Origin: Alterinioella nitratireducens
GTDB lineage: Bacteria; Pseudomonadota; Alphaproteobacteria; Rhodobacterales; Rhodobacteraceae
DNA: 64,000 nucleotides
Assembly: GCF_013155465.1 (NCBI RefSeq)
Contig: NZ_JABJVX010000003.1
Location: 1 to 64,000 of the forward strand
Direction of reading: 5' to 3'
Shown here: positions 1-64,000 of the stretch, one piece after another
How positions within the stretch are numbered: position 1 is the first letter of the stretch
Layout: each line of letters opens with the position of its first letter
The notes under the pieces: model-generated
Told to the model about the DNA's origin: nothing
The model's database searches: none
Seen by the model: the letters and a program-made list of their open reading frames with translations, nothing else
Position numbers and translations under genes: made by a program

Positions 1-70
1 GGCGACAATCGCCGCCCTGTAACTGCGGCCGAGCCAAGGCCGAAGAGCAAAGTTACACCATTTCCCGGGA

Positions 71-94
71 CACTATCCTGGGGAGCCCATAGTG
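71..94. repeat. Short inverted repeat CACTAT/ATAGTG
   Basis: CACTAT (71-76) and ATAGTG (89-94) form a perfect 6-bp inverted repeat with a 12-nt spacer, overlapping the possible GTG start at 92. The 10-mer GCCCATAGTG at 85-94 recurs directly at 432-441. This could be an operator or the remnant of a mobile-element end; the sequence does not decide. Confidence 0.3.
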
Positions 95-319
95 CAGTCC
101 GCCGCGTCGATTTGGCTCTCGCCGGAGGAGTTCGAACGGCTGAGGGTGATTCAGGAGTATTTCAAGGATAATCCCGATGAGTTGCCCGGTCGGCTGGGAG
201 TAGGCGGCGCGGCGACGCCGGAATGGCGGGACTTGCTCACAGGCAAATGCGGCTCAGAGGAACTCGCCGGACGTGTCAGGGATGTCCTTCAGGAGACAAG
301 AAACTGGGGGCGGTTCTGA
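92..319 (+). CDS. Small hypothetical protein (75 aa)
   Basis: I do not recognise this protein. It is acidic, soluble-looking and rich in charged residues (LSPEEFERLRVIQEYF near the N-terminus), with no membrane segment or signal peptide. The start would be GTG with no convincing ribosome binding site. It lies at the window edge, so it may be a fragment of a longer element truncated upstream. The flanking short repeat and the gene-poor DNA after it suggest an old integration or decay site, but that is inference. It may not be a real gene. Confidence 0.3.
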   Translation: MQSAASIWLSPEEFERLRVIQEYFKDNPDELPGRLGVGGAATPEWRDLLTGKCGSEELAGRVRDVLQETRNWGRF

Positions 320-701
320 TGTATTCACTGTTCTGCGTTGGCAGCTGGTTGCCAGTCAAGGGGGGGCGGTATGTTTAGGACTCCGTCTTGCCTCTTGAAA
401 GAGTAGGCGCGTGGTTCTCAGAAAGTGTCCGGCCCATAGTGTTCGTGGCCTGAGAAGCGAACCGCCGACGATGCCGATTGCGAAACTGCGCGTTCAAAAT
501 ATGCTATACAGTTTGCAATACACATTGCGTGACGTGAATACAAGATAACTATATATAACAGATAGTCACATGATTACGCAACAATCCCTGTCGGATCTAG
601 GGTCCGCCATTTATCAATGACTTGGCCGGTATCCCCTGTTCCCGCTCCACGGGTGCGGGTCGCGGTCCGGGCCGCAACCAGATGGCGCGGCACCGGCGAC
701 C
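320..701. other. Gene-free stretch with AT-rich core
   Basis: No supportable coding frame. Bases about 495-580 are markedly AT-rich for this genome (contains TATATATAAC and several ATACA-type words), which could be a promoter region or foreign remnant. CGGATC-TAG-GGTCCG near 594-608 is a near-palindrome with one mismatch. The repeat GCCCATAGTG at 432-441 matches one at 85-94. Nothing else identifiable. Confidence 0.4.
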
Positions 702-1307
702 GTGCTACGCAGCGCGATGCTTACATTCGCAGCGGCCGCCTTCTTTCTCATGATCACGCCGGGACCGGGCGTCCTGTCCGCGGCGGCTGTCGGGGCCGGC
801 TTCGGGTTTCGTGCGGGTCTGCGCTATGTGGCCGGGCTCTTCGTCGGATCGACCCTGGTTTCGCTGGCCGTCGCCAGCAGTCTCGCGGCGGTCCTGCTGG
901 CCAATCCCGTGACGCATTCGGTCTTGCTGTTCCTGTCGCTCGGCTACCTCGTATTTCTCGCCGCCCGCATCGCCCTGTCGGGCAGTCGATTCGGCTTCGC
1001 GGCGCGGCTACGCAGGCCGGGCGCCCTCGATGGCATCTTGCTGCAAGTGCTCAATCCCAAGGTCTATGTGGTCAGCACCGCGCTTTTCAGCGGCTTCGCG
1101 TTTCTTCCCGCCAGCATTGCCGCGGAGGTGGCGGTCAAGCTCCTCATCATCAATCTGATCTGGCTGCCGGTGCATCTTCTGTGGTTGTGGATGGGGGTCG
1201 TCCTGCATCGGCTGGATCTGTCGGATACGGCCAACCGCATCCTCCGGGTCACGATGGCCTGCGCCATGCTGGCCGTCGTGGCCCTGGCGCTGCTCGACCT
1301 TCTCTGA
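702..1307 (+). CDS. LysE/RhtB family amino-acid exporter
   Basis: Predicted inner-membrane exporter of amino acids or derivatives. The 201-residue length and about six hydrophobic segments fit the LysE/RhtB family. The N-terminal helix contains the family's MITPGPGVL motif, and LQVLNPKVYVV at mid-protein matches the family's second conserved Asn-Pro-Lys element. The frame opens at GTG 702; ATG 717 in the same frame gives a 196-residue protein and is equally possible, as neither has a strong ribosome binding site. It stands just upstream of the TTT operon but is separated from it by a good promoter, so it is probably transcribed alone. Substrate unknown. Confidence 0.8.
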   Translation: MLRSAMLTFAAAAFFLMITPGPGVLSAAAVGAGFGFRAGLRYVAGLFVGSTLVSLAVASSLAAVLLANPVTHSVLLFLSLGYLVFLAARIALSGSRFGFAARLRRPGALDGILLQVLNPKVYVVSTALFSGFAFLPASIAAEVAVKLLIINLIWLPVHLLWLWMGVVLHRLDLSDTANRILRVTMACAMLAVVALALLDLL

Positions 1308-1349
1308 CCGTCGCCAATCGCCGGAGTCGGCATCGCCCGACAAGGAGAC

Positions 1350-1380
1350 TTGACAGGTCGCGCGGGTCTCGCTCAATAAT
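1350..1380 (+). promoter_or_regulatory. Candidate sigma-70 promoter of the TTT operon
   Basis: A perfect -35 hexamer TTGACA at 1350-1355 is followed 17-19 nt later by an A/T-rich -10 candidate (CAATAAT, 1374-1380). It lies about 40 bases upstream of the tctC start. No experimental support; the -10 is imperfect. Confidence 0.5.
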
Positions 1381-1381
1381 T

Positions 1382-1393
1382 AACCGAAAGGTT
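1382..1393. promoter_or_regulatory. Candidate TetR-type operator
   Basis: AACC-GAAA-GGTT is a perfect short inverted repeat placed directly after the candidate -10, with looser flanking symmetry (ATTAAC left, GTTTAA right). A TetR regulator is encoded inside the operon at 8894-9538, so autoregulation through this site is plausible. This is inference from position and symmetry only. Confidence 0.35.
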
Positions 1394-1419
1394 GTTTAAC
1401 AACGGAGGAGGTGAAGACA

Positions 1420-2427
1420 ATGCACAAGAGTTTGGCGATAGGGGCCGTATTGGCGGCAAGCCTGGCCGGCACGGCGATGGCCCAGGACTGGCAGCCATCC
1501 GAGCCGGTCACCATCGTGGTGCCATGGTCGGCGGGGGGATCCACCGACAGTGTCACGCGAGTCGTGGCCGAGGTTCTGACCGAGGCGATCGGCCAGACCT
1601 TCGTGGTCGTGAACCAGCCCGGCGCGTCCGGCTCGGTCGGTACGCGGTCGGTCTGGGAGGCACCGCATGACGGCATGATGTTCGCGGCGGGGGCCGCGGC
1701 GGATCTGGGGGCCTATCCGGTCATGGACATGCTCGACGTTCCCATTGCCGACAGGCAGCTCTACCTGCACGTGGCGAACCCGTCGCTGGTATCCGTCCCG
1801 GCGGATTCGCCCTACCAGGATTTCGGCGAGTTGCTCGAGGCGTTGCAAACCACGGATGTCGCGATCACGGCATCGTCCGCGGGCCTGACCTCGGCGGGCG
1901 CGATCAGCCTCGACGCGATCGACACCGCGGCGGGCGGCATCAACTACCAGCAGATCACTTATGAAGGCGGCGCGCCCGCCGTCACCTCGACCGTGGCCGG
2001 CGAGACCCAGATGACGGCACAGACCGCCGTCGAGCAGGTCGACATGATCCGCGCCGGTCGCCTGCGCCCGCTGGCTGTCGTGGCCGATACCGCGCTGGAA
2101 CTGGAGGGCTTTGGCAGCGTGCCGCCGATCACCGACTGGCTGCCCGATGTGGCCGTGGCCCCGAACTATTTCGGCCTGTTCCTGCCCGCCGATGCGCCCG
2201 CCGAGGTGATCGCGACCATGGACGAGGTCTGGGCGACGGTCATCCCCGAAAGCGAGCGGATGCGGGCCTATGCCTCGGAACGCGCGGCGCTGTTCAACCC
2301 CTCGCATGGCGAGGCGGCGCAGGCGGCGGCGATGCCGTTCCTGCAGATCAATGCCTGGCAGCAATTCGACAGTGGCGCGGGCCCGAACGATCCGTCCGAG
2401 TTCGGCATCCCGCGGCCTGACGAATAA
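1420..2427 (+). CDS. tctC: TTT transporter periplasmic substrate-binding protein (TctC/Bug family)
   Basis: Extracytoplasmic receptor that would bind a carboxylate and deliver it to TctAB. The first 20 or so residues form a clear Sec signal peptide (hydrophobic core, then AMA|QD cleavage region), followed by the family signature EPVTIVVPWSAGGSTDSV, part of the ligand loop. About 335 residues, normal for Bug proteins. An upstream in-frame GTG at 1411 touches the Shine-Dalgarno GGAGGAG (1404-1410), so ATG 1420, nine bases after it, is the better start. First gene of the catabolic operon and separated from tctA by a strong hairpin. Ligand unknown; nearby enzymes suggest a sugar acid. Confidence 0.9.
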   Translation: MHKSLAIGAVLAASLAGTAMAQDWQPSEPVTIVVPWSAGGSTDSVTRVVAEVLTEAIGQTFVVVNQPGASGSVGTRSVWEAPHDGMMFAAGAAADLGAYPVMDMLDVPIADRQLYLHVANPSLVSVPADSPYQDFGELLEALQTTDVAITASSAGLTSAGAISLDAIDTAAGGINYQQITYEGGAPAVTSTVAGETQMTAQTAVEQVDMIRAGRLRPLAVVADTALELEGFGSVPPITDWLPDVAVAPNYFGLFLPADAPAEVIATMDEVWATVIPESERMRAYASERAALFNPSHGEAAQAAAMPFLQINAWQQFDSGAGPNDPSEFGIPRPDE

Positions 2428-2436
2428 GACGATCCC

Positions 2437-2464
2437 CCGGCCCGGACCGATGCGTCCGGGCCGG
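2437..2464 (+). terminator. Intercistronic hairpin between tctC and tctA
   Basis: A perfect 11-bp stem (CCGGCCCGGAC / GTCCGGGCCGG) with a 6-nt loop sits 9 bases after the tctC stop. No U-run follows, so it is more likely an mRNA-stabilising or partial-termination hairpin that raises binding-protein level over permease than a full terminator. Such hairpins are common after solute-binding protein genes. Confidence 0.65.
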
Positions 2465-2533
2465 ACCGTCGCAGACATCCCTGAATGACGCACTGCCACG
2501 GGCAACGCCGCCCCCAACCTGCCCCGAAGGCTG

Positions 2534-4045
2534 ATGGAAAACCTTTCTCACATGCTTGGCGCGGTCGCCGAGATCGGCGCATCGCCCCGGATTTTCACGG
2601 TCTTCTGGGCCTGCCTTCTGGGTATTGTCGTGGGCATGATCCCCGGTCTGACGGCCACGCTCGGCGTTGCGCTGATGACCACTCTGACGCTGTCGATGGA
2701 ACCCGACCAGGCGATCCTGATCCTCATCTGCATGTATGTCGGCGCGATTTATGGCGGCAGCCGCTCGGCCATCTTGCTCAACATTCCCGGAACGCCCGCC
2801 AACGCGGCGACATCGCTGGAGGGCTTTCCACTGGCGCGCAGCGGCCATGCCGGTCGCGCCATGGCCGTGGCGACCACGGGCTCGTTCCTCGGCACCGCCG
2901 TGGGGATGCTGGCGCTGGCCGTTCTCGCGCCCTGGCTGGCCGAATTCGCGCTCGATTTCGGCTCCTTCGAGTTCTTCTGGCTCTCCGTGTTCGGTATCGT
3001 TCTGTGCGGTCAGCTCACGGCGATGGAGGACGGGCTCAAGGGCTGGATATCCGGCTTTTTCGGCCTCCTCATCGCCATGGTCGGGCAAGAGAGCATCCAC
3101 GCCTATGCCCGGTTTTCCTATGGCGATCCCAACCTTGCGGGCGGGCTCGGCCTTCTGCCGATCCTCGTCGGGGCCTTTGGCTGCGCCGAGGTCTTCTCGG
3201 TGATGCGGGGCGCGGCGGGCCAGCGCGTTGCGAACAATGCAAGCGGGGTTCTGAAATCCAGCCTGCAGGCCTTCCGGCACAGCATGACCTGGCTGCGTTC
3301 GGGACTGATCGGCACGTTCATGGGCGTGGTGCCCGGCGTCGGCGAGGATATGGGGTCGTGGGTCTCCTATGCCGCGGCCAAACGGCTGAGCCGCAAGCCC
3401 GAGGAGTATGGCAAGGGCTCGGTCGAGGGACTGCTTGCGGCCGAAACAGGAAATTCGGCAGCCGTGCCCGGCGCGCTCATCCCGGTCCTGACCCTGGCCA
3501 TTCCGGGCTCGGCCCCGGCGGCGGTGCTACTGGCCGCGATGATCATCCACGGCATCCGACCGGGCCCGCTGATCATGTATCAACAGCCCGATTTCTTCTA
3601 TTCCATCGTGGCGATGGTGTTCTGGGCCAGCGTCGGCATCCTGGTGCTCGGCCTTCTGCTCACGCGGCCCTTGCTCTTGATCCTGAAGGTCCGCCGCGAA
3701 TGGCTGCTTGGCGTGATATTCACGCTCTGCGTGGTGGGCGCCTTCGCGATCTCGAACCGGATGTTCGAGGTTCAGCTCATGGTGGTTTTTGGCCTGATCG
3801 GGTTCGTGATGCGCGAGACCGGGTTCCCGGTGGCGCCCATGGTTCTGGGCGTCGTGCTCGGCCCGATCCTCGACGCCAATCTGCGCCGCAGCCTGACGCT
3901 GACGCAGGGCGACCTGATGCCGTTCCTGACGCGCCCGATCTCGGCGGTCCTGGCGTTGCTGGTCGTGCTGATCCTGCTGGCGGGGCTGTTGCCGACGCGC
4001 CGCATCTACGGCTGGATCCGGGCCCGAGTCGGAGGCATGTCATGA
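2534..4045 (+). CDS. tctA: TTT transporter large permease subunit (TctA family)
   Basis: Main membrane subunit of a tripartite tricarboxylate-type symporter, about 503 residues with roughly 12 membrane segments. The N-terminal GMIPGLTATLG and the loop YGGSRSAILLNIPGTPANAA are the hallmark conserved blocks of TctA, with a second similar block at GVVPGVGEDMGSWVSYA. Works with TctC (1420-2427) and TctB (5082-5591) to import a carboxylated compound with a cation gradient. Its stop overlaps the start of the downstream dehydrogenase, so the two are translationally coupled. Unusually, tctB does not lie beside it. Confidence 0.93.
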   Translation: MENLSHMLGAVAEIGASPRIFTVFWACLLGIVVGMIPGLTATLGVALMTTLTLSMEPDQAILILICMYVGAIYGGSRSAILLNIPGTPANAATSLEGFPLARSGHAGRAMAVATTGSFLGTAVGMLALAVLAPWLAEFALDFGSFEFFWLSVFGIVLCGQLTAMEDGLKGWISGFFGLLIAMVGQESIHAYARFSYGDPNLAGGLGLLPILVGAFGCAEVFSVMRGAAGQRVANNASGVLKSSLQAFRHSMTWLRSGLIGTFMGVVPGVGEDMGSWVSYAAAKRLSRKPEEYGKGSVEGLLAAETGNSAAVPGALIPVLTLAIPGSAPAAVLLAAMIIHGIRPGPLIMYQQPDFFYSIVAMVFWASVGILVLGLLLTRPLLLILKVRREWLLGVIFTLCVVGAFAISNRMFEVQLMVVFGLIGFVMRETGFPVAPMVLGVVLGPILDANLRRSLTLTQGDLMPFLTRPISAVLALLVVLILLAGLLPTRRIYGWIRARVGGMS

Positions 4046-5085
4046 CGCGCCGGATCCTCATCGTCGGCTACGGGGCGTTCGGCGCGCTGCACGCCGCGGC
4101 CTGGTCCAGGCTGCCTGGGGTCGCGCTACGCGTTGCCGATCCTGATGCCGGGGCGCGTGACCGGGCGGTTGCCGACGGGATTGCCGCAACCCATGTCTTT
4201 GGCACCATGTCCGAGGCCCTGCAGGATGCCGATCTCGTCGATATCGTTTCACCCCCGCACAGCCACGCGGATGAGGCCGCGATGGCCTTGCGCGCGGGTC
4301 TGCCCGTGCTGCTGGAGAAACCCGCGACCCGCACCCGCGCCGAGGCCGCGCGGCTGGCCGATCTGGCCGGGGCCATTCCGGTTCAGGTCAACATGATCCT
4401 GCGCGCCCATCCGCTGACCCTGCGCGCCCGCGACCTTCTGACCGAGGGCGCGATCGGGCGGCTGGTGGCGATGTGCGGTGATTTCTCGGGCTGGAAACGG
4501 ATGCGCGCGGACAGTTCCCTGATCCAGAATGACGGGGTGCATTTCCTCGATCTCATGCGCCATCTTGCGCGAAGCCCGATCGTCGGGGTCGATGCCAGCG
4601 CTACCGCCCATCTGGGTGGCCCGGTGGCGGATGACATCCGCATCGACACGCGGTATGCAAGCGGGGTGCGGGGGGAATTGCGGCTCGGCCTCCTGCGCGG
4701 CGGCCTTGTGGCCGACAGCGTCGTGCCGGGTGCGATGACGCGGAAGGAGCTTCTGCTCTGCGGCGATGGCGGCATCCTGCATCTCGACTACAACCGCAAC
4801 AGGTTGACCCATGCCCCGGCGCGCTATGCCTTGCAACCAGGCGGCTGGCATCCCGTTCCCGGTCCGCTGACGACCGAAGACGTCCCCGACCTGACCACCA
4901 TGTCCCTGCTGAGCTCTGTCTTCGCGGCGTTTCTTGAGGCGCTGGACAAGGGCGCACCGCCGCTATGCGACCTTGCCGAAGGGGCGGTCGCGCTTGCGGG
5001 CGTGACCGATGCCATTGCCGTGTCTCTTGCCCGGACGGCACGCCCCCTCACCCCCGTCGCCCCGGATCTGGAGGCCACGTCATGA
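4042..5085 (+). CDS. Gfo/Idh/MocA family NAD(P)-dependent oxidoreductase
   Basis: Predicted sugar or sugar-acid dehydrogenase. The N-terminal Rossmann fold has the dinucleotide motif GYGAFG at about residues 9-14, and the EKP motif (LLEKPATRT) that carries the catalytic-site Lys in this family is present near residue 93. Length 347 is typical. ATG at 4042 overlaps the tctA stop, and the gene's own stop overlaps tctB, so it is inserted between two transporter genes in one operon. That placement suggests it acts on the imported compound. Substrate cannot be read from sequence. Confidence 0.88.
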   Translation: MTRRILIVGYGAFGALHAAAWSRLPGVALRVADPDAGARDRAVADGIAATHVFGTMSEALQDADLVDIVSPPHSHADEAAMALRAGLPVLLEKPATRTRAEAARLADLAGAIPVQVNMILRAHPLTLRARDLLTEGAIGRLVAMCGDFSGWKRMRADSSLIQNDGVHFLDLMRHLARSPIVGVDASATAHLGGPVADDIRIDTRYASGVRGELRLGLLRGGLVADSVVPGAMTRKELLLCGDGGILHLDYNRNRLTHAPARYALQPGGWHPVPGPLTTEDVPDLTTMSLLSSVFAAFLEALDKGAPPLCDLAEGAVALAGVTDAIAVSLARTARPLTPVAPDLEATS

Positions 5086-5591
5086 CCGCGCGAAACGCCC
5101 CCGCTCGGGTCGATCTCATTGCGGGCGTCTTCGTCGTCATCCTGGGCATGGCGGGCCTGGTCGAGTCGCTTCGGATGCCACGCTTCGAGGCGCGCGGGAT
5201 CGATCCGAACACCGCGCCGGGGGTCACGCCGGGGCTGATCTCGGCAGCACTCCTCATCTTTGGGCTGACGCTGACCCTGCGCGCGATCCGGGGCGGCGGG
5301 ACCGGCAGCGGCATCACGATCCACGCCTGGGACAGGGGCGCGGTGCTGCGGACGGCCCTGACGATCTCGCTGGCGCTGCTTTACGGGATGCTGTTGTTCG
5401 GTTCACTGCCCTTCGTGCCGGTGACTGCGGCCTTCATCTTCGCATTTGTCGTGGCGACCGAGCTTGCCAACCCCGACCGGGCCCTGTCGGTTCCGGCGCT
5501 TCTGGCCGGTGCGGCGGCGCTGGCGCTGGCGGCGGCCTTTGGCATCCAACTGATATTCGAGGAGATTTTTCTGGTGAGGTTGCCCGGATGA
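5082..5591 (+). CDS. tctB: TTT transporter small membrane subunit (TctB family)
   Basis: Small, poorly conserved membrane subunit of the TTT transporter, 169 residues with about four hydrophobic segments starting at residue 10 (VDLIAGVFVVILGMAGLVES). The segment NTAPGVTPGLISAALLIFG matches the typical first-loop pattern of TctB proteins. Starts inside the stop of the dehydrogenase and its stop overlaps the next gene. Functions with TctA and TctC. Separation from tctA by an enzyme gene is unusual; the common arrangement is contiguous. Confidence 0.85.
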   Translation: MTARNAPARVDLIAGVFVVILGMAGLVESLRMPRFEARGIDPNTAPGVTPGLISAALLIFGLTLTLRAIRGGGTGSGITIHAWDRGAVLRTALTISLALLYGMLLFGSLPFVPVTAAFIFAFVVATELANPDRALSVPALLAGAAALALAAAFGIQLIFEEIFLVRLPG

Positions 5592-6424
5592 TACGTCTTG
5601 CGCTTTGCAATGAGGTCTTGAGAGAGTTCGAGTTCGCCGAACAATGCCGGATCACCGCGGATCTGGGCTTCGACGCGGTCGAGATCGCGCCCTTCACGCT
5701 GTCGGACGATCCCGCGCGTCTGCCTGCCGCGCGGCGGCGCGAAGTGCGCAACATGGCGGCGGATGCAGGGCTTGAGGTTGCGGGTCTGCACTGGCTGATG
5801 AATGTGCCCGTGGGCATGTCGATCACCGATCCGGCGCGCGCCGAGGTGGCCGGGGCCCATATGGAGGCCATGGTCGAGCTTTGCGCCGATCTGGGCGGCG
5901 AGATGCTGGTGCATGGCTCGCCCGATGCCCGCAATCCCGCGGATGCCCGCGATGGGGTCACGGCACGCCGCGCTGCCGCCGCCTGCTTTGCGCGGGCCGG
6001 ACGCGCCGCAGCGGCCGCGAATCTCCGCTATTGCATCGAGCCGCTTTCGCCGACGCTGACGCCCTTCCTCAACTCGGTCGCGGACTGCGCGTCCTTCATC
6101 GACGAGATCGAGGCATCCGGCCTGATGACCATGCTCGATACCTGCGCGGCGGCAGATAGCGAGGATCGGCCCGCGCATGAGGTGCTGGAGGAATGGCTAC
6201 CCTCGGGCCGCATCGGCCATGTCCATGTCAACGACCCGAACCGCCGCGCGCCGGGACAGGGAGAGATGCGCTTTGGCCCGGTCATGCAGGTGCTGGCGCG
6301 AACAGGCTATCGTGGTTACGTCAGCGCCGAGCCCTTCGTTTACGAGCCATCGGGCCTTGCGGTGGCGTCCATCGCGGCAGGGTATATGCGTGGGCTGAGG
6401 GAAGCTGTCGGAGGTGGACCATGA
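5588..6424 (+). CDS. Sugar phosphate isomerase/epimerase-like TIM-barrel protein
   Basis: Xylose-isomerase-like (AP endonuclease 2 fold) TIM barrel of 278 residues. The expected metal ligands are visible: Glu in CIEPLSP, Asp in MLDTCAA, His in GHVHVNDPN, and Glu in VSAEPF near the C-terminus. Members include hydroxypyruvate, inosose and ketose isomerases or epimerases, and the exact reaction cannot be assigned. ATG overlaps the tctB stop and the gene overlaps the enolase-superfamily gene downstream, so it is part of the same catabolic operon. Confidence 0.85.
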   Translation: MIRLALCNEVLREFEFAEQCRITADLGFDAVEIAPFTLSDDPARLPAARRREVRNMAADAGLEVAGLHWLMNVPVGMSITDPARAEVAGAHMEAMVELCADLGGEMLVHGSPDARNPADARDGVTARRAAAACFARAGRAAAAANLRYCIEPLSPTLTPFLNSVADCASFIDEIEASGLMTMLDTCAAADSEDRPAHEVLEEWLPSGRIGHVHVNDPNRRAPGQGEMRFGPVMQVLARTGYRGYVSAEPFVYEPSGLAVASIAAGYMRGLREAVGGGP

Positions 6425-7872
6425 GCGCGGCGCGGGTCCGGATCGGAGGCGCGCGGATCGGCCTCGACGACGTGTTTGCCCGGATGCCGTTCCGGTTCGG
6501 GTCCGTCACCATCGAGGCCGCCGTCGCCGCGACCCTGGCGCTGGAGTTGAGCGTGGATGGCCGCAAGATCACCGGCTACGCCTCGGAGATCCTGGCCTAC
6601 AAGTGGTTCGACAAGCGGCCCGAGAAATCGGCGGCCCAGAATGTCGCCGACCTGCTGTCGATCCTGCAAGACGCGGTGGCGCGCGCGGAGACATTCCCCG
6701 AGGGCGACATCTTCACGCTCTGGCAACGGCTCGACGCCGAGATGCGCGGCGCCGCGGACGGGCAGGGGCATAACGCGCTGATGGCGGGATATGGCACGTC
6801 GATGGTCGAACGCGCGATCATCGACGGGGTGGGCCGGGCATTGGGGCTTACCTTCCACCAGATGCTGAAGGGTGGCACCGCCGGCCTTGCCCCCGGCGAG
6901 GTTTTCCCCGAACTGGCCGATATGGACGCGGGCGCGGCGCTTGGCTCGCCCCCGCGCGACCGGGTGGCGGTGCGGCACACGGTGGGTATGCTCGACCCGA
7001 TCGACGGCGCCGATCTGCCGCGCGACAAGCGGTTGAACGACGGGCTGCCGGAGACGCTGGCCGATTACCTGCAAGATGGCATTCGCTATCTCAAGGTGAA
7101 GATCGCGGGCGACACCGATGCCGACCTGGCCCGCCTGCGCCGCATCTCGTCGCTAATGGGCCGCACCGACAACACCATCCGCCTGACGCTGGACGGCAAC
7201 GAGCAATTCGCCTCGGTCGATGCCTTTGCCGGCTTCATGGAGGCAGTGCGGCGCGATCCCGACCTGGAGGCGCTTCGCCGCGCGATCCTGTTCGTGGAGC
7301 AGCCGGTCGAACGGGGCGCGGCCCTGTCGGGGCATCTGGACCCACGCGCATTGGACGCGATCGGTCTGCCGCTTCTGATCGACGAAAGCGACGACGCTCC
7401 CGACGCCTTCCGCCGTGCCATCGACCTGGGGTATCGCGGCGTGAGCCACAAGAACTGCAAGGGGGTCCTGCGCTCGATCATGAACGCGATGCTGGCCAGG
7501 TATCACGGCAATCTGCGCGGCGTGTCCCTGTTCCAGTCGGCCGAGGATCTGAGCGTGCTTCCGGTCGCGGGGCTGAACGCCGATCTTGCGGTGGTCGCGG
7601 CTCTCGGCATTCCCCATGTCGAACGCAACGCGCATCACTTCTTCAACGGCATGGCCCACCTGTCGCCGCGCGATGTCTCGGCGGGGCTGGCGGATCATCC
7701 CGATCTCTACCAGCCCGACGCCCGTGTCGGAGGGCGGCTGGCGATCCGCGACGGAATGCTGTCTATCGGCAGTCTCCAGCGCCCCGGAATGGGGTTTCCG
7801 CCGCCGGATATGGAGGCGCGTGTCGCGCCCCGCGACTGGACATTCGACCGGCTTGAACGCCGCACCAATTGA
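6421..7872 (+). CDS. Enolase-superfamily (mandelate racemase/muconate lactonizing-like) enzyme
   Basis: Predicted acid-sugar dehydratase, racemase or cycloisomerase. The barrel carries the superfamily pattern: KVK at residues 225-227, metal ligands Asp258 (DGN), Glu293 (EQP) and Asp321-Glu322, and a Lys at 344 (SHKNCKG). Two opposed lysines on strands 2 and 6 resemble the muconate-lactonizing/dipeptide-epimerase subgroup rather than the Lys-His pair of mandelate racemase. At 483 residues it is longer than the usual 350-400, with an extended N-terminal half. Operon partners (TTT importer, DapA-like lyase) favour acid-sugar dehydration followed by retro-aldol cleavage. Confidence 0.85.
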   Translation: MSAARVRIGGARIGLDDVFARMPFRFGSVTIEAAVAATLALELSVDGRKITGYASEILAYKWFDKRPEKSAAQNVADLLSILQDAVARAETFPEGDIFTLWQRLDAEMRGAADGQGHNALMAGYGTSMVERAIIDGVGRALGLTFHQMLKGGTAGLAPGEVFPELADMDAGAALGSPPRDRVAVRHTVGMLDPIDGADLPRDKRLNDGLPETLADYLQDGIRYLKVKIAGDTDADLARLRRISSLMGRTDNTIRLTLDGNEQFASVDAFAGFMEAVRRDPDLEALRRAILFVEQPVERGAALSGHLDPRALDAIGLPLLIDESDDAPDAFRRAIDLGYRGVSHKNCKGVLRSIMNAMLARYHGNLRGVSLFQSAEDLSVLPVAGLNADLAVVAALGIPHVERNAHHFFNGMAHLSPRDVSAGLADHPDLYQPDARVGGRLAIRDGMLSIGSLQRPGMGFPPPDMEARVAPRDWTFDRLERRTN

Positions 7873-7884
7873 GAGGAGGAGCAG

Positions 7885-8910
7885 ATGTCAGATTTTCCCG
7901 AGGGGTTCGCCGACCTGGAGGCATTGGAAGAGGCGCTGTCGCGCCCCTCTGCCGCGCTTTGCGACGCGCTGTCGGCGCTTGACGGGGACATCACCTTCCT
8001 CGGGGTGGGCGGCAAGATCGGCCCGACGCTGGCGCGCATGGCCAAGCGGGCCGCCCCCGACAAGCGCATCATCGGGGTTGCGCGGTTCTCGGAATCCGGC
8101 CTGCGCGAAAGGCTGGAGTCCTGGGGGATCGAGACCGTGGCCTGCGACCTGATGGACCGGGAGGCCGTGACCGGGCTGGAGAAGACCGCGAACGCCGTTT
8201 TCCTGGCCGGGCGCAAGTTCGGCTCCGAGGGCAACATGGCGCTGACCTGGGCGATGAACGTGCTTTGCCCCTCCATCGTGGCCGAGGTATTCCGCGGCTC
8301 CCGCTTCGTCGTCTATTCCACCGCCTGCGTCTATCCCTTCGTCGGCGTGACCTCGGGCGGCGCGCCGGAGAGCCTGCGGGTCGACCCGCCCGGTGAATAC
8401 GCCAATTCCTGCGTTGGCCGTGAACGGGTGTTCGAGCATCGCGCGCAGCTGGATGGCACGAAATCGGTGATCCTGCGGCTCTCTTACGCGCTGGATATGC
8501 GCTACGGTGTGCTGCACGACATCGCGCAGGCCGTGTTGAACGGCGATCCCGTCCCGCTGGAGATGGGCCATTGCAACGTGATCTGGCAAGGCGACGCGAA
8601 TGACGTGGCGCTGCGGGCGCTCGCGCTTGCCGACACTCCGCCGACGATCCTCAACCTCTCCGGTCCCGAAACCGCCTCGGTGCGCCGCATCGCCGAACGG
8701 TTCGGACAGGCCTTCGGCAAGGCCCCGCTTTTTTCCGGCACCGAACAGGACAAGGCCTGGCTGGTCGATACCGCGCTGCAACAGCGCCATTTCGGCTATC
8801 CCTCGGTCCCGCTTGCCAAGGTGATCGACTGGACGGCGGATTGGGTCGCGGCGGGGCGGGGCTCGCTTGGGAAACCCACGCATTTCGAGGTTCGTGACGG
8901 TGCGTATTGA
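7885..8910 (+). CDS. NAD-dependent epimerase/dehydratase-like protein lacking the usual Tyr/Lys pair
   Basis: Extended SDR fold of 341 residues with N-terminal nucleotide motif FLGVGGKIG at about residues 33-41 and the Ser/Thr strand YSTACVYPF. Where family members have YxxxK, this protein reads CVGRE within NSCVGRERVFE, so the catalytic Tyr and Lys appear absent. It may therefore be non-canonical, a lyase-like reductase or a binding protein. Good ribosome binding site (AGGAGGAG) just upstream. Lies between the enolase-superfamily gene and the TetR regulator in the catabolic operon. Confidence 0.75.
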   Translation: MSDFPEGFADLEALEEALSRPSAALCDALSALDGDITFLGVGGKIGPTLARMAKRAAPDKRIIGVARFSESGLRERLESWGIETVACDLMDREAVTGLEKTANAVFLAGRKFGSEGNMALTWAMNVLCPSIVAEVFRGSRFVVYSTACVYPFVGVTSGGAPESLRVDPPGEYANSCVGRERVFEHRAQLDGTKSVILRLSYALDMRYGVLHDIAQAVLNGDPVPLEMGHCNVIWQGDANDVALRALALADTPPTILNLSGPETASVRRIAERFGQAFGKAPLFSGTEQDKAWLVDTALQQRHFGYPSVPLAKVIDWTADWVAAGRGSLGKPTHFEVRDGAY

Positions 8911-9538
8911 AGCCACCAGACGCAAACGCGGCACACGCGATGCCGAGGCCACGCGCGCCGCGATCCTTGATGCCGCGCGGGCCGAGTTCGCCGAAAGCGG
9001 CCTCGGCGGCGGGCGGATCGAGGCCATCGCCGAGCGTGCGGCCTGCAACAAGGCGATGCTCTACCATTATTTCGGCTCCAAGGATGCGCTTTTCACTGCG
9101 GTGCTGGAGCACAATTACGCCCTCATCCGCGCGGCGGAGGCGGAGCTTGATCTCGCCCGGCTCGACCCGCTGGACGCGATCCGGCGGTTCGTCGAGTTCT
9201 CGTTCGACTACGTCGCGACCAACCCCGAATTCATCAAGCTCCTGAACGAGGAGAACCTGCATCGCGGGCGCCACATCGACCCGGACCTTGCGCGGCAGTT
9301 GAACAGCCCCGTGGTCTCGGCGCTGTCCGAGGTTCTGGCCCGTGGCACCGCCAGCGGGGTGTTCCGGTCGGATGTCGACCCGCAGCACCTCTACATCACC
9401 ATCGCCTCGATCTGCTATTTCCCCGTGTCCAACCGCTACACGCTTTCCGCGATCTTCAAGCTTCAATCCGATGGCGACATGCTGGAGGATCGGCGACGGC
9501 AGGCGATTGACGTTATCTTCGGATATCTCCGACCGTGA
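8894..9538 (+). CDS. TetR/AcrR family transcriptional regulator
   Basis: About 214 residues. The N-terminal helix-turn-helix is clear: TRAAILDAARAEFAESGLG, then ERAACNKAMLYHYFGSKDALF, the standard TetR recognition segment. The C-terminal half is a TetR_C-type ligand domain. The start overlaps the preceding gene; GTG 8894 and GTG 8900 are both possible, and TTG 8867 is less likely. Placed within the operon, it may sense the imported compound and act at the inverted repeat near 1382-1393 (inference). Confidence 0.88.
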   Translation: MTVRIEATRRKRGTRDAEATRAAILDAARAEFAESGLGGGRIEAIAERAACNKAMLYHYFGSKDALFTAVLEHNYALIRAAEAELDLARLDPLDAIRRFVEFSFDYVATNPEFIKLLNEENLHRGRHIDPDLARQLNSPVVSALSEVLARGTASGVFRSDVDPQHLYITIASICYFPVSNRYTLSAIFKLQSDGDMLEDRRRQAIDVIFGYLRP

Positions 9539-9551
9539 GAAAGGACCGCCC

Positions 9552-10601
9552 TTGCTGATCTCCGACATCCCCCAGGACGTTCTTGCCCGGTTCCGCCGTG
9601 GCGGCGTCATCCCTGCCCATCCGTTGGCCCTGACGGCTGCGAGGGTGCTGGACGCGCGGCGGCAGCGCGCCCTGTCGCGCTATTACCTCGATGCAGGCGC
9701 GATCGGCCTGGCGGTCGGCGTCCACACGACCCAGTTCGCGATCCGCCAGCAGGGCCTCTATGCCCGTGTCCTGGAGCTTGCCGCCGAGGAAGCGGAGGCG
9801 CATGGATCGCGCCCGTTTCTCGTCGGCGGCGTCATGGGGCGCACCGACCAGGCCGTGGCCGAGGCCGAAACCGCACGGGCACTTGGCTATCACGCGGTGC
9901 TGCTCGGCCTTGCGGGGCTGAACGACGTCGCGGAAGACGCGCTTGTCGATCACTGCCGCGCCGTCGCGGCGACCATGCCGGTTTTCGGCTTCTACCTGCA
10001 ACCTGCCGTGGGCGGGCGTCGCCTGTCGCGGAATTTCTGGGAACACTTCGCCGCCATCGAGAACGTCGTGGCGATCAAGGCCGCGCCCTTCAACCGCTAT
10101 CACACGCTCGATGTCGTCCATGGCGTCGTGGCGGCAGGCGCCGAGGACCGGGTCACGCTCTATACCGGCAATGACGATCACATCGTGGCCGACCTTCTGA
10201 CCGAATTCCGCATCCCGCGCGACGGTGGTGCGGTCCCGGTCCGCTTCCGGGGCGGTCTTCTGGGCCACTGGTGCGTCTGGACACGCAAGGCCGTGGAACT
10301 GATGGAGGAGATCCGGGACAGGCCGGAAGCGCGGAGCGTGTCGGAGTGGCTGGCGATGGATGCGCTCACCACCGAGGCCAACGGCGTCCTCTTCGACGTA
10401 GAGAACGATTTCGCCGGGTGCATCGCCGCGCTGCATGAGGTGTTGCGGCGGCAGGGCCTTCTGGAGGGAACCTGGTGCCTGGATCCTGATGAGGCGATGG
10501 GGCCGGGGCAGGAGGCCCGCCTTGACCGCCTGCTCTCCGAGCATCCCGAGCTGACGGATGACGCCTTCGTGGCGGCAAATCTCGACCGCTGGCTTGGCTG
10601 A
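9552..10601 (+). CDS. Dihydrodipicolinate synthase/N-acetylneuraminate lyase family aldolase
   Basis: Class I Schiff-base lyase of the DapA superfamily, 349 residues. The Schiff-base Lys is in VVAIKAAPF and the catalytic Tyr in FGFYLQPA. Not the housekeeping DapA: the sequence is longer and diverged. Known homologues cleave 2-keto-3-deoxy acids to pyruvate plus an aldehyde. Probable start is TTG 9552, preceded by AAGGA about seven bases upstream; no ATG is well placed. It ends the catabolic operon and may carry out the carbon-splitting step after dehydration by the enolase-superfamily enzyme (inference). Confidence 0.82.
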   Translation: MLISDIPQDVLARFRRGGVIPAHPLALTAARVLDARRQRALSRYYLDAGAIGLAVGVHTTQFAIRQQGLYARVLELAAEEAEAHGSRPFLVGGVMGRTDQAVAEAETARALGYHAVLLGLAGLNDVAEDALVDHCRAVAATMPVFGFYLQPAVGGRRLSRNFWEHFAAIENVVAIKAAPFNRYHTLDVVHGVVAAGAEDRVTLYTGNDDHIVADLLTEFRIPRDGGAVPVRFRGGLLGHWCVWTRKAVELMEEIRDRPEARSVSEWLAMDALTTEANGVLFDVENDFAGCIAALHEVLRRQGLLEGTWCLDPDEAMGPGQEARLDRLLSEHPELTDDAFVAANLDRWLG

Positions 10602-10602
10602 A

Positions 10603-10672
10603 ACCGGCGCCGTTTTTCCCTTATTTTACACCGGCTTTTCGATTTTCCGAAATGCACCCAAGCGGCGCCGGT
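10603..10672. promoter_or_regulatory. Intergenic region with paired GGCGCC repeats upstream of hpsN
   Basis: ACCGGCGCCG (10603-10612) and CGGCGCCGGT (10663-10672) are exact inverted copies flanking an A/T-rich segment with T-runs. The first copy followed by five Ts could end transcription of the upstream operon; the pair could also be regulator half-sites. Undetermined. Confidence 0.35.
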
Positions 10673-10734
10673 ATCGCTTGCAAGCACGCGAGTCACCGCC
10701 TACCAAAACGCCAGATCAGGCCAAGGGGACGGTG

Positions 10735-12045
10735 ATGGGGCGCATCTATCTGAAACAGGCGACACACAGACCGGATACCGATGCGGGCGAGGTGCAGGAG
10801 ACCGTGCGCGCGATCCTGTCCGAGATCGAGGCGGGCGGTGATGGCGCGGCGCGGGATTATGCCGCCAAGTTCGACCGCTATGACGGGCCGATCCTGCTGA
10901 GCGAGGAGGACATCGCGGCGGCCTGCGCGCTGGTGCCGGAGCAACTGAAGGCTGATATCCGCTTTGCCCAAAATAACGTGCGCCGCTTTGCCGAGATGCA
11001 GAAGGCGTCGCTGACCGATTGCGAGATGGAGATCGTGCCGGGCCTGATGGCGGGGCAGAAGAGCATCCCCGTGCGGGCGGCGGGCTGCTACGTGCCGGGC
11101 GGGCGTTACAGCCATATCGCCAGCGCGATCATGACCGTGACCACCGCCAAGGTCGCGGGCTGCAACCACATCACCGCCTGCTCGCCGCCGCGCGCGGGCC
11201 AGGGCATCGCGCCCGCGATCATTTATGCCACCCATCTGGCGGGGGCCGACACGATCATGGCCATGGGCGGGGTGCAGGGCGTCGCGGCGATGGCCTTCGG
11301 CCTCTTCGGCCTGCCGCCCGCCAATATCCTCGTCGGTCCCGGCAACCAGTTCGTCGCCGAGGCCAAGCGCCACCTCTATGGCCGCGTCGGGATCGACATG
11401 ATCGCGGGCCCGACCGACAGCCTGATCCTGGCCGATGCCGAGGCCGACCCCATGATGGTCGCCGTCGATCTGGTGGGGCAGGCCGAGCATGGCTACAACT
11501 CGCCCGTCTGGCTGGTCACCGACAGTCGCGCCCTGGCCGAGGAGGTCATGGCGCTGGTCCCCGCCCTCATCGCCGACCTGCCCGAGATGAACCGCCAAAG
11601 CGCCGAGGCGGCCTGGCGCGATTATGGCGAGGTGATCTTGTGCGGCACCCGCGAGGAGATGGCCGCGACCTCGGACGATTACGCGCCCGAACACCTGACC
11701 GTGCAGGCCGAGGATCTGGATTGGTGGCGCGATCGCCTGTCCTGCTATGGCTCGCTTTTCCTGGGCGAGGAGACCACGGTGGCCTTCGGTGACAAGGCCA
11801 CGGGCACCAACCATGTGCTGCCGACCTCCGGGGCGGCGGCCTATACCGGCGGCCTCTCGGTGCATAAATACATGAAGATCGTCACCTGGCAGCGCGCCAC
11901 CCGCGACGGTGCCCGCCCCATCGCCGAGGCCACCGCCCGCATTTCCCGGCTGGAAGGCATGGAGGGCCACGCCCGCAGCGCCGATATCCGGCTTGCAAAA
12001 TACTTCCCCGGCGAAGAGTTTGACCTCAAGGCCCACCCCGCCTGA
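10735..12045 (+). CDS. hpsN: Sulfopropanediol 3-dehydrogenase (histidinol-dehydrogenase family)
   Basis: NAD-linked, Zn-dependent dehydrogenase expected to oxidise (R)-2,3-dihydroxypropane-1-sulfonate to sulfolactate in two steps. The histidinol-dehydrogenase fold is shown by [10 protein letters not shown], the Zn-site segment VGQAEHG, the active-site APEHL, the C-terminal metal segment [11 protein letters not shown] and the late His in EGMEGHARS. Length 436. Its N-terminus differs from biosynthetic HisD, and the gene sits 21 bases before comDE, not among his genes, which supports HpsN over HisD. ATG 10735 was chosen; GTG 10732 adjoins it. Assignment is from family recognition and context. 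Confidence 0.8.
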
Positions 12046-12066
12046 CAGCCCCCAAGAGGAAACCCG

Positions 12067-12564
12067 ATGAGTATCCACACAAGGATCGTCGACGATCTGA
12101 TCGCCAATGACATCTCCTTTGTCACCACCGTGCCCTGCAAGCAGCTGGCCGGCGTGATCGAGGAGGTCGAGGCCCGCCCCGAAATCGCCCATGTCCCCGC
12201 CAACAAGGAAGACGAGGGGATGGGGCTTTGTGCAGGCGCTTATATGGGCGGCAAGCGGCCCGCCATCATCATGCAGAACACCGCCATCGGCGTGACCATC
12301 AACACGCTGGTGACGCTGACCCAATTCTACCGGATGCCGCTGCCGATGCTGATCTCCTATCGCGGTGAGCTGCGCGAACCCGTGGCCTGCCAGGCGGAAA
12401 TGGCCGTCCATACCAAGGCGCTGCTCAACCAGCTTCACATCCCGACCTATCATTTCCACAAGGAAGACGATGTCGAGGAGTTGGACGCGATCCTGAAATA
12501 CACCTTCATGTGCTCGAAACCCGTGGCGATCCTGACCGATGCCACATTCTGGGGAGGATACTGA
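12067..12564 (+). CDS. comD: Sulfopyruvate decarboxylase alpha subunit
   Basis: TPP-enzyme pyrimidine-binding half, 165 residues. It converts sulfopyruvate to sulfoacetaldehyde together with ComE. Visible features are TTVPCKQLAGV at the N-terminus, the activating Glu in NKEDEGMGLCAG, and QNTAIGVTINTLVTL. Ribosome binding site AGAGGAAA precedes ATG 12067. Directly follows hpsN and precedes comE by one base, a standard two-gene arrangement. Phosphonopyruvate decarboxylase is a related alternative but is usually a single chain. Confidence 0.87.
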   Translation: MSIHTRIVDDLIANDISFVTTVPCKQLAGVIEEVEARPEIAHVPANKEDEGMGLCAGAYMGGKRPAIIMQNTAIGVTINTLVTLTQFYRMPLPMLISYRGELREPVACQAEMAVHTKALLNQLHIPTYHFHKEDDVEELDAILKYTFMCSKPVAILTDATFWGGY

Positions 12565-12565
12565 G

Positions 12566-13120
12566 ATGATCCGGTCCGACATCCTGCGCGACATCGCGCC
12601 CGTCATCCGTGACCAGCTGGTGATCTGCAATATCGGCCTGCCGAGCCAGGAATTGCACATGATCGACGACCAGCCGACGAATTTCTACATGCTCGGCACG
12701 ATGGGGCTGGCCTCCTCCATCGGGCTGGGGCTGGCGCTGGCGCAGGAGAAGACGGTGATCTCCATCGACGGCGATGGCTCGGTCCTGACCAATTTCGGCA
12801 CCCTGCCGACGATTGCCAATAACGTGGCCGACAACTTCATCCTGCTCATCATCGACAATGGCAGCTATGGCTCGACCGGCGATCAGCCGACCTATGCGGG
12901 GCGCAAGACCTCGCTGGCCGCTGTCGCCACCGCCTGCGGGTGCGAGACCGTGGCGGAATGTGCGGCCGAAGAGGTGAAAGCCACGCTGGAGGCCGCGATT
13001 GCGAGCGCCAAGATGACCGTGATCGTGGCGAAATGCGAGAGCGGCAATATCAAGGTGCCGGTGATCACCAAGGATCCGGTGAGCATCCGCGACCGCTTCA
13101 TGGAGGCCGTGCGCGGCTAA
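12566..13120 (+). CDS. comE: Sulfopyruvate decarboxylase beta subunit
   Basis: TPP-binding half of the decarboxylase, 184 residues. The thiamine-diphosphate motif runs from GDGSVLTNFG to the IIDNGSYGS segment (GDG followed about 30 residues later by Asn). Partner of ComD. With HpsN it gives two of the three steps from dihydroxypropanesulfonate to sulfoacetaldehyde; the sulfolactate dehydrogenase between them (SlcC/SlcD type) and the desulfonating Xsc are not in this window. Its stop codon overlaps the convergent hutC stop. Confidence 0.87.
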   Translation: MIRSDILRDIAPVIRDQLVICNIGLPSQELHMIDDQPTNFYMLGTMGLASSIGLGLALAQEKTVISIDGDGSVLTNFGTLPTIANNVADNFILLIIDNGSYGSTGDQPTYAGRKTSLAAVATACGCETVAECAAEEVKATLEAAIASAKMTVIVAKCESGNIKVPVITKDPVSIRDRFMEAVRG

Positions 13121-13812
13121 AGCCCGGTTCGCATCCGGTGGCCGGGTGCATAGAAAATTGCCACACGGGTGATGGTGCGGGCATGGTCCCAGGTCAGACG
13201 GTCCAGCACGAAGAGCGCGGAGCCCGTCGCGCAGCCCAATTCCGCCGCCTCCGGCGCGCGCGCATTGGTGGCGGAAAACCCGATCTCGCCATGGGTATAG
13301 GGCGCATGGGCCAGCAGCCATTCATTGGCACTGATCCGGGTAAAGGGTTCGTCCCGCGCCGCCGCAATGACGCCGGGATTGATCCAGCGATCCTCCAACG
13401 CGTAAGGCGCGTCACCCGCCAGATGCAGCGCCCGGATATGCAAAAGCGGCGTGTCCCCGGTCTGCATCGCGGTGGCGATGTCGTCGGGTGGAAGGGCCTC
13501 GGTGCGGGCAAGGCGCCGATAGCCATACTCCTTGCCGCGCGCCTCGACCTCCAGCCGCAGCACCGGGATATCCAGCGTCGCCTTGGCCACGGGCTGCAAC
13601 GCCACGCGGGTGCCGGCCTTGCGGCGGCGATCCAGCAATCCGGCCTCGGCCAATGTGCGCAGGGCGCGGTTGACGGTGGCCCGCGCCACGCCAAATTCGG
13701 CGGCCAGATCGGCCTCGTTCGGAATGAGCGCGCCGGGGGGCCAGTCGCGGGCGTGGATGCGGCGGCGGACCTCCTCCATCACGCCCTGCCAGGTTCGGAT
13801 CGCCTCGGTCAT
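13117..13812 (-). CDS. hutC: Histidine utilisation repressor, GntR/HutC family
   Basis: GntR-type regulator of 231 residues. The N-terminal winged helix-turn-helix reads LIPNEADLAAEFGVARATVNRAL, and the C-terminal UTRA effector domain carries the usual YALEDRWINP block. HutC repressors respond to urocanate. Overlaps hutF by four bases, so the two form one minus-strand operon facing away from hutIHGU. The likely operator is the palindrome at 15196-15215 in the divergent promoter region. Confidence 0.9.
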   Translation of the reverse strand: MTEAIRTWQGVMEEVRRRIHARDWPPGALIPNEADLAAEFGVARATVNRALRTLAEAGLLDRRRKAGTRVALQPVAKATLDIPVLRLEVEARGKEYGYRRLARTEALPPDDIATAMQTGDTPLLHIRALHLAGDAPYALEDRWINPGVIAAARDEPFTRISANEWLLAHAPYTHGEIGFSATNARAPEAAELGCATGSALFVLDRLTWDHARTITRVAIFYAPGHRMRTGL

Positions 13813-15176
13813 AGCGCGTCCTTCAGATCGGCCAGCGTGCGGCGATAGGCGGCGGTGATCGCTTCGCGCGCGACATGGCGGCCCGCTTGCACCCGATGCC
13901 GCCCGGCGGCCCAGACATCTGTGACCAGCCGGTCATCGCCCGCGAAGATCCACGCATCCAGCGCGGTATCGCCCGCGCGCCCCACCAGATGGATCGAGCC
14001 TGCATCCAGCGCCACCATATCCGCCCATCTGCCTTTTTCCAGCGCCCCGGTCTCGCGTCCCGCCGCCTGCGCGCCGCCCGCCAGCATGGTGTCGTATAGC
14101 CGCCGCCCGGTGGACTTCTCCGCCGTCGCCAGCGCCGCCCGGCTGTGATCGCGCAGGCGTTGGCTATAATCCAACGTGCGCAGCTCCTCGGCCAATGCGA
14201 TGCGGATATTGCTGTCCGATCCGATGGCGATGCGCCCGCCATGACCCAACCAGCGCACCCCGTCGAAGATGCCATCGCCAAGGCTGCTTTCCGTGATCGG
14301 ACAGAGCCCCGCAACCGCGCCGGTTTCCGCCAGCCCTTGCGTCTCCTGCGGCTCCATCTGGGTGCAGTGAATGAGGCACCAGCGGCCGTCGAGACCCATA
14401 TGCTCCAGCGCCCATTCAACCGGCCGCGCGCCCCAATGGGCCTCGACCTCCTCGACCTCGGGGATCTGTTCGGCCAGGTGCATATGGATGGGGCCGGTGG
14501 CATAGCGCGCGCCATAGCTTTTCAGATCGTCCACCCCGACCGCGCGCAGCGAATGTGGCGCGACGCCGTGCGTGGTATCGGCGGGCAGGGGGGCCAGCGC
14601 CTCCACCGCGCCCGCGTGCAGCCGGTCGAACCGCTCCCGGTCATTGCCAAAGCGGATCTGGCCGGGGCCCAGGTCGCGCCCGTCGCAGCCGCCGAACTGG
14701 TAATGCACCGGCAAGAGGCACAGGCCAATTCCGGTCTGATCCGCCGCCGCCGCGATGCGCCTCGACATCTCCGCCAGATCGTCGTAAGGCACCCCGCCGG
14801 GCTGGTGATGCAGGTAATGGAACTCGGCGTTGGTGGCGTAGCCCGCCTCCAGCATCTCCATCTGCACGAAGGCGGCGATGGCCTGCACATGATCCGGCGT
14901 CAGCCGGTCGAGAAAGCGGAACATGAGCTGCCGCCAGGTCCAGAAACTGTCGCGCGGATCGGGGCCGCGCCGTTCGGTCAACCCGGCCATGGCGCGCTGG
15001 AAAGCGTGGGAATGGACGTTGACGGGGGCGGGCAGCAGCAGGCCCGTGCGCTTGGCGCCCCCCGCATCCGCCCCGATCCCGACGCCCGCGATCCGCCCGT
15101 CCTCCGCGACTGAAACCCGGACCTCTTCGGCCCATCCTTCCGGCAACAATGCGCGCTCGGCCCAGATATCCTGCAT
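13809..15176 (-). CDS. hutF: Formimidoylglutamate deiminase
   Basis: Amidohydrolase-superfamily enzyme converting N-formimino-L-glutamate to N-formyl-L-glutamate and ammonia, 455 residues. Metal ligands visible: HSH in NVHSHAFQRAM, His in IHMHLAEQ, and later SDSN (IAIGSDSNIRI). Its presence with hutG shows the two-step branch of histidine degradation rather than single-step HutE. Divergently transcribed from hutI. The start lies about 20 bases from the palindromic operator. Confidence 0.93.
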   Translation of the reverse strand: MQDIWAERALLPEGWAEEVRVSVAEDGRIAGVGIGADAGGAKRTGLLLPAPVNVHSHAFQRAMAGLTERRGPDPRDSFWTWRQLMFRFLDRLTPDHVQAIAAFVQMEMLEAGYATNAEFHYLHHQPGGVPYDDLAEMSRRIAAAADQTGIGLCLLPVHYQFGGCDGRDLGPGQIRFGNDRERFDRLHAGAVEALAPLPADTTHGVAPHSLRAVGVDDLKSYGARYATGPIHMHLAEQIPEVEEVEAHWGARPVEWALEHMGLDGRWCLIHCTQMEPQETQGLAETGAVAGLCPITESSLGDGIFDGVRWLGHGGRIAIGSDSNIRIALAEELRTLDYSQRLRDHSRAALATAEKSTGRRLYDTMLAGGAQAAGRETGALEKGRWADMVALDAGSIHLVGRAGDTALDAWIFAGDDRLVTDVWAAGRHRVQAGRHVAREAITAAYRRTLADLKDAL

Positions 15177-15195
15177 GTCGTCTCACCTTGACTCA

Positions 15196-15215
15196 TATTA
15201 TGTGCAGACATAATA
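15196..15215. promoter_or_regulatory. Palindromic candidate HutC operator
   Basis: TATTATGT-GCAG-ACATAATA is a perfect 8-bp inverted repeat with a 4-nt centre, the only A/T-rich symmetric element in the 74-base gap between divergent hutF and hutI. Position and symmetry fit a dimeric GntR/HutC repressor controlling both directions. Not tested. Confidence 0.6.
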
Positions 15216-15250
15216 ACGGGGAAACCGCATGATACAAGTGAGTCGAGCCC

Positions 15251-16444
15251 ATGATCCTGACCAATGCGACGATTGCGACCCTCGCTGACAACGCCAGTTT
15301 CGGCGTGATCGAGGATGGGGCGATTGTGCTGGAAGGCGCGCGCGTCGCCTGGGTGGGCAAGGCCAGTGGGATTCCGCCTGAACATGCCCGGCAAGTGGAG
15401 ACCGATCTTGGCGGGCGGCTGGTCACGCCGGGGCTGATTGATTGCCACACCCATGTCGTCTTCGGCGGCAACCGCGCGGCGGAGTTCGAGCTGCGCCTGA
15501 ACGGGGCCAGCTACGAGGAGGTCGCCAAGGCGGGCGGCGGGATCGTCTCGACCGTGAAAGCCACGCGCGCGGCATCCGAGGAGGCGCTGCTGGCCGATGC
15601 CCTGCGCCGGGTCGAGACGCTGATCGGCGAGGGCGTCACGCTGATCGAGGTGAAATCGGGCTACGGTCTGGATATCGAGACCGAGCTGAAAATGCTGCGT
15701 GTCGCCCGCGCGATCGGTGACGCGCGACCTGTCGAGGTGCGCACCAGCTTCCTCGGCGCCCATGCCACGCCCGCCGATTACAAGGGCCGTGACGACGCCT
15801 ATATCGACGAGGTCGCCATCCCCGCACTGCGCGCCGCGCATGGGGCCGGTCTGGTCGACGCCGTGGATGGATTCTGTGAAGGAATTGCATTCAATACAAA
15901 GCAGATAGAGCGCGTATTTAAGGTTTCACATGAACTTGGGTTGCCTGTGAAGCTCCATGCCGAGCAGCTTTCGAATATCGGCGGCACGGCGCTGGCCGCG
16001 AAATACGGCGCGCTCTCGGCCGATCATGTCGAATACGCGACCGAAGAGGACGCCAAGGCGCTGGCGGCCTCCGGCACCGTCGCCACGATCCTGCCCGGTG
16101 CCTTCTACACCATCCGCGAGACGCAGGCCCCGCCGATCCAGGCCTTCCGCGATCACGGCGTGCCGATAGCGCTGGCCACCGATTGCAACCCCGGCTCATC
16201 GCCGCTGACCTCGCTGCTCCTGACCATGAACATGGGCTGCACGCTGTTCCGCATGACACCGCTGGAGGCGCTGCTTGGCGTCACCGCCCATGCCGCCCGC
16301 GCCCTGGGCTGCACGGATCGGGGCCGTATCGTGCCCGGACACCGCGCCGATCTGGCGGTCTGGGATGTCGAGACGCCCGCCGAACTGGCCTATCGCATCG
16401 GCTTCAACCCGCTGCATAAACGCATTTTCGGAGGTCAGCTATGA
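15251..16444 (+). CDS. hutI: Imidazolonepropionase
   Basis: Hydrolyses 4-imidazolone-5-propionate to N-formiminoglutamate. Metal-dependent amidohydrolase of 397 residues with HTH in [13 protein letters not shown], His in [11 protein letters not shown] and Asp in [11 protein letters not shown]. First gene of the plus-strand hut operon; its stop overlaps the hutH start. Bases 15871-15950 inside the gene have noticeably AT-richer codon choice than the rest, without disturbing the frame. Confidence 0.95.
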
Positions 16445-17979
16445 TCCGCCTGGCCCCCGGCGCCGCGACGCTGGCCGAGCTGCACGAAATCTGGGCCGGT
16501 GAGGCCCCCGTCGAACTGGACCCCGCCGCGCAGGGTGGAGTCGAGGCCGCCGCCGCGCTGGTTGCCAAGGCCGCCGCGGGGGATGACGCGGTCTATGGCG
16601 TCAATACCGGCTTCGGCAAGCTCGCCAGCGTCAAGATCGCCGCCAGGGACACCGCGACGCTGCAAAGGAACCTCATCCTCAGCCATTGCTGTGGCGTGGG
16701 CGAGGTTCTGGACACCCCCACGACCCGGCTGATGATGGCGCTGAAACTGCTGTCGCTCGGGCGCGGCGCTTCGGGCTGCGCCTGGGAAACGATTGAGATC
16801 ATTCAAGAAATGCTGGCCAAGGGCGTCACCCCTGTGATCCCCGCGCAAGGGTCCGTGGGCGCGTCGGGCGATCTTGCACCGCTGGCGCATATGGCCGCGA
16901 CGATGATCGGCGCGGGCGAGGCGATGTTTCAGGGCAAAAGGATGGCAAGTGCCGAGGCGCTGGAGAAGGCCGGTCTTGCCCCCATCACGCTCGGCCCCAA
17001 GGAGGGGCTGGCGCTGATCAACGGCACGCAGTTTTCCACCGCCTGCGCGCTGGTGGGCCTCTGGGGCGCGTTCCGCAATGCCGCCAACTCCGTGCTGACC
17101 TGCGCGCTCTCGACCGACGCGATCATGGGCTCCACCGCGCCTCTGCAGGACGCCATCCACACGCTGCGCGGCCACAAGGGCCAGATCGAGGTGGCGCGGG
17201 CGCAGCGGGCCTTGATGGAGGGCAGCGAGATCCGCGAGAGCCACCGCGAGGGCGATACCCGCGTGCAGGATCCCTATTGCATCCGCTGCCAGCCGCAGGT
17301 GACGGGGGCCGCGATGGACCTGCTGCACCATGCCGCGCGCACGCTGGAGGTGGAGGCCAACGCGGTCACGGATAACCCCCTGGTGCTGGTCGAGGAGGGG
17401 TTGATCGTCTCGGGCGGCAATTTCCACGCCGAGCCCGTGGGCTTCGCCGCCGACCAGATCGCCGTTGCCATATCCGAGATCGGCGCGATTGCGCAGCGCC
17501 GGGTGGCGCTGATGGTCGACCCCAACCTCAGTTTCGACCTGCCGCCCTTCCTGACGCCCGACCCCGGACTGAACTCGGGGCTGATGATTGCGGAAGTGAC
17601 AACTGCGGCCTTGATGAGCGAAAACAAACACTTGGCCAACCCTTGCACGACAGATTCCACGCCGACCTCGGCCAACCAGGAGGATCACGTGTCGATGGCC
17701 GCCCATGCCGCGCGCAGGCTTGGCCGGATGAACACGAACCTCTCGGTGATCCTGGGGGTGGAGGCCATTTGCGGCGCGCAGGGCATCGCCTTTCGCGCGC
17801 CGCTCAAGACCTCCGCGCCGCTGACCTCGGCCATTGCGAAACTGCGCGAGGCGGTGCCGGAACTGGGCGAGGATCGTTACATGGCCCCGCTGATCACGGC
17901 GGCGGCGGAGATGGTCGAAACCGGCGCGCTGATCGGCGCGGTGGACCTGTCGGCCTACGTTTTGGGGCGCGCGGAATGA
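16441..17979 (+). CDS. hutH: Histidine ammonia-lyase
   Basis: Deaminates L-histidine to urocanate, the entry step. The MIO-forming Ala-Ser-Gly is in [15 protein letters not shown], and the family segments [11 protein letters not shown] and [14 protein letters not shown] are present. 512 residues, full length. Start overlaps hutI stop; stop overlaps hutG start. Confidence 0.97.
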
Positions 17980-18776
17980 CCCCGGTCGAGGTGAGCCGTG
18001 GCGACAGCCCCATCGTCCTGGGCCTGCCCCATACCGGGACAGACGTGCCGGGGGACGTGGCCGAAAAACTCAACGATACCGGTCGGTTGCTGGCCGACAC
18101 TGATTGGCATATCGACAGGCTCTATGACGGGCTTCTGCCCGGCGCGACCACCGTGCGCGCCACGTTCCACCGCTATGTCATCGACGCCAACCGCGACCCC
18201 GAGGGGGTCAGCCTTTATCCCGGTCAGAACACCACGGGCCTCGTGCCGCTGACCGATTTCGACGGGCGCGAGATCTGGGATGACCCCCCCGATGACACCG
18301 AGGTCGCGGTGCGGCGCGCGGCGTTTCACACGCCCTATCACACCGCGCTTCGGGCCGAGCTTGACCGGGTGCGCGACCTCCACGGGGTGGCGATCCTCTA
18401 TGATTGCCACTCGATCCGTAGCCATATCCCGTTCCTCTTCGAGGGCCGTCTGCCGGATTTCAATATTGGCACGAATAACGGCGCGACCTGTGCTTCAAGT
18501 GTTGAGAGAATAGTGCATGATTTATGCGCTAAAACAAATGACTACACATCGACGTTAAACGGACGCTTCAAAGGGGGCTGGACCACGCGCCACTATGGGC
18601 GGCCTGCCGAAAACCTCCACGCGATCCAGATGGAACTGGCCCAATCCACCTACTTGGAGGCGGAGGCCCCGCCCTGGACCTATTCCCCGGAGAAGGCCGC
18701 CCGCCTGCGTGAGACGCTCACCCAAATCCTGACCGACCTGGCCGTTCTGGCCCCAAGCCTCAAAGGTGCCTCATGA
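17976..18776 (+). CDS. hutG: N-formylglutamate deformylase
   Basis: Zn-dependent amidohydrolase releasing formate and L-glutamate from N-formylglutamate, the product of HutF. 266 residues. Conserved features: [11 protein letters not shown] near the N-terminus, [14 protein letters not shown] with the metal-binding His, and [14 protein letters not shown]. The segment around 18490-18550 uses AT-rich codons unlike its neighbours, but the reading frame is intact. Translationally coupled on both sides. Confidence 0.93.
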
Positions 18777-20443
18777 CCAATCCCCGCCACAATATCCGCG
18801 ACGTCTATCCCGATACCGGCACCGAGATTTCCGCCAAATCCTGGCTGACCGAGGCGCCGATGCGGATGCTGATGAACAACCTGCACCCCGATGTGGCCGA
18901 AAACCCGCATGAATTGGTGGTTTACGGCGGCATCGGCCGCGCCGCGCGGACATGGGAGGATTTCGACGCCATCGTCGCGGGGCTGAAGGAGCTGGAAGAC
19001 GACCAGACCATGCTTGTCCAGTCCGGCAAGCCTGTTGGCATCTTCCGCACCCACAAGGATGCGCCGCGCGTGCTGATCGCAAATTCCAACCTGGTGCCGC
19101 ATTGGGCCAATTGGGACCATTTCAACGAGCTGGATAAGAAGGGCCTGGCGATGTATGGCCAGATGACCGCCGGATCGTGGATTTACATTGGGTCTCAAGG
19201 CATTGTGCAGGGAACTTACGAGACGTTCGTGGAGGCGGGGCGTCAGCATTACGACGGCAACCTGACCGGGAAATGGATCCTGACCGGCGGGCTTGGCGGC
19301 ATGGGCGGCGCGCAGCCGCTGGCCGCCGTCATGGCCGGGGCCTGCTGCCTGGCCGTGGAGTGCGACGAGACCCGCGCCGCGTTCCGCAAGCGCACCCGCT
19401 ATGTCGACGAGATCACGCATAGCCTCGACGAGGCGCTGGAGATGATCGAGCGTTGGACCAGGGCGGGCGAGGCCAAGTCTGTCGGTCTCATCGCCAATGC
19501 CGCCGACGTGTTCCCCGAGATCGCGCGGCGCGGCATCCGCCCCGACATGGTGACCGACCAGACCAGCGCGCATGACCCGTTGCATGGCTACCTGCCGCAG
19601 GGCTGGAGCGTCGCCGAATGGCGCGAGAAACAGGAGAGCGCGCCGAAAGAGGTGGAAAAGGCCGCCCGCGCCAGCATGAAAACCCATGTCGCGGCGATGG
19701 TGGATTTCTGGAACGCAGGCGTGCCAACGCTGGATTACGGCAACAACATCCGCCAGGTGGCGCTGGAGGAGGGGCTGGAAAACGCCTTCGCCTTCCCCGG
19801 TTTCGTGCCCGCCTATATCCGGCCACTGTTCTGTCGTGGCATCGGCCCGTTCCGCTGGTGCGCCCTGTCCGGTGACCCCGAGGATATCTACAAGACCGAC
19901 GCCAAGGTGAAGGAGCTGGTGGACGACCCGCACCTGCATAACTGGCTGGACATGGCGCGCGAGCGGATCAGTTTCCAGGGTCTGCCCGCGCGGATCTGTT
20001 GGGTTGGTCTGGGCGTGCGCCACAAGCTTGGCCTCGCCTTCAATGAAATGGTGCGGACGGGCGAGTTGAAGGCGCCCGTGGTCATTGGCCGGGATCATCT
20101 GGATTCAGGTTCCGTCGCCTCGCCCAACCGCGAAACCGAGGCGATGAAGGATGGCTCGGATGCGGTCAGCGATTGGCCGCTGCTCAATGCGATGCTGAAC
20201 GTGGCCAGCGGGGCCACCTGGGTTTCCTTGCATCACGGTGGCGGCGTCGGCATGGGGTTCTCCCAGCATTCCGGCATGGTGATCTGCTGCGACGGGACGC
20301 AGGATGCCGACCGGCGCATTGCCAATGTGCTGTGGAACGACCCGGCCACGGGCGTGATGCGCCACGCCGATGCGGGCTATGAGATCGCGCTGGACTGCGC
20401 GCGGGAAAACGGGCTGAACCTGCCGGGTATCTTGAAGGGGTAA
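18773..20443 (+). CDS. hutU: Urocanate hydratase
   Basis: Converts urocanate to imidazolonepropionate using a tightly bound NAD as electrophile. 556 residues, full length, with the signature [17 protein letters not shown], the active-site region [11 protein letters not shown], and a C-terminal [13 protein letters not shown]. Last canonical gene of the hut operon; a Rieske oxygenase follows four bases after its stop. Confidence 0.97.
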
Positions 20444-20447
20444 ACCG

Positions 20448-21488
20448 ATGTTCCTGAAAAACGCATGGTATGTCGCCGCCTGGGGCGAGGAGGTCACGCG
20501 GGACCTGCAACAGATCATGGTCCTGAACCAGAAGATCTGCATCTTCCGCAACGAGGCCGGTGAGGTCATCGCGCTTGAGGATGCCTGTCCGCACCGCAAG
20601 CTGCCGCTGTCGAAGGGGCGGATCAAGGGCGATACGGTCGAATGCGGCTATCACGGGCTGACCTTCGATTGCGCCGGGCAATGTGTGTGGGCACCGGGGG
20701 CGGGGCGCATCCCGTCCAATGCCAAGGTCCGTGCCTATCCTTGCCATGAGAAATACGGGCTGGTCTGGATCTGGATGGGCAACCCGGCGCTGGCCGATCC
20801 CCATGAGATCTTCGAGATCGAGAATTTCGACAACCCGGACTGGGGCATCAATCGCGGTGCGGCGATGGAGCTTGACTGCAATTACCTGCTCATGTGCGAC
20901 AACCTGCTGGACCCGACGCATGTTGCATGGGTGCATGAAAGCTCCTTTGCCGCCGCCGCCACCAAGGACACGCCGCTGCGCGTCAGGAAGACCGAGACCG
21001 GCGTGATCGTGCATCGCTGGATGATGGATCACGAACCGGCCCCGTTCTACAAGAAGGTGGTGGAGTTCGAGGGCAATTGCGACCGGCTGCAGCACTACGA
21101 GGTGCGCTACCCCTCCCACGCGCTGATCAAGGCGGTGTTCACGCCCGCGGGAACGGGGGGCGAGGACGGGCCGCTTCACCCGCAGACCTTCATCATGGAC
21201 AGCTACAATTTCATGACCCCGGTGACGGAGAAGACCACGCGCTATTACTGGTTCCAGCTGCGCAACATCCGCCCGGGGGATGAGGCGCTGTCGAAGATGA
21301 TGAGCGAGGATGTGCGCAACGCCTTCGAGGAGGATCGCGCGGTGCTGAACGAGGTGCAGATCGGATTGGATGAAAAGACCAGCCCGCATATCGACCTGCC
21401 CATCGACGGCGGGCAGTTGCGCTTCCGCCGCCAGTTGCAGGCGATGATCAACGAAGAACGCGAGGTCGACGCCCAGATGGCGCAATAG
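20448..21488 (+). CDS. Rieske-type oxygenase (vanillate demethylase-like alpha subunit) in the hut operon
   Basis: Terminal oxygenase of a Rieske non-haem iron system, 346 residues. The [2Fe-2S] ligands are CPH (residues ~45-47) and CGYH, and the mononuclear iron site is D..DPTHVAWVH. Similarity is to VanA-type O- or N-demethylases. It begins four bases after hutU, so it is probably co-transcribed. No reductase gene lies nearby; electrons must come from elsewhere. A role in demethylating a methylated histidine or related imidazole before entry to the hut pathway is a hypothesis from context only. Confidence 0.85.
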   Translation: MFLKNAWYVAAWGEEVTRDLQQIMVLNQKICIFRNEAGEVIALEDACPHRKLPLSKGRIKGDTVECGYHGLTFDCAGQCVWAPGAGRIPSNAKVRAYPCHEKYGLVWIWMGNPALADPHEIFEIENFDNPDWGINRGAAMELDCNYLLMCDNLLDPTHVAWVHESSFAAAATKDTPLRVRKTETGVIVHRWMMDHEPAPFYKKVVEFEGNCDRLQHYEVRYPSHALIKAVFTPAGTGGEDGPLHPQTFIMDSYNFMTPVTEKTTRYYWFQLRNIRPGDEALSKMMSEDVRNAFEEDRAVLNEVQIGLDEKTSPHIDLPIDGGQLRFRRQLQAMINEEREVDAQMAQ

Positions 21489-21594
21489 CCGCAATCCGGG
21501 CGGGCGCACCAGCGTGGGAGTGGCGGCATTGTCGGGTTCTGCGCGCGGGAACACGGGGCGGGCAGGGCCGTCTCGGGGTTGCCACGTTCCTCTA

Positions 21595-21619
21595 TTTCCA
21601 ATATCCGTGAAATATGGAA
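21595..21619. promoter_or_regulatory. Candidate ArsR operator overlapping the arsR-arsC start
   Basis: TTTCCAATAT and AATATGGAAA flank a short centre, giving an imperfect inverted repeat (one-base offset) of the ATAT-rich kind used by ArsR proteins. It covers the ATG at 21614, so repression may also block translation initiation, and the message could be leaderless or nearly so. Inference from symmetry. Confidence 0.5.
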
Positions 21620-22459
21620 ACACTGATTCCCTCTCGCCTCACGACCCTGGGCCATCCGCAGCGGCTGGCCATCTTCCGGCTGCTCATGCGGCGCTACCCC
21701 GACAGGCTGCCGGCGGGGGAGTTGTCCGAGGTTCTGGGGATCAAGCCCTCGACGCTGTCCTCCTACCTTTCGGCGCTGACGCAGGCCGGGCTGGTCACGC
21801 AGGAGCGGGCGGGAACCTCGCTGCGCTATGCCATCGCGATGGAGGAGGTGCGGCGCACTTTCGACTACCTCCTGACCGATTGCTGCCGGGGCAGGCCGGA
21901 CCTCTGCGCGCCGCTTTCGATCTTTCCCCACATGGAAGGCCAGACCATGCCCAACCGCAAGTTCAACGTGCTCTTCATCTGCACCGGAAATTCCGCCCGT
22001 TCGATCTTCGCCGAGTCGATCCTGCGCGCATTGGCGGGGGATCGGTTCGAAGCCTTCTCCGCCGGCACGGACCCGGAATCGCAATTGAACCCGTTCGCTC
22101 TGGAGGTGCTGCGCCAGAACGGCCACGATGTCTCGGGCCTCCATGCCAAGACAGTCGCCACGTATCAGGGGCCCGACGCGCCGGTTTTCGATTTCGTCTT
22201 CACCGTCTGCAACCGGGCCGCGAACGAGGCCTGCCCGGCCTGGGAAGGGCAGCCGGTCAGCGGCCATTGGGGGGTGCCGGACCCGGTCAAGGCGGAGGGC
22301 ACGCCCGCCGAAAAGGCCCTGGCCTTTCGCCAGGCCTACAGCGCCTTTCTGCACCGGATCCGGGCCTTTGCCGCACTGCCGATGGAACGGCTCGACCGGA
22401 TTTCCCTGCAACGCGCGGTCGATGACCTGGCGCATCTGCCCCGAGGAGACACCGAATGA
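21614..22459 (+). CDS. ArsR regulator-arsenate reductase fusion
   Basis: 281-residue fusion. Residues about 1-110 form an ArsR-type winged helix ([14 protein letters not shown], then [20 protein letters not shown]) with a pair of Cys in [11 protein letters not shown] that may bind arsenite. Residues about 115-281 form a low-molecular-weight phosphatase-type arsenate reductase with the P-loop CTGNSARS. Sensor and enzyme are thus one polypeptide. Its start lies within the candidate operator; ribosome binding site is weak. Stop overlaps the gapdh start, heading a four-gene arsenic operon. Confidence 0.87.
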
Positions 22460-23454
22460 CCGTCTATGCTGTGAACGGCCTTGGCCGGATCGGAAAACTG
22501 GCGCTGAAGCCGCTGCTGGAGAAAGGCGCCGAGATCGCCTGGATCAACGATGCCGTCGGCGACCCCGCGACCCATGCGCATCTGCTGGAGTTCGACACCG
22601 TCCATGGCCGGTGGGACGCCGCGTTTTCGCATGACGCGGAGGCCGTGACGATCAATGGCACACGGCTGCCCTTCATCGGCACGCGCGACCTCGGGGCGCT
22701 GCCGCTCGACGGGGTGGATGTGGTCATCGACTGCACCGGCGTGTTCAAGACGCAGGCCAGGCTCGCCCCCGATTTCGACGGCGGCGTCAAGCGGGTTGTG
22801 GTCTCGGCCCCGGTCAAGGACGGGCCGACGGCCAATATCGTCTATGGCGTCAATCACGAGACCTACGACCCCGAGGCGCACAGGATCGTCACCGCCGCCT
22901 CCTGCACGACGAATTGCCTGGCCCCCGTGGTCAAGGTCATCCACGAGGGGATCGGCATCCGCCACGGCTCGATCACCACGATCCATGACGTGACAAACAC
23001 GCAAACCATCGTCGACCGCCCGGCCAAGGATCTGCGTCGCGCGCGCTCGGCGCTCAATTCGCTCATCCCCACGACGACGGGCAGCGCGACCGCGATCACG
23101 CTGATCTATCCCGAGCTCACGGGCCGGTTGAACGGCCATGCGGTGCGGGTGCCGCTGCTGAACGCGTCGCTGACCGATTGCGTGTTCGAGGTGGCCCGCG
23201 ACACCACGGAGGACGAGGTCAACGCCCTCTTCAAGACCGCCGCCGAGGGGCCGCTTGCGGGGATCCTGGGCTACGAGGAGCGCCCGCTGGTCTCGGCCGA
23301 TTACACCAACGACACCCGCTCCAGCATTGTCGATGCGCCCTCGACCATGGTTGTGAACGGCACCCAGGTGAAGATCTATGCCTGGTATGACAACGAGATG
23401 GGCTATGCGCATCGGCTGGTCGATGTGGCGCTGATGGTCGGGGCCGCGCCGTGA
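22456..23454 (+). CDS. gapdh: ArsJ-associated glyceraldehyde-3-phosphate dehydrogenase
   Basis: Bacterial-type GAPDH of 332 residues with NAD motif [10 protein letters not shown] and catalytic Cys in [12 protein letters not shown]. Next to arsJ such enzymes make 1-arseno-3-phosphoglycerate from arsenate, which ArsJ exports. Starts inside the stop of the arsR-arsC fusion and overlaps arsJ. A second, unrelated archaeal-type GAPDH is encoded at 52107-53150. Confidence 0.93.
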
Positions 23455-24728
23455 GCGACCCGGCTGATCGGCCCCCGTCGCTGTCGGCCTATATCGCCGT
23501 CACCGCCGCCTATTGGGCCTTCATGCTGACCGATGGCGCGCTCAGGATGCTGGTGCTGCTGCATTTCCATGAGCTTGGGTTTTCGCCGCTGCAACTGGCC
23601 TGGCTCTTCGTGCTTTACGAGGTCGCGGGGATGATCACCAACCTCTCGGCGGGCTGGATCGCGGCGCGGTTCGGGCTGACCTCGACGCTTTACGCGGGGC
23701 TGGCCTTGCAGGTTGCGGCGCTTGTGGCGCTGGCGCAGCTTGACCCCGGCTGGACGCTGACGGCGTCGGTGGTGTTCGTCATGGCGGTGCAGGGCGCGAG
23801 CGGCGTGGCCAAGGATCTCGCCAAGATGTCGTCGAAATCCGCCGTCAAGCACCTCGCCCCGACCGCGCAGGGCGGGCTCTTTCACTGGGTCGCGATCCTG
23901 ACGGGGTCGAAGAACGCCGTGAAAGGCGTGGGGTTTTTCCTGGGCGCGGCGCTCTTGGCGGGGATCGGCTTTGTCGCGTCGGTGCTGGCGATGGCCGCCG
24001 TGCTGGCGGTGATCCTGGTGGCGGTGTGGCTGGCGATGCCGCCGGGGCTGCCCAGAGGCCGCCGGGGCGTGCAGATGAAGGAGGTCTTCTCCACCTCGGC
24101 CAATGTGAACCGGCTCAGCGCGGCGCGGGTGTTCCTCTTCGGCGCGCGCGATGTCTGGTTCGTGGTCGGCATCCCCGTCTATTTCTACGCCGTGCTGTCG
24201 GATGGCAGCGAGGCGGGCAACCGCGCCGCCTTCTTCCTGATCGGGGGCTTCATGGCCACCTGGACCATCCTCTACGCCGCCGTGCAGGCCAGCGCGCCGA
24301 GGCTCCTGCGCGCCCGCACCCGCCCCGAGGCGGAGCTGATCCGCGCTGCCCGTGGATGGGCCTGGACACTTGCGGTCATCCCCGCCGCCCTCAGCCTCGC
24401 CGCGCTGCTGGCGCCCGGTCCGGCCCCGTGGCTGACCGCGACGCTGGTCGTGGGGCTTTTGGCCTTCGGCGCGGTCTTCGCGGTGAACTCCTCGTTGCAT
24501 TCCTACCTCATCCTCGCCTTCACCCGCGCCGAGAGGGTGACGATGGATGTCGGCGTCTACTACATGGCCAATGCCGCGGGCCGGCTGGCGGGCACGGTCC
24601 TGTCGGGCCTCTCCTATCAACTGGGCGGTCTGGCCTTGATGCTTGGGCTGGCCGGCGCGATGGTGGCGGGCGCAGGGTTTGCGGCGGGCCGCTTGACCCC
24701 CGACCCCGCAGAGGAGCCTGCGATATGA
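23451..24728 (+). CDS. arsJ: Organoarsenical efflux MFS transporter ArsJ
   Basis: Major facilitator of about 12 helices, 425 residues. The N-terminal [21 protein letters not shown] and the block [16 protein letters not shown] are characteristic of ArsJ. Exports 1-arseno-3-phosphoglycerate formed by the adjacent GAPDH. Coupled by four-base overlaps with gapdh and acr3. Confidence 0.93.
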
Positions 24729-25732
24729 GCCTTTTCGAACGCTACCTGTCGCTCTGGATCGCGCTGGCCATCGTGGCGGGCATAGCACTTGGCAGCGCGG
24801 CCCCCGGCCTTGTCACGGCAATCGCGGCGGCGGAACTGGCCCGCGTCAACCTGGTCGTCGCGGTGCTGATCTGGGCCATGGTCTACCCGATGATGGTGGG
24901 CGTCGATCCCGGCAGCCTGCGCGACGTGGTCAAGCAGCCCAAGGGCCTGGCGATCACGCTGGCGGTCAACTGGCTGATCAAGCCCTTCACCATGGCGGCC
25001 CTGGGCGTGCTCTTTTTCGAGGTGGTCTTCGCCGACCTGATCGCGCCTGCCGATGCGCAGCAATATATCGCGGGTCTGATCCTTCTGGGGGCCGCGCCCT
25101 GCACCGCGATGGTCTTCGTCTGGTCGCAGCTGACGCGCGGCGACGAGGGCTACACGCTGGTGCAGGTCTCGGTGAACGATGTGGTCATGGTCTTCGCCTT
25201 CGCGCCGATCGTGGCCTTCCTGCTCGGGGTCACCGACATCGTGGTGCCATGGGGAACGCTGGTCCTTTCCGTCATCCTCTTCATCGCGCTGCCGCTGGCG
25301 GCGGGGCTGCTGACCCGCCGCCGCCTGGGTCACGCCGCCCGGATCGAGGCGTTCCGCGAGCGCATCAAGCCCTGGTCCATGGTCGGCCTGATCGCGACGG
25401 TGGTGATCCTTTTCGGGCTCCAGGGACAGGTGATCCTGGACCGCCCGCAGGTGATCGCGCTGATCGCGGTGCCGATCTTGATCCAGTCCTACGGCATTTT
25501 CGCGCTGGCCTATACGGCGGCCTTCGCGCTGCGCGTACCGCACCGGATCGCGGCCCCTTGCGCCCTGATCGGCACGTCGAATTTCTTCGAGCTTGCGGTC
25601 GCCGTGGCAATCAGCCTTTTCGGCCTCAACTCGGGTGCGGCGCTGGCCACGGTGGTGGGCGTGCTGGTCGAGGTGCCGGTGATGCTGTCGCTGGTGGCCT
25701 TCGCCAACCGCACGCGGGCGCGCTTTGCCTGA
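24725..25732 (+). CDS. acr3: Arsenite efflux permease, ACR3 family
   Basis: Ten-helix permease of 335 residues exporting arsenite made by the reductase domain at 21614-22459. Family blocks: [33 protein letters not shown] with the essential Cys, and [15 protein letters not shown]. Ends the arsenic operon, giving both arsenate (GAPDH/ArsJ) and arsenite (ArsC/Acr3) routes in one transcript. Confidence 0.95.
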
Positions 25733-25793
25733 GACGGGCAGGGCGGTTCACCGTCTGCGTCCGGCCCGGTCCCGCCCCTTTCGGCAAGGATGT

Positions 25794-25806
25794 GTGACCT
25801 TGTCAC
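25794..25806. promoter_or_regulatory. Crp/Fnr-type palindrome, site 1
   Basis: GTGAC-CTT-GTCAC is a perfect 5-bp inverted repeat 55 bases upstream of the SQR-like gene. An equivalent site (GTGAC-CAA-GTCAC) lies at 28526-28538. The Crp/Fnr regulator between them has a recognition helix with Arg-Glu and Arg positions suited to GTGA half-sites. Confidence 0.6.
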
Positions 25807-25861
25807 CGACGGCGCGCGCGTCCTCGGGCGATACTTGCGCGAGTCAGCAGAGGAGGATGAG

Positions 25862-27163
25862 ATGAACCGCAGAAAATTCCTCAACATCGCGATGGCCGGT
25901 GGGGCGGCGGCAGCGCTGGCGCCGGGCCCGGGCGACGCGCAGGTCGCACCGGTCGAGACCTCGGCCCGGATCGTCATCATCGGGGCAGGGGCGGCGGGCA
26001 CGGCGCTGGCCAACCGGCTGGTGCGGCGGCTGGACGGGGCCGAGATCACGCTGATCGACCCGCGCCACGATCACCTCTACCAGCCCGGCCTCACGCTTGT
26101 GGCGGCAGGGCTGAAACCGGCGGGTTACGTGGTCTCGGACACCGCCGGGTGGCTGCCCGAGGGCGTTACCTGGCTGCCCGAACGGGTGGCCGCCGTCGAT
26201 GCCGAGGCCAGGACGGTCTCGACCGAAAGCGGGCAGAGGCTGGATTATGACTGGCTTGTCGTGGCCCCCGGCCTGGTGCTGGATCACGACGCCATCGAGG
26301 GCTTCAACCTCGACATGGTGGGACAGGACGGGATTGGCGCGCTCTATGCCGGACCGGAACACGCCGCGCGCACCTGGGCTGCGGCCAGCCGCTTCGCGGA
26401 GGAGGGCGGCACCGGCCTCTTCACCCGCCCTGCGACCGAGATGAAATGCGCGGGCGCACCGCTGAAACACACCTTTCTGATCGACGATATCGGTCGGCGG
26501 GCGGGCAACGCGGGCCGCATGAACATGATCTATGCCGCGCCGCAATCCGCGCTTTTCGGGGTGCCCATCGTGGCCGAGAAGGTGCGGATGCTGTTCGAGG
26601 ATCGCGGCGTCGAGACGATGATGAACCGGACCCTGACCGCGATCGACGCGGGCGCCAGGCGCGCGACATTCGCCGTCGATGGCGGCACCGAAGAGGTCGA
26701 TTATGATTATATCCACGTCATCCCGCCGCAGCGCGCGCCGGATTTCGTGGTGCAGTCGGGGCTGGCCTGGGCAGACCGCTGGACCGATCAGGGATGGGTC
26801 GAGGTGGACATGCAGACGCTGCGCCACCTGCGCCACCCCGAGATCTTCGCCCTGGGCGATGTCGCGGGCGTGCCCAAGGGCAAGACCGCCGCATCGGTCA
26901 AGTGGCAGGTGCCGGTGGTCGAGGATCACCTGGTCGCCGCCATCGAGGGCCGCGAGGGCACCGCCACCTATAATGGCTACACCTCGTGCCCGATGATCAC
27001 CCGGATCGGCCGCGCGATGCTGATCGAGTTCGATTACCGCAACAACCTGGTCCCGTCCTTCCCCGGCATCATCGCGCCGCTGGAGGAGCTTTGGATCAGC
27101 TGGCTGATGAAGGAGGTCGCGCTGAAACCCACCTATAACGCCATGCTGCGCGGCCGGGCCTGA
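25862..27163 (+). CDS. Tat-exported sulfide:quinone reductase-like flavoprotein
   Basis: FAD/NAD(P)-binding protein of 433 residues related to SQR and flavocytochrome c flavoproteins. Begins with a twin-arginine signal (MNRRKFLNIAMAGG), then the FAD motif IVIIGAGAAGTALA. Cysteines in MKCAGAPLK and YTSCPMITR fall where SQR redox cysteines occur; the C-terminal segment FPGIIAPLEELWISWLMKEV could contact the membrane. The Tat signal implies periplasmic placement, unlike classical SQR, which lacks a cleavable signal. Ribosome binding site AGGAGG precedes ATG 25862. Context with persulfide dioxygenase supports sulfide oxidation. Confidence 0.82.
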   Translation: MNRRKFLNIAMAGGAAAALAPGPGDAQVAPVETSARIVIIGAGAAGTALANRLVRRLDGAEITLIDPRHDHLYQPGLTLVAAGLKPAGYVVSDTAGWLPEGVTWLPERVAAVDAEARTVSTESGQRLDYDWLVVAPGLVLDHDAIEGFNLDMVGQDGIGALYAGPEHAARTWAAASRFAEEGGTGLFTRPATEMKCAGAPLKHTFLIDDIGRRAGNAGRMNMIYAAPQSALFGVPIVAEKVRMLFEDRGVETMMNRTLTAIDAGARRATFAVDGGTEEVDYDYIHVIPPQRAPDFVVQSGLAWADRWTDQGWVEVDMQTLRHLRHPEIFALGDVAGVPKGKTAASVKWQVPVVEDHLVAAIEGREGTATYNGYTSCPMITRIGRAMLIEFDYRNNLVPSFPGIIAPLEELWISWLMKEVALKPTYNAMLRGRA

Positions 27164-27182
27164 GGAGGAGGAGGAAGACGAC

Positions 27183-27554
27183 ATGCAAGAACTGACCCAT
27201 GAAACCATGACCGCGGTCTTCGAGGAGATCTTCGGGCGCAGCCTGTTCTGGCTGATGGTGGCGGCGGTGGCGCTGATCACGCTTGGCTACATCTATGTCC
27301 TGGTGCGGGACCGGGCGGTGAGCTGGCGGAAATTCCTGCTGGCGCAACTGTCGATGCCTCTTGGGGCGGTGCTGGCCGTCTGGTTCGTGATGGCGATGAC
27401 CCGCTCGCGCCTGTCCGACATCGGCGGCCCGGTGGATGTGATGCTGCTGCTCGGCATTGCCGCCCTGGGGGCCGTCGGAATGGCCATCCTTGTCTATACC
27501 GTCGAGGCGCTGATCGGATCGCGCCGCACGACAGGCGGCGGCGATGTCCGATAG
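27183..27554 (+). CDS. Small membrane protein downstream of SQR-like gene
   Basis: 123 residues with three to four hydrophobic segments beginning near residue 21 (LFWLMVAAVALITLGYIYVLV) and a basic cytoplasmic loop (RDRAVSWRKF). Possibly the DUF5368 family; function unknown. Good ribosome binding site (AGGAGGAGGA) and a 19-base gap after the SQR-like gene indicate co-transcription, so it may anchor or assist that flavoprotein. Confidence 0.75.
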   Translation: MQELTHETMTAVFEEIFGRSLFWLMVAAVALITLGYIYVLVRDRAVSWRKFLLAQLSMPLGAVLAVWFVMAMTRSRLSDIGGPVDVMLLLGIAALGAVGMAILVYTVEALIGSRRTTGGGDVR

Positions 27555-27812
27555 CGCGGCGACACGCGCAAGGGGCCTGCCATGACCGCGCTGAACGAGG
27601 GCACGGCGGTCGCGGCAGGCGACATGGGCTCGGGGTGTGACCTTTCGGCAGGTTGCCCGCCGGTTCGGAGTTGGGCGGCATCCGCCAGCCGGAATAAAGC
27701 CGACCTGCGACGAACCGACCGGAAAAAACGTTTCAAACTGGCGCCCCCGGCCCCTATCTGGAGGGAGTATCCTGACGGCCTGACGGGCCGTATCGCCAAG
27801 AGAGACGATTGC

Positions 27813-28505
27813 ATGGGGACCAAGGGGCAGAACACCGCCAACTGGATCGACAATTTCAAGGGGCTCGGGGGGCTGCCGGACGATCTGCGCGCCGAGCTCG
27901 AGGCCGGCAGCGAGATCGTCTCGGTTCCCTCGGGCACGGTGATATTCTCGCCGGGGCAGACGGCGGACAACCTGTGGCTGCTGCTGGACGGGACGGTGCG
28001 GGTTCAGCAGAAATCCGAGACCGGGCGCGACGTGTTCCTCTACCGGGTCCATGCCGGTGACAGCTGCGTGCTGACCACGGCCTGCATGCTGGCTTTCGAG
28101 GATTACTCGGCCGAGGGCACCGCCGAGACCGATGTCACCGCCGTTGCGATCCCGCGCCGGGTCTTCGACGACCTGGTCGCGAGATCGCCCGTCTTCCGCA
28201 CCTTCGTCTTCACCGCCTATTCGCGGCGCATCACCGACCTGTTCACCCTGATCGACGATATCGTATTCCAGCGCATGGATGTGCGCCTGGCCGCGCGGCT
28301 GCTGGAGCTTGCCGATGCGGACGGCATCGTCCACGCCACCCATGCCATGCTGGGAACCGAGCTTGGCACCGCGCGCGAAGTGGTGTCGCGCACCCTGTCC
28401 GAGTTTCACCGTCGCGGCTGGATCGAACAGGCCCGCGGCGAAGTGCGCCTGACCGACCGGGACGGGCTGGACCGTCTTGTGAAGACCTCTGGCGCGCAAG
28501 ACTGA
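27813..28505 (+). CDS. Crp/Fnr family regulator with C-x5-C sensor candidate
   Basis: 230 residues: cyclic-nucleotide-binding-like domain (about 20-140) and C-terminal HTH_Crp. The recognition helix TAREVVSRTLSEF carries the Arg-Glu...Arg combination known from CRP, matching GTGA half-sites. No FNR-type N-terminal Cys cluster; instead Cys85 and Cys91 (C-VLTTA-C) sit in the effector domain and could form a di- or tetrasulfide. Start ATG 27813 follows a 258-base gap; an upstream open frame to 27582 lacks protein-like composition. Likely controls this sulfur cluster through the palindromes at 25794 and 28526 (inference). Confidence 0.85.
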   Translation: MGTKGQNTANWIDNFKGLGGLPDDLRAELEAGSEIVSVPSGTVIFSPGQTADNLWLLLDGTVRVQQKSETGRDVFLYRVHAGDSCVLTTACMLAFEDYSAEGTAETDVTAVAIPRRVFDDLVARSPVFRTFVFTAYSRRITDLFTLIDDIVFQRMDVRLAARLLELADADGIVHATHAMLGTELGTAREVVSRTLSEFHRRGWIEQARGEVRLTDRDGLDRLVKTSGAQD

Positions 28506-28525
28506 AACCCGCGATTTCAGGGTCT

Positions 28526-28538
28526 GTGACCAAGTCAC
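28526..28538. promoter_or_regulatory. Crp/Fnr-type palindrome, site 2
   Basis: GTGAC-CAA-GTCAC, the same inverted repeat as at 25794-25806, lies 60 bases upstream of the DUF2892 gene that opens the YedE/persulfide dioxygenase operon. It follows the regulator's own stop by 20 bases. Confidence 0.6.
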
Positions 28539-28598
28539 CAAACTCTTCCGGGCCGGTCTGCTAGACCTTTGAAAACGATTCCCGAAGGAGGAGACGAC

Positions 28599-28811
28599 AT
28601 GACGAGGAATATGGGAAGGACCGACCGCGGCGCGCGCCTTGCGGTCGCAACGCTTTTGCTGGTTCTGGTGTTCGGCCTCGGTGTTCCGGGGGGTGGCCTG
28701 CTGGGCTGGCTCGCCGTGATCGTGGCCGCGATCATGGCTGTCACGGCTTTCGCGGGCCATTGTCCGCTCTACCGTGTCTTCGGTCTCCGGACCTGCGGGC
28801 TGAACCAATGA
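28599..28811 (+). CDS. DUF2892 (YgaP-like) small membrane protein
   Basis: 70 residues with the family pattern: N-terminal NMGRTDRGARL, two hydrophobic helices, and C-terminal GHCPLYRVFGLRTC. Such modules occur alone or fused to rhodanese (YgaP) and near sulfur-transport genes. Ribosome binding site AAGGAGGAG precedes ATG 28599. First gene of the operon under Crp-type site 2, overlapping the next gene. Confidence 0.85.
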   Translation: MTRNMGRTDRGARLAVATLLLVLVFGLGVPGGGLLGWLAVIVAAIMAVTAFAGHCPLYRVFGLRTCGLNQ

Positions 28812-29242
28812 TCGAGACCGCGTTCACCCCGCTGGCCTCGTTGTCGGGCGGCATCCTGATCGGTGTCGCCTCGACCCTGCTGATGCTGACGCTTGGACGT
28901 GTGATGGGGGCCACCGGCATCCTGGTCGGCCTGATCCAGCCCGCGACGTCCCGCGACTTTGCCTGGCGCGCGGCGCTTCTGGCCGGAATGGTCACCGGGC
29001 CCGCCCTGGTCTGGCTGGTCTCGGGCGAGATGCCCGCCATCGAGGTCCCGATCTCGACCGCAGCACTTGTCATCGGCGGTCTCATCGTCGGGGTCGGCGT
29101 CAGCTTCGGGTCGGGCTGCGCCTCGGGTCATGGCGTCTGCGGCATGGCGCGGCTCAGCCCGCGCTCCATCGTGGCGACGCTGACCTTCATGGCCGCCAGC
29201 TTCGCCACCGTCTACGTCATCCGCCACGTGATCGGGGGGTAA
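28808..29242 (+). CDS. YeeE/YedE family membrane protein, first half
   Basis: 144 residues, about four helices. The segment GSGCASGHGVCGMARLSPRS is the conserved Cys-containing motif of YeeE/YedE, proposed to move thiosulfate or sulfane sulfur through the membrane. Many bacteria encode the two halves separately; the partner is the next gene. Starts inside the stop of the DUF2892 gene. Confidence 0.9.
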   Translation: MIETAFTPLASLSGGILIGVASTLLMLTLGRVMGATGILVGLIQPATSRDFAWRAALLAGMVTGPALVWLVSGEMPAIEVPISTAALVIGGLIVGVGVSFGSGCASGHGVCGMARLSPRSIVATLTFMAASFATVYVIRHVIGG

Positions 29243-29245
29243 GCC

Positions 29246-29683
29246 ATGAAGCTGATCGCAACCTATCTCATCGGCCTGATCTTCGGGGTCGGAATCTTGA
29301 TCTCGGGCATGGCCAACCCTGCCAAGGTGCTGAATTTCTTCGACGTCGCCGGAACATGGGATCCGTCCCTGATCCTGGTGATGGGCGGCGCGCTGGTGAC
29401 GACCTTCGTCGGCTACAAGCTGGTCTTCGGACGCGCGGCCCCGATCTTCGAGCGCGACTTCTCGCTGCCGGGCGTGGCCCGGATCGACGCGCCGCTGATC
29501 GGCGGCTCGATCCTCTTCGGCGTCGGATGGGGCATCGTGGGGTTCTGTCCCGGCGGGGCGCTTCCCGCGCTCGGCACCGGACGGTGGGAGGTCTTCGCCT
29601 TCACCGCCGCCCTCATCGCCGGAATCGTCCTTGCACGGGCGATCCAATCCGCCGCCGCGCGCCGCGCGCAGCAGGCCACGTGA
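29246..29683 (+). CDS. YeeE/YedE (DUF6691) family membrane protein, second half
   Basis: 145 residues, four hydrophobic segments, with ISGMANPAKVLNFFDVAGTWDP early and the Cys motif GFCPGGALPALGTG late. Partner of the preceding half-protein; together they correspond to one full YeeE-type thiosulfate/sulfur channel. Three-base spacing to its partner. Confidence 0.9.
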   Translation: MKLIATYLIGLIFGVGILISGMANPAKVLNFFDVAGTWDPSLILVMGGALVTTFVGYKLVFGRAAPIFERDFSLPGVARIDAPLIGGSILFGVGWGIVGFCPGGALPALGTGRWEVFAFTAALIAGIVLARAIQSAAARRAQQAT

Positions 29684-29705
29684 CCAAACCCAAAGGAGTG
29701 ACATC

Positions 29706-30590
29706 ATGACAGGTTACCCCGTCCGGATGGACATCAAACCCCAGGTTCAGGCCTTCTTCGACGAGGCCACCAACACGATCAGCTATATCGTGAAGGATCC
29801 CACCTCCAACGCCTGTGCGATCGTCGACAGCGTCATGGACATAGACTATGCTGCGGGCCGGATCACCTATGACCACGCGGACGAGCTGATCCGCCAGATC
29901 GAGGCCCAGGGCCTCAAGCTGGAGTGGATCATCGAAACCCATGTCCACGCGGATCACCTGTCGGCGGCACCGTATATTCAGGGCAAACTGGGCGGCAAGA
30001 TCGGCATCGGCGCCAAGATCATGGTGGTCCAGGACACCTTCGGCAAGATCTTCAACGAAGGCACCGAGTTCCAGCGCGACGGCAGCCAGTTCGACGCCCT
30101 GTTCGAGGATGGCGACACCTACCAGATCGGCAACATGCCGGCCTTTGCCCTGTACACGCCCGGCCACACGCCCGCCTGCATGGTGCATGTGATGGGCGAT
30201 GCGGCTTTCGTAGGCGACACGCTGTTCATGCCCGATGGCGGCTCGGCGCGGGCGGATTTTCCCGGTGGCGATGCGGGCACGCTCTACGATTCGATCCAGA
30301 AGGTGCTGGCGCTGCCCGACGAGATGCGGCTTTTCATGTGCCACGATTACGGGCCGAACGGGCGCGACATCGCGTGGGAGACCACGGTGGGCGAGGAAAA
30401 GGCCCATAATATCCATGTCGGCGCGGGCAAGACGAAGGCGGACTTCGTCAAGTTCCGGACCGAGCGCGATGCGCAGCTTGCCATGCCCCGGCTGATCATC
30501 CCGTCGTTGCAGGTGAACATGCGCGCGGGCGAGGTTCCGACCGACAGGGACGGAAATCCGATGCTGAAGGTGCCGGTGAACGCGCTGTGA
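29706..30590 (+). CDS. Persulfide dioxygenase-like MBL-fold protein
   Basis: Metallo-beta-lactamase fold protein of 294 residues, ETHE1/Blh type, oxidising glutathione persulfide to sulfite with a single iron. Metal motif HVHADH in IIETHVHADHLSAA, downstream His in TPGHTPACM, Asp in VGDTLFMPD and His in MCHDYGP. The longer C-terminus (NIHVGAGKTKADF) fits Blh-type proteins. It would act on persulfide made by the SQR-like enzyme; DUF442 and SulP genes follow. Confidence 0.92.
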   Translation: MTGYPVRMDIKPQVQAFFDEATNTISYIVKDPTSNACAIVDSVMDIDYAAGRITYDHADELIRQIEAQGLKLEWIIETHVHADHLSAAPYIQGKLGGKIGIGAKIMVVQDTFGKIFNEGTEFQRDGSQFDALFEDGDTYQIGNMPAFALYTPGHTPACMVHVMGDAAFVGDTLFMPDGGSARADFPGGDAGTLYDSIQKVLALPDEMRLFMCHDYGPNGRDIAWETTVGEEKAHNIHVGAGKTKADFVKFRTERDAQLAMPRLIIPSLQVNMRAGEVPTDRDGNPMLKVPVNAL

Positions 30591-30631
30591 CAGCCCGCGC
30601 CCGCGCCTTCCCCAATCCGGAACGAGACAAG

Positions 30632-30964
30632 ATGGACCTGAAACGACTGACACCCGAGATCGCGGTGGCCGGGCAGATCATGCCCGAGGATGTCGCGGCG
30701 ATCGCCGCGGCGGGCTACCGTGCGATCATCTGCAACCGCCCCGATGACGAAGCTCCCGGCCAGCCGCCCTACGCGGCGATCGAGGCCGCGGCGCGCAAGG
30801 CCGGTATCGCCACCCGTTTTGTCCCCGTCGCCCCCGGCAAGATCGGCGCGGACGACGTTACCGCCTTCGCCGAGGCCCTGCGCGCGCTGCCCTCGCCGGT
30901 GCTGGCCTATTGCCGGTCGGGCGCGCGATCCTCGAGCCTCTGGACCCTGCACGGGGCCGCCTGA
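30632..30964 (+). CDS. DUF442 (TIGR01244) sulfurtransferase-like protein
   Basis: 110 residues with phosphatase/rhodanese-like loop YCRSGARSS. This domain is fused to persulfide dioxygenase in Blh proteins of other bacteria and separate here, directly downstream of it. Probable thiol sulfurtransferase in persulfide handling. Stop is immediately followed by the SulP start. Confidence 0.87.
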   Translation: MDLKRLTPEIAVAGQIMPEDVAAIAAAGYRAIICNRPDDEAPGQPPYAAIEAAARKAGIATRFVPVAPGKIGADDVTAFAEALRALPSPVLAYCRSGARSSSLWTLHGAA

Positions 30965-32707
30965 ATGATCCGCAGCCTGCGCCGCCATGTTCCCCTGCTC
31001 GACTGGGCGCCCGCCTATGACCGCACGGCGTTCTCGAATGACATGATCGCGGCGCTCGTCGTCACGATCATGCTGATCCCGCAATCGCTCGCCTATGCCT
31101 TGCTCGCGGGATTGCCGCCCGAGGCCGGCATCTACGCCTCCATCGCCCCCATCGTGCTCTACGCGATCTTCGGCACCAGCCGGGCCCTGGCCGTCGGGCC
31201 GGTGGCGGTGGTCTCGCTCCTGACCGCCTCGGCGGTCGGGCAGGTCGCGGATCAGGGCACCGCGGGCTATGCCGTGGCGGCCCTGACGCTGGCGGTGCTG
31301 TCGGGCGGGTTCCTCCTGCTGATGGGGGTCCTGCGCCTCGGGTTCCTGGCGAATTTCCTCAGCCATCCGGTGATCGCGGGCTTCATCACCGCGTCGGGCA
31401 TCCTGATCGCGGCGAGCCAGCTCAAGCATATCCTCGGCATCCCGGCCGAGGGCCACACCCTCCCCGAGCTCGTGCTTTCGCTTGGCGCGCATCTGGACCG
31501 GATCAACTGGATCACCGTAGCGCTCGGTCTTGCCGCCACCGGGTTTCTCTTCTGGGCGCGGGCGCATCTCAAGCCCCTGCTGCGGGCAATGGGCGCGCCC
31601 GCCCCCCTTGCGGATATCCTGACCAAGGCCGGGCCGGTCGCGGCGGTGGTGGCGACGACGCTCGCGGTCTGGGGTCTGGGTCTCGACCAGCGCGGGGTCG
31701 CCATTGTCGGCACGGTGCCGCAGGGCCTGCCGCCCCTGACCCTGCCGGGGCTGTCCCCCGACCTGCTGCGCGCCCTCGTGCTGCCCGCGATCCTGATCTC
31801 GGTCATCGGCTTTGTCGAAAGCGTTTCGGTGGCGCAGACCCTGGCGGCCAAGAAGCGTCAGCGCATCGACCCGGACCAGGAACTGATCGGGTTGGGCGCG
31901 GCCAATCTGGGCGCGGGCTTCACGGGCGGCTTTCCGGTCACCGGCGGCTTCTCGCGGTCGGTGGTGAATTTCGACGCCGGGGCCGAGACGCCCGCCGCCG
32001 GGATCTTCACCGCGCTCGGGCTGGCGATTGCGGCCGTGGCGCTGACACCGCTGGTCCATTACCTGCCCAAGGCCACCCTCGCGGCGACCATCATCGTGGC
32101 GGTTCTCAGCCTCGTGGACCTCTCGATCCTCAAGAAGACCTGGGGCTACGCGCGCGCCGATTTCGCCGCCGTCGCGGTGACGATTGTGCTGACCCTCGGC
32201 CTCGGTGTCGAGATCGGCGTGGCCGCGGGGGTTGCGCTTTCGGTGCTGCTGCATCTCTACCGGACCTCGCGGCCCCATGTCGCCGAACTGGGCCGCGTTC
32301 CGGGCACCGAGCACTTCCGCAATATCCATCGTCATTCGGTCGAGACCGACCCGACCCTGGTGAGCCTGCGCGTCGATGAGAGCCTTTATTTCGCCAATGC
32401 CCGTTTTCTCGAAGACCTGATCCAGAAACGCGTGACCGAGGGCTGCGACATCCGCAACGTGGTCTTGATGTTCTCGGCGGTGAACGAGGTCGATTATTCC
32501 GCGCTGGAAAGCCTCGAGGCGATCAACCTGCGGCTGCGCGACATGGGCGTCGGCCTGCATCTGTCCGAGGTCAAGGGCCCGGTGATGGACCGGCTGCACC
32601 GCAGCGATTTCCTTACCGCCCTGAACGGCCAGGTGTTCCTGTCGCAATACGAGGCATGGACCCGCCTGGCCCCGTCATCCGCGCCCGCCGCCGCAAGCGC
32701 AATCTGA
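30965..32707 (+). CDS. SulP (SLC26-type) anion transporter with STAS domain
   Basis: 580 residues: about 12-14 helices (residues 1-430) and a C-terminal STAS domain (about 450-565). Conserved MLIPQSLAYALLAGLPPEAGIYAS and GGFPVTGGFSRSVVNFDAGA match SulP permeases of sulfate or bicarbonate. As last gene of the persulfide operon it may export sulfite/sulfate or exchange it. No terminator is obvious after it. Confidence 0.92.
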   Translation: MIRSLRRHVPLLDWAPAYDRTAFSNDMIAALVVTIMLIPQSLAYALLAGLPPEAGIYASIAPIVLYAIFGTSRALAVGPVAVVSLLTASAVGQVADQGTAGYAVAALTLAVLSGGFLLLMGVLRLGFLANFLSHPVIAGFITASGILIAASQLKHILGIPAEGHTLPELVLSLGAHLDRINWITVALGLAATGFLFWARAHLKPLLRAMGAPAPLADILTKAGPVAAVVATTLAVWGLGLDQRGVAIVGTVPQGLPPLTLPGLSPDLLRALVLPAILISVIGFVESVSVAQTLAAKKRQRIDPDQELIGLGAANLGAGFTGGFPVTGGFSRSVVNFDAGAETPAAGIFTALGLAIAAVALTPLVHYLPKATLAATIIVAVLSLVDLSILKKTWGYARADFAAVAVTIVLTLGLGVEIGVAAGVALSVLLHLYRTSRPHVAELGRVPGTEHFRNIHRHSVETDPTLVSLRVDESLYFANARFLEDLIQKRVTEGCDIRNVVLMFSAVNEVDYSALESLEAINLRLRDMGVGLHLSEVKGPVMDRLHRSDFLTALNGQVFLSQYEAWTRLAPSSAPAAASAI

Positions 32708-32764
32708 CGGAACCGGATGGCGACCTCTGCCCTCCACGTCCCGTAACCCGATTTCTCGGAGATC

Positions 32765-32790
32765 TGTAATGATCGGCGACGCGCCGCGTC
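32765..32790 (+). promoter_or_regulatory. ECF-type promoter, complex I-like operon
   Basis: TGTAAT (32765-32770), 16 nt, CGTC (32787-32790), ending 97 bases upstream of the nuoA-like start. One of eight sites in the window sharing GTAA-N17-CGTC geometry. Supports control of this operon by an ECF sigma factor. Confidence 0.7.
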
Positions 32791-32887
32791 CTTGCATGAC
32801 GGCAGCCCGGGCGTTGGCGTGATTGTGCCGCAGAGATCAAACCCCTAACCTGATTGGGATTCGAGAGCCCCATAGGAGGTGCCAAGG

Positions 32888-33250
32888 ATGAGCGAGCTTT
32901 CCCAATACGCGATCCTTTTCGGGCTGAGTATCGGTGTATTCGGTCTCGTGCTCAGCCTTTACGGTCTGGCGCGGGCCATCGGGCGGGCGCGGGCGGAACC
33001 CGGCAAGGACGTGCCCGCCACCGCCGGTACCTTGTCGCGCGATCCGGTCTGGGTGCGCTATCATGCGCGCTATGCCGGTTACGCGCTGCTGTTCCTGGCC
33101 TTCGATATGGAGATGGCGTTCATGTATCCCTGGGCTGTGGTCTACCGCGAGGAAGGGCTGATCGCCTTGCTCGACATGGGGGTATTCCTGGCGATCCTGT
33201 TCCTGGGCCTGCTCTATGGCTGGAGCCAGGGCGCGTTGAGGCGGCAATGA
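32888..33250 (+). CDS. nuoA: NuoA-like subunit of a complex I-like complex
   Basis: 120 residues, three helices, with FDMEMAFMYPWAVV, matching the conserved acidic block of NuoA/ND3. The usual YECG loop between helices 1 and 2 is missing (here SRDPVWVRYHARY), so the conserved Cys is lost. Ribosome binding site AGGAGG lies eight bases before ATG 32888. First gene of an eight-gene operon encoding only membrane-arm subunits plus one unusual peripheral protein. Confidence 0.9.
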   Translation: MSELSQYAILFGLSIGVFGLVLSLYGLARAIGRARAEPGKDVPATAGTLSRDPVWVRYHARYAGYALLFLAFDMEMAFMYPWAVVYREEGLIALLDMGVFLAILFLGLLYGWSQGALRRQ

Positions 33251-35214
33251 CCTTGGCCGGGGCGCGCGAGGGCGCGATGTCCGGGATCAGGCGGGCGGTC
33301 GCGGCGGCCATGGCGCGCGATCTGTCGGCCTTCGTGCTGCCCGGCCCCTCTGTCGCGCGGGCGATGGGGCTCGATCTGGCCGGGTCGCACCTGCGGGTCG
33401 TGGGCACGCCGCGTCATGCCAACGTGCTGATCCTCGTCGGCCCCCTGCCTGACGGTCTGCGCGATGCCGCCGCCGTTACCTACGCGCAGATGCCGCGCCC
33501 GCGCGCGATCCTGACACTGGGCGCGGGCGACATCGCCCCGTTGCCCGATGCGGACGTGTCGGCCCCGCCGACACGGGCCGGGCTGCGATCCGGGCTGGCC
33601 GATCTGCGCCGCGTGATCGCCGCGGGCGCGTTTCGGACGGACAGCGGGGAGTTTACCGCCCCCGCACTTGAGGTGCGTGTGGAATACACCTGCCCGATGC
33701 ACCCCGAAATCATCCGCGACGCCCCCGGAGACTGCCCCAAATGCGGCATGACGCTGGTGCCGCGCGAAACGGCGTCCGATGGACATGGTGGGCACGGTGG
33801 CCACGACATGCCCCAGGAGGACAGGCCAAGCCCCGCCGAACACGCGCATGCGGGCCAAGCCGAGGACGCGGGCGGGGCGGGGGCATATACCTGCCCGATG
33901 CACCCCGAGGTGATCAGCGATGCACCGGGCAAGTGCCCCAAATGCGGCATGTTTCTGGTGAAGGCGGAGGAGGGGGAAAGCCACGGTCACGGGCATAGGC
34001 ATGGGCATGGCGGTCACGGTCACGGGCATGGCAGCGAAGCGCACGGAGCGCACGGAGCGCACGGTGCGCATGGGCATGGCGATCACGGCGGTCATGGCAA
34101 ACAGCAGGACCATTCCGGCCACGATGGCCACGATGGCCACGATGGGCATGCCGGACATGGCGGCCACTCCAAGGCCGCTATCGACGGGATCGAGCCGCAT
34201 TTCATGTCGATGGTCGAACTGACAGAAGGCCAGCCGCGCAGCAGCGACGGGTTGCAGATGGACTGGATCGAGGTGCCGTTCGGGCCGTTCTTTCCCGGCC
34301 TGCCCGCAGGGCTGCGCCTGACCCTGACGCTGGACGGCGATACCGTGGCGGGCAGCGAGGCCAGGAGCCTTGTGGGCAGGGCGGAGCTGGTGGATGGTCC
34401 GCAGATGACGGCGGGCGATTTCGTCGGCCGTCTGGCCGCGATGATGCCGCTCGGCCCGGTGGCCTATCGCACGCTGGCCTGCGCGGCGATCGAGGAGGCC
34501 TCCCGCGCCGACCCCGGCCAGGACGCGCGCCGTGGCCGCGCCGCCGCCGTGGAACGCGAGCGGATCGCAAGCCACCTGGGCTGGCTGGCCGAGTTCGGCC
34601 TGCAGTCGGGGTTTCTCTGGCTCGCCGCGCGGGCCAGGGCGTTGCAATTGGCTGTTCAAGGCGCTGACATTGACGGGATCGCCGCGCAGGCCGGGGCGAT
34701 CAGGGCGCTGATCCGCCGGGTCGAGACAGCGCCGCTGATGCGGATGCGGCTGGGACGCATCGCGCGCATCGGCAAGGACGCCCCGGCCAGCGGCCCCGTG
34801 GACCGGGCGCGGGGTGTCGGGTCGGATGCCCGCGCGGGCGATCCAACGCTGATTGCCCTCGGGTTCGAGATGTGCGTCCGAGAGGGCGGGGATGCGCTGG
34901 CCCGGCTGCGCCTTCGCTGCGATGAGATCGCCCAGAGCCTCGACCTGATCGCGGCGGCCGGGAGGATCGCCGTGCCGGAGGTGCCGGATGTGGAAACGGT
35001 GTCGGGCGAGGGCGCGGCAACCATCGAAACACCGCGCGGCGCGGCGCGGCTGCGCGTGAAGCTGACCGATGGCAAGGTGGTCGAGGCCGAGCTCGACACG
35101 CCGTCAGACGTGAACATCGCCCTTGTCGAAACGGTGACGGCGCAGCGGGAACTGGGCGATGCCTTGGCCGCTGTCGCCTCGCTCGACCTGTCGCCCTGGG
35201 AGGTGCGTGGATGA
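33247..35214 (+). CDS. Degenerate NuoB/NuoD-like fusion with two heavy-metal-binding domains and His-rich linker
   Basis: 655 residues. Residues about 10-125 follow the NuoB fold (ANVLILVGPLPDGL, YAQMPRPRAILTLGAGDI) but all Fe-S cluster Cys are gone (SCA to GAG; PGCPP absent). Two heavy-metal-binding domains follow at about 147-176 and 214-243 (each YTCPMHPE...CPKCGM), then a Gly/His-rich linker to about 313. Residues 317-655 resemble NuoD/hydrogenase large subunit, including PRGAARLRVKLTDGK and the C-terminal SLDLSPWEV, but the quinone-site HPSTHG is FFPGLP and no NiFe cysteines exist. It therefore appears to be a redox-inert, metal-binding replacement for the complex I connecting module. 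Overlaps neighbours by four bases. Confidence 0.8.
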   Translation: MTLAGAREGAMSGIRRAVAAAMARDLSAFVLPGPSVARAMGLDLAGSHLRVVGTPRHANVLILVGPLPDGLRDAAAVTYAQMPRPRAILTLGAGDIAPLPDADVSAPPTRAGLRSGLADLRRVIAAGAFRTDSGEFTAPALEVRVEYTCPMHPEIIRDAPGDCPKCGMTLVPRETASDGHGGHGGHDMPQEDRPSPAEHAHAGQAEDAGGAGAYTCPMHPEVISDAPGKCPKCGMFLVKAEEGESHGHGHRHGHGGHGHGHGSEAHGAHGAHGAHGHGDHGGHGKQQDHSGHDGHDGHDGHAGHGGHSKAAIDGIEPHFMSMVELTEGQPRSSDGLQMDWIEVPFGPFFPGLPAGLRLTLTLDGDTVAGSEARSLVGRAELVDGPQMTAGDFVGRLAAMMPLGPVAYRTLACAAIEEASRADPGQDARRGRAAAVERERIASHLGWLAEFGLQSGFLWLAARARALQLAVQGADIDGIAAQAGAIRALIRRVETAPLMRMRLGRIARIGKDAPASGPVDRARGVGSDARAGDPTLIALGFEMCVREGGDALARLRLRCDEIAQSLDLIAAAGRIAVPEVPDVETVSGEGAATIETPRGAARLRVKLTDGKVVEAELDTPSDVNIALVETVTAQRELGDALAAVASLDLSPWEVRG

Positions 35215-36110
35215 GCATTCTTGTCGTTCTCCTGTCGCTCGCCGCCGGGGCCTACGCGCTGGCCGTCATCGAACGATGGGCCGTGCACGGGCACCTGAGC
35301 CTGACCGGTCCGGCCTGGGCCGCACTCGCGCTTCTGGGGCGGGAATCGCTGCTGGCGCGCAAATCCGACCGGTTGTTCTTTGAGCTTGGGCCGGTGCTGC
35401 TATTGGTGGCGGGGCTGATGGCGGTGGCGGTGATCCCGCTGGCGCCGGGGCTCATCATCACCGACCTGGCCACCGGGGCGCTGTTTCTGAACGCCGCGCT
35501 GGCCTATGTGCTGGTGGCGCTGATCATGGCCGGTTGGGGTCCGAACGGGGCCTACGCCATGATCGCGGGCTGGCGGTTCCTGGGCCAGTTCATTGCCTAT
35601 GCCATGCTGATCGTGATGCCGATCACCGCCGTCGCCATGCGGGCGGAGTCGCTCTCGACGGTTGAGATCGTCACCTCGCAGGAACAACTCTGGAACGTGC
35701 TTTACCAGCCGATGGGGTTCATCCTCTTCGTCGTGGCGGCGATGGGGCTGGCCTGGTTGCCGCCGCTGGACCTGCCCGATGCGACCGGCGAATTGGCCGG
35801 AGGCGTCGAGGCGGAGTATACCGGCGTGCGGCTGGCTGTGCTGCGGCTGGCGCGGATGGTCATCATCCTGGCGCTGGCCGGGGCGACCGTGACCTTCTAC
35901 CTGGGCGGCTGGCTTGGCCCGTGGCTGCCGCCCTGGGCCTGGAGCGCGATCAAGATCCTGGCCGTGGCGGCGGCCATGCTGAGCATCGGGCGCTACATGC
36001 CGCGCATCCGCGAGGCGCGCTATCTGGCGCTGAGCTGGAAGCTGGGGATCTCGCTGGCGTTGGCCAATATCTTTGTCGTGGGCGTGATCGCGCTGGTGGT
36101 GCCGATATGA
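35211..36110 (+). CDS. nuoH: NuoH-like subunit
   Basis: 299 residues, about eight helices, shorter than usual NuoH (320-345). The signature region reads LPPLDLPDATGELAGGVEAEYTGVRLAV, keeping the Pro-Asp...Glu-Leu and GluTyr elements of the quinone-facing loop. In complex I this subunit links quinone reduction to the antiporter subunits. Its NuoD partner here is degenerate, so whether quinone is used is open. Confidence 0.9.
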   Translation: MSILVVLLSLAAGAYALAVIERWAVHGHLSLTGPAWAALALLGRESLLARKSDRLFFELGPVLLLVAGLMAVAVIPLAPGLIITDLATGALFLNAALAYVLVALIMAGWGPNGAYAMIAGWRFLGQFIAYAMLIVMPITAVAMRAESLSTVEIVTSQEQLWNVLYQPMGFILFVVAAMGLAWLPPLDLPDATGELAGGVEAEYTGVRLAVLRLARMVIILALAGATVTFYLGGWLGPWLPPWAWSAIKILAVAAAMLSIGRYMPRIREARYLALSWKLGISLALANIFVVGVIALVVPI

Positions 36111-36622
36111 CGGTTCAGATGATCTTTCTGGCGTTCTTCGGCGGCGCGGCTGTGTGGTTCGGCGTCGTGGTCTTCCGCACCCATTCGATGGTGCGCTCGG
36201 CGCTGGCGCTGCTGTTCTCGCAAACCGCGATCGGGGCGATGTTCCTGGTCATGCAGGCCGAGTTTCTGGGCGTGTTGCAGATCATGATGATGGCCACCGA
36301 GATGAGCGTGATGGCGATCTTCATGGTGATGTTCATGATGGATCCGGGCGGCATGGGCAAAATGGACATGACGCACCAGAAACGCCTGTCGCTCTGGGCC
36401 GGGGGCATCGGGCTGCTGGCCGCCTTGCTGCTGGTCTGGCTGCCCGATTGGAGTCCGGTCGCTCTGTCGGTGCCCGGTGCGCATGAACAGGCCGCCGATC
36501 TGGGCCGCGAATTGCTGGGCCGGTCGATGTTCATCTTCCAGTCGGCGGGGCTGACCATCCTGACGGCGATGATCGCGGCCACGATGGTGGCCATCGTCCC
36601 CAACGCGGAGCAGGGCAAATGA
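36107..36622 (+). CDS. nuoJ: NuoJ-like subunit
   Basis: 171 residues, five hydrophobic segments. The helix MQAEFLGVLQIMMMATEMSVMAIFMVMF corresponds to NuoJ helix 3, in which the usual VYAGAVMVL sequence is changed to IMMMATEMSVM and gains an acidic residue. The loop after it is shorter and Met-rich. Coupled by overlaps to nuoH and nuoK. Confidence 0.87.
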   Translation: MTVQMIFLAFFGGAAVWFGVVVFRTHSMVRSALALLFSQTAIGAMFLVMQAEFLGVLQIMMMATEMSVMAIFMVMFMMDPGGMGKMDMTHQKRLSLWAGGIGLLAALLLVWLPDWSPVALSVPGAHEQAADLGRELLGRSMFIFQSAGLTILTAMIAATMVAIVPNAEQGK

Positions 36623-36930
36623 TTGTGGAACTTCTGATCGCTCTCAGCGTCGGTGCGGGGCTGTTCGGTGTCGGGCTCTACGGCGCGCTGAGCCAGACCA
36701 ACCTGGTGATGATCGTCATGGGGGTCGAACTGATCCTGGCCGCGGCCCTGGTCAACCTCGTGGCCTTCTGGCGTTACCTGCATCCCGACGAGCCTGCGGG
36801 TCAGATGTTCGTGCTGATCGTCATGGCGGTGATGGCGGTCGAGATGGCGGTGGCCTTCGGTATCGCCATCGCCCGGTTCCGGGTGCGCGGCTCGGTCGAG
36901 ATGGAAGAAGCGCGCGAGTTGAAGGGATGA
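36619..36930 (+). CDS. nuoK: NuoK-like subunit
   Basis: 103 residues, three helices. Both membrane glutamates needed for proton transfer in NuoK are retained, in MGVELILAAALVNL and MAVEMAVAFG. This points to a functional ion path in the E-channel region despite degeneration of the peripheral arm. Overlaps nuoJ and nuoL. Confidence 0.92.
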   Translation: MIVELLIALSVGAGLFGVGLYGALSQTNLVMIVMGVELILAAALVNLVAFWRYLHPDEPAGQMFVLIVMAVMAVEMAVAFGIAIARFRVRGSVEMEEARELKG

Positions 36931-38822
36931 CGATGCTGGCACTCACCCTCCTCGCGCCGCTTCTGGCGGGGCTCGCGGCGCTGGCGCTGCGCCGCGCACC
37001 CGAAGCGATTGCGCTGGCGAGCGTTGGCCTCGGGTTTCTGGCGGCGATGGCGGTTCTAGCGGGCGCGATTGCCGGCGATGCGGTGGAACTGGTCCTGCCG
37101 GGCCTGCCGCAAATGCCGTTGCGGCTGGTCGTGACGCCGCTGACGGCGGTCATTTCGACCATGGTGGCGACGGTGGCGGCCTGCGTAGTGGTCTATGCGG
37201 TCGGTTACATGCGCAGCGACCCCGAAAGGCCGCGCTTTTTCGGCATCCTGCTGCTGTTTGTCGCCGCGATGCAGGCGCTGGTTCTGGCGGGCGACTGGAT
37301 CACCGTGCTGGCCGCGTGGGAGTTGATCGGCTTTTCCAGCTATCTGCTGATCGGCTTCTGGCATGGCCGTGACGGCGTGCCCGGTGCCGCGACGCGGGCG
37401 TTTCTCTATACCCGCAGCGCCGATCTGGGGCTTTATCTGGGGATTTTCGTTCTGATCGGCTGGGCCGGCAGCTCGGAGATTTCGGCCACGCTGGCGATCA
37501 CCGGCACACCGGCGCTGGTCGCCGGAGTGTTGTTGCTGATCGGCGCGATGGGCAAATCGGCGCAGGTGCCGTTGCAGGACTGGTTGCAGCGCGCCATGGC
37601 GGGGCCGACGCCGGTTTCGGCGCTGCTGCATTCCGCGACGCTGGTGGCGGCGGGGGCGATCCTGCTGATCCGGGTGGCGCCGATGTTGTCCGGCGGGGCT
37701 TTGCTGGCAATCGGGCTGGTGGGCGGCATAACGGCGGTCGTTGCCGGTCTGATCGCGCTGGCCGAGCGGGATCTGAAGCGGCTGCTGGCTGCCTCGACCT
37801 CCAGCCAGTACGGCCTGATGCTGCTGGCCATCGGCGCGGGCGTTCCGGTGGCGGCGCTGCTGCACCTGATCGCCCATGCGGCGATCAAGAGCACGCTGTT
37901 TCTGGGCGCGGGCGTGTTCCAGCATGACCGCGACAGCACCGACATGGAGGCGGTTGCGGGCGCGGGCCGGTCAAGACCTCTGATCCTGACGGGTTTCGGT
38001 CTTGCCGCGCTGGCGTTGGCGGGCATCCCGCCGCTGGCCGGGTTCTTTTCAAAGGACGCGATCCTTGCCGCCGCGCTGGCCGCCCCCGGTGCTGCGTGGC
38101 TGGCACCACTGGCGCTGGCGGGGACGGTGCTGACCGGGGCCTATATGGCGCGGGCGCTGCGGGTGCTGTGGTGGGGCGAGGCGCAGCCCGTTTCCGGCAG
38201 GGGCATGGGCTGGATGTCTGCGGGCATGGCGGTGCTGACGGCGCTGGCGGCGGGGCTTGGGTTCGCCTTCGTGCCGCTGGAACATCTGCTGGGCGCTGAA
38301 CTGCCGCCGGAAGGAACCGCGATGATCCTCGGGCTCGTGGCGGCGCTGAGCGGCCTGGTGCTGGGATGGTTCGTGACACCCGCCCGCCTGATGGGGCCGG
38401 TTCTGCCCTGGGCGCAGCGCGGCTTTGCCGTCGCGGGCGGGATGGACGGGCTGGTGCTGCGCCCGACACTCGCCATCGCCGCCGCCTGCGAGCGGTTTGA
38501 ACGGCACCTGCTGGCCGCGCAGCTCGGCCTTGTGCGCGTCCTCGGCCTTGGCACCGCATCCCGCACCGAGGCAGCCGACAATCGCCTTTACGCCGCGACC
38601 CTCGATCTGGGCCGGTTGAACCTGCGCTTGGGTGACAGCGCCGAGACCACCGACACAAAAGGCATCGACGGGCTGATCTTCGGCCTTGTCGACCGGACAA
38701 TCGCCGCCGGTCGCCGCCTGCGCCTGCTGCAAAGCGGGCTGATCCACCGCGAACTCGCCCTGACTGTCATGGGCATTGCCGTCATCGCGGCGGTGCTGCT
38801 GATCTTACCGATATCCTCCTGA
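36927..38822 (+). CDS. nuoL: NuoL-like antiporter subunit
   Basis: 631 residues with about 16 helices. The key Glu in WELIGFSSYLLIGFWH and the Lys in GKSAQVPLQDWLQRAMAGPTP are present, as is the His-containing SALLHSATLV. The C-terminal section includes the expected amphipathic lateral region. Expected to translocate protons or sodium. MrpA/DabB-type proteins are relatives, but the operon order nuoH-J-K-L-M-N favours a complex I-like membrane arm. Confidence 0.93.
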   Translation: MTMLALTLLAPLLAGLAALALRRAPEAIALASVGLGFLAAMAVLAGAIAGDAVELVLPGLPQMPLRLVVTPLTAVISTMVATVAACVVVYAVGYMRSDPERPRFFGILLLFVAAMQALVLAGDWITVLAAWELIGFSSYLLIGFWHGRDGVPGAATRAFLYTRSADLGLYLGIFVLIGWAGSSEISATLAITGTPALVAGVLLLIGAMGKSAQVPLQDWLQRAMAGPTPVSALLHSATLVAAGAILLIRVAPMLSGGALLAIGLVGGITAVVAGLIALAERDLKRLLAASTSSQYGLMLLAIGAGVPVAALLHLIAHAAIKSTLFLGAGVFQHDRDSTDMEAVAGAGRSRPLILTGFGLAALALAGIPPLAGFFSKDAILAAALAAPGAAWLAPLALAGTVLTGAYMARALRVLWWGEAQPVSGRGMGWMSAGMAVLTALAAGLGFAFVPLEHLLGAELPPEGTAMILGLVAALSGLVLGWFVTPARLMGPVLPWAQRGFAVAGGMDGLVLRPTLAIAAACERFERHLLAAQLGLVRVLGLGTASRTEAADNRLYAATLDLGRLNLRLGDSAETTDTKGIDGLIFGLVDRTIAAGRRLRLLQSGLIHRELALTVMGIAVIAAVLLILPISS

Positions 38823-38836
38823 AGAAAGACCAATTC

Positions 38837-40297
38837 ATGCCGCTTCTCTCGATCTCCGTCTTTCTGCCGCTCCTCGGTGGATTGCTGTTGATGGCGCTGC
38901 CGAACAGGTCGGCCCGTATCGCGCATGGCGTTTCCATCGCCACGACCGGGCTGACCTTCCTTGTGACGCTGGCCATCTGGGCGCGGGGCACGCTTCCGGG
39001 CGGTTTCGCGCAGGTCGAGGAGATCGCATGGATCCCGGCCATTGGTGCCGCCTACCGGCTGGGCATCGACGGGCTGAGCCTGCCGCTGATCGTGCTGACC
39101 TCGCTGCTGTTTTTCCTGTCGGCGATCTATGCCGCGCGGATCACCGACCGCCCGGCGGTCTTTGTCGCGCTGATGCTGATGCTGGAAACCGCCTCGATCG
39201 GCACCTTCGCGGCGCTGGATGCGCTCCTGTTCTACGTCTTCTTCGAGGTGTCGCTGGTGGGCATGTATTTCATGATCGTCGGCTGGGGCTATGAAGAGCG
39301 CCAGCGCGCCGGGTTGATGTTCTTCATCTACACGCTTCTGGGCTCGCTGCCGCTGTTGCTGGCGATCATCGGGCTCTATCTGGCCACCGGCACCTTTGAC
39401 ATGCGCCTGTGGATCGAGACCCCGCCGCTGACGGGCCTCGCGGCAATGCTGGCGCTGATCGCGATGCTGTTCACCTTCGCGGTCAAGATCCCGAGCTTTC
39501 CGGTGCATACCTGGCTGCCGGCGGCCCATGTGCAGGCCCCGACCGTCGGCAGCGTCATCCTGGCGGGCGTGATGCTGAAATTCGGCACCTATGGCCTCGT
39601 GCGCTTCGCATTGCAGATGACGCCTGACGCCTTTGCGCGGGCCGGTCTGGTGGTGCTGGCCTTCGGCGTGTTCAGCGCGCTTTACGGGGCTTTCGTCGCG
39701 CTGGCGCAGTCGGATCTGAAGAAGATGATCGCCTACACCTCGGTCAACCACATGGGCTATGTGGTGATCGGCGTGTCGGTGGCGGCGCTGACGCTGGACC
39801 CCGATCTGCGGGCGGTTGCGCTCAATGGGGCCACCTTGCAGATGGTCAGCCACGGCATCGTCACCGGGGCGCTGTTCTTCCTTGTCGGCATGTTGCAGTC
39901 GCGCGCCCATAGCCGCGAGATGGCGGATTTCGGGGGGTTGCTGGGGCAGGTGCCGTGGCTGGGCTGGGCATTTATCCTATCGGCCTTCGCCTCGCTGGGA
40001 CTTCCGGGGCTGGCGCATTTCCCGGCCGAGTTCCAGATTTTCCTGGCCACGCTGAACGCGCAGCCCTGGGCCATCGTCGCGATCATTGCCATCGTGGTGA
40101 CGGCGGGTCTGTATCTGCGCGCCATCGCGGCGGTATTCCTGGGCGAGCGGAACGAGAAATGGGCGGCGATGCCCGATCTCGACCGGGGCGAGATGCTGGC
40201 CATCGTGCCGCTGCTTGTCCTCATCATCGTGATCGGGGTCGCGCCATCGTGGTTGCTGAACATGATCGACGCGACGATGCGGGCGCTGCAATTCTGA
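38837..40297 (+). CDS. nuoM: NuoM-like antiporter subunit
   Basis: 486 residues, about 14 helices. Conserved Glu in YVFFEVSLVGMYFM and Lys in VKIPSFPVHTWLPAAHVQAP are both present, so the half-channels look intact. The gene starts 15 bases after nuoL with only a weak ribosome binding site (GAAAGACC) and its stop shares bases with the nuoN start. Confidence 0.93.
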   Translation: MPLLSISVFLPLLGGLLLMALPNRSARIAHGVSIATTGLTFLVTLAIWARGTLPGGFAQVEEIAWIPAIGAAYRLGIDGLSLPLIVLTSLLFFLSAIYAARITDRPAVFVALMLMLETASIGTFAALDALLFYVFFEVSLVGMYFMIVGWGYEERQRAGLMFFIYTLLGSLPLLLAIIGLYLATGTFDMRLWIETPPLTGLAAMLALIAMLFTFAVKIPSFPVHTWLPAAHVQAPTVGSVILAGVMLKFGTYGLVRFALQMTPDAFARAGLVVLAFGVFSALYGAFVALAQSDLKKMIAYTSVNHMGYVVIGVSVAALTLDPDLRAVALNGATLQMVSHGIVTGALFFLVGMLQSRAHSREMADFGGLLGQVPWLGWAFILSAFASLGLPGLAHFPAEFQIFLATLNAQPWAIVAIIAIVVTAGLYLRAIAAVFLGERNEKWAAMPDLDRGEMLAIVPLLVLIIVIGVAPSWLLNMIDATMRALQF

Positions 40298-41655
40298 TGG
40301 CGCGCGACCTGTCATTTCTGTTTCCCGAGCTGCTGCTGGCCTCCACGGTGGTGCTGATGCTGGTGGCCGAGATGCTGCGCGCGCCGCGTCTGGCGCTGGC
40401 GTTCGGGCTGATCGGGCTGGGCCTGTCCACCGCGCTGACCCTTCCGCTGCTGGAGGCCGATACGAGCGTCTTCGGCGGCACCTACCGCGTCGATCTGCTG
40501 TCGGGCTGGGCCAAGCTGATCTTGCTGCCGGGCACCGCGCTGGCGCTTTTGATGACGCGGGCCGAGATCGCCGGGAAGGACCGCGAGGGCAGCGTTTATG
40601 TGCTGCTGTGCCTGGTGACGCTGGGGGCGCTGATGCTGGCGGGCGGCGGCGACATGATGCTGCTGGTCCTTGGTGTGGTGCTGACGGGGCTGGGATCCTT
40701 CGCGATGGTGGCCTGGCCGCGCGACGATGCCGCGACCGAGGCAGCGATGAAATACCTGGTCTTCGGGGCCGTCACCGGATCGGTGATGATCTACGGGCTG
40801 ACCTTCTGGTTCGGTGGTGCCGGATCGACGCTATTTTCCGAGCTTGGTGCGCTTCAGGACAAGCCGCTGATTGCGCTGGCGGGCCTGGTCGCGGTGCTGA
40901 TCGGGCTGGGCTACAAGGCGGCGCTGGTGCCGTTCCAGTTCTGGGCGCCTGACGCCTATGACGGCGCCCCGGTCTCGGTCGCGGCGTTCCTGTCGGTCAT
41001 CACCAAGGTGGCCGCGATTTTTGCCTTCGCGCAGGTGCTGCGCGATCTGCCGGTCGCCACCGGCTGGCCCGTCGTCGTCGCGCTGATCGCGGCGGTGACG
41101 ATGACATTCGGCTACCTGGCGGCCCTGGTGCAGAGCAATGTGGTGCGGCTGCTGGCCTATTCCTCGGTGGCGCAGGCGGGCTATTTCATGCTTGGGATCG
41201 TAGCGCTTGGCACCAGCCCGCTGGCCCTGCCATCGGTGATCGTGTTCGGCGCGGCCTATGTGGCGATGAACCTCGGGGCCTTTGCCGTCATCATGGTCGC
41301 GGGGCGCGATCTGGACGATTTCAAGGGGTTCGGCCGCGCGCGCCCGGTGATCGGCGTGGCCATGGTCGTGTTTCTGCTGTCGCTCACCGGTATTCCGCCG
41401 CTCTTCGGCTTTGTCGGCAAGGTGCTACTGTTCGGGGCCGCGATCGAGGCGGGCTATCTGTGGCTGGCGGTGATCGGCATCCTCAACAGCGTGTTGGCGC
41501 TGGCGGTCTATCTGCGCATCGTGGTGCCGATGTATCAGGCGCGCGAGGGCGAAGCGGTTCGGGCGGAGGTCGCGCTGCCGCTATTGGTCGTGCTCGGGGC
41601 GACCGCGCTGGTCACGGCGCTGATGGGGCTGTTCGCGGGGGTCTTTCCCGGCTGA
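40297..41655 (+). CDS. nuoN: NuoN-like antiporter subunit lacking the helix-5 glutamate
   Basis: 452 residues, about 14 helices. The Lys-containing block GYKAALVPFQFWAPDAYDGA is conserved. In helix 5, where NuoN normally reads LGLELxSL with an essential Glu, this protein reads LGVVLTGL (Glu replaced by Val), so its proton entry path may be disabled or altered. Last gene of the complex I-like operon; a hairpin follows. Confidence 0.92.
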   Translation: MARDLSFLFPELLLASTVVLMLVAEMLRAPRLALAFGLIGLGLSTALTLPLLEADTSVFGGTYRVDLLSGWAKLILLPGTALALLMTRAEIAGKDREGSVYVLLCLVTLGALMLAGGGDMMLLVLGVVLTGLGSFAMVAWPRDDAATEAAMKYLVFGAVTGSVMIYGLTFWFGGAGSTLFSELGALQDKPLIALAGLVAVLIGLGYKAALVPFQFWAPDAYDGAPVSVAAFLSVITKVAAIFAFAQVLRDLPVATGWPVVVALIAAVTMTFGYLAALVQSNVVRLLAYSSVAQAGYFMLGIVALGTSPLALPSVIVFGAAYVAMNLGAFAVIMVAGRDLDDFKGFGRARPVIGVAMVVFLLSLTGIPPLFGFVGKVLLFGAAIEAGYLWLAVIGILNSVLALAVYLRIVVPMYQAREGEAVRAEVALPLLVVLGATALVTALMGLFAGVFPG

Positions 41656-41670
41656 ATCAACCGGGCGATT

Positions 41671-41689
41671 GTGACGCCAGGAGCGTCAC
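41671..41689 (+). terminator. Hairpin after the complex I-like operon
   Basis: GTGACGC / GCGTCAC, a perfect 7-bp stem with 5-nt loop, begins 15 bases after the nuoN stop. No U-run follows, so it may be a weak or Rho-assisted terminator, or a protein-binding palindrome. Confidence 0.45.
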
Positions 41690-41898
41690 GACTTGAGAGC
41701 GACCGCAGCGGATGCAACCGCGATTGCCACGTTCGCCCCAAACGGGGCAAGGGTGCGAGACAAACCGGGCTTTCGCGGCCCCCGCACCAATGTCAGGCCC
41801 GGGCCAGCGACCCGTGACAATAGCAGCCATGAATGGCAGAAGATTAAGCCAAGTACCCACGGAGGGACTGCTGAAGCCCGTGACGAAAGGAGTCAACG

Positions 41899-42879
41899 AT
41901 GCGAGATTTGCTTGAAGATTCCGGTTGGATGACCCGGTTGGGCGTTTTTGCGACGCTCTTTCTTGGCATGGCGTTCTTCGGAAGTGGAACGCCGACTGCG
42001 AAGATCGTCACCGCCGAGTTCCCCTTGTTCCTGGCGCCGTTTTTGCGACTGCTGGCGGCAGCGATACTGACCACTCCACTGCTGATCGCCTATCGGAAGG
42101 AACTCCATGAAATCAGCAAGAGCAACTGGCTGCTCATCGCAGGTATCGGGTCGATCGGACTGGTCGCTTTCAGCCTCTTTCTGATGACCGGAATGAAAAT
42201 GGTGAGCGGGGTCATTGGCGCGATGGTGATGAGCCTCAGTCCTGCCGCTGTTGCGGTCGGTGCCTCCGTTTTCCTGGGCGACCGACTGGGCCCCCGCAAG
42301 CTGATCGCGGTTGCGTTGTCTGTCTCTGGCGTTGTGATCATCAATCTCGCGGGCGAGTCGCTGCAGGCGCAAAGCCTTTCGACGATGGTTCTGGGAAGCC
42401 TGCTCGTTTTCGGTGCCGTCTGCAGTGCCACGGCCTATTCGCTCTTTGCCAAGAAGGCGACAAAACAGGTGAGGCCGGTCCTGCTCATACCTTTGGCGGC
42501 GTGGATTGCGACACTGCTTTTCGCGATTCCAGGTCTTTATCAGGCGGCCAACTTCGACTTTTCACAGCCGACGCTCGAACACTGGATCGCGCTTCTATGG
42601 TGGGGGATCGGCCCTTTCGGTATCGGGACCATGCTGTGGTTCGCGGGATTGGCGCGCGTGCGGGCCAGCATCGCCTCCGGTTTCATGGGCGTCATGCCGG
42701 CAAGCGGTCTGGTTGTTTCCTACGTCTGGCTTGGCGATCCATTCTACTGGATTCACGTGATGGGCTTCGCCTTCGTTCTCGGCGGTATCCTTATGGTGGC
42801 TTGGGCGCATCAAGTCGGCGAGAAGAGAGCCAAGGAAAAGGGAAAGGAATTCAGCGGATACAGCACATATCCATGCTGA
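41899..42879 (+). CDS. EamA/DMT family transporter
   Basis: 326 residues, ten helices in two EamA repeats (for example LGMAFFGSGTPTAKIVTAEFP in the first and GLARVRASIASGFMGVMPASG in the second). Drug/metabolite exporter of unknown substrate. Ribosome binding site AAAGGAG precedes ATG 41899. Codon use is less GC-rich than adjacent genes (many TTT, TCG/TCA, ATC mixtures) and both flanks are gene-poor, hinting at a later acquisition. No ECF-type site was found upstream. Confidence 0.88.
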   Translation: MRDLLEDSGWMTRLGVFATLFLGMAFFGSGTPTAKIVTAEFPLFLAPFLRLLAAAILTTPLLIAYRKELHEISKSNWLLIAGIGSIGLVAFSLFLMTGMKMVSGVIGAMVMSLSPAAVAVGASVFLGDRLGPRKLIAVALSVSGVVIINLAGESLQAQSLSTMVLGSLLVFGAVCSATAYSLFAKKATKQVRPVLLIPLAAWIATLLFAIPGLYQAANFDFSQPTLEHWIALLWWGIGPFGIGTMLWFAGLARVRASIASGFMGVMPASGLVVSYVWLGDPFYWIHVMGFAFVLGGILMVAWAHQVGEKRAKEKGKEFSGYSTYPC

Positions 42880-43103
42880 CTGGAATCATGCGACACCGTT
42901 CGTCCGCAAGCCTGGCGCAAAAGGTTCGGATGCGTCCGTTTTTCGGCTGGACCGCGTCGATGTAGGATCCAACTTCCCAACCGCGAAACATGTCCAGGAA
43001 ACGAAGCGGCGACGGCGCAACTGCCGAAAGCCGTGCAAGCCGCGAAGCTCGTGTCATTATCAAGGATGTCGCACGGTTTGCGCCAAAGCTCTGATCGGGC
43101 TTT

Positions 43104-44009
43104 TTATGCAGTGATCGAGTCCGCCATCCGCTCCGCCTTTCCGGGATCGAGCAGCGCGCCGATTTCGGCATATGCGCGGCGGGTGGCCACGGCCCCCGCG
43201 GCGATGCAGTGGCGCTTGTGTCCGAACTCGAGCGTCCCGATCGACTGCCCGAAATCGGGGCGGATCACCAGATCGGCCTGGGCGAAGCGCAGGTTTGCGT
43301 GTTCATACTGGCAAACCTCTATCGACCGCAGCATCGCCTGCATCCCGTTTTTCGGACCTGCGGCGTTCTCGGGCTGGCTCGGGTCCACCGCGATCACCAC
43401 CTGCGCGCCGGTGGCTCTTGCCACGTCGATCGGCGCGATGTCGGCATAGGCCCCGTCCATCAGCACATGCGGCCCATCGACCAGGGGCGGCAATATTCCC
43501 GCAAGTGCAGCACTGGCATAGACGTAATCCGTGGCGCGGCCCTTGCCGAACACCACGCGTGTCCCGGTCAGCATATCCGTCGCGCAGACATGGATCGGGA
43601 TGCGGCCATCCTCAAGATTCCCGCCCCGGGTCAGGCCGGACAGGACACGGCGACCCCATGTTTCGGTGCGCGCGCCAACGCCCCAGCCGAAATACATGTC
43701 CCGCGCGGCAAGCAGAGCCATCCAGAGCCCCCGCATCCGGGCGGTCAGACCCGGCAGGCGAAAATCCGGGGTCGCGGGAAACCCGCTGGTGTCCATTTCC
43801 ACCAATGCGTCGTACCAATCGTCGTTCAGGGCATAGGTGGCCCCCACGACCGCCCCCATGGATACGCCCACAATGGCGCTGGGAACATAGCCTCGGGAGG
43901 CAAGCGCGCGCAGCACACCGGCATGCGACAGGCCCCTTGCCCCGCCGCCACTGAAGACAAGGGCAAAGGATTTGTGGGCCTTGCCGCGCAGCCTTGCCGG
44001 TCCCGTCAC
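43104..44009 (-). CDS. Patatin-like phospholipase
   Basis: 301 residues. Patatin catalytic elements are complete: oxyanion loop SGGGARG, nucleophile GVSMG, and catalytic DGA in LMDGAYADI. Likely a cytoplasmic or membrane-associated acyl hydrolase acting on phospholipids (RssA-type). Start is GTG 44009 with GGAGG seven bases upstream on the minus strand. An ECF-type promoter sits 44 bases upstream, back to back with that of the P-type ATPase, placing this lipase in the proposed lipid-remodelling regulon. Confidence 0.9.
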   Translation of the reverse strand: MTGPARLRGKAHKSFALVFSGGGARGLSHAGVLRALASRGYVPSAIVGVSMGAVVGATYALNDDWYDALVEMDTSGFPATPDFRLPGLTARMRGLWMALLAARDMYFGWGVGARTETWGRRVLSGLTRGGNLEDGRIPIHVCATDMLTGTRVVFGKGRATDYVYASAALAGILPPLVDGPHVLMDGAYADIAPIDVARATGAQVVIAVDPSQPENAAGPKNGMQAMLRSIEVCQYEHANLRFAQADLVIRPDFGQSIGTLEFGHKRHCIAAGAVATRRAYAEIGALLDPGKAERMADSITA

Positions 44010-44052
44010 TGTCCAGCCTCCATTTCAATGCCTCTCTCAAGTCTTCAGGACT

Positions 44053-44078
44053 GACGCTGAACGCGGCAGATCGTTACG
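44053..44078 (-). promoter_or_regulatory. ECF-type promoter, patatin gene
   Basis: On the minus strand CGTAAC, 16 nt, CGTC; the -10 element (44053-44056) is 44 bases from the GTG start. First base differs from the T of the other seven sites. Confidence 0.6.
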
Positions 44079-44128
44079 CAACCGGACAGGCCCCATGGGT
44101 GCCAACCCGAGGCGGTGGAGACGCCAGG

Positions 44129-44155
44129 CGGAAAGCGTCCGGCCATTTCCGCCCA
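44129..44155. repeat. Inverted repeat in patatin/P-ATPase intergenic region
   Basis: GGCGGAAA and TTTCCGCC are perfect 8-bp inverted copies 11 nt apart, just upstream of the ECF-type promoter at 44164. A second palindrome, CGGTCGG-TC-CCGACCG (44209-44224), falls after the promoter within the 5' untranslated region. They may be operator sites for a second regulator of these divergent genes. Confidence 0.45.
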
Positions 44156-44163
44156 TCTGCCGG

Positions 44164-44189
44164 TGTAATGCCCGAAGCCGGGACGCGTC
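44164..44189 (+). promoter_or_regulatory. ECF-type promoter, P-type ATPase/arginine deiminase operon
   Basis: TGTAAT (44164-44169), 16 nt, CGTC (44186-44189), ending 60 bases before the ATPase start. Shares motif and spacing with seven other sites. Confidence 0.7.
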
Positions 44190-44249
44190 TATTACCCAAA
44201 CATCCAAACGGTCGGTCCCGACCGCAATGAAAATGGACTGGAGCCGAAA

Positions 44250-46616
44250 TTGAGAACATTGACCCTTGAGGTCCGCGGGCTGTTCGAGGAACTCGATCAC
44301 CTCGCGGTCGAACGCCATTTGTCGGCCCTGGGCGGCGTGCACCGCGCCGAAGCGAACCCGGCCTCGGCCAGCGTGACAGTCCACTATGACGAGACGGTGC
44401 TGGGCGAGGGCGCGCTGCGCGAGGCGATCGAATCCTGCGGCTTCCACTGCACGGGCGAACGGGTTCCGAACCATGTCTGCAAGATGGACCACTCGGGCCA
44501 TGACGGCCATTCGGCGCATGGCGGAAAGGCCCCTGCCGGCCATGACGCGATGGCGCATGAGATGGGCCATGGCGGCGGCATGGACATGGCCGGGATGGTC
44601 CGCGACATGCGCAACCGCTTCTGGGTGGCGCTGCTCTTCACCATCCCGATCTTCATCTATTCGCCGATGGGGGGCATGTTCACGCCGCCCGCGCCGCCTT
44701 TCGGTCTGCGGCTGGACCTGTGGCTGTTCTTCCTGGGCAGTGCCGCGATCATCTGGCCTAGCTGGCCGTTCTTCGTCGCCGCCTGGCGGGCCTTGCGCAA
44801 CGGCATCCTGAACATGGCGGTGCTGGTCGTGCTGTCGGTTGGCACGGGCTATGTGTTCAGCGTCGGCTCGACCTTCTTCTTTCCCGGCGTGCAGTTCTAC
44901 GAGGCCGTGGCGGTGCTGCTGGTCTTCATCCTGCTGGGGCACTGGCTGGAGATGCGCGCGCGGGCAGGGGCCTCGGCGGCGATCCGGGCGCTTCTCGATC
45001 TTGCGCCGCCGATGGCGACCGTCATCCGCGACGGGCAGGAAGTCGAGGTGCCGACCTCGGACGTGCTGGAGGGCGAGGTCGTCCTGATCCGGCCCGGCAA
45101 CAAGATCCCCGTCGATGGCGAGGTTATCGAAGGCACGTCGTTGGTGGACGAATCCATGCTGACGGGCGAATCCATGCCGGTGAACAAGGCCGTGGGCGAC
45201 ACCGTGATCGGCGCCACGATCAATAAAAGCGGCAGTTTCCGCTACCGCGCCACCAAGGTGGGTGCCGATACCGCGCTGGCGCAGATCGTCAAGCTGGTGC
45301 AGGAGGCGCAGAACTCCAAGGCGCCCGCGCAGCTTCTGGCCGACCGCGCATCGCAATGGCTGGTGCTGATCGCCATCGTGATCGGGCTTGCGACCTTCGC
45401 GGTCTGGTTCTGGTGGATCGGTTCGCCGCTTCTCTTCGCGCTGACGCTGACGATTACCGTTTTCGTGATCGCCTGTCCCGATGCGCTGGGGCTGGCCACG
45501 CCGATGGCGGTGATGGTCGGCACCGGGCTGGGGGCGCAGCACGGCATCCTGTTCAAGAACGCGGGCGCGTTGGAAGACGCGACCAAGCTCGATGTGATCG
45601 TTTTCGACAAGACCGGCACCCTGACCATGGGCCAGCCGCGCGTGGTCGAGGTGGTGTCCGGTGAGGGCAGCACCGAAGATGATGCGTTGCGGGCCGCGGC
45701 GGCGGTCGATCGCGGATCGGACCACCCGCTTGCATTGGCCATTGTCGAGCGCGCCGCGGATCTCGACGTGCCGCAGATGGCCGGGTTCCTCAACCTCGAA
45801 GGCCGGGGCGCGCGCGCCGAGATCGCAGGCGAAACCGTGCTGGTCGGGAACCGGCGGCTGATGGACGAGGAAGGCATCGACATAGGTTCCCTGACCGCCG
45901 AGGCCGAACGCCTCAAGGGCGAGGGCCGCACCGTCGTGCATGTGGCGCAGGCGGGCCGGATGCTGGGCCTGATCGCCATTGCCGACGCACCGCGCCCGAG
46001 CGCCATGGCCGCCGTGGCCAAGCTGCGCGAACGCGGCGTCGAGGTGGCGATGCTGACCGGTGACAATGAAGGCACGGCGCGCCGCATCGCGGGCGAGTTG
46101 GGCATCGACATGGTGCTGGCCGACGTGCTGCCGGGCCAGAAGGCCGAGAAGGTGAAGGAGCTTCAGGCCCAGGGCAAAAAGGTCGGCATGGTCGGTGACG
46201 GCGTCAACGACGCGCCCGCGCTGACCCAGGCCGATGTCGGCTTTGCCATCGGCGCGGGCACCGACGTGGCGATGGAAAGCGCCGATGTCGTGCTGATGAA
46301 GAGCGATCCCTACGATGTCGTGGGGGCCATCGAGCTGTCGCGCGCCACCTTGCGCAAGATGCACCAGAACCTGTTCTGGGCGGTGGCCTACAACGTGATC
46401 GCCTTCCCGATGGCGGCGGGCGTGTTCTACCCGCTGATCATCAGCCCCGCCGTCGCGGCGATTGCCATGTCGGGCAGCTCGGCCCTGGTCGCCGTCAACG
46501 CACTGCTGCTGAAACGGACCCGGCTGGAAGGCATTGGCGCGGGCAAGGCCGCCGCCAATGCCGCGAAGACGGGCCAAGGCCCGCTGCACGCGTCGCATCC
46601 GCAGAAATCACATTGA
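44250..46616 (+). CDS. P1B-type heavy-metal ATPase with CPD membrane motif
   Basis: 788 residues. The N-terminal HMA-like fold (1-70) lacks CxxC ([10 protein letters not shown] in its place), followed by a His/Met-rich stretch ([14 protein letters not shown]). Catalytic motifs are complete: TGES, phosphorylated Asp in DKTGTLT, SDHPLA, GDGVND. The transmembrane metal motif is CPD ([13 protein letters not shown]) rather than CPC or CPH, while helices 7-8 keep YN and MSGSS as in Cu+ pumps. Ion specificity is therefore uncertain. Start TTG 44250 with GGAG upstream. Only 16 bases separate it from the YfcC gene, suggesting one transcript with the arginine deiminase genes. Confidence 0.9.
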
Positions 46617-46632
46617 AAGAGGGGGACTCGAT

Positions 46633-48078
46633 ATGTCTGACACATCGACCAAAACACCGGACGGGCAGGGCATGGCGGCGCGGTTTCCGACCGCCTACAC
46701 GATCCTGTTCGGTCTGATCATCGTCGTCGCGGCGCTGACCTGGATCATCCCGGCGGGCCAGTATGACCGCGCCATGAACGAGGAGGTGGGCCGCGAGATC
46801 GCCGTGCCCGGCACCTACCAGGAGGTCGATCCCAACCCGCAGGGCTTCGTCGATGTGATGCTGGCACCGGTCGCCGGGTTCTACAATCCCGACAGCTATG
46901 CGGCCAATGCCATCGACGTGGCGCTGTTCGTGCTGCTGCTGGGCGGCTTTCTGGGCGTGGTCAACGCCACCAAGGCCATCGACACCGGCATCCAGACCGC
47001 GATGCTGCGCCTGAAGGGGCACGAGATCTGGATGATCCCGATCCTCATGTCGCTCTTTGCGCTCGGCGGCACCACCTATGGCATGGCCGAGGAAACGCTG
47101 GCCTTCTACGCGCTTCTGATCCCCGTGGTGATCGCGGCGGGCTACGATTCCGTGACCGGCGTGGCGATCATCCTGATCGGCGCCGGGATCGGCACGTTGG
47201 GCTCGACCATCAACCCCTTCGCCACGGTGATCGCGTCGGACGCGGCGGGCATCCCGTTCACCGACGGTATCGCGCTGCGGCTGGTCCTTCTGCTGGGCGG
47301 CCTCGCGATCTGTGTGGCCTATGTCATGCGCTATGCCGCGAAGGTCAAGGCCGACCCGAAACGCTCGGTCGTGGCCGCGCAACGCGACAGCGACCGGCAG
47401 TTCTTCCTGAACGAGACGGATGCCGAGCTCACCGAACCCAAACTGACCGGCACCCAGAAACTGGTCCTGGTCCTGTTCTTCGCCACTTTCGCCGTGATGA
47501 TCTGGGGCGTGTCGAGCCAGGGCTGGTGGATGGCCCGGATGGGCGCGCTGTTCTTCGGCATGGCCATCGTGGTCGGGCTGGTCGCGCGTATGGGGGAAAA
47601 GACGCTGACCGCGTCCTTCGTGGATGGTGCCAAGGATCTGCTGGGGGTGGCCCTGGTGATCGGTCTGGCGCGCGGCATCGTCGTGATCATGGAGCAGGGC
47701 CTGATCGCCGACACGATCCTGAACAGTGCCGCCGACACGCTTGGCGGCCTGCCCCAGATCGCCTTCATCAACCTGATGCTCTGGATCGAGATCGGGATGA
47801 GCTTTCTGGTGCCGTCCTCCTCCGGCCTTGCCGTCCTGTCGATGCCGATCCTCGCGCCCCTGGGGGATTTCGCGGGTGTCGGGCGCGATCTGGTCGTCAC
47901 GGCCTATCAATCGGCCAGCGGGCTGGTGAACCTGATCACGCCGACATCGGCGGTGGTGATCGGCGGTCTGGCCATCGGGCGCGTGTCGTTCGACCGCTGG
48001 ATCGTCTTCATCTGGCCCCTGCTGCTGATCCTCGTCGTCTTCATCTCGGCCGGGATCAGCCTGGCCGCCATTCTCTGA
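46633..48078 (+). CDS. YfcC/ArcD-type transporter, probable arginine-ornithine exchanger
   Basis: 481 residues, about 12 helices, YfcC family (FPTAYTILFGLIIVVAALTW; LGSTINPFATVIAS; PSSSGLAVLSMPILAPLGDF). Preceding arcABC, it most probably exchanges arginine for ornithine in the arginine deiminase pathway; this is context inference, as family members have varied or unknown substrates. Ribosome binding site GAGGGGG precedes ATG 46633. Confidence 0.85.
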   Translation: MSDTSTKTPDGQGMAARFPTAYTILFGLIIVVAALTWIIPAGQYDRAMNEEVGREIAVPGTYQEVDPNPQGFVDVMLAPVAGFYNPDSYAANAIDVALFVLLLGGFLGVVNATKAIDTGIQTAMLRLKGHEIWMIPILMSLFALGGTTYGMAEETLAFYALLIPVVIAAGYDSVTGVAIILIGAGIGTLGSTINPFATVIASDAAGIPFTDGIALRLVLLLGGLAICVAYVMRYAAKVKADPKRSVVAAQRDSDRQFFLNETDAELTEPKLTGTQKLVLVLFFATFAVMIWGVSSQGWWMARMGALFFGMAIVVGLVARMGEKTLTASFVDGAKDLLGVALVIGLARGIVVIMEQGLIADTILNSAADTLGGLPQIAFINLMLWIEIGMSFLVPSSSGLAVLSMPILAPLGDFAGVGRDLVVTAYQSASGLVNLITPTSAVVIGGLAIGRVSFDRWIVFIWPLLLILVVFISAGISLAAIL

Positions 48079-48099
48079 TTAGCAAAGGAGGCATCCGAG

Positions 48100-49329
48100 A
48101 TGTCTGAACCGAAACTGGGCGTTCATTCGGAAGTGGGCAGATTGCGGCAGGTGATCGTATCGCCCCCCGGCCTGGCGCATCGCCGCCTGACGCCGGACAA
48201 CCGCGAGGATCTGCTGTTCGACGATGTGTTCTGGGTCAAGCAGGCGATCAAGGATCATGCCGTCTTTGCCGACATCATGCGCGGCGAGGGGGTCGAGGTG
48301 CTGGACGCCATGGCGCTGCTGGGGGAGGTGCTGGAGATGCCCGAGGCGCGCAAATGGGTTCTCGACCACCGCATCACCCGCAATGACGTGGGCGTCGGGA
48401 TGCGGGACGATCTGCGGGCCTGGATGGAATCCCTGCCCGGAGCCGAGCTTGCGCGGTTTCTGGTCGGCGGCATCACGGTGGACGATCTGCCCTTCACGCC
48501 CTCGGGCATGTTCGGCAGTTACCTCGGCCCCAACGGCTTCGTGCTGCCGCCGCTGCCGAATTTCATCTTTACCCGCGACAATTCGGCCTGGGTCTATGGC
48601 GGCGTCAGCCTGAACCCGATGCATTTCGCGGCGCGGCGGCCCGAAACCCTGCTGATGGCCGCCGTCTACCGGTTCCACCCGACATTCGCGGGGCAGGCGC
48701 GCATCTGGTTCGGCGATCCGACGCGCGAATTCGGGACGGCCACGCTGGAAGGCGGCGACATCATGCCCATCGGCCACGGTGTCGTCATGGTCGGCATGGG
48801 CGAACGATCGACGCCGCAGGCGGTGGGCCAACTGGCCGAGGCGCTGTTCGAGGGCGGCGACGTGACCCGCGTCATCGCCTGCCAGATGCCCGCCTCGCGT
48901 GCGGCGATGCACCTGGATACCGTCTTTACCCATTGCGGCGGCGATGTCGTGACCACCTTCAAGGAGGTGGCGGATGCCATCACCTGCTACGACCTGCGCC
49001 CCGGCGCGGGCAAGGCGCCGCTCGATATCCGCCGCGATGCCCGTCACCTGTTCGAGATCACCGCCGAGGTTCTGGGCCACAAGACGCTGCATCTGGTCCC
49101 CACGGGCGGGTCCGATGCGGCCGAGCAATCGCGCGAACAGTGGAATGACGGCAACAACGTGCTGGCGCTGCGCCCCGGCGTCGTCATCGGCTATGACCGC
49201 AACGACGACACCAATGCCGCCTTGAGGGAGGCCGGGATCGAGGTGCTGGCCATTCCCGGTGCCGAACTGGGCCGGGGCAGGGGCGGCAGCCATTGCATGA
49301 GCTGCCCGACCATCCGCGACGCAATCTGA
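48100..49329 (+). CDS. arcA: Arginine deiminase
   Basis: Converts arginine to citrulline and ammonia. 409 residues with N-terminal [18 protein letters not shown], the FTRDNSAWV block, the catalytic EGGD (ATLEGGDIM), and nucleophilic Cys in GGSHCMSCP near the C-terminus. Strong Shine-Dalgarno AAAGGAGG. First enzyme of an arcABC set giving one ATP per arginine without respiration. Confidence 0.96.
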
Positions 49330-49353
49330 ACCATCCGACGACAAGGAAACCCC

Positions 49354-50355
49354 ATGTCCTACAACCTGCGAAACCGCCATTTCCTGACCCTGCGCGACTT
49401 CACGCCCCAGGAAATCGGCTTTTTGCTGAAGCTTTCCGCCGACCTGAAGACGGCGAAATACGCGGGCACCGAGGTGCCGCGCCTGACCGGCAAGGAAATC
49501 GCGCTGATCTTCGAGAAGGACAGCACCCGCACCCGTGTCGGCTTCGAGGTGGCGGCCCATGATCAGGGCGCGCATGTGACCTATCTTGGCCCCTCGGGGT
49601 CGCATCTGGGCAAGAAGGAGACCGTCAAGGACACCGCCCGTGTGTTGGGCCGGGTCTATGACGCGATCGAGTACCGGGGCTTTGGCCAGCCCATTGTCGA
49701 GACATTGGCGAAATACGCGGGCGTGCCGGTCTATAACGGGCTGACGGACGAGTTTCACCCGACGCAAATCCTCGCCGATTTCCTGACCATGCAGGAACAT
49801 TCCGACAAGCCGCTGCGCGAGATCGCCTATTGCTTCCTGGGCGACGCGGGCAACAACATGGGTGACAGCCTGCTGATCGGCGGGGCCAAGATGGGCATGG
49901 ATGTGCGGCTCTGTGCGCCCGAGAGCCTCTGGCCCGATCCGGCGATCCGTGACGAGGCCGATGTCATTGCCGCCGAAACCGGCGCGCGGATCGCGCTGAC
50001 CGAGGATGTTGACGCCGCCGTGGCAGGCGCCGATTTCATCTACACCGATGTCTGGGTGTCGATGGGCGAGCCGAAGGAAAAATGGGCGGAACGGATCGAG
50101 CTGCTGACGCCCTACCAGGTCAATGCCGACGTCATGGCGAAGACCGGCAATCCTTGCACCAGGTTCATGCACTGCCTGCCCGCCTTTCACAATGCCGAGA
50201 CCGAGGTCGGCGCCGAGATCGAAAAGTCATTCGGCATCACGGCGATGGAAGTCACCGAAGAGGTGTTCGAAAGCGCGGCCTCCATCGTCTTCGACCAGGC
50301 CGAGAACCGGCTGCACACCATCAAGGCCGTGCTCGTCGCCACGCTGGGGAGCTAG
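49354..50355 (+). CDS. arcB: Ornithine carbamoyltransferase, catabolic
   Basis: Phosphorolyses citrulline to ornithine and carbamoyl phosphate in this context. 333 residues with carbamoyl-phosphate motif [27 protein letters not shown], and HCLPAFHN near the C-terminus. The length and its place between arcA and arcC indicate the catabolic ArcB rather than anabolic ArgF. Confidence 0.95.
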
Positions 50356-50358
50356 CCG

Positions 50359-51270
50359 ATGCTGGTCGTTGCAGCCCTTGGGGGAAATGCGCTGTTGCAG
50401 CGCGGAGACCCCCTGACCGCGCAAATCCAGCGCGCGAATGTCGCCACCGCGGCCGCATCGCTGGCGCGGATCATCAAGGCCGGTCACCGGCTGGTCGTGA
50501 CCCATGGCAACGGGCCGCAGATCGGCCTGCTTGCCTTGCAGGGGGCCGCCTACAAACCCGATGAGGTGTTCCCGCTGGATGTGCTTGGCGCGGAAACCGA
50601 CGGCATGATCGGCTACATGATCGAACAGGCGCTTGAGAACGCCCTGGGCCATGACCGCCCGGTCGCGACCCTGCTGACCCAGATCGAGGTCGATCCCAAG
50701 GATCCGGCTTTTGCCAGGCCCACCAAGTTCATCGGCCCGGTCTATGACAAGGCCGAGGCCGAACGGCTGGCCGAGGCGCGGGGGTGGAGCATTGCGGCCG
50801 ATGGCCAGCATTGGCGCCGCGTGGTCGCCTCGCCGATGCCCAGTGACATTCCCGACCTGAAGGTGCTGGAACTGCTGCTCGAACAGGACGTCACGCTGAT
50901 CTGTGCGGGCGGCGGCGGCATTCCGGTTGTCCGGCGCGCCGACGGATCGCTGATCGGGATCGAGGCGGTGATCGACAAGGATCACGCGACGGCGCTTCTG
51001 GCCCACAAGCTGAAGGCCGATGCGCTGTTGCTGCTGACCGATGTCGAGGCGGTGTTCCGCGGTTTCGGCACCGAGGCACAGTCCGCGATACGGCGGGTAT
51101 CGCCCGAGGACGCGGTGCGCCTCGACCTGCCCGAGGGGTCGATGGCGCCCAAGGTGGCCGCCGCCGCATCCTTCGTCTCGGGGCGCGACCGCTACGCCTG
51201 CGTGGGCCGCCTGGAAGATGCGCTTGCCATGCTGGAAGGCCGCGCGGGAACGATGATCGCAAACACCTGA
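50359..51270 (+). CDS. arcC: Carbamate kinase
   Basis: Transfers phosphate from carbamoyl phosphate to ADP, the ATP-yielding step. 303 residues with AALGGNALLQRG, VTHGNGPQIGLLAL, and CAGGGGIPVVRR, all standard for carbamate kinase. Three bases after arcB. Confidence 0.96.
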   Translation: MLVVAALGGNALLQRGDPLTAQIQRANVATAAASLARIIKAGHRLVVTHGNGPQIGLLALQGAAYKPDEVFPLDVLGAETDGMIGYMIEQALENALGHDRPVATLLTQIEVDPKDPAFARPTKFIGPVYDKAEAERLAEARGWSIAADGQHWRRVVASPMPSDIPDLKVLELLLEQDVTLICAGGGGIPVVRRADGSLIGIEAVIDKDHATALLAHKLKADALLLLTDVEAVFRGFGTEAQSAIRRVSPEDAVRLDLPEGSMAPKVAAAASFVSGRDRYACVGRLEDALAMLEGRAGTMIANT

Positions 51271-51290
51271 AAACCAAAGGAGGATTATCC

Positions 51291-52061
51291 ATGAAACGTC
51301 TGAAAGACAAGGTCGCCCTGATCACCGGGGGTGCGGCGGGTATCGGTCTGGAAACCGCGCGCCTCTTCCTGGGCGAAGGGGCCAGGGTCGCGCTTGTGGA
51401 CCTCGACGATGACGACCTGTCGGATGCCGCGCGGGATCTGGGCAACCCGGACGACCTGCTGACCATCGCGGCCGATGTCTCCTCGGTCGAAGACAGCAAG
51501 AGATATGTCGCGCAGACCGTCGAGGCGTTCGGGCGCATCGACGTGTTCTTCAACAATGCCGGGATCGAGGGCAAGGTCGCGCCGCTGGTCGATCAGAAGA
51601 TCGAGGATTTCGACCGTGTACTGGCGGTCAATGTGCGCGGCGCGTTCCTCGGGCTACAGCATGTCCTGCCGGCGATGATCGGGCAGAAATCCGGCAGCGT
51701 GATCAACATGTCGTCGATTGCGGGCCTCAAGGGCAGTCCGAATGTCGCGCCCTACATCACCTCGAAGCATGCCGTCGTCGGCTTGACCCGCGCCGCCGCG
51801 ATAGAGGCTGCGGGCCACAATGTGCGCGTCAACTCGGTGCATCCCTCGCCGGTCAACACGCGGATGATGCGGTCGCTGGAGGAGGGGTTCAATCCCGGCC
51901 ACGGCGAGGAGGTGAAGCAACAGCTTGCCGGCACGATCCCGCTGGGCCGCTATGGCGAAAGCCTCGATATTGCCAATCTGGTCCTGTTCCTTGCCTCGGA
52001 CGAATCCGCCTTCATCACCGGGGCGCAATACCCCGTCGACGGGGGCATGGCGGCGGGCTGA
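51291..52061 (+). CDS. Classical SDR family oxidoreductase
   Basis: 256 residues. Cofactor motif TGGAAGIG at about 13-20, NNAG in FFNNAGIEG, catalytic Ser in MSSIAG and YxxxK in YITSKHAV. Substrate unknown; FabG-like or polyol/hydroxysteroid-type. Ribosome binding site AAAGGAGG and a 20-base gap place it at the end of the arc operon, which is not usual for arginine deiminase loci. Confidence 0.88.
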   Translation: MKRLKDKVALITGGAAGIGLETARLFLGEGARVALVDLDDDDLSDAARDLGNPDDLLTIAADVSSVEDSKRYVAQTVEAFGRIDVFFNNAGIEGKVAPLVDQKIEDFDRVLAVNVRGAFLGLQHVLPAMIGQKSGSVINMSSIAGLKGSPNVAPYITSKHAVVGLTRAAAIEAAGHNVRVNSVHPSPVNTRMMRSLEEGFNPGHGEEVKQQLAGTIPLGRYGESLDIANLVLFLASDESAFITGAQYPVDGGMAAG

Positions 52062-52079
52062 TCGGATCTCTGCCCATAG

Positions 52080-52133
52080 GGGGTCGGAACCCGCCGCCGG
52101 GGGCCGTCAGGTCGCCGTGAGCGTTCCGACCCC
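52080..52133. terminator. Candidate bidirectional terminator between convergent genes
   Basis: GGGGTCGGAAC (52080-52090) and GTTCCGACCCC (52123-52133) are perfect 11-bp inverted copies separated by 32 nt. They lie at the convergence of the SDR and the archaeal-type GAPDH and include the latter's last codons. No U-tract; loop is long. Confidence 0.5.
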
Positions 52134-53150
52134 AAGTGCTGCGTTCGTGCGCGCAATCGACGCCGATGCGTCGCGCTCGGCCTCGGTCAGCGCGCGGATC
52201 GCGTCGATGGTTTCGGGGATCACGATGGCCTGGTTGTCGACCATATATGCATAGAACAATTCGTCGCCCTCGACCGTGAGCATGTCCTCCCACAGCGCGA
52301 CCTCGTAGAGGCTGTCATTGGGGCGTCCGAGATCGGCCATCATCTCCTTGACCGCGTTGAGCGCGCCAAGGCCCTCCGACATTTTGATCAACGCGATGCG
52401 CGAGGAGGCGCGGAACGCGTCAAGCACTTCGTCCCTGGAGGCATTGTGCGGCATCCTGACCGACCAGTAGTGCAGATGCGCAAGCGTCTGCGGCACTTTC
52501 ACGGCCATGGTGATCACGTCGAGATCGGGATCGACGCTTTGCGCATCCGGGCCCTGATGGCTGGGGATCTCGGGCTCGGGGACAAGCGTGTTCATGATCC
52601 CGCCCAGATGGCTTTCCCACGGGTCGGTGGCGCGGCGCAGCAGCGTTCCGCGCGCCGCGCTGAGCAGCTTGGCCCGCTTGAGCGCCCCCAGCGTGCGCAC
52701 GATCGAGGTCGTGTTGCAGGAGACGACGCGAGTGCTGTCGCGCCCGATGGCGCTGGCGTAATTCGCTTCGGCGACGAAGGAATGGCCTGTCACCTCGTGC
52801 TTCTCGCCGCCATGAAGGATGAACCGGATTCCCGTTTCGCGGTAGGTCTCGACATTGCGCGCGGCGACTTTCTTCGGTGTGCAGTCCACCACGATATCGG
52901 CGGAGCCAAGCAGGTCGTCGAGACCGCCCGCCACGTCGAGACCGGCCGCGCGCATGGCCGGGGCGCGATCCGGATCGGCCGCATAAAGCGCGAAGCCCTT
53001 CGCGCGCGCCATCCGGGCCCGCCAATCGGCGGTGACATCGGCCACGCCGGCCATCTCCATGTCATTCTGGACGGCGACAGCGTCCGCCACCCGTTTGCCG
53101 ATCACGCCGTAGCCGTTCACGGCGACCCTGATCCGTTTTTCATCTGTCAT
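52107..53150 (-). CDS. Type II (archaeal-like) glyceraldehyde-3-phosphate dehydrogenase
   Basis: 347 residues matching archaeal phosphorylating GAPDH rather than GapA: N-terminal VAVNGYGVIGKRVADAV, catalytic Cys in VVSCNTTSIVRTL, and DVITMAVKVPQTLAHLH. Catalyses NAD(P)-dependent oxidation of glyceraldehyde 3-phosphate, often with NADP preference in archaea. Overlaps the CFA synthase gene by four bases, so it is expressed from the same ECF-type promoter. Uncommon in bacteria and probably acquired by transfer. The arsenic-operon GAPDH at 22456 is a different class. Confidence 0.85.
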   Translation of the reverse strand: MTDEKRIRVAVNGYGVIGKRVADAVAVQNDMEMAGVADVTADWRARMARAKGFALYAADPDRAPAMRAAGLDVAGGLDDLLGSADIVVDCTPKKVAARNVETYRETGIRFILHGGEKHEVTGHSFVAEANYASAIGRDSTRVVSCNTTSIVRTLGALKRAKLLSAARGTLLRRATDPWESHLGGIMNTLVPEPEIPSHQGPDAQSVDPDLDVITMAVKVPQTLAHLHYWSVRMPHNASRDEVLDAFRASSRIALIKMSEGLGALNAVKEMMADLGRPNDSLYEVALWEDMLTVEGDELFYAYMVDNQAIVIPETIDAIRALTEAERDASASIARTNAALGVGTLTAT

Positions 53151-54487
53151 GACGCTCTCCTCGTGTCTGTATCGGACGACATGTTACCCGCAATCTGCCC
53201 CGCCTCGGTCTCGGCGATATAGTCGCGGGTCAGTGGAACGCTGTCGCGGCGTTTGGCAAGCTGGATCTGGAAGACCATCAAGCGGCCATTCCGGAACGCC
53301 ATTTCGCAGGCGGCCAGATAGAACTCCCACATGCGGCAGAACCGTTCATCATAGAGCTTGCGCGCGGTCTCGCGTTCCTGGCCGAACCGCTCGGACCAGT
53401 GCCGCAGGGTCTCGGCGTAATGCAGGCGCAGAACCTCGACATCCGTGACCCACATCCCCGACCGCTCTGCCGCCGCGATGGTTTCGGACAGGGTGGGCAG
53501 ATAGCCGCCGGGAAAGATGTATTTGCGGATCCACGGATCGCTGCCGCCTCTGGGTGCCTTCGTGCCGATCGCATGGACAAGGGCGACCCCATCGGGCCGC
53601 AGAACCCTTTGCAGGGTGGCAAAGAACGCGTCGAACCCGCTGCGGCCCACATGTTCGAACATGCCCACCGACACGACGCGGTCATATTGTCCGCGCTCTT
53701 CGCGGTAATCGCGCTGCTCGAACGTGACATGATCGGACAGGCCCGATTGCGCCGCGCGGTCGCGAGCGGCGGCGATCTGTTCGGCCGACAGGCTCAGGCC
53801 GGTGACGCGGGCGCCATGTTGCCGTGCAAGCTCCATCCCCAGCCCGCCCCAGCCCGAGCCGATATCCAGAACCTCCAGTCCGGGCCGCAGCAGCAGCTTT
53901 GCCGCGATATGCCGTTTCTTGAGCGCCTGGGCCTCCTCCAGCGTTTCGTCGCCGGTGGGGAAATAGGCGCAGGAATATTGCCGGTCCGCGTCGAGAAAAA
54001 GGTCATAGAGGTCGGTCGAGATGTCATAGTGATGCGCCACATTGGCGTGCGACCGGCGGATCGGATTGTGATGCAGGCTGCGGGTCCGAAACCCATCCAG
54101 CCAGCGGGTCAACCGCCTGCCGGGCAATGCGTCGACGGCATCCATCTGCGTCATGCAGATCGACAGCAGGTCGCGCAATGTGCCCGCCTCGATGCGCAGC
54201 GTCCCGTCCATATAGGCCTCGCCCAGTGCCAGGCTGGGATTCGCAAGCAGCCGCGCAGGCAGCGCCCTGTCGGTCAGACGGATCGACACGGAAGGGCCGC
54301 CGCCGGGGCCGAAACGCCAGGTCTCGCCAAGGGGATCGAACACGGTGAGACGACCGGTTCGCACGAGGTGGCCAAGCGATCTGGCAAGCAACCACATGCC
54401 CGCCCGCGCCGGCGCGAGGCGCCCGCGTCCGGTTCGGCCCCCCTGATGTTCATATCGCTGATCGTGAGAGGTTTCGCCATTGGACAT
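53147..54487 (-). CDS. cfa: Cyclopropane-fatty-acyl-phospholipid synthase
   Basis: SAM-dependent methyltransferase converting unsaturated membrane acyl chains to cyclopropane or related forms. About 446 residues. Visible are the lipid-binding N-terminal domain, HHYDISTDLYDLFLD, the SAM motif VLDIGSGWGGLGMELA, VGMFEHVG and YIFPGGYLPTL. ATG 54487 has GGAG nine bases upstream and is preferred over ATG 54502. An ECF-type promoter lies 64 bases upstream. CFA synthase genes are commonly under stress sigma factors. Confidence 0.92.
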   Translation of the reverse strand: MSNGETSHDQRYEHQGGRTGRGRLAPARAGMWLLARSLGHLVRTGRLTVFDPLGETWRFGPGGGPSVSIRLTDRALPARLLANPSLALGEAYMDGTLRIEAGTLRDLLSICMTQMDAVDALPGRRLTRWLDGFRTRSLHHNPIRRSHANVAHHYDISTDLYDLFLDADRQYSCAYFPTGDETLEEAQALKKRHIAAKLLLRPGLEVLDIGSGWGGLGMELARQHGARVTGLSLSAEQIAAARDRAAQSGLSDHVTFEQRDYREERGQYDRVVSVGMFEHVGRSGFDAFFATLQRVLRPDGVALVHAIGTKAPRGGSDPWIRKYIFPGGYLPTLSETIAAAERSGMWVTDVEVLRLHYAETLRHWSERFGQERETARKLYDERFCRMWEFYLAACEMAFRNGRLMVFQIQLAKRRDSVPLTRDYIAETEAGQIAGNMSSDTDTRRAS

Positions 54488-54551
54488 GATTGCTTGCTCC
54501 ATCCCGCTATTCTTCCAAAGGCGGCATCAACAGCCGCTGCCTGGTAGAACA

Positions 54552-54577
54552 GACGAAGGACGGGAATGTTCATTACA
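54552..54577 (-). promoter_or_regulatory. ECF-type promoter, CFA synthase/GAPDH operon
   Basis: Minus-strand TGTAAT (54577-54572), 16 nt, CGTC (54555-54552). Same spacing as the seven related sites; the -10 element is 64 bases from the preferred start codon. Confidence 0.68.
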
Positions 54578-54733
54578 GAGCGACGGTCTACGAACCCGGC
54601 GGATGGCGTGGAAGACTGGACATAGGCTGGCAAAACCCTTGCAAGACTGATCGGCGTGTGCGCGCTGACAGATCGTAGTCCACGATCGGCGAATTGCGTT
54701 GATGCCGGAAAGAGAAGGCCCGCGCATCCGGGT

Positions 54734-55402
54734 TCAGTCCGTCGTTTGGGCCCCGGCATCGTCTTTCAGCGCCTGAAAGCGCGCGCGCGCCTTTTCCGCC
54801 GCGTCGCAATCGCAATCGAGAAAGCCATGAACGGGGCAGGTCAGGCACATCTGTTCCAACCTCGTCTTCAACGCCTGTCGACCCCGGTGGAGACGGACGG
54901 TGAGGTTGTTCAGCGTGATGCCAAGGTCTGCGGCGACGGCCTCGCGCGGCTGCTCCTGAAGATCGACGCGCCAGATCACTTCCGCGTATTCCGGCTTGAT
55001 CGTCGGCAGCAGTTTGTAAAGACAATTGCAAATCGCCTCGTCGAGTTCTTCGTCGAACCCGTCTTGGATGTTGTCCAGGTCGGTTGGGGCCATCACCACC
55101 TCCCTCTGACGCTGCCGACCAACCTTGCGACCGTAGTCAGCGATTGACGACGCGAGGATCTGGCTGAGCCAGCCACGCACGGCGCGCACATCGCGAAGCT
55201 GCCCGGAGCGGTCGATGGCGCGCAGCATGAACACTTGCAGGACTTCTTCGGCGGCGTCTGCGTCACCAAGCCGTCGAAGCAGGAAATGCTGGATATGCCG
55301 ACGACCTTCCAAAAGCGCACGACGCACGGCGGCATCCGCGGCCTTGGCGGGTGAATCGGGCCGATCTTCTGTGGAAGAGCGGTGTTTTCCGTCCTCATTC
55401 AT
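54734..55402 (-). CDS. ECF sigma factor with C-terminal Cys-rich tail (ECF1)
   Basis: 222 residues. Sigma region 2 spans about 35-100 (DADAAEEVLQVFMLRAI) and region 4 about 130-185 (QEQPREAVAADLGITLNNLTVRLHRGRQAL). After region 4 comes a Cys-rich tail, CLTCPVHGFLDCDCD, resembling the metal-sensing C-termini of CorE-type sigma factors. No anti-sigma gene adjoins it. Its own promoter (55423-55448) carries the shared motif, implying autoregulation. It is the leading candidate to drive the eight-site regulon; the signal could be a metal ion or redox state (inference). Confidence 0.9.
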   Translation of the reverse strand: MNEDGKHRSSTEDRPDSPAKAADAAVRRALLEGRRHIQHFLLRRLGDADAAEEVLQVFMLRAIDRSGQLRDVRAVRGWLSQILASSIADYGRKVGRQRQREVVMAPTDLDNIQDGFDEELDEAICNCLYKLLPTIKPEYAEVIWRVDLQEQPREAVAADLGITLNNLTVRLHRGRQALKTRLEQMCLTCPVHGFLDCDCDAAEKARARFQALKDDAGAQTTD

Positions 55403-55422
55403 ATTGCACCTCTGTGGAGTAC

Positions 55423-55448
55423 GACGCCGAAGCGCCGGAAACGTTACA
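55423..55448 (-). promoter_or_regulatory. ECF-type promoter, ECF1 sigma gene
   Basis: Minus-strand TGTAAC (55448-55443), 16 nt, CGTC (55426-55423), only 20 bases from the ATG at 55402, so the 5' leader would be very short. The self-promoter is the basis for matching the motif to ECF1. Confidence 0.7.
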
Positions 55449-55550
55449 ACGTCAGGGTGTTTCGCTTGCTCCGATTGCGTGCGGTTCTGTCATTGCTTTG
55501 CCGAGGCTCGAAGAATCGGAGGCTCGGTCAGCGCCCTCTGGCCTTTCCGG

Positions 55551-55576
55551 TGTAAGACTTAGGCGGGCGCAACGTC
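55551..55576 (+). promoter_or_regulatory. ECF-type promoter, DMT exporter
   Basis: TGTAAG (55551-55556), 16 nt, CGTC (55573-55576), 78 bases before the exporter start. The last -35 base is G, a deviation from T/C in the other sites. Confidence 0.55.
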
Positions 55577-55654
55577 CTTTTACTTCGCCCCCAAGTTGGC
55601 ACATCGGAAGATTTCCGCAATTCCTGCCATTTCTGATCCAGACAAGGAAACTCG

Positions 55655-56536
55655 ATGTCGCCAACCGTCATATCCAAGATCGTTCTGGCCATGTTCCTGT
55701 GGGCGGCGTGCTTTCCGCTGATCACCGCGGGGCTGCAATACGCGCCGCACCTGACCTTTGCGACGATGCGGGCAGGTCTGGCCGGCGCGGCTCTGGTGGG
55801 GTTGGCCATGATCTTGCGTCGGCCATTTCCGCGCGGCGGACGCATCTGGGTGACACTGGCAGTCGTCGGCCTTGGGGCGACCAGCCTGGGGTTTCTGGGC
55901 ATGTTCCATGCGGCGGAATTCGTGTCTCCGGGCCTCGCCACCGTCATCGCCAACACGCAACCCCTGCTTGCGGCGATGCTTGGCGTCGCGTGGCTTGGCG
56001 AGCGCCTGCCGAGGATCGGCTGGATCGGCCTGTCGGTCGGCTTCGCGGGGATCATCGTGATCGCCCTGCCGCAACTGCTGGACGGGGGGCAGGACGGCTC
56101 GGCCATCGGCTTTGCCTATATCGTTCTGGCGGCGGTTGGCGTGACCATCAGCAACGTGGCGATCAAGTCCATCGCGGACAAGGTGGACGGGCTTTTCGGA
56201 ATGGGGGTGCAACTGCTTATCGGCAGCGTGCCATTGGCCATCGCGGCCTTCGCGCTGGAAGATCCGACCGCGGTTCAGTGGAACGCGGTCTTCACGCTAT
56301 CCTTGCTGGGGCTGGCCCTGTTCGGCTCGGCGCTGGTGTATTGGGTCTGGTTCTCGGTCTTGGAGGAGGTCGAGCTGAACCGGGCGATCGTGTTCAGCTT
56401 TCTGGTCCCGATCTTCGGTCTTACAATCGGCGCGCTGTTCTTCGGGGAACGTCTGTCCGGCATTCAGTTTTCCGGTATTGCGCTGGTCGTTCTGGGGATC
56501 GTGTTCGTCAATCTCAAGGGCAGGCCACAAGGATAG
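55655..56536 (+). CDS. EamA/DMT family transporter
   Basis: 293 residues, ten helices in two EamA repeats (MFLWAACFPLITAGLQYAP first; SVLEEVELNRAIVFSFLVPIFGL second). Exporter of unknown small molecule. Ribosome binding site AAGGAAA precedes ATG 55655. Diverges from ECF1 and carries its own ECF-type promoter. Confidence 0.88.
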   Translation: MSPTVISKIVLAMFLWAACFPLITAGLQYAPHLTFATMRAGLAGAALVGLAMILRRPFPRGGRIWVTLAVVGLGATSLGFLGMFHAAEFVSPGLATVIANTQPLLAAMLGVAWLGERLPRIGWIGLSVGFAGIIVIALPQLLDGGQDGSAIGFAYIVLAAVGVTISNVAIKSIADKVDGLFGMGVQLLIGSVPLAIAAFALEDPTAVQWNAVFTLSLLGLALFGSALVYWVWFSVLEEVELNRAIVFSFLVPIFGLTIGALFFGERLSGIQFSGIALVVLGIVFVNLKGRPQG

Positions 56537-56777
56537 TCGTGCCGCGCCGAAGGGAAACCTGACGCCGGAAGGATGCAGTGCGACATCCTGCCCATCCCGT
56601 CACCGCCGAAAGCCACCTTGCCGTAGACTGACAGAAACCCCATGTCGTTCAGTGCGGCGCGACGGGCTGCGACGCGTTTGATCCATGTCAACGCCCGCCC
56701 GCATTGAAACTGCAAAATGCAACAGTCAGACCATCGTTGCATGACAGCGCAAGATGCGCGGAAAGGGCAGGGACATC
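56537..56777. other. Intergenic region upstream of ECF2
   Basis: No supportable gene. TGCAAC (56718-56723) and GTTGCA (56736-56741) are inverted 6-bp copies 12 nt apart near the ECF2 start and could be an operator. The closest resemblance to the shared ECF motif (TGAAAC at 56705, then CAGA 16 nt later) is too weak to call. Confidence 0.4.
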
Positions 56778-57404
56778 ATGGCATCGCAAGACAGTCGCAA
56801 GCGGGAGGTGTCCGGCACTTCGCCGGAACGCGCGCTGTTGGACGGGCGCGGCGCGTTCATGGGGTTCCTGGTCAAACGGCTTGGCAACCGCGCCGATGCC
56901 GAGGATGTGTTGCAGGAGTTCTGCATCCGGGTGCTGACGCGCAAGGATCAGCTCCGCGATGTCGACCGGATGGATGCGTGGCTCTACACGATCCTGCGCT
57001 CCACCCTGAACGACCACTACCGCAAGGGAACCCGGCGCAGCCGTCTGGCGGCAGCGGCGGCGCGCGAACCCGAAGACTGGATCGCCGACGCGCCCAGTCA
57101 GATGGCGCGGCTATGCACCTGCCATGAGGGGTTGATTTCCGAACTGCGCCCGGCGGAGTCCGAACTGATCCGGCGCATAGATTTCGGCGAGGAGGATCGT
57201 GAGACCGTGGCGGCCGATCTCGGACTGACGCGCAACGCCCTCGGTGTCCGGCTTCACAGGGCGCGCACTGCCCTGCGCGAGGCGCTGACGGCGCATTGCG
57301 GCTCATGCTGCCGGGAGGATCGCGAGGATTGTTCCTGTCCGCCCAGAGGCTGCGCGAACGTCGTACACGAAACCGATTGCGAAGACGTGGGACAGGAACA
57401 CTGA
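56778..57404 (+). CDS. ECF sigma factor with C-terminal Cys-rich tail (ECF2)
   Basis: 208 residues. Region 2 covers NRADAEDVLQEFCIRVL, region 4 GEEDRETVAADLGLTRNALGVRLHRARTAL, then a tail with seven Cys (CGSCCREDREDCSCPPRGC) plus a late Cys. Paralogous in layout to ECF1. Two Cys also occur in the linker (CTCHEG). ATG 56778 is preferred over 56754 because AGGGCAGGG precedes it. The promoter at 57423 starts just after its stop, so it may drive the following DUF3141 operon. No anti-sigma gene is adjacent. Confidence 0.9.
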   Translation: MASQDSRKREVSGTSPERALLDGRGAFMGFLVKRLGNRADAEDVLQEFCIRVLTRKDQLRDVDRMDAWLYTILRSTLNDHYRKGTRRSRLAAAAAREPEDWIADAPSQMARLCTCHEGLISELRPAESELIRRIDFGEEDRETVAADLGLTRNALGVRLHRARTALREALTAHCGSCCREDREDCSCPPRGCANVVHETDCEDVGQEH

Positions 57405-57422
57405 TCGCCCTGTCGGCGGGTC

Positions 57423-57448
57423 TGTAACGATTTCCTTCTTCCGGCGTC
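57423..57448 (+). promoter_or_regulatory. ECF-type promoter, DUF3141 operon
   Basis: TGTAAC (57423-57428), 16 nt, CGTC (57445-57448), 48 bases before the start at 57497. Six-base -35 and -10 identical to those of ECF1's own promoter. Confidence 0.72.
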
Positions 57449-57496
57449 TTCTTCTGTGACCAAGCCCGAAGGCTCAACCACAGGAGTCGCCTAGCC

Positions 57497-57829
57497 ATGC
57501 CACGCAAGACGATGGATCGGAAATCAGGGGGAACCCGTCACTCATCATCCGACGACGATGATCTTCGGATCTTGTTCTCGCAAATGACCTGTGCCTGTGC
57601 CGAGACCTGCGGGCATGCCGACGCCCCGATGGCGCGGGCGTTGTTCAACCGGGTCGAAATGATGAACCAGCCCCCGTCACTCGCGGCGCGCGCTTTGGAC
57701 ATCGAGCCCGGCGATGCGTCCTATCTGCTGACCGGTCTGCGCGAGGATGTCGCGGAGGATCTCGTGCTTGTGATGCTCGCTGGAAGACCTTCCGGCACAG
57801 ACCCCCAGTCAAGAGGAAACCGAACATGA
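57497..57829 (+). CDS. Small Cys-containing hypothetical protein
   Basis: 110 residues, not recognised. A Cys cluster MTCACAETCGHAD sits near residue 31; the C-terminal half (PSLAARALDIEPGDASYLLTGLREDVAEDLV) looks helical, as in small adaptor or regulatory proteins. AGGAG precedes ATG 57497. Immediately downstream of an ECF-type promoter and overlapping the DUF3141 gene by four bases, it could be a metal-binding accessory protein. Confidence 0.7.
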   Translation: MPRKTMDRKSGGTRHSSSDDDDLRILFSQMTCACAETCGHADAPMARALFNRVEMMNQPPSLAARALDIEPGDASYLLTGLREDVAEDLVLVMLAGRPSGTDPQSRGNRT

Positions 57830-59592
57830 ACAAGAGCCTGCGCCTTGCGATGGAGACGCCCGAACGCGCCTCTGCACCTGTCGCTGACGATGTGGGCACG
57901 GGCGCGCAGACGCCCTATGCCCAGGACGCCTTTGAACGCTGGATCCTGTTCCTCGACACGCTGCGCGAACGCGCCGACAACATGATCGCGCATGAGCGGC
58001 AGGACATGCCACCGCTGCTGGATTTCGACTACGAGCTTTTGCTTGACGCCCGCAGTTTCGAACGGCCCGCCAACTACGCGCTGCTCAGGATCACGCGGGT
58101 GGGAGAGGATTGCTGGGACGATTGCGTGGACGAGGCCAAGCCGCCGGTGATCGTGATCGACCCGCGCGCCGGGCACGGGCCGGGCATCGGCGGGTTCAAG
58201 CGCGACAGCGAGGTCGGCATGGCGATGCACGAGGGCCACCCGGTCTATTTCGTGATCTTCTTTCCCGAGCCGGTGCCGGGTCAGACCCTGGCGGATGTGC
58301 ATTATGCCCTGCGCGATTTCGTCTCCGAGGTCGCACGCCGCCACCGGGACACGGCGCCCGTGCTTTACGGCAACTGCCAGGCCGGTTGGGCCGCCACGCT
58401 GCTGGCCGCCGATTGCGAGGGGCTCACGGGGCCGATCGTGCTGAACGGCTCACCGCTCAGCTACTGGTCGGGCGAGGCGGCAAGCAGCCCGATGCGGATG
58501 ATGGGCGCGCTGACCGGCGGGGCCTGGGCCGCGCATATGATCTCGGATCTGGGCGACGGGCGCTTTGACGGCGCGTGGCTGGCGCAGAACTTCGAGACCC
58601 TGCAACCGGAAAAGGCGATCTGGGACAAATACGCGACCCTCTTTGCCCATGCCGACACCGAGCGCGAAAGGTTCCTGGAGTTTGAACGCTGGTGGAACGG
58701 CTACTACACGCTCAGCCGCGAGGAGATCCTCGCCATCACGCAGAACCTGTTCATCGGCAACAAGCTGGAACAGGGCGAGATGCAGCTGGACGATCATTGC
58801 ACCATCGACCTGAGGCGGATCGAAAACCCGATGATCATCTTCGCCTCCGAGGGCGACAACATCACGCCGCCCGAACAGGCGATGGGCTGGATCGCGAAAC
58901 TCTATCCCGACACCGACGCGCTGAAGGCGGCGGGGCAACGCATCGTCTACATGACCCATGGCCATGTCGGCCACCTCGGCATCTTCGTCTCGGGCTCGGT
59001 CGCGCGGCTCCAGCATCGGGCGATCCTGGAAAGCCTGGACAAGGTCGAGGCACTGGCGCCGGGGCTCTACGAGATGGTGATCGACACCCCCGCGGGCGAC
59101 CCGGATTGCGAGACCGGCGACTTCACCGTGCGCTTCGTGCCACGCGAGGTTCATGATCTGCGCATCGCGTCGGAGGATGCGGCACTGGCGCAGGTGGCGC
59201 AGGTCTCGCGGATCAACGAGGCGGCCTATTCGGCCTTCGTCAGCCCCTGGCTGCGGGCCGCGACCAGCCCGGCCAGCGCCGAGGCCCTGCGCGCCCTGCA
59301 TCCGATGCGCTGGACGCGGACGCTGTTTTCCGAACGGGTGAACCCGTGGATGGCGCTGGTCAAATCCACCGCCGAAACGCTGCGCGAGACGCGCGACCCC
59401 TTGCCGGAAGACCACCTTGCGATTGTCACCGAACGCGCGCTGTCGGCGCGCACCGGCGAGGTTCTGGGCGCATGGCGCAAGGGGCGCGATGCCTGGATCG
59501 GCCATGTCTTCGGCGCGATGTTCGGCCCTTTCCCCGTCATCACGGCACCTGCACAGGCGGACCATCCGGACGCCGCATCACAGAAGGAGTGA
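57826..59592 (+). CDS. DUF3141 alpha/beta hydrolase related to PHA synthases
   Basis: 588 residues. The catalytic triad is readable: nucleophile Cys in the lipase-like box YGNCQAGWAA, Asp in SEGDNITPPEQ, and His in GHVGHLGIF. A Cys rather than Ser nucleophile recalls polyhydroxyalkanoate synthase, but the remaining sequence is typical of DUF3141, whose reaction is unknown. The C-terminal 150 residues (ALHPMRWTRTLFSERVNPWM) form an extra domain. Lead enzyme of the operon with FabI-like and Rieske genes. Confidence 0.87.
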   Translation: MNKSLRLAMETPERASAPVADDVGTGAQTPYAQDAFERWILFLDTLRERADNMIAHERQDMPPLLDFDYELLLDARSFERPANYALLRITRVGEDCWDDCVDEAKPPVIVIDPRAGHGPGIGGFKRDSEVGMAMHEGHPVYFVIFFPEPVPGQTLADVHYALRDFVSEVARRHRDTAPVLYGNCQAGWAATLLAADCEGLTGPIVLNGSPLSYWSGEAASSPMRMMGALTGGAWAAHMISDLGDGRFDGAWLAQNFETLQPEKAIWDKYATLFAHADTERERFLEFERWWNGYYTLSREEILAITQNLFIGNKLEQGEMQLDDHCTIDLRRIENPMIIFASEGDNITPPEQAMGWIAKLYPDTDALKAAGQRIVYMTHGHVGHLGIFVSGSVARLQHRAILESLDKVEALAPGLYEMVIDTPAGDPDCETGDFTVRFVPREVHDLRIASEDAALAQVAQVSRINEAAYSAFVSPWLRAATSPASAEALRALHPMRWTRTLFSERVNPWMALVKSTAETLRETRDPLPEDHLAIVTERALSARTGEVLGAWRKGRDAWIGHVFGAMFGPFPVITAPAQADHPDAASQKE

Positions 59593-59598
59593 ACGATC

Positions 59599-59778
59599 AT
59601 GGAATGGCTTTCCGAGAACTGGGTCCTGGTTCTCCTCTTCGGCGGAATGGCCGCGATGCACCTTTTCGGGCACGGTCATGGCGGGCACAAACATGGCAAG
59701 AGGGCCAGGCGTCAAGCCGCGGTTGAAGAGAAGACAGGCAGGCCCGCCGGTTCCGACGCGGCGTCCGAAGATGCCTGA
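59599..59778 (+). CDS. Short His-rich membrane peptide (DUF2933-like)
   Basis: 59 residues: one hydrophobic helix (WVLVLLFGGMAAMHLF), then GHGHGGHKHGKRARR and an acidic tail. The helix-plus-His pattern matches DUF2933-type small proteins often found beside copper or other metal genes. Ribosome binding site AGAAGGAG precedes ATG 59599. Its end overlaps the start of the FabI-like gene by eight bases. Confidence 0.75.
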   Translation: MEWLSENWVLVLLFGGMAAMHLFGHGHGGHKHGKRARRQAAVEEKTGRPAGSDAASEDA

Positions 59779-60616
59779 TTTCGCCGAATGCTGCGATCCG
59801 GCCGAACTGCTCGACCTGTCCGGCCGCAAGGGCCTGGTGGTCGGCATCGCCAATGATCGCAGCCTGGCCTGGCCCGCCGCCCTGCATTTCCGGCAGGCGG
59901 GGGCGGATCTGGCGATCACCTATGTCGACGCGCGCACCAAACCCTTTGTCGCGCCACTGGCCGAACGGCTGGAGGCCCCGATCCTGCTGCCCTGCAACGT
60001 GAAGGAGCCGCACGAGCTCGACGCCGTTTTCGACGCCATCGCCCGACGCTGGGGACAGCTCGACTTCATCATTCATGCCGTGGGCAGCGTGCCGCCCGCC
60101 GACCTGCATGGCCGCCTGACCGATTGCTCGGTCGAGGGGTTTTCCGACGCCATGTCCGTATCGGTTCACTCGCTGATCCGCATGGCGCATCTGGCCGAGC
60201 CCCTGATGAAAGGCGGCGGTAGCCTGATCACGCTAAGCTATCTCGGCGGCGAACGCGTGGTGGAAAACTACAACGTGATGGGGCCGGTCAAGGCCGCGCT
60301 GGAAGCCACGGTGCGCTATCTGGCGCATGAACTGGGCCCCGCCAACATTCGCGTCAATGCCATATCGGCGGGGCCCGTCATGACCCGCGCGGCGTCTGGA
60401 TTGACCGGCTTTTCGGGGCTGCTGGACGCGACCGCGCGCGCCGCCCCCCTGCGCCGCAACATCGAGGCCGACGAGGTGGGCCGCGCCGCCTTGCTGTTCG
60501 CCAGCGACTATACCAGCGCCATCACGGGCGAGGTGCTTCATGTCGATGCGGGCGTTCATGTCGAAAGCCCGGTCTTTTCGGCCCGGACAAAGGCCAAAAC
60601 GGAGGAGTCAGGATGA
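59771..60616 (+). CDS. FabI-like enoyl-ACP reductase/SDR
   Basis: 281 residues. FabI-type features include [18 protein letters not shown] at the nucleotide site and the catalytic Tyr-x6-Lys (YNVMGPVK), followed by [14 protein letters not shown]. Reduces enoyl thioesters in fatty-acid synthesis, or a related substrate. It is probably not the main FabI given its operon with DUF3141 and metal peptides; a specialised lipid-modification role is plausible. An extended N-terminus ([15 protein letters not shown]) carries two Cys. Confidence 0.83.
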
Positions 60617-61212
60617 GCCAGACCAGCAACGAGACCAATCAATCGCCCCCGACCGGGCGCCGCGATTTCCTGTATTATGCAACAGCCGGGACCGGCGCGG
60701 TTGCGGTGGGCGCGGCGGTCTGGCCGTTGATAGATACGATGAACCCCACGGCCGACGTCGCCGCCGCCGGGACGGTCAGACTCGATCTTTCCGGCGTCGA
60801 ACCCGGCCAGAGGATCACCGTGAACTGGCAGGGCCGCCCGGTCTTCGTCTGGCGCAGGTCGCCGGACGCCATCGAGGCCGCGCGAGCGGTCGAGCTCGAC
60901 GACCTTCCCGATCCCATCGACTTCCCGCGCGAGAATCCGAACGCAAGCGGCGAAGCGCCTGCACTGGATGAAAACCGCACCGCGGACGCGGCTGGTGAAT
61001 GGCTGATCGTCATCGGGGTCTGCACCCATCTGGGCTGTATTCCCCTGGGCCAGAACGGGACCGGGGTGGGCGAGTTCGGCGGCTGGTTCTGCCCGTGCCA
61101 CGGATCGCATTACGACACATCGGGCCGGATCCGTAGGGGACCGGCGCCGCGCAACCTCGACATCCCGCCCTACACGCTCGGCGATGACCTGCAACTCGTC
61201 ATCGGCGTCTGA
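60613..61212 (+). CDS. Orphan ubiquinol-cytochrome c reductase Rieske subunit
   Basis: 199 residues. Tat signal-anchor [19 protein letters not shown] near the N-terminus and the [2Fe-2S] motifs CTHLGC and CPCHGSHYD identify a PetA-type Rieske protein of normal length. No cytochrome b or c1 gene is nearby, so it is a second, stand-alone copy, perhaps replacing the housekeeping subunit under stress. Overlaps the FabI-like gene. Confidence 0.9.
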
Positions 61213-61251
61213 CCGGCGTATCATCCGATAGTCCAAGAAGGAGACCATGAC

Positions 61252-61947
61252 ATGCAAGCCAAGGATATCATGACAACATCGGTGATCTCGGTTCCGCAGG
61301 ACGGAACGGTGGAGGACGCGGTGCGCCTGATGCTGGACCACCATATCAGCGCGCTGCCCGTCCTCGACGACCAGGGCCGCCTCAAGGGACTTCTCAGCGA
61401 GGGGGACCTGATGCGGCGCGTGCGCGACACCGAAAGCCCGCGACGGTCGTGGTGGCTCGAAATATTCGGCGGCACGAGCAATACCGCCAGGGATTTCGTG
61501 AAACTCAAAAGCAACCGCGTCGAGGATGTGATGACGCGCGATGTCGTTTCGGTCGAGGAGGACACGACTGTCGCCCGGATCGCGCGCCTTCTGGAAAAGC
61601 ACCGGATCAAGCGGGTGCCGGTGCTGCGATCCGGTCAGGTGGTCGGCATTGTCAGCCGGGCGAACCTGCTGCATGCCTTGTCGGCGCTGCGCGACAGGGT
61701 GCTGCCGGAGCCGTCTGAGGATGACCGCCTGCTTCGTGTGAAGGTTGAAAAGGCCCTCAAGGATGTGCCGGGCGCAACCGTCAACCTGATCAACTACACG
61801 GTGGAAGACGGGACTGTCTCCGTCTGGGGCGTCGCCGACAGCGATTTCCAGGAGAACGCAATTCGCGTCGCCGTCGAAAACCTGTCCGGTGTCCGCAAGG
61901 TCGATGTCAACATGGGCCGGCTGCCGGCCTGGGCCTACGGGATCTGA
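61252..61947 (+). CDS. CBS-domain pair plus BON domain protein
   Basis: 231 residues. Two CBS domains (about 1-60 and 85-140; DIMTTSVISVPQDGTVEDAV and DVMTRDVVSVEEDTTVARI) bind adenosine ligands; a BON domain follows (about 158-225). Proteins of this layout are common in stress and anaerobic regulons of proteobacteria. Likely cytoplasmic sensor. 39 bases after the Rieske gene with GAAGGAGA as ribosome binding site, so probably same operon. Confidence 0.9.
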   Translation: MQAKDIMTTSVISVPQDGTVEDAVRLMLDHHISALPVLDDQGRLKGLLSEGDLMRRVRDTESPRRSWWLEIFGGTSNTARDFVKLKSNRVEDVMTRDVVSVEEDTTVARIARLLEKHRIKRVPVLRSGQVVGIVSRANLLHALSALRDRVLPEPSEDDRLLRVKVEKALKDVPGATVNLINYTVEDGTVSVWGVADSDFQENAIRVAVENLSGVRKVDVNMGRLPAWAYGI

Positions 61948-61987
61948 TCGCCCGTCATTCCGGGCGGCTTGGTGGATCGCCAATCCT

Positions 61988-62013
61988 TGTAATGTTTTTC
62001 CTCGGACCGCGTC
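61988..62013 (+). promoter_or_regulatory. ECF-type promoter, Cys-rich peptide gene
   Basis: TGTAAT (61988-61993), 16 nt, CGTC (62010-62013), 32 bases upstream of the peptide start. Same geometry as the other seven sites. Confidence 0.7.
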
Positions 62014-62045
62014 TTTGGAACGAAGCCAAACAAAAGGAGGTCCAG

Positions 62046-62213
62046 ATGGACGACCGTTCCCCTTCCCAGACCCAAGACACCGCGCTGCAGGAACAGGGCG
62101 GATGCTGCGGGGGCAAGTCCCACGCGCAGCCCGGTGCGGATGTCGAACCGAAACGCGCGGAGGCCACAAAGGCAGAACCGGCCAAATCCGGCTGCTGCTG
62201 CGGCCATAGCTGA
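62046..62213 (+). CDS. Cys-rich small peptide
   Basis: 55 residues with two cysteine groups, GGCCGGKSH and SGCCCGHS at the extreme C-terminus, separated by a charged linker. No signal peptide. Looks like a small metal-binding (metallothionein-like or chaperone) peptide; not assigned to a family. Strong Shine-Dalgarno AAAGGAGG and its own ECF-type promoter support that it is a real gene. Confidence 0.8.
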   Translation: MDDRSPSQTQDTALQEQGGCCGGKSHAQPGADVEPKRAEATKAEPAKSGCCCGHS

Positions 62214-62227
62214 GGCCGGGCCTCGCG

Positions 62228-62259
62228 GGATGGGCGTCTTGCAGATGTCGCGCCCATCC
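62228..62259 (+). terminator. Hairpin after Cys-rich peptide gene
   Basis: GGATGGGCG / CGCCCATCC, a perfect 9-bp stem with a 14-nt loop, starts 15 bases after the peptide stop. No U-run. Likely terminator or mRNA-stabilising structure. Confidence 0.55.
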
Positions 62260-62271
62260 TGAACCGGTGCC

Positions 62272-62303
62272 ATCCGGGGCGTGCGCGCGCCCGCGCCCCG
62301 GAT
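62272..62303 (+). terminator. Second hairpin before the DUF5676-like gene
   Basis: ATCCGGGGCG / CGCCCCGGAT, a perfect 10-bp stem with a 12-nt loop, directly follows the first hairpin and lies 28 bases before the next start. The two stems in series may limit read-through into the membrane protein gene. Confidence 0.5.
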
Positions 62304-62330
62304 CGTTCACGAACAAGACTGGAGCAAGCC

Positions 62331-62696
62331 ATGATACCTATCCTCTATTTCACCGCCGTCGCGGCGATCCTGTTCCTGGCCCTGCGCATGACGTGCGGGG
62401 CCTGCGTCATGGGGACGAATGACGGGACGGGGCGCGCCTATCTGCCCGTGGTGCCCCTGGGGTGGGCCTTGAGCCTGTTCCTGGTGCTGACCTACCTTGT
62501 GTGCATCGCCTTCGATCTGATCTTTCCCGGCTACGCGATGTACGAGATCTGGTCCGGCCTGCTGCCCGGTTTCGACTGGCTGACGCCGTTGGGCTTCACC
62601 ATCGGCCTGGTCGAGAGCTTTCTCTACGGCTGGTATGCCGCGCTGATCTTCGGCGGCCTTTTCAACGCCTTCGCGGGCAGGGGGGCCGGGGCCTGA
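62331..62696 (+). CDS. Small membrane protein (DUF5676-like)
   Basis: 121 residues with three to four hydrophobic segments. Contains an early MTCGACVMGTND Cys pair and a C-terminal GFTIGLVESFLYGWYAALIFGGLFNAF typical of DUF5676-like proteins, which often occur near metal or c-type cytochrome genes. Function unknown. GGAGCAAGCC precedes the ATG. Confidence 0.72.
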   Translation: MIPILYFTAVAAILFLALRMTCGACVMGTNDGTGRAYLPVVPLGWALSLFLVLTYLVCIAFDLIFPGYAMYEIWSGLLPGFDWLTPLGFTIGLVESFLYGWYAALIFGGLFNAFAGRGAGA

Positions 62697-62992
62697 CCCC
62701 GACCGCCCGTCCCGGATTGCGCCTCCTCGATGCCGCGGGGGCGCAGCCGCGATCGGGCCCGTCCGATGGCCGAACCGGGGCCATCCCGGGCCAGTTGCGG
62801 CCCCAGGCGGTTGCGACCGCCTCACGCCCCACCATCAACTTGGTCAAACCGCAAGGCGATAACGCTATTGTAAAATCCGCGCCAGTTGCCATCTTTGACG
62901 TTTGGCGCTTGAATGCGCCCGGCGGTGTCGATGGATGACACGGCCCTTCGGGACAATGAACGACAAGGTCAGGGCTAGAGGAGAGAAGCACG
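62697..62992. other. Intergenic region upstream of MsrQ-like gene
   Basis: No gene seen. GATAAC (62858-62863), 16 nt, CGCC (62880-62883) weakly resembles the ECF motif (three mismatches) and is not called as a promoter. Otherwise GC-rich with no notable structure. Confidence 0.4.
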
Positions 62993-63700
62993 GTGATTGG
63001 AATTTTGGCTCAGAGGTCGTGGTGGCAGCGTCATCTGATCGTGATCGTCCTTTCCGCGGCCGCCACCGCCCTTGTTCTTTACAGCCGCGCCGAATGGTCG
63101 GCGATGCACCGCTGGAACCGGGCCGTTGGCGACGTCTCGCTTGTCCTGGTCGCGATGGCGATGGCGATCGGCCCCCTGTCGCGGCTCTCGCGCAGGGTCG
63201 CGCGCCTCACACCCTACCGCAGAGAGCTTGGCATCTACGCGATCCTGCTGGCGCTGGTCCATGCCGTCATCATCTTGTTCGGCTGGGTATCCCTGGACCT
63301 GATGCGCCTGTTCGGCTTCGAATTTCACCCCCAGCTTCAGCAATATGTCATGGTCAATCACGGCTTCGCGCTGGCCAATCTGATCGGCATTGTGGCGCTC
63401 CTCTACGGGTTCGTTCTGGCCATCACGTCGAATGATGCCAGCATGCGTTGGCTCGGCAATAGCGTTTGGAAATTCGTCCAGCAGGGGACATATATCCTCT
63501 GGTGGCTGTCGGTGCTGCATACGGCCTATTTTCTGTTCGTGCACTTTCTGGACTTCCATCGCCGGACGCCGGACCCGAACTGGGCACAGTGGCCCTTCGT
63601 GGTCCTGGTCGGGACGGTCGTGATGCTTCAACTGGCGGCATCGACCCAGACCTGGCGCAAGGTTCGCGGGCCGGTGCAGCGCGCGTCCAATTCCTCGTGA
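62993..63700 (+). CDS. Ferric reductase-like membrane haem protein (MsrQ-like)
   Basis: 235 residues, about six helices with histidines (LLALVHAVIILFG; VNHGFALANLIG; LWWLSVLHTAYFLFVHFL) positioned as haem ligands in the ferric-reductase-like transmembrane family that includes MsrQ. No msrP gene is adjacent, so the partner is unknown. Start is GTG 62993 behind GAGGAGAGAAG. Confidence 0.78.
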   Translation: MIGILAQRSWWQRHLIVIVLSAAATALVLYSRAEWSAMHRWNRAVGDVSLVLVAMAMAIGPLSRLSRRVARLTPYRRELGIYAILLALVHAVIILFGWVSLDLMRLFGFEFHPQLQQYVMVNHGFALANLIGIVALLYGFVLAITSNDASMRWLGNSVWKFVQQGTYILWWLSVLHTAYFLFVHFLDFHRRTPDPNWAQWPFVVLVGTVVMLQLAASTQTWRKVRGPVQRASNSS

Positions 63701-64000
63701 GGGGGAATCGCGGGGCACAGCCTGTTCCGCGCCCCCGCGGGTCTCGCGCCTCCGGGGGTCACGCGACCGCCCGGCGCGCATCTTGCCGTCGCCGAGCGGC
63801 CCTGGTCTGATCGAGCTTGCCAATCCGGCCCTTGCCCGGACCGCGCCGGGGTGGTTTCCCCGCCGCGCACATATCGGCTATAGGGTGGCCTGCGGGGCCA
63901 CCGGGGGTCTGGAGGCGGGAAACGGACATGCGTGGAGGCGCAGGCTCCTGAAGAGCCGGCAGTTTGAAGACACAGGAAATGCAGATAGAGAAACACGCCA
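63701..64000. other. Terminal intergenic region with hairpin
   Basis: GGTGGCC / GGCCACC (63884-63902) is a perfect 7-bp stem with a 5-nt loop. An ATG at 63979 following AGGAA opens a frame that runs off the window, possibly a new gene, but too short to judge. Nothing else supportable. Confidence 0.35.

Follow-up and report, generated by a model that had tools for sequence, protein, structure and literature searches.

In bacterial respiratory complex I the peripheral arm stands on the cytoplasmic side, group 4 hydrogenases and Ehr complexes retain Fe-S subunits together with a redox partner, and copper ATPases of the 3rfu type are ATP-driven single polypeptides. How events at the quinone site of complex I drive distant proton transfer is still disputed (PMC10212512). 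Ehr complexes devoid of the Ni-Fe ligands have been described (PMC6349859), and the Mrp antiporter is a redox-free system whose antiporter-like subunits are homologous (PMC7419157). In marine actinomycetes a "partial NDH-1", nuoAHJKLMN, was reported in which a hypothetical protein separates nuoA from nuoH, and the role given to it was marine or osmotic adaptation (PMC6676996, PMC3314556). The layout of this operon and its reading as osmoadaptation are therefore already published; in the accessible passages of these papers the hypothetical protein is left unnamed and its function is not tied to copper. In the open-access literature, searched with queries that did not include the term "methionine", no paper was found naming the protein (here called X), a copper link or the methionines. 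What is new here are near-invariant methionines of NuoA, NuoJ and NuoK, predicted to lie by the acidic residues of the E-channel.

In the window, that is the whole stretch of 64,000 nucleotides which was analysed, open reading frames and Pfam matches define a cassette of eight genes in the order nuoA-X-nuoH-J-K-L-M-N (Table 1), identical, as judged from the published text, to the order of the partial nuo operon of marine actinomycetes. X is flanked immediately 5' by nuoA and immediately 3' by nuoH, all seven membrane subunits (A, H, J, K, L, M, N) were matched by Pfam, and the NuoL-, NuoM-, NuoN- and NuoK-like genes score higher with Nuo models than with Mrp models. The genes are contiguous and leave no room for NuoE, F, G or I, in concordance with the record annotation; the NuoC family is absent from the Pfam matches, no NuoC-like segment was seen in the cassette, and neither the open frames nor Pfam revealed any subunit of the operon that would serve as electron donor or acceptor. 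The cassette is an extra one: canonical nuo A, B, D, H, J, K, L, M and N are present elsewhere in the same genome, so respiration is not replaced and substitution of the host complex I was ruled out.

Table 1. Features of the cassette and its neighbour (positions in the window)
Feature	Position	Strand	Basis
NuoA-like membrane subunit	32888..33250	+	Oxidored_q4, 82.4 bits
NuoA residues 74-79, M74/M76/M79 around D73/E75 (E. coli D79/E81)	33107..33124	+	
X, NuoB-like / HMBD / His-rich / NuoD-like hub, 655 aa	33247..35214	+	
X, NuoB-like part without cluster cysteines, aa 1-143	33247..33675	+	family profile, alignment
X, first HMBD, about aa 147-172	33685..33762	+	Pfam, profile match
X, second HMBD, aa 214-239	33886..33963	+	Pfam, profile match
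X, His-rich linker, aa 240-318	33964..34200	+	composition
X, NuoD-like part, quinone motif lost, aa 319-655	34201..35211	+	profile, model, alignment
NuoH-like subunit, N-terminal region shorter	35211..36110	+	Pfam
NuoJ-like subunit	36107..36622	+	Pfam, scan begun at upstream in-frame start
NuoJ TM3 residues 61-78, methionines 61, 62, 66, 69, 73, 77, 78	36287..36340	+	
NuoK-like subunit, M31 and M72/M76 beside E37/E75 (E. coli E36/E72)	36619..36930	+	Pfam
NuoL-like antiporter subunit	36927..38822	+	Pfam, Nuo models
NuoM-like antiporter subunit	38837..40297	+	Pfam, Nuo models
NuoN-like antiporter subunit	40297..41655	+	Pfam, Nuo models
Copper-type P-type ATPase, neighbour	44250..46616	+	TIGR01511 above cut-off

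The original prediction described X as a 655-residue protein with a NuoB-like part, two HMBDs, a His-rich linker and a NuoD-like part, and the translation bears this frame out. As a single sequence X is matched by Pfam with two HMBDs (96.9 bits) and Complex1_49kDa (45.3 bits, cut-off 24), and the NuoB family (Oxidored_q6) stays under its cut-off (13.8 bits, E 0.049). A family profile of the N-terminal part matched NuoB/NDUFS7 chains with E as low as 7.4e-8 and MbhJ with 2e-7, the profile of the C-terminal part matched the membrane-bound hydrogenase large subunit 6cfw_L (4.5e-24) and NdhH (1.2e-20), and BLASTP of X against the canonical NuoB and NuoD of the host gave 9e-6 and 1.8e-5, so the expected relationship of both flanking parts was recovered. 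The model of the C-terminal part fits 7z0s_E (Z 30.8 over 297 residues) and 8e9h_D (Z 30.5 over 300), but the NuoB-like part modelled alone reached a pLDDT of 44 and was barely covered in the structural comparison, for which reasons no fold is claimed for it. In all ten aligned X proteins the N2 cysteines are missing (C63 and C64 fall in a gap, C129 and C158 are substituted) and the quinone-site motif HPSTHG of NuoD has become FFPGLP or a near variant, two losses that had been foreseen. Of the separate NuoB, C and D which one protein was said to replace, X unites likenesses of NuoB and NuoD between nuoA and nuoH, and none of NuoC was seen. A redox-inert peripheral part is the best reading of these sequences, and it is a fair suggestion that the hub may bind metal and may act on the membrane arm by gating or coupling it.

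It is proposed, with confidence close to even though below it, that the cassette is a redox-free relative of complex I which may work as a gradient-driven Cu(I) machine; the fuller picture, somewhat short of an even chance, is a complex I-derived copper pump, powered by the proton gradient and borne on plasmids of two phyla, that has a methionine-lined E-channel and a hub which collects metal. The hub would gather Cu(I) in the cytoplasm and pass it to a path of methionines and carboxylates through NuoA, NuoJ and NuoK, and proton influx via NuoL, NuoM and NuoN would power Cu(I) efflux; the coupling of complex I would thus be reversed, with a copper site standing where the quinone site was. If Cu(I) is transported, as we infer, the machine is probably an exporter, because the peripheral arm of bacterial complex I faces the cytoplasm. 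Homology, cofactor loss, the HMBDs, the ligands of the linker, the metal neighbours and the methionines of NuoA, NuoJ and NuoK speak for the Cu(I) reading, as do the mostly kept proton-path residues, dN/dS below 1 and a single NuoM clade; against an exporter it can be said that cells with a copper ATPase have no obvious need for a second one. Should the proposal be true, it would add a kind of bacterial copper pump to the P-type ATPases and RND systems, extend copper-resistance islands by one part and offer an alternative, open to experiment, to the "marine adaptation" view of the operon reported in several actinomycetes. A natural relative with the E-channel and antiporter arm, lacking redox and quinone chemistry, would also isolate the coupling step and allow it to be tested with another substrate.

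The cassette shares with respiratory complex I the membrane subunits A, H, J, K, L, M and N, the NuoB- and NuoD-like parts of X and most proton-path residues, but it is without NuoC, E, F, G and I, the N2 ligands and the quinone motif, its NuoH is shorter at the N-terminus with E157, E216 and E218 mostly lost, and additional methionines occur in A, J and K. With group 4 hydrogenases it has the sequence and fold of the large subunit in common, the NuoD-like part having its best score with that of Mbh and its model fitting 7z0s_E; unlike these and the Ehr complexes, the cassette has NuoA and no Fe-S protein, and a small subunit with cluster cysteines was found in none of the ten aligned X proteins. 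From Mrp it differs by NuoH, NuoA and the NuoB/NuoD hub, and the Mrp subunit set was not recovered; with 3rfu it has the HMBD motif in common. Judged by alignment, NuoL, NuoM and NuoK retain most proton-path residues: E144, K229, H338 and K342 of NuoL are kept in 12/12 cassettes and K399 in 11/12, K234, K265 and E407 of NuoM in 12/12, and NuoM position 144 holds Glu in five and Asp in seven of the twelve. The exceptions, which count against the Cu(I) reading, are NuoL H334 (kept in 9/12, Gln in 3/12) and, in NuoN, E133 and H305 (lost in 12/12) and K217 (kept in 10/12); altering NuoN E133 in E. coli made little difference (PMC3046159). The same conserved residues of the antiporter-like subunits suit a copper-gated cation/proton antiporter, performing Mrp-like exchange of Na+, K+ or H+ with the metal of the hub as a switch under metal or salt stress, and the osmoadaptation reading in print amounts to this explanation minus the copper. 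It draws further support from Penn and Jensen (2012) and later papers, which tie the seven actinomycete nuo genes to marine or osmotic adaptation, and from the many listed plasmid hosts that came from seawater, sediment or vents. Nevertheless, this explanation is considered unlikely, as it leaves unexplained both the near-invariant methionines and the metal-resistance neighbours that are described below.

NuoA carries M76 and M79 in 31/31 distinct cassettes and M74 in 26/31, against 0/31 (M76) and 2/31 (M79) in canonical sequences. In TM3 of NuoJ, methionines 61, 62, 66, 69, 73, 77 and 78 are each found in 32-34 of the 33-34 distinct cassettes and in 0 or 1 of 31 canonical sequences, and M61, M69, M73, M77, M86, M88 and M141 are invariant in every distinct sequence covered (33 or 34). 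M31 and M76 of NuoK occur in 28/28. Over the three subunits the cassette-conserved positions hold Met in only 0-3 of 31 canonical sequences (the comparison sets numbered 4 or 31), and Met accounts for 14 of the 52 identical columns in A, J and K as compared with 5 of 209 in H, L, M and N. Placed through alignment to the E. coli sequences, these methionines appear to adjoin the acidic E-channel residues, and those of NuoJ TM3 form a stripe on one face, from which M61 and M78 depart, a point against the Cu(I) reading. As the cassettes form a single lineage, the conserved methionines are not independent events. Single cassette-specific columns were also seen in NuoM (M189, 9/12) and NuoL (H607, 10/12).

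The same gene order was found in other genomes of alphaproteobacteria, gammaproteobacteria and Actinomycetota, often on plasmids; relatives occur at 23 genome-contig loci and in no fewer than 12 plasmid records, and since fusion and order recur in many independent records the fusion is real and a sequencing or assembly error was ruled out. All eight genes are open frames in 16 of the 23 genome-contig loci, contig-end cuts or split frames being present in L010, L012, L019 and L022-L025; three class-level matches near 60 bits (one recurring in the phylum sample) were not accepted as cassettes, and a scan of the viral collection gave no relative. The 19 cassette NuoM proteins tested form one clade (support 98/98) that takes in six actinomycete and two Rubrobacter cassettes. 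In three pairwise comparisons dN/dS was 0.16-0.51 for the fusion, whole or by segment, and 0.04-0.32 for the Nuo subunits, below 1 wherever computable (no ratio was obtained for HMBD1 with L003 or for the linker with L013), by which a decaying pseudogene was ruled out.

Copper or other metal-resistance genes lie near 17 of 20 plasmid loci, in both phyla, and near 27 of 44 loci overall, as compared with none of seven control loci, the truncated remnant L067 and L137, annotated in short pieces, being excluded from the counts; the control locus L141 carries Mn/Fe transporter genes, which are outside the query set. The queries were partly drawn from L064, L065, L066, L098, L133 and the window, so these loci match themselves, and the product names in their records are concordant with the matches. 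L020, L023, L024 and L068 are alike around the ATPase, hence the loci are not all independent, and the matches in L016, L075, L096 and L099 are RND pumps or ATPases without an assigned metal. Three plasmid loci (L076, L077, L135) and 14 of 24 others, many on short contigs, have no match to the metal-gene set and weigh against the Cu(I) reading.

The HMBDs of X match the ones found in 3rfu and 8ovl, both copper ATPases (E about 1e-6), and in 19/19 X proteins the linker has a His, Met and Cys fraction of 0.14-0.35 against 0.02-0.09 in the rest of the same protein, its length varying from 18 to 332 residues (approximate values, because the ends were set by motif patterns). Such copper-type ligands in hub and membrane, and multicopper oxidases close to several loci, could also fit a redox machine in which copper at the HMBDs, linker or methionines carries electrons and Cu(I)/Cu(II) cycling is coupled to proton pumping; that is quite improbable in an operon that has no electron donor or acceptor subunit, has lost the Fe-S ligands and quinone motif, and has linkers too variable to resemble a fixed electron path, with HMBDs absent from 9 of 19 X proteins. 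Least probable is a passive copper buffer, in which hub and His tails sequester metal at the membrane on a merely structural arm: the variable, ligand-rich linkers agree with it, but seven membrane genes with dN/dS of 0.04-0.32 and with proton residues mostly conserved would be a costly platform. For the Cu(I) machine, too, the X proteins without HMBDs are a difficulty, and so is one cassette, from Rhodopseudomonas, that has no X; the His/Met-rich insert borne by NuoJ there speaks for it.

The cassette consists of eight overlapping or closely spaced genes in the order nuoA-X-nuoH-J-K-L-M-N, and canonical nuo genes (A, B, D, H, J, K, L, M and N) were found on another contig of the same genome. 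Re-reading of the sequence bore out the original prediction of X, a 655-residue protein composed of a NuoB-like part, heavy-metal domains (HMBDs), a His-rich linker and a NuoD-like part. In the Pfam scan two HMBDs and Complex1_49kDa were above the cut-off, the NuoB match of the single sequence was under it, and the matches included no NuoC family. Profiles made from relatives matched the N-terminal part (profile positions about 43-95) to NuoB, NDUFS7 and MbhJ chains with E down to 7.4e-8, and the C-terminal part to membrane-bound hydrogenase, NdhH and NuoD chains with E down to 4.5e-24; BLASTP against the genome's own canonical NuoB and NuoD gave 9e-6 and 1.8e-5. AlphaFold2 gave a good model of the NuoD-like part (pLDDT 74-97, ten-residue blocks 381 to 640) and no usable model of the NuoB-like part, and the fold comparison rests on the former, whose predicted structure resembles formate hydrogenlyase subunit 5 (7z0s_E, Z 30.8) and mycobacterial NuoD (8e9h_D, Z 30.5).

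When 10 X proteins were aligned with five canonical NuoB and five canonical NuoD, a gap took the place of the N2 cluster's CC pair, the two remaining N2 ligands were substituted in all 10, and HPSTHG had become FFPGLP or a close variant. The HMBDs of X resemble those of copper ATPases (3rfu, E 9.3e-7; 8ovl, E 1.1e-6), and in 19/19 X proteins the fraction of His, Met and Cys is 0.14-0.35 between the two parts versus 0.02-0.09 in the remainder. One to five HMBDs are present in ten of these 19 and none in the other nine, whose linkers are His-rich or contain Met. The linkers of Halomonas KO116, Roseivivax and Acuticoccus, just 18-34 residues with 3-5 Met, would on their own be weak evidence of metal ligands. 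A His-rich NuoJ tail occurs in these three and in Arthrobacter; in Rhodopseudomonas nuoA adjoins nuoH without X and NuoJ has a His/Met-rich insert. In three loci (L098, L138 and L096) metal binding may have shifted from the hub, X, to NuoJ.

In the membrane arm, residues were counted in 12 cassettes with E. coli numbering. NuoL E144, K229, H338 and K342, NuoM K234, K265 and E407, NuoN K247 and K395, and NuoK E36 and E72 are retained in 12/12; among the 28 distinct NuoK sequences of a wider set, Asp replaces E72 once. NuoL K399 is retained in 11/12, NuoL H334 in 9/12 and NuoN K217 in 10/12, NuoM E144 is Asp in seven, and NuoN E133 and H305 are gone in all. Cassette NuoH has a shorter N-terminal region than that of E. 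coli and has lost E157 in 8/12 and E218 in 12/12; E216 is Asp in four and neither acid in eight, E228 is retained in 11/12, and position 220 has Glu or Asp in 11/12.

The clearest new finding is a clustering of cassette-specific methionines in the E-channel subunits NuoA, NuoJ and NuoK, as read from alignments. Columns with Met in at least 11/12 cassettes and in no more than 10% of 31 canonical sequences number 11 in NuoJ, two in NuoA and three in NuoK. Among distinct sequences from 45 loci (NuoJ missing in three, NuoK in four), the NuoJ counts are M28 32/32, M61 33/33, M62 32/33, M66 32/33, M69 33/33, M73 33/33, M77 34/34, M78 33/34, M86 34/34, M88 34/34 and M141 33/33, those of NuoA M74 26/31, M76 31/31 and M79 31/31, and those of NuoK M31 28/28, M72 27/28 and M76 28/28. 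Of the columns identical across 12 cassettes, Met makes up 14/52 in A/J/K versus 5/209 in H/L/M/N (p 1.7e-7, the columns not being independent), and relative to four canonical sets Met content is lower in H, L, M and N and about doubled in J and K. When NuoJ is drawn as an ideal helix, M62, M66, M69, M73 and M77 lie inside an 80-degree arc that excludes M61 and M78. Met takes the place of NuoJ Tyr59 (E. coli numbering) in 11/12 cassettes. NuoA D73 and E75 (E. coli D79 and E81) are surrounded by M74, M76 and M79, and NuoK E75 (E. coli E72) is flanked by M72 and M76.

Twelve copper or metal-resistance queries matched genes near 27/44 cassette loci. Matches were obtained in 17/20 plasmid loci versus none in 10 control pieces from seven distinct loci, namely the own canonical nuo, that of E. 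coli, three plasmid-borne canonical nuo and two hydrogenase-like loci (17/20 against 0/7, Fisher p 1.4e-4). Non-plasmid loci matched in 10/24, many such contigs ending near the cassette. Some matches are less specific, being to RND pumps (L016 at 24% identity, L075, L096) or, in L099, to an ATPase of unknown metal. The cassettes of Rubrobacter, Pseudonocardia and Curtobacterium have, adjoining or near them, genes for an ATPase, a small copper- or heavy-metal-binding protein and a metal-sensitive regulator.

Copper-type ATPases usually have CPC or CPH in the transmembrane motif. The ATPase of the window reads CPD, as do its copies in eight loci (L003, L008, L009, L020, L023, L024, L068 and L073), and lacks a CxxC pair within residues 1-200; actinomycete ATPases of L134, L136 and L139 read CPC instead. 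Genes similar to those following the window's ATPase adjoin the ATPase on a Sulfitobacter dubius plasmid. The block upstream of the cassette presumably also encodes two YeeE-like proteins and a metallo-beta-lactamase-fold protein like persulfide dioxygenase.

Coordinates of the features discussed (window positions unless a locus or contig is named)
Feature	Position	Remarks
X	33247-35214 (+)	
Copper-type P-type ATPase	44250-46616	TIGR01511 over cut-off; nearest metal gene in the window, about 2.6 kb downstream of the cassette
Genes after the ATPase	46600-54500	arginine deiminase pathway genes, SDR oxidoreductase, cyclopropane fatty acid synthase
Upstream block	25862-32707	scanned: flavoprotein like sulfide:quinone oxidoreductase, CRP/FNR regulator, SulP transporter
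NuoJ with His-rich tails or His/Met-rich insert	L098:9561-10463, L138:12741-13451, L096:9660-10613	
nuoA and X piece	L067:15642-16333	Xanthobacter autotrophicus Py2 plasmid
NuoA-like remnant	C15:9917-10102 (-)	own genome; internal TGA

The anatomy, conservation and context of the cassette are demonstrated by these data. Since the operon lacks an electron donor, an Fe-S path and a quinone site, the machine must be driven by an ion gradient or by metal binding. In the proposed scheme Cu(I) would be handled in the machine, and copper as the substrate, the direction and the coupling are what we infer.

Among available excerpts of earlier papers, Penn and Jensen 2012 (PMC3314556) present seven membrane nuo genes of Salinispora as marine adaptation genes of a 'partial NDH-1', gained by horizontal transfer, and such genes are also reported for Kocuria and Streptomyces (PMC6002675, PMC4018334). 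An order of nuoA, hypothetical protein and nuoH to nuoN has been given, with osmoadaptation favoured and one carrier strain coming from copper-rich mine fluids (PMC6676996), and plasmid-borne Nuo subunits are reported from 57 species (PMC12361115). The identity of X, a copper link and the methionines were not found in these excerpts of the open-access literature.

The cassette is patchy among sampled genomes, being present in 14/394 of the family, with one strong match in 385 of the class (the own genome itself) and five in 398 of the phylum, one outside the class; the family and phylum counts include the own genome. Of 61 loci from a scan of genome contigs, 23 (L003-L025) were taken as true relatives and the others, sharing the HMBD and linker region according to their matched residues, were set aside. 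Eight open genes are found in 16/23, the remainder having split frames or being cut by contig ends. Plasmid-borne cassettes are known from Sulfitobacter, Paracoccus, Roseovarius, Nitratireductor, Thioclava and two Rubrobacter. A second branch, reached through NuoH searches of plasmids, includes Rhodopseudomonas, Halomonas KO116, Roseivivax, Acuticoccus, Mycobacterium paragordonae, M. avium pMAH135, Gordonia, Arthrobacter FB24, Curtobacterium and Pseudonocardia. Two half-profiles of X (N and C), searched against ORFs from 11 loci, gave 5.3e-6 and 1.5e-21 for Halomonas, 1.2e-9 and 4.5e-9 for Roseivivax, and 4.1e-7 and 3.7e-5 for M. paragordonae, values which show superfamily membership, because canonical and hydrogenase-like subunits are matched too. 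In the NuoM tree 19 cassettes form one clade (support 98/98) that excludes five canonical NuoM; the outgroup has long branches, and the root serves for drawing only. Remnants were also met: the Xanthobacter plasmid retains just nuoA and an N-terminal X fragment of 110 residues, the latter annotated as NiFe-hydrogenase III large subunit-like, and the own genome holds a NuoA-like fragment.
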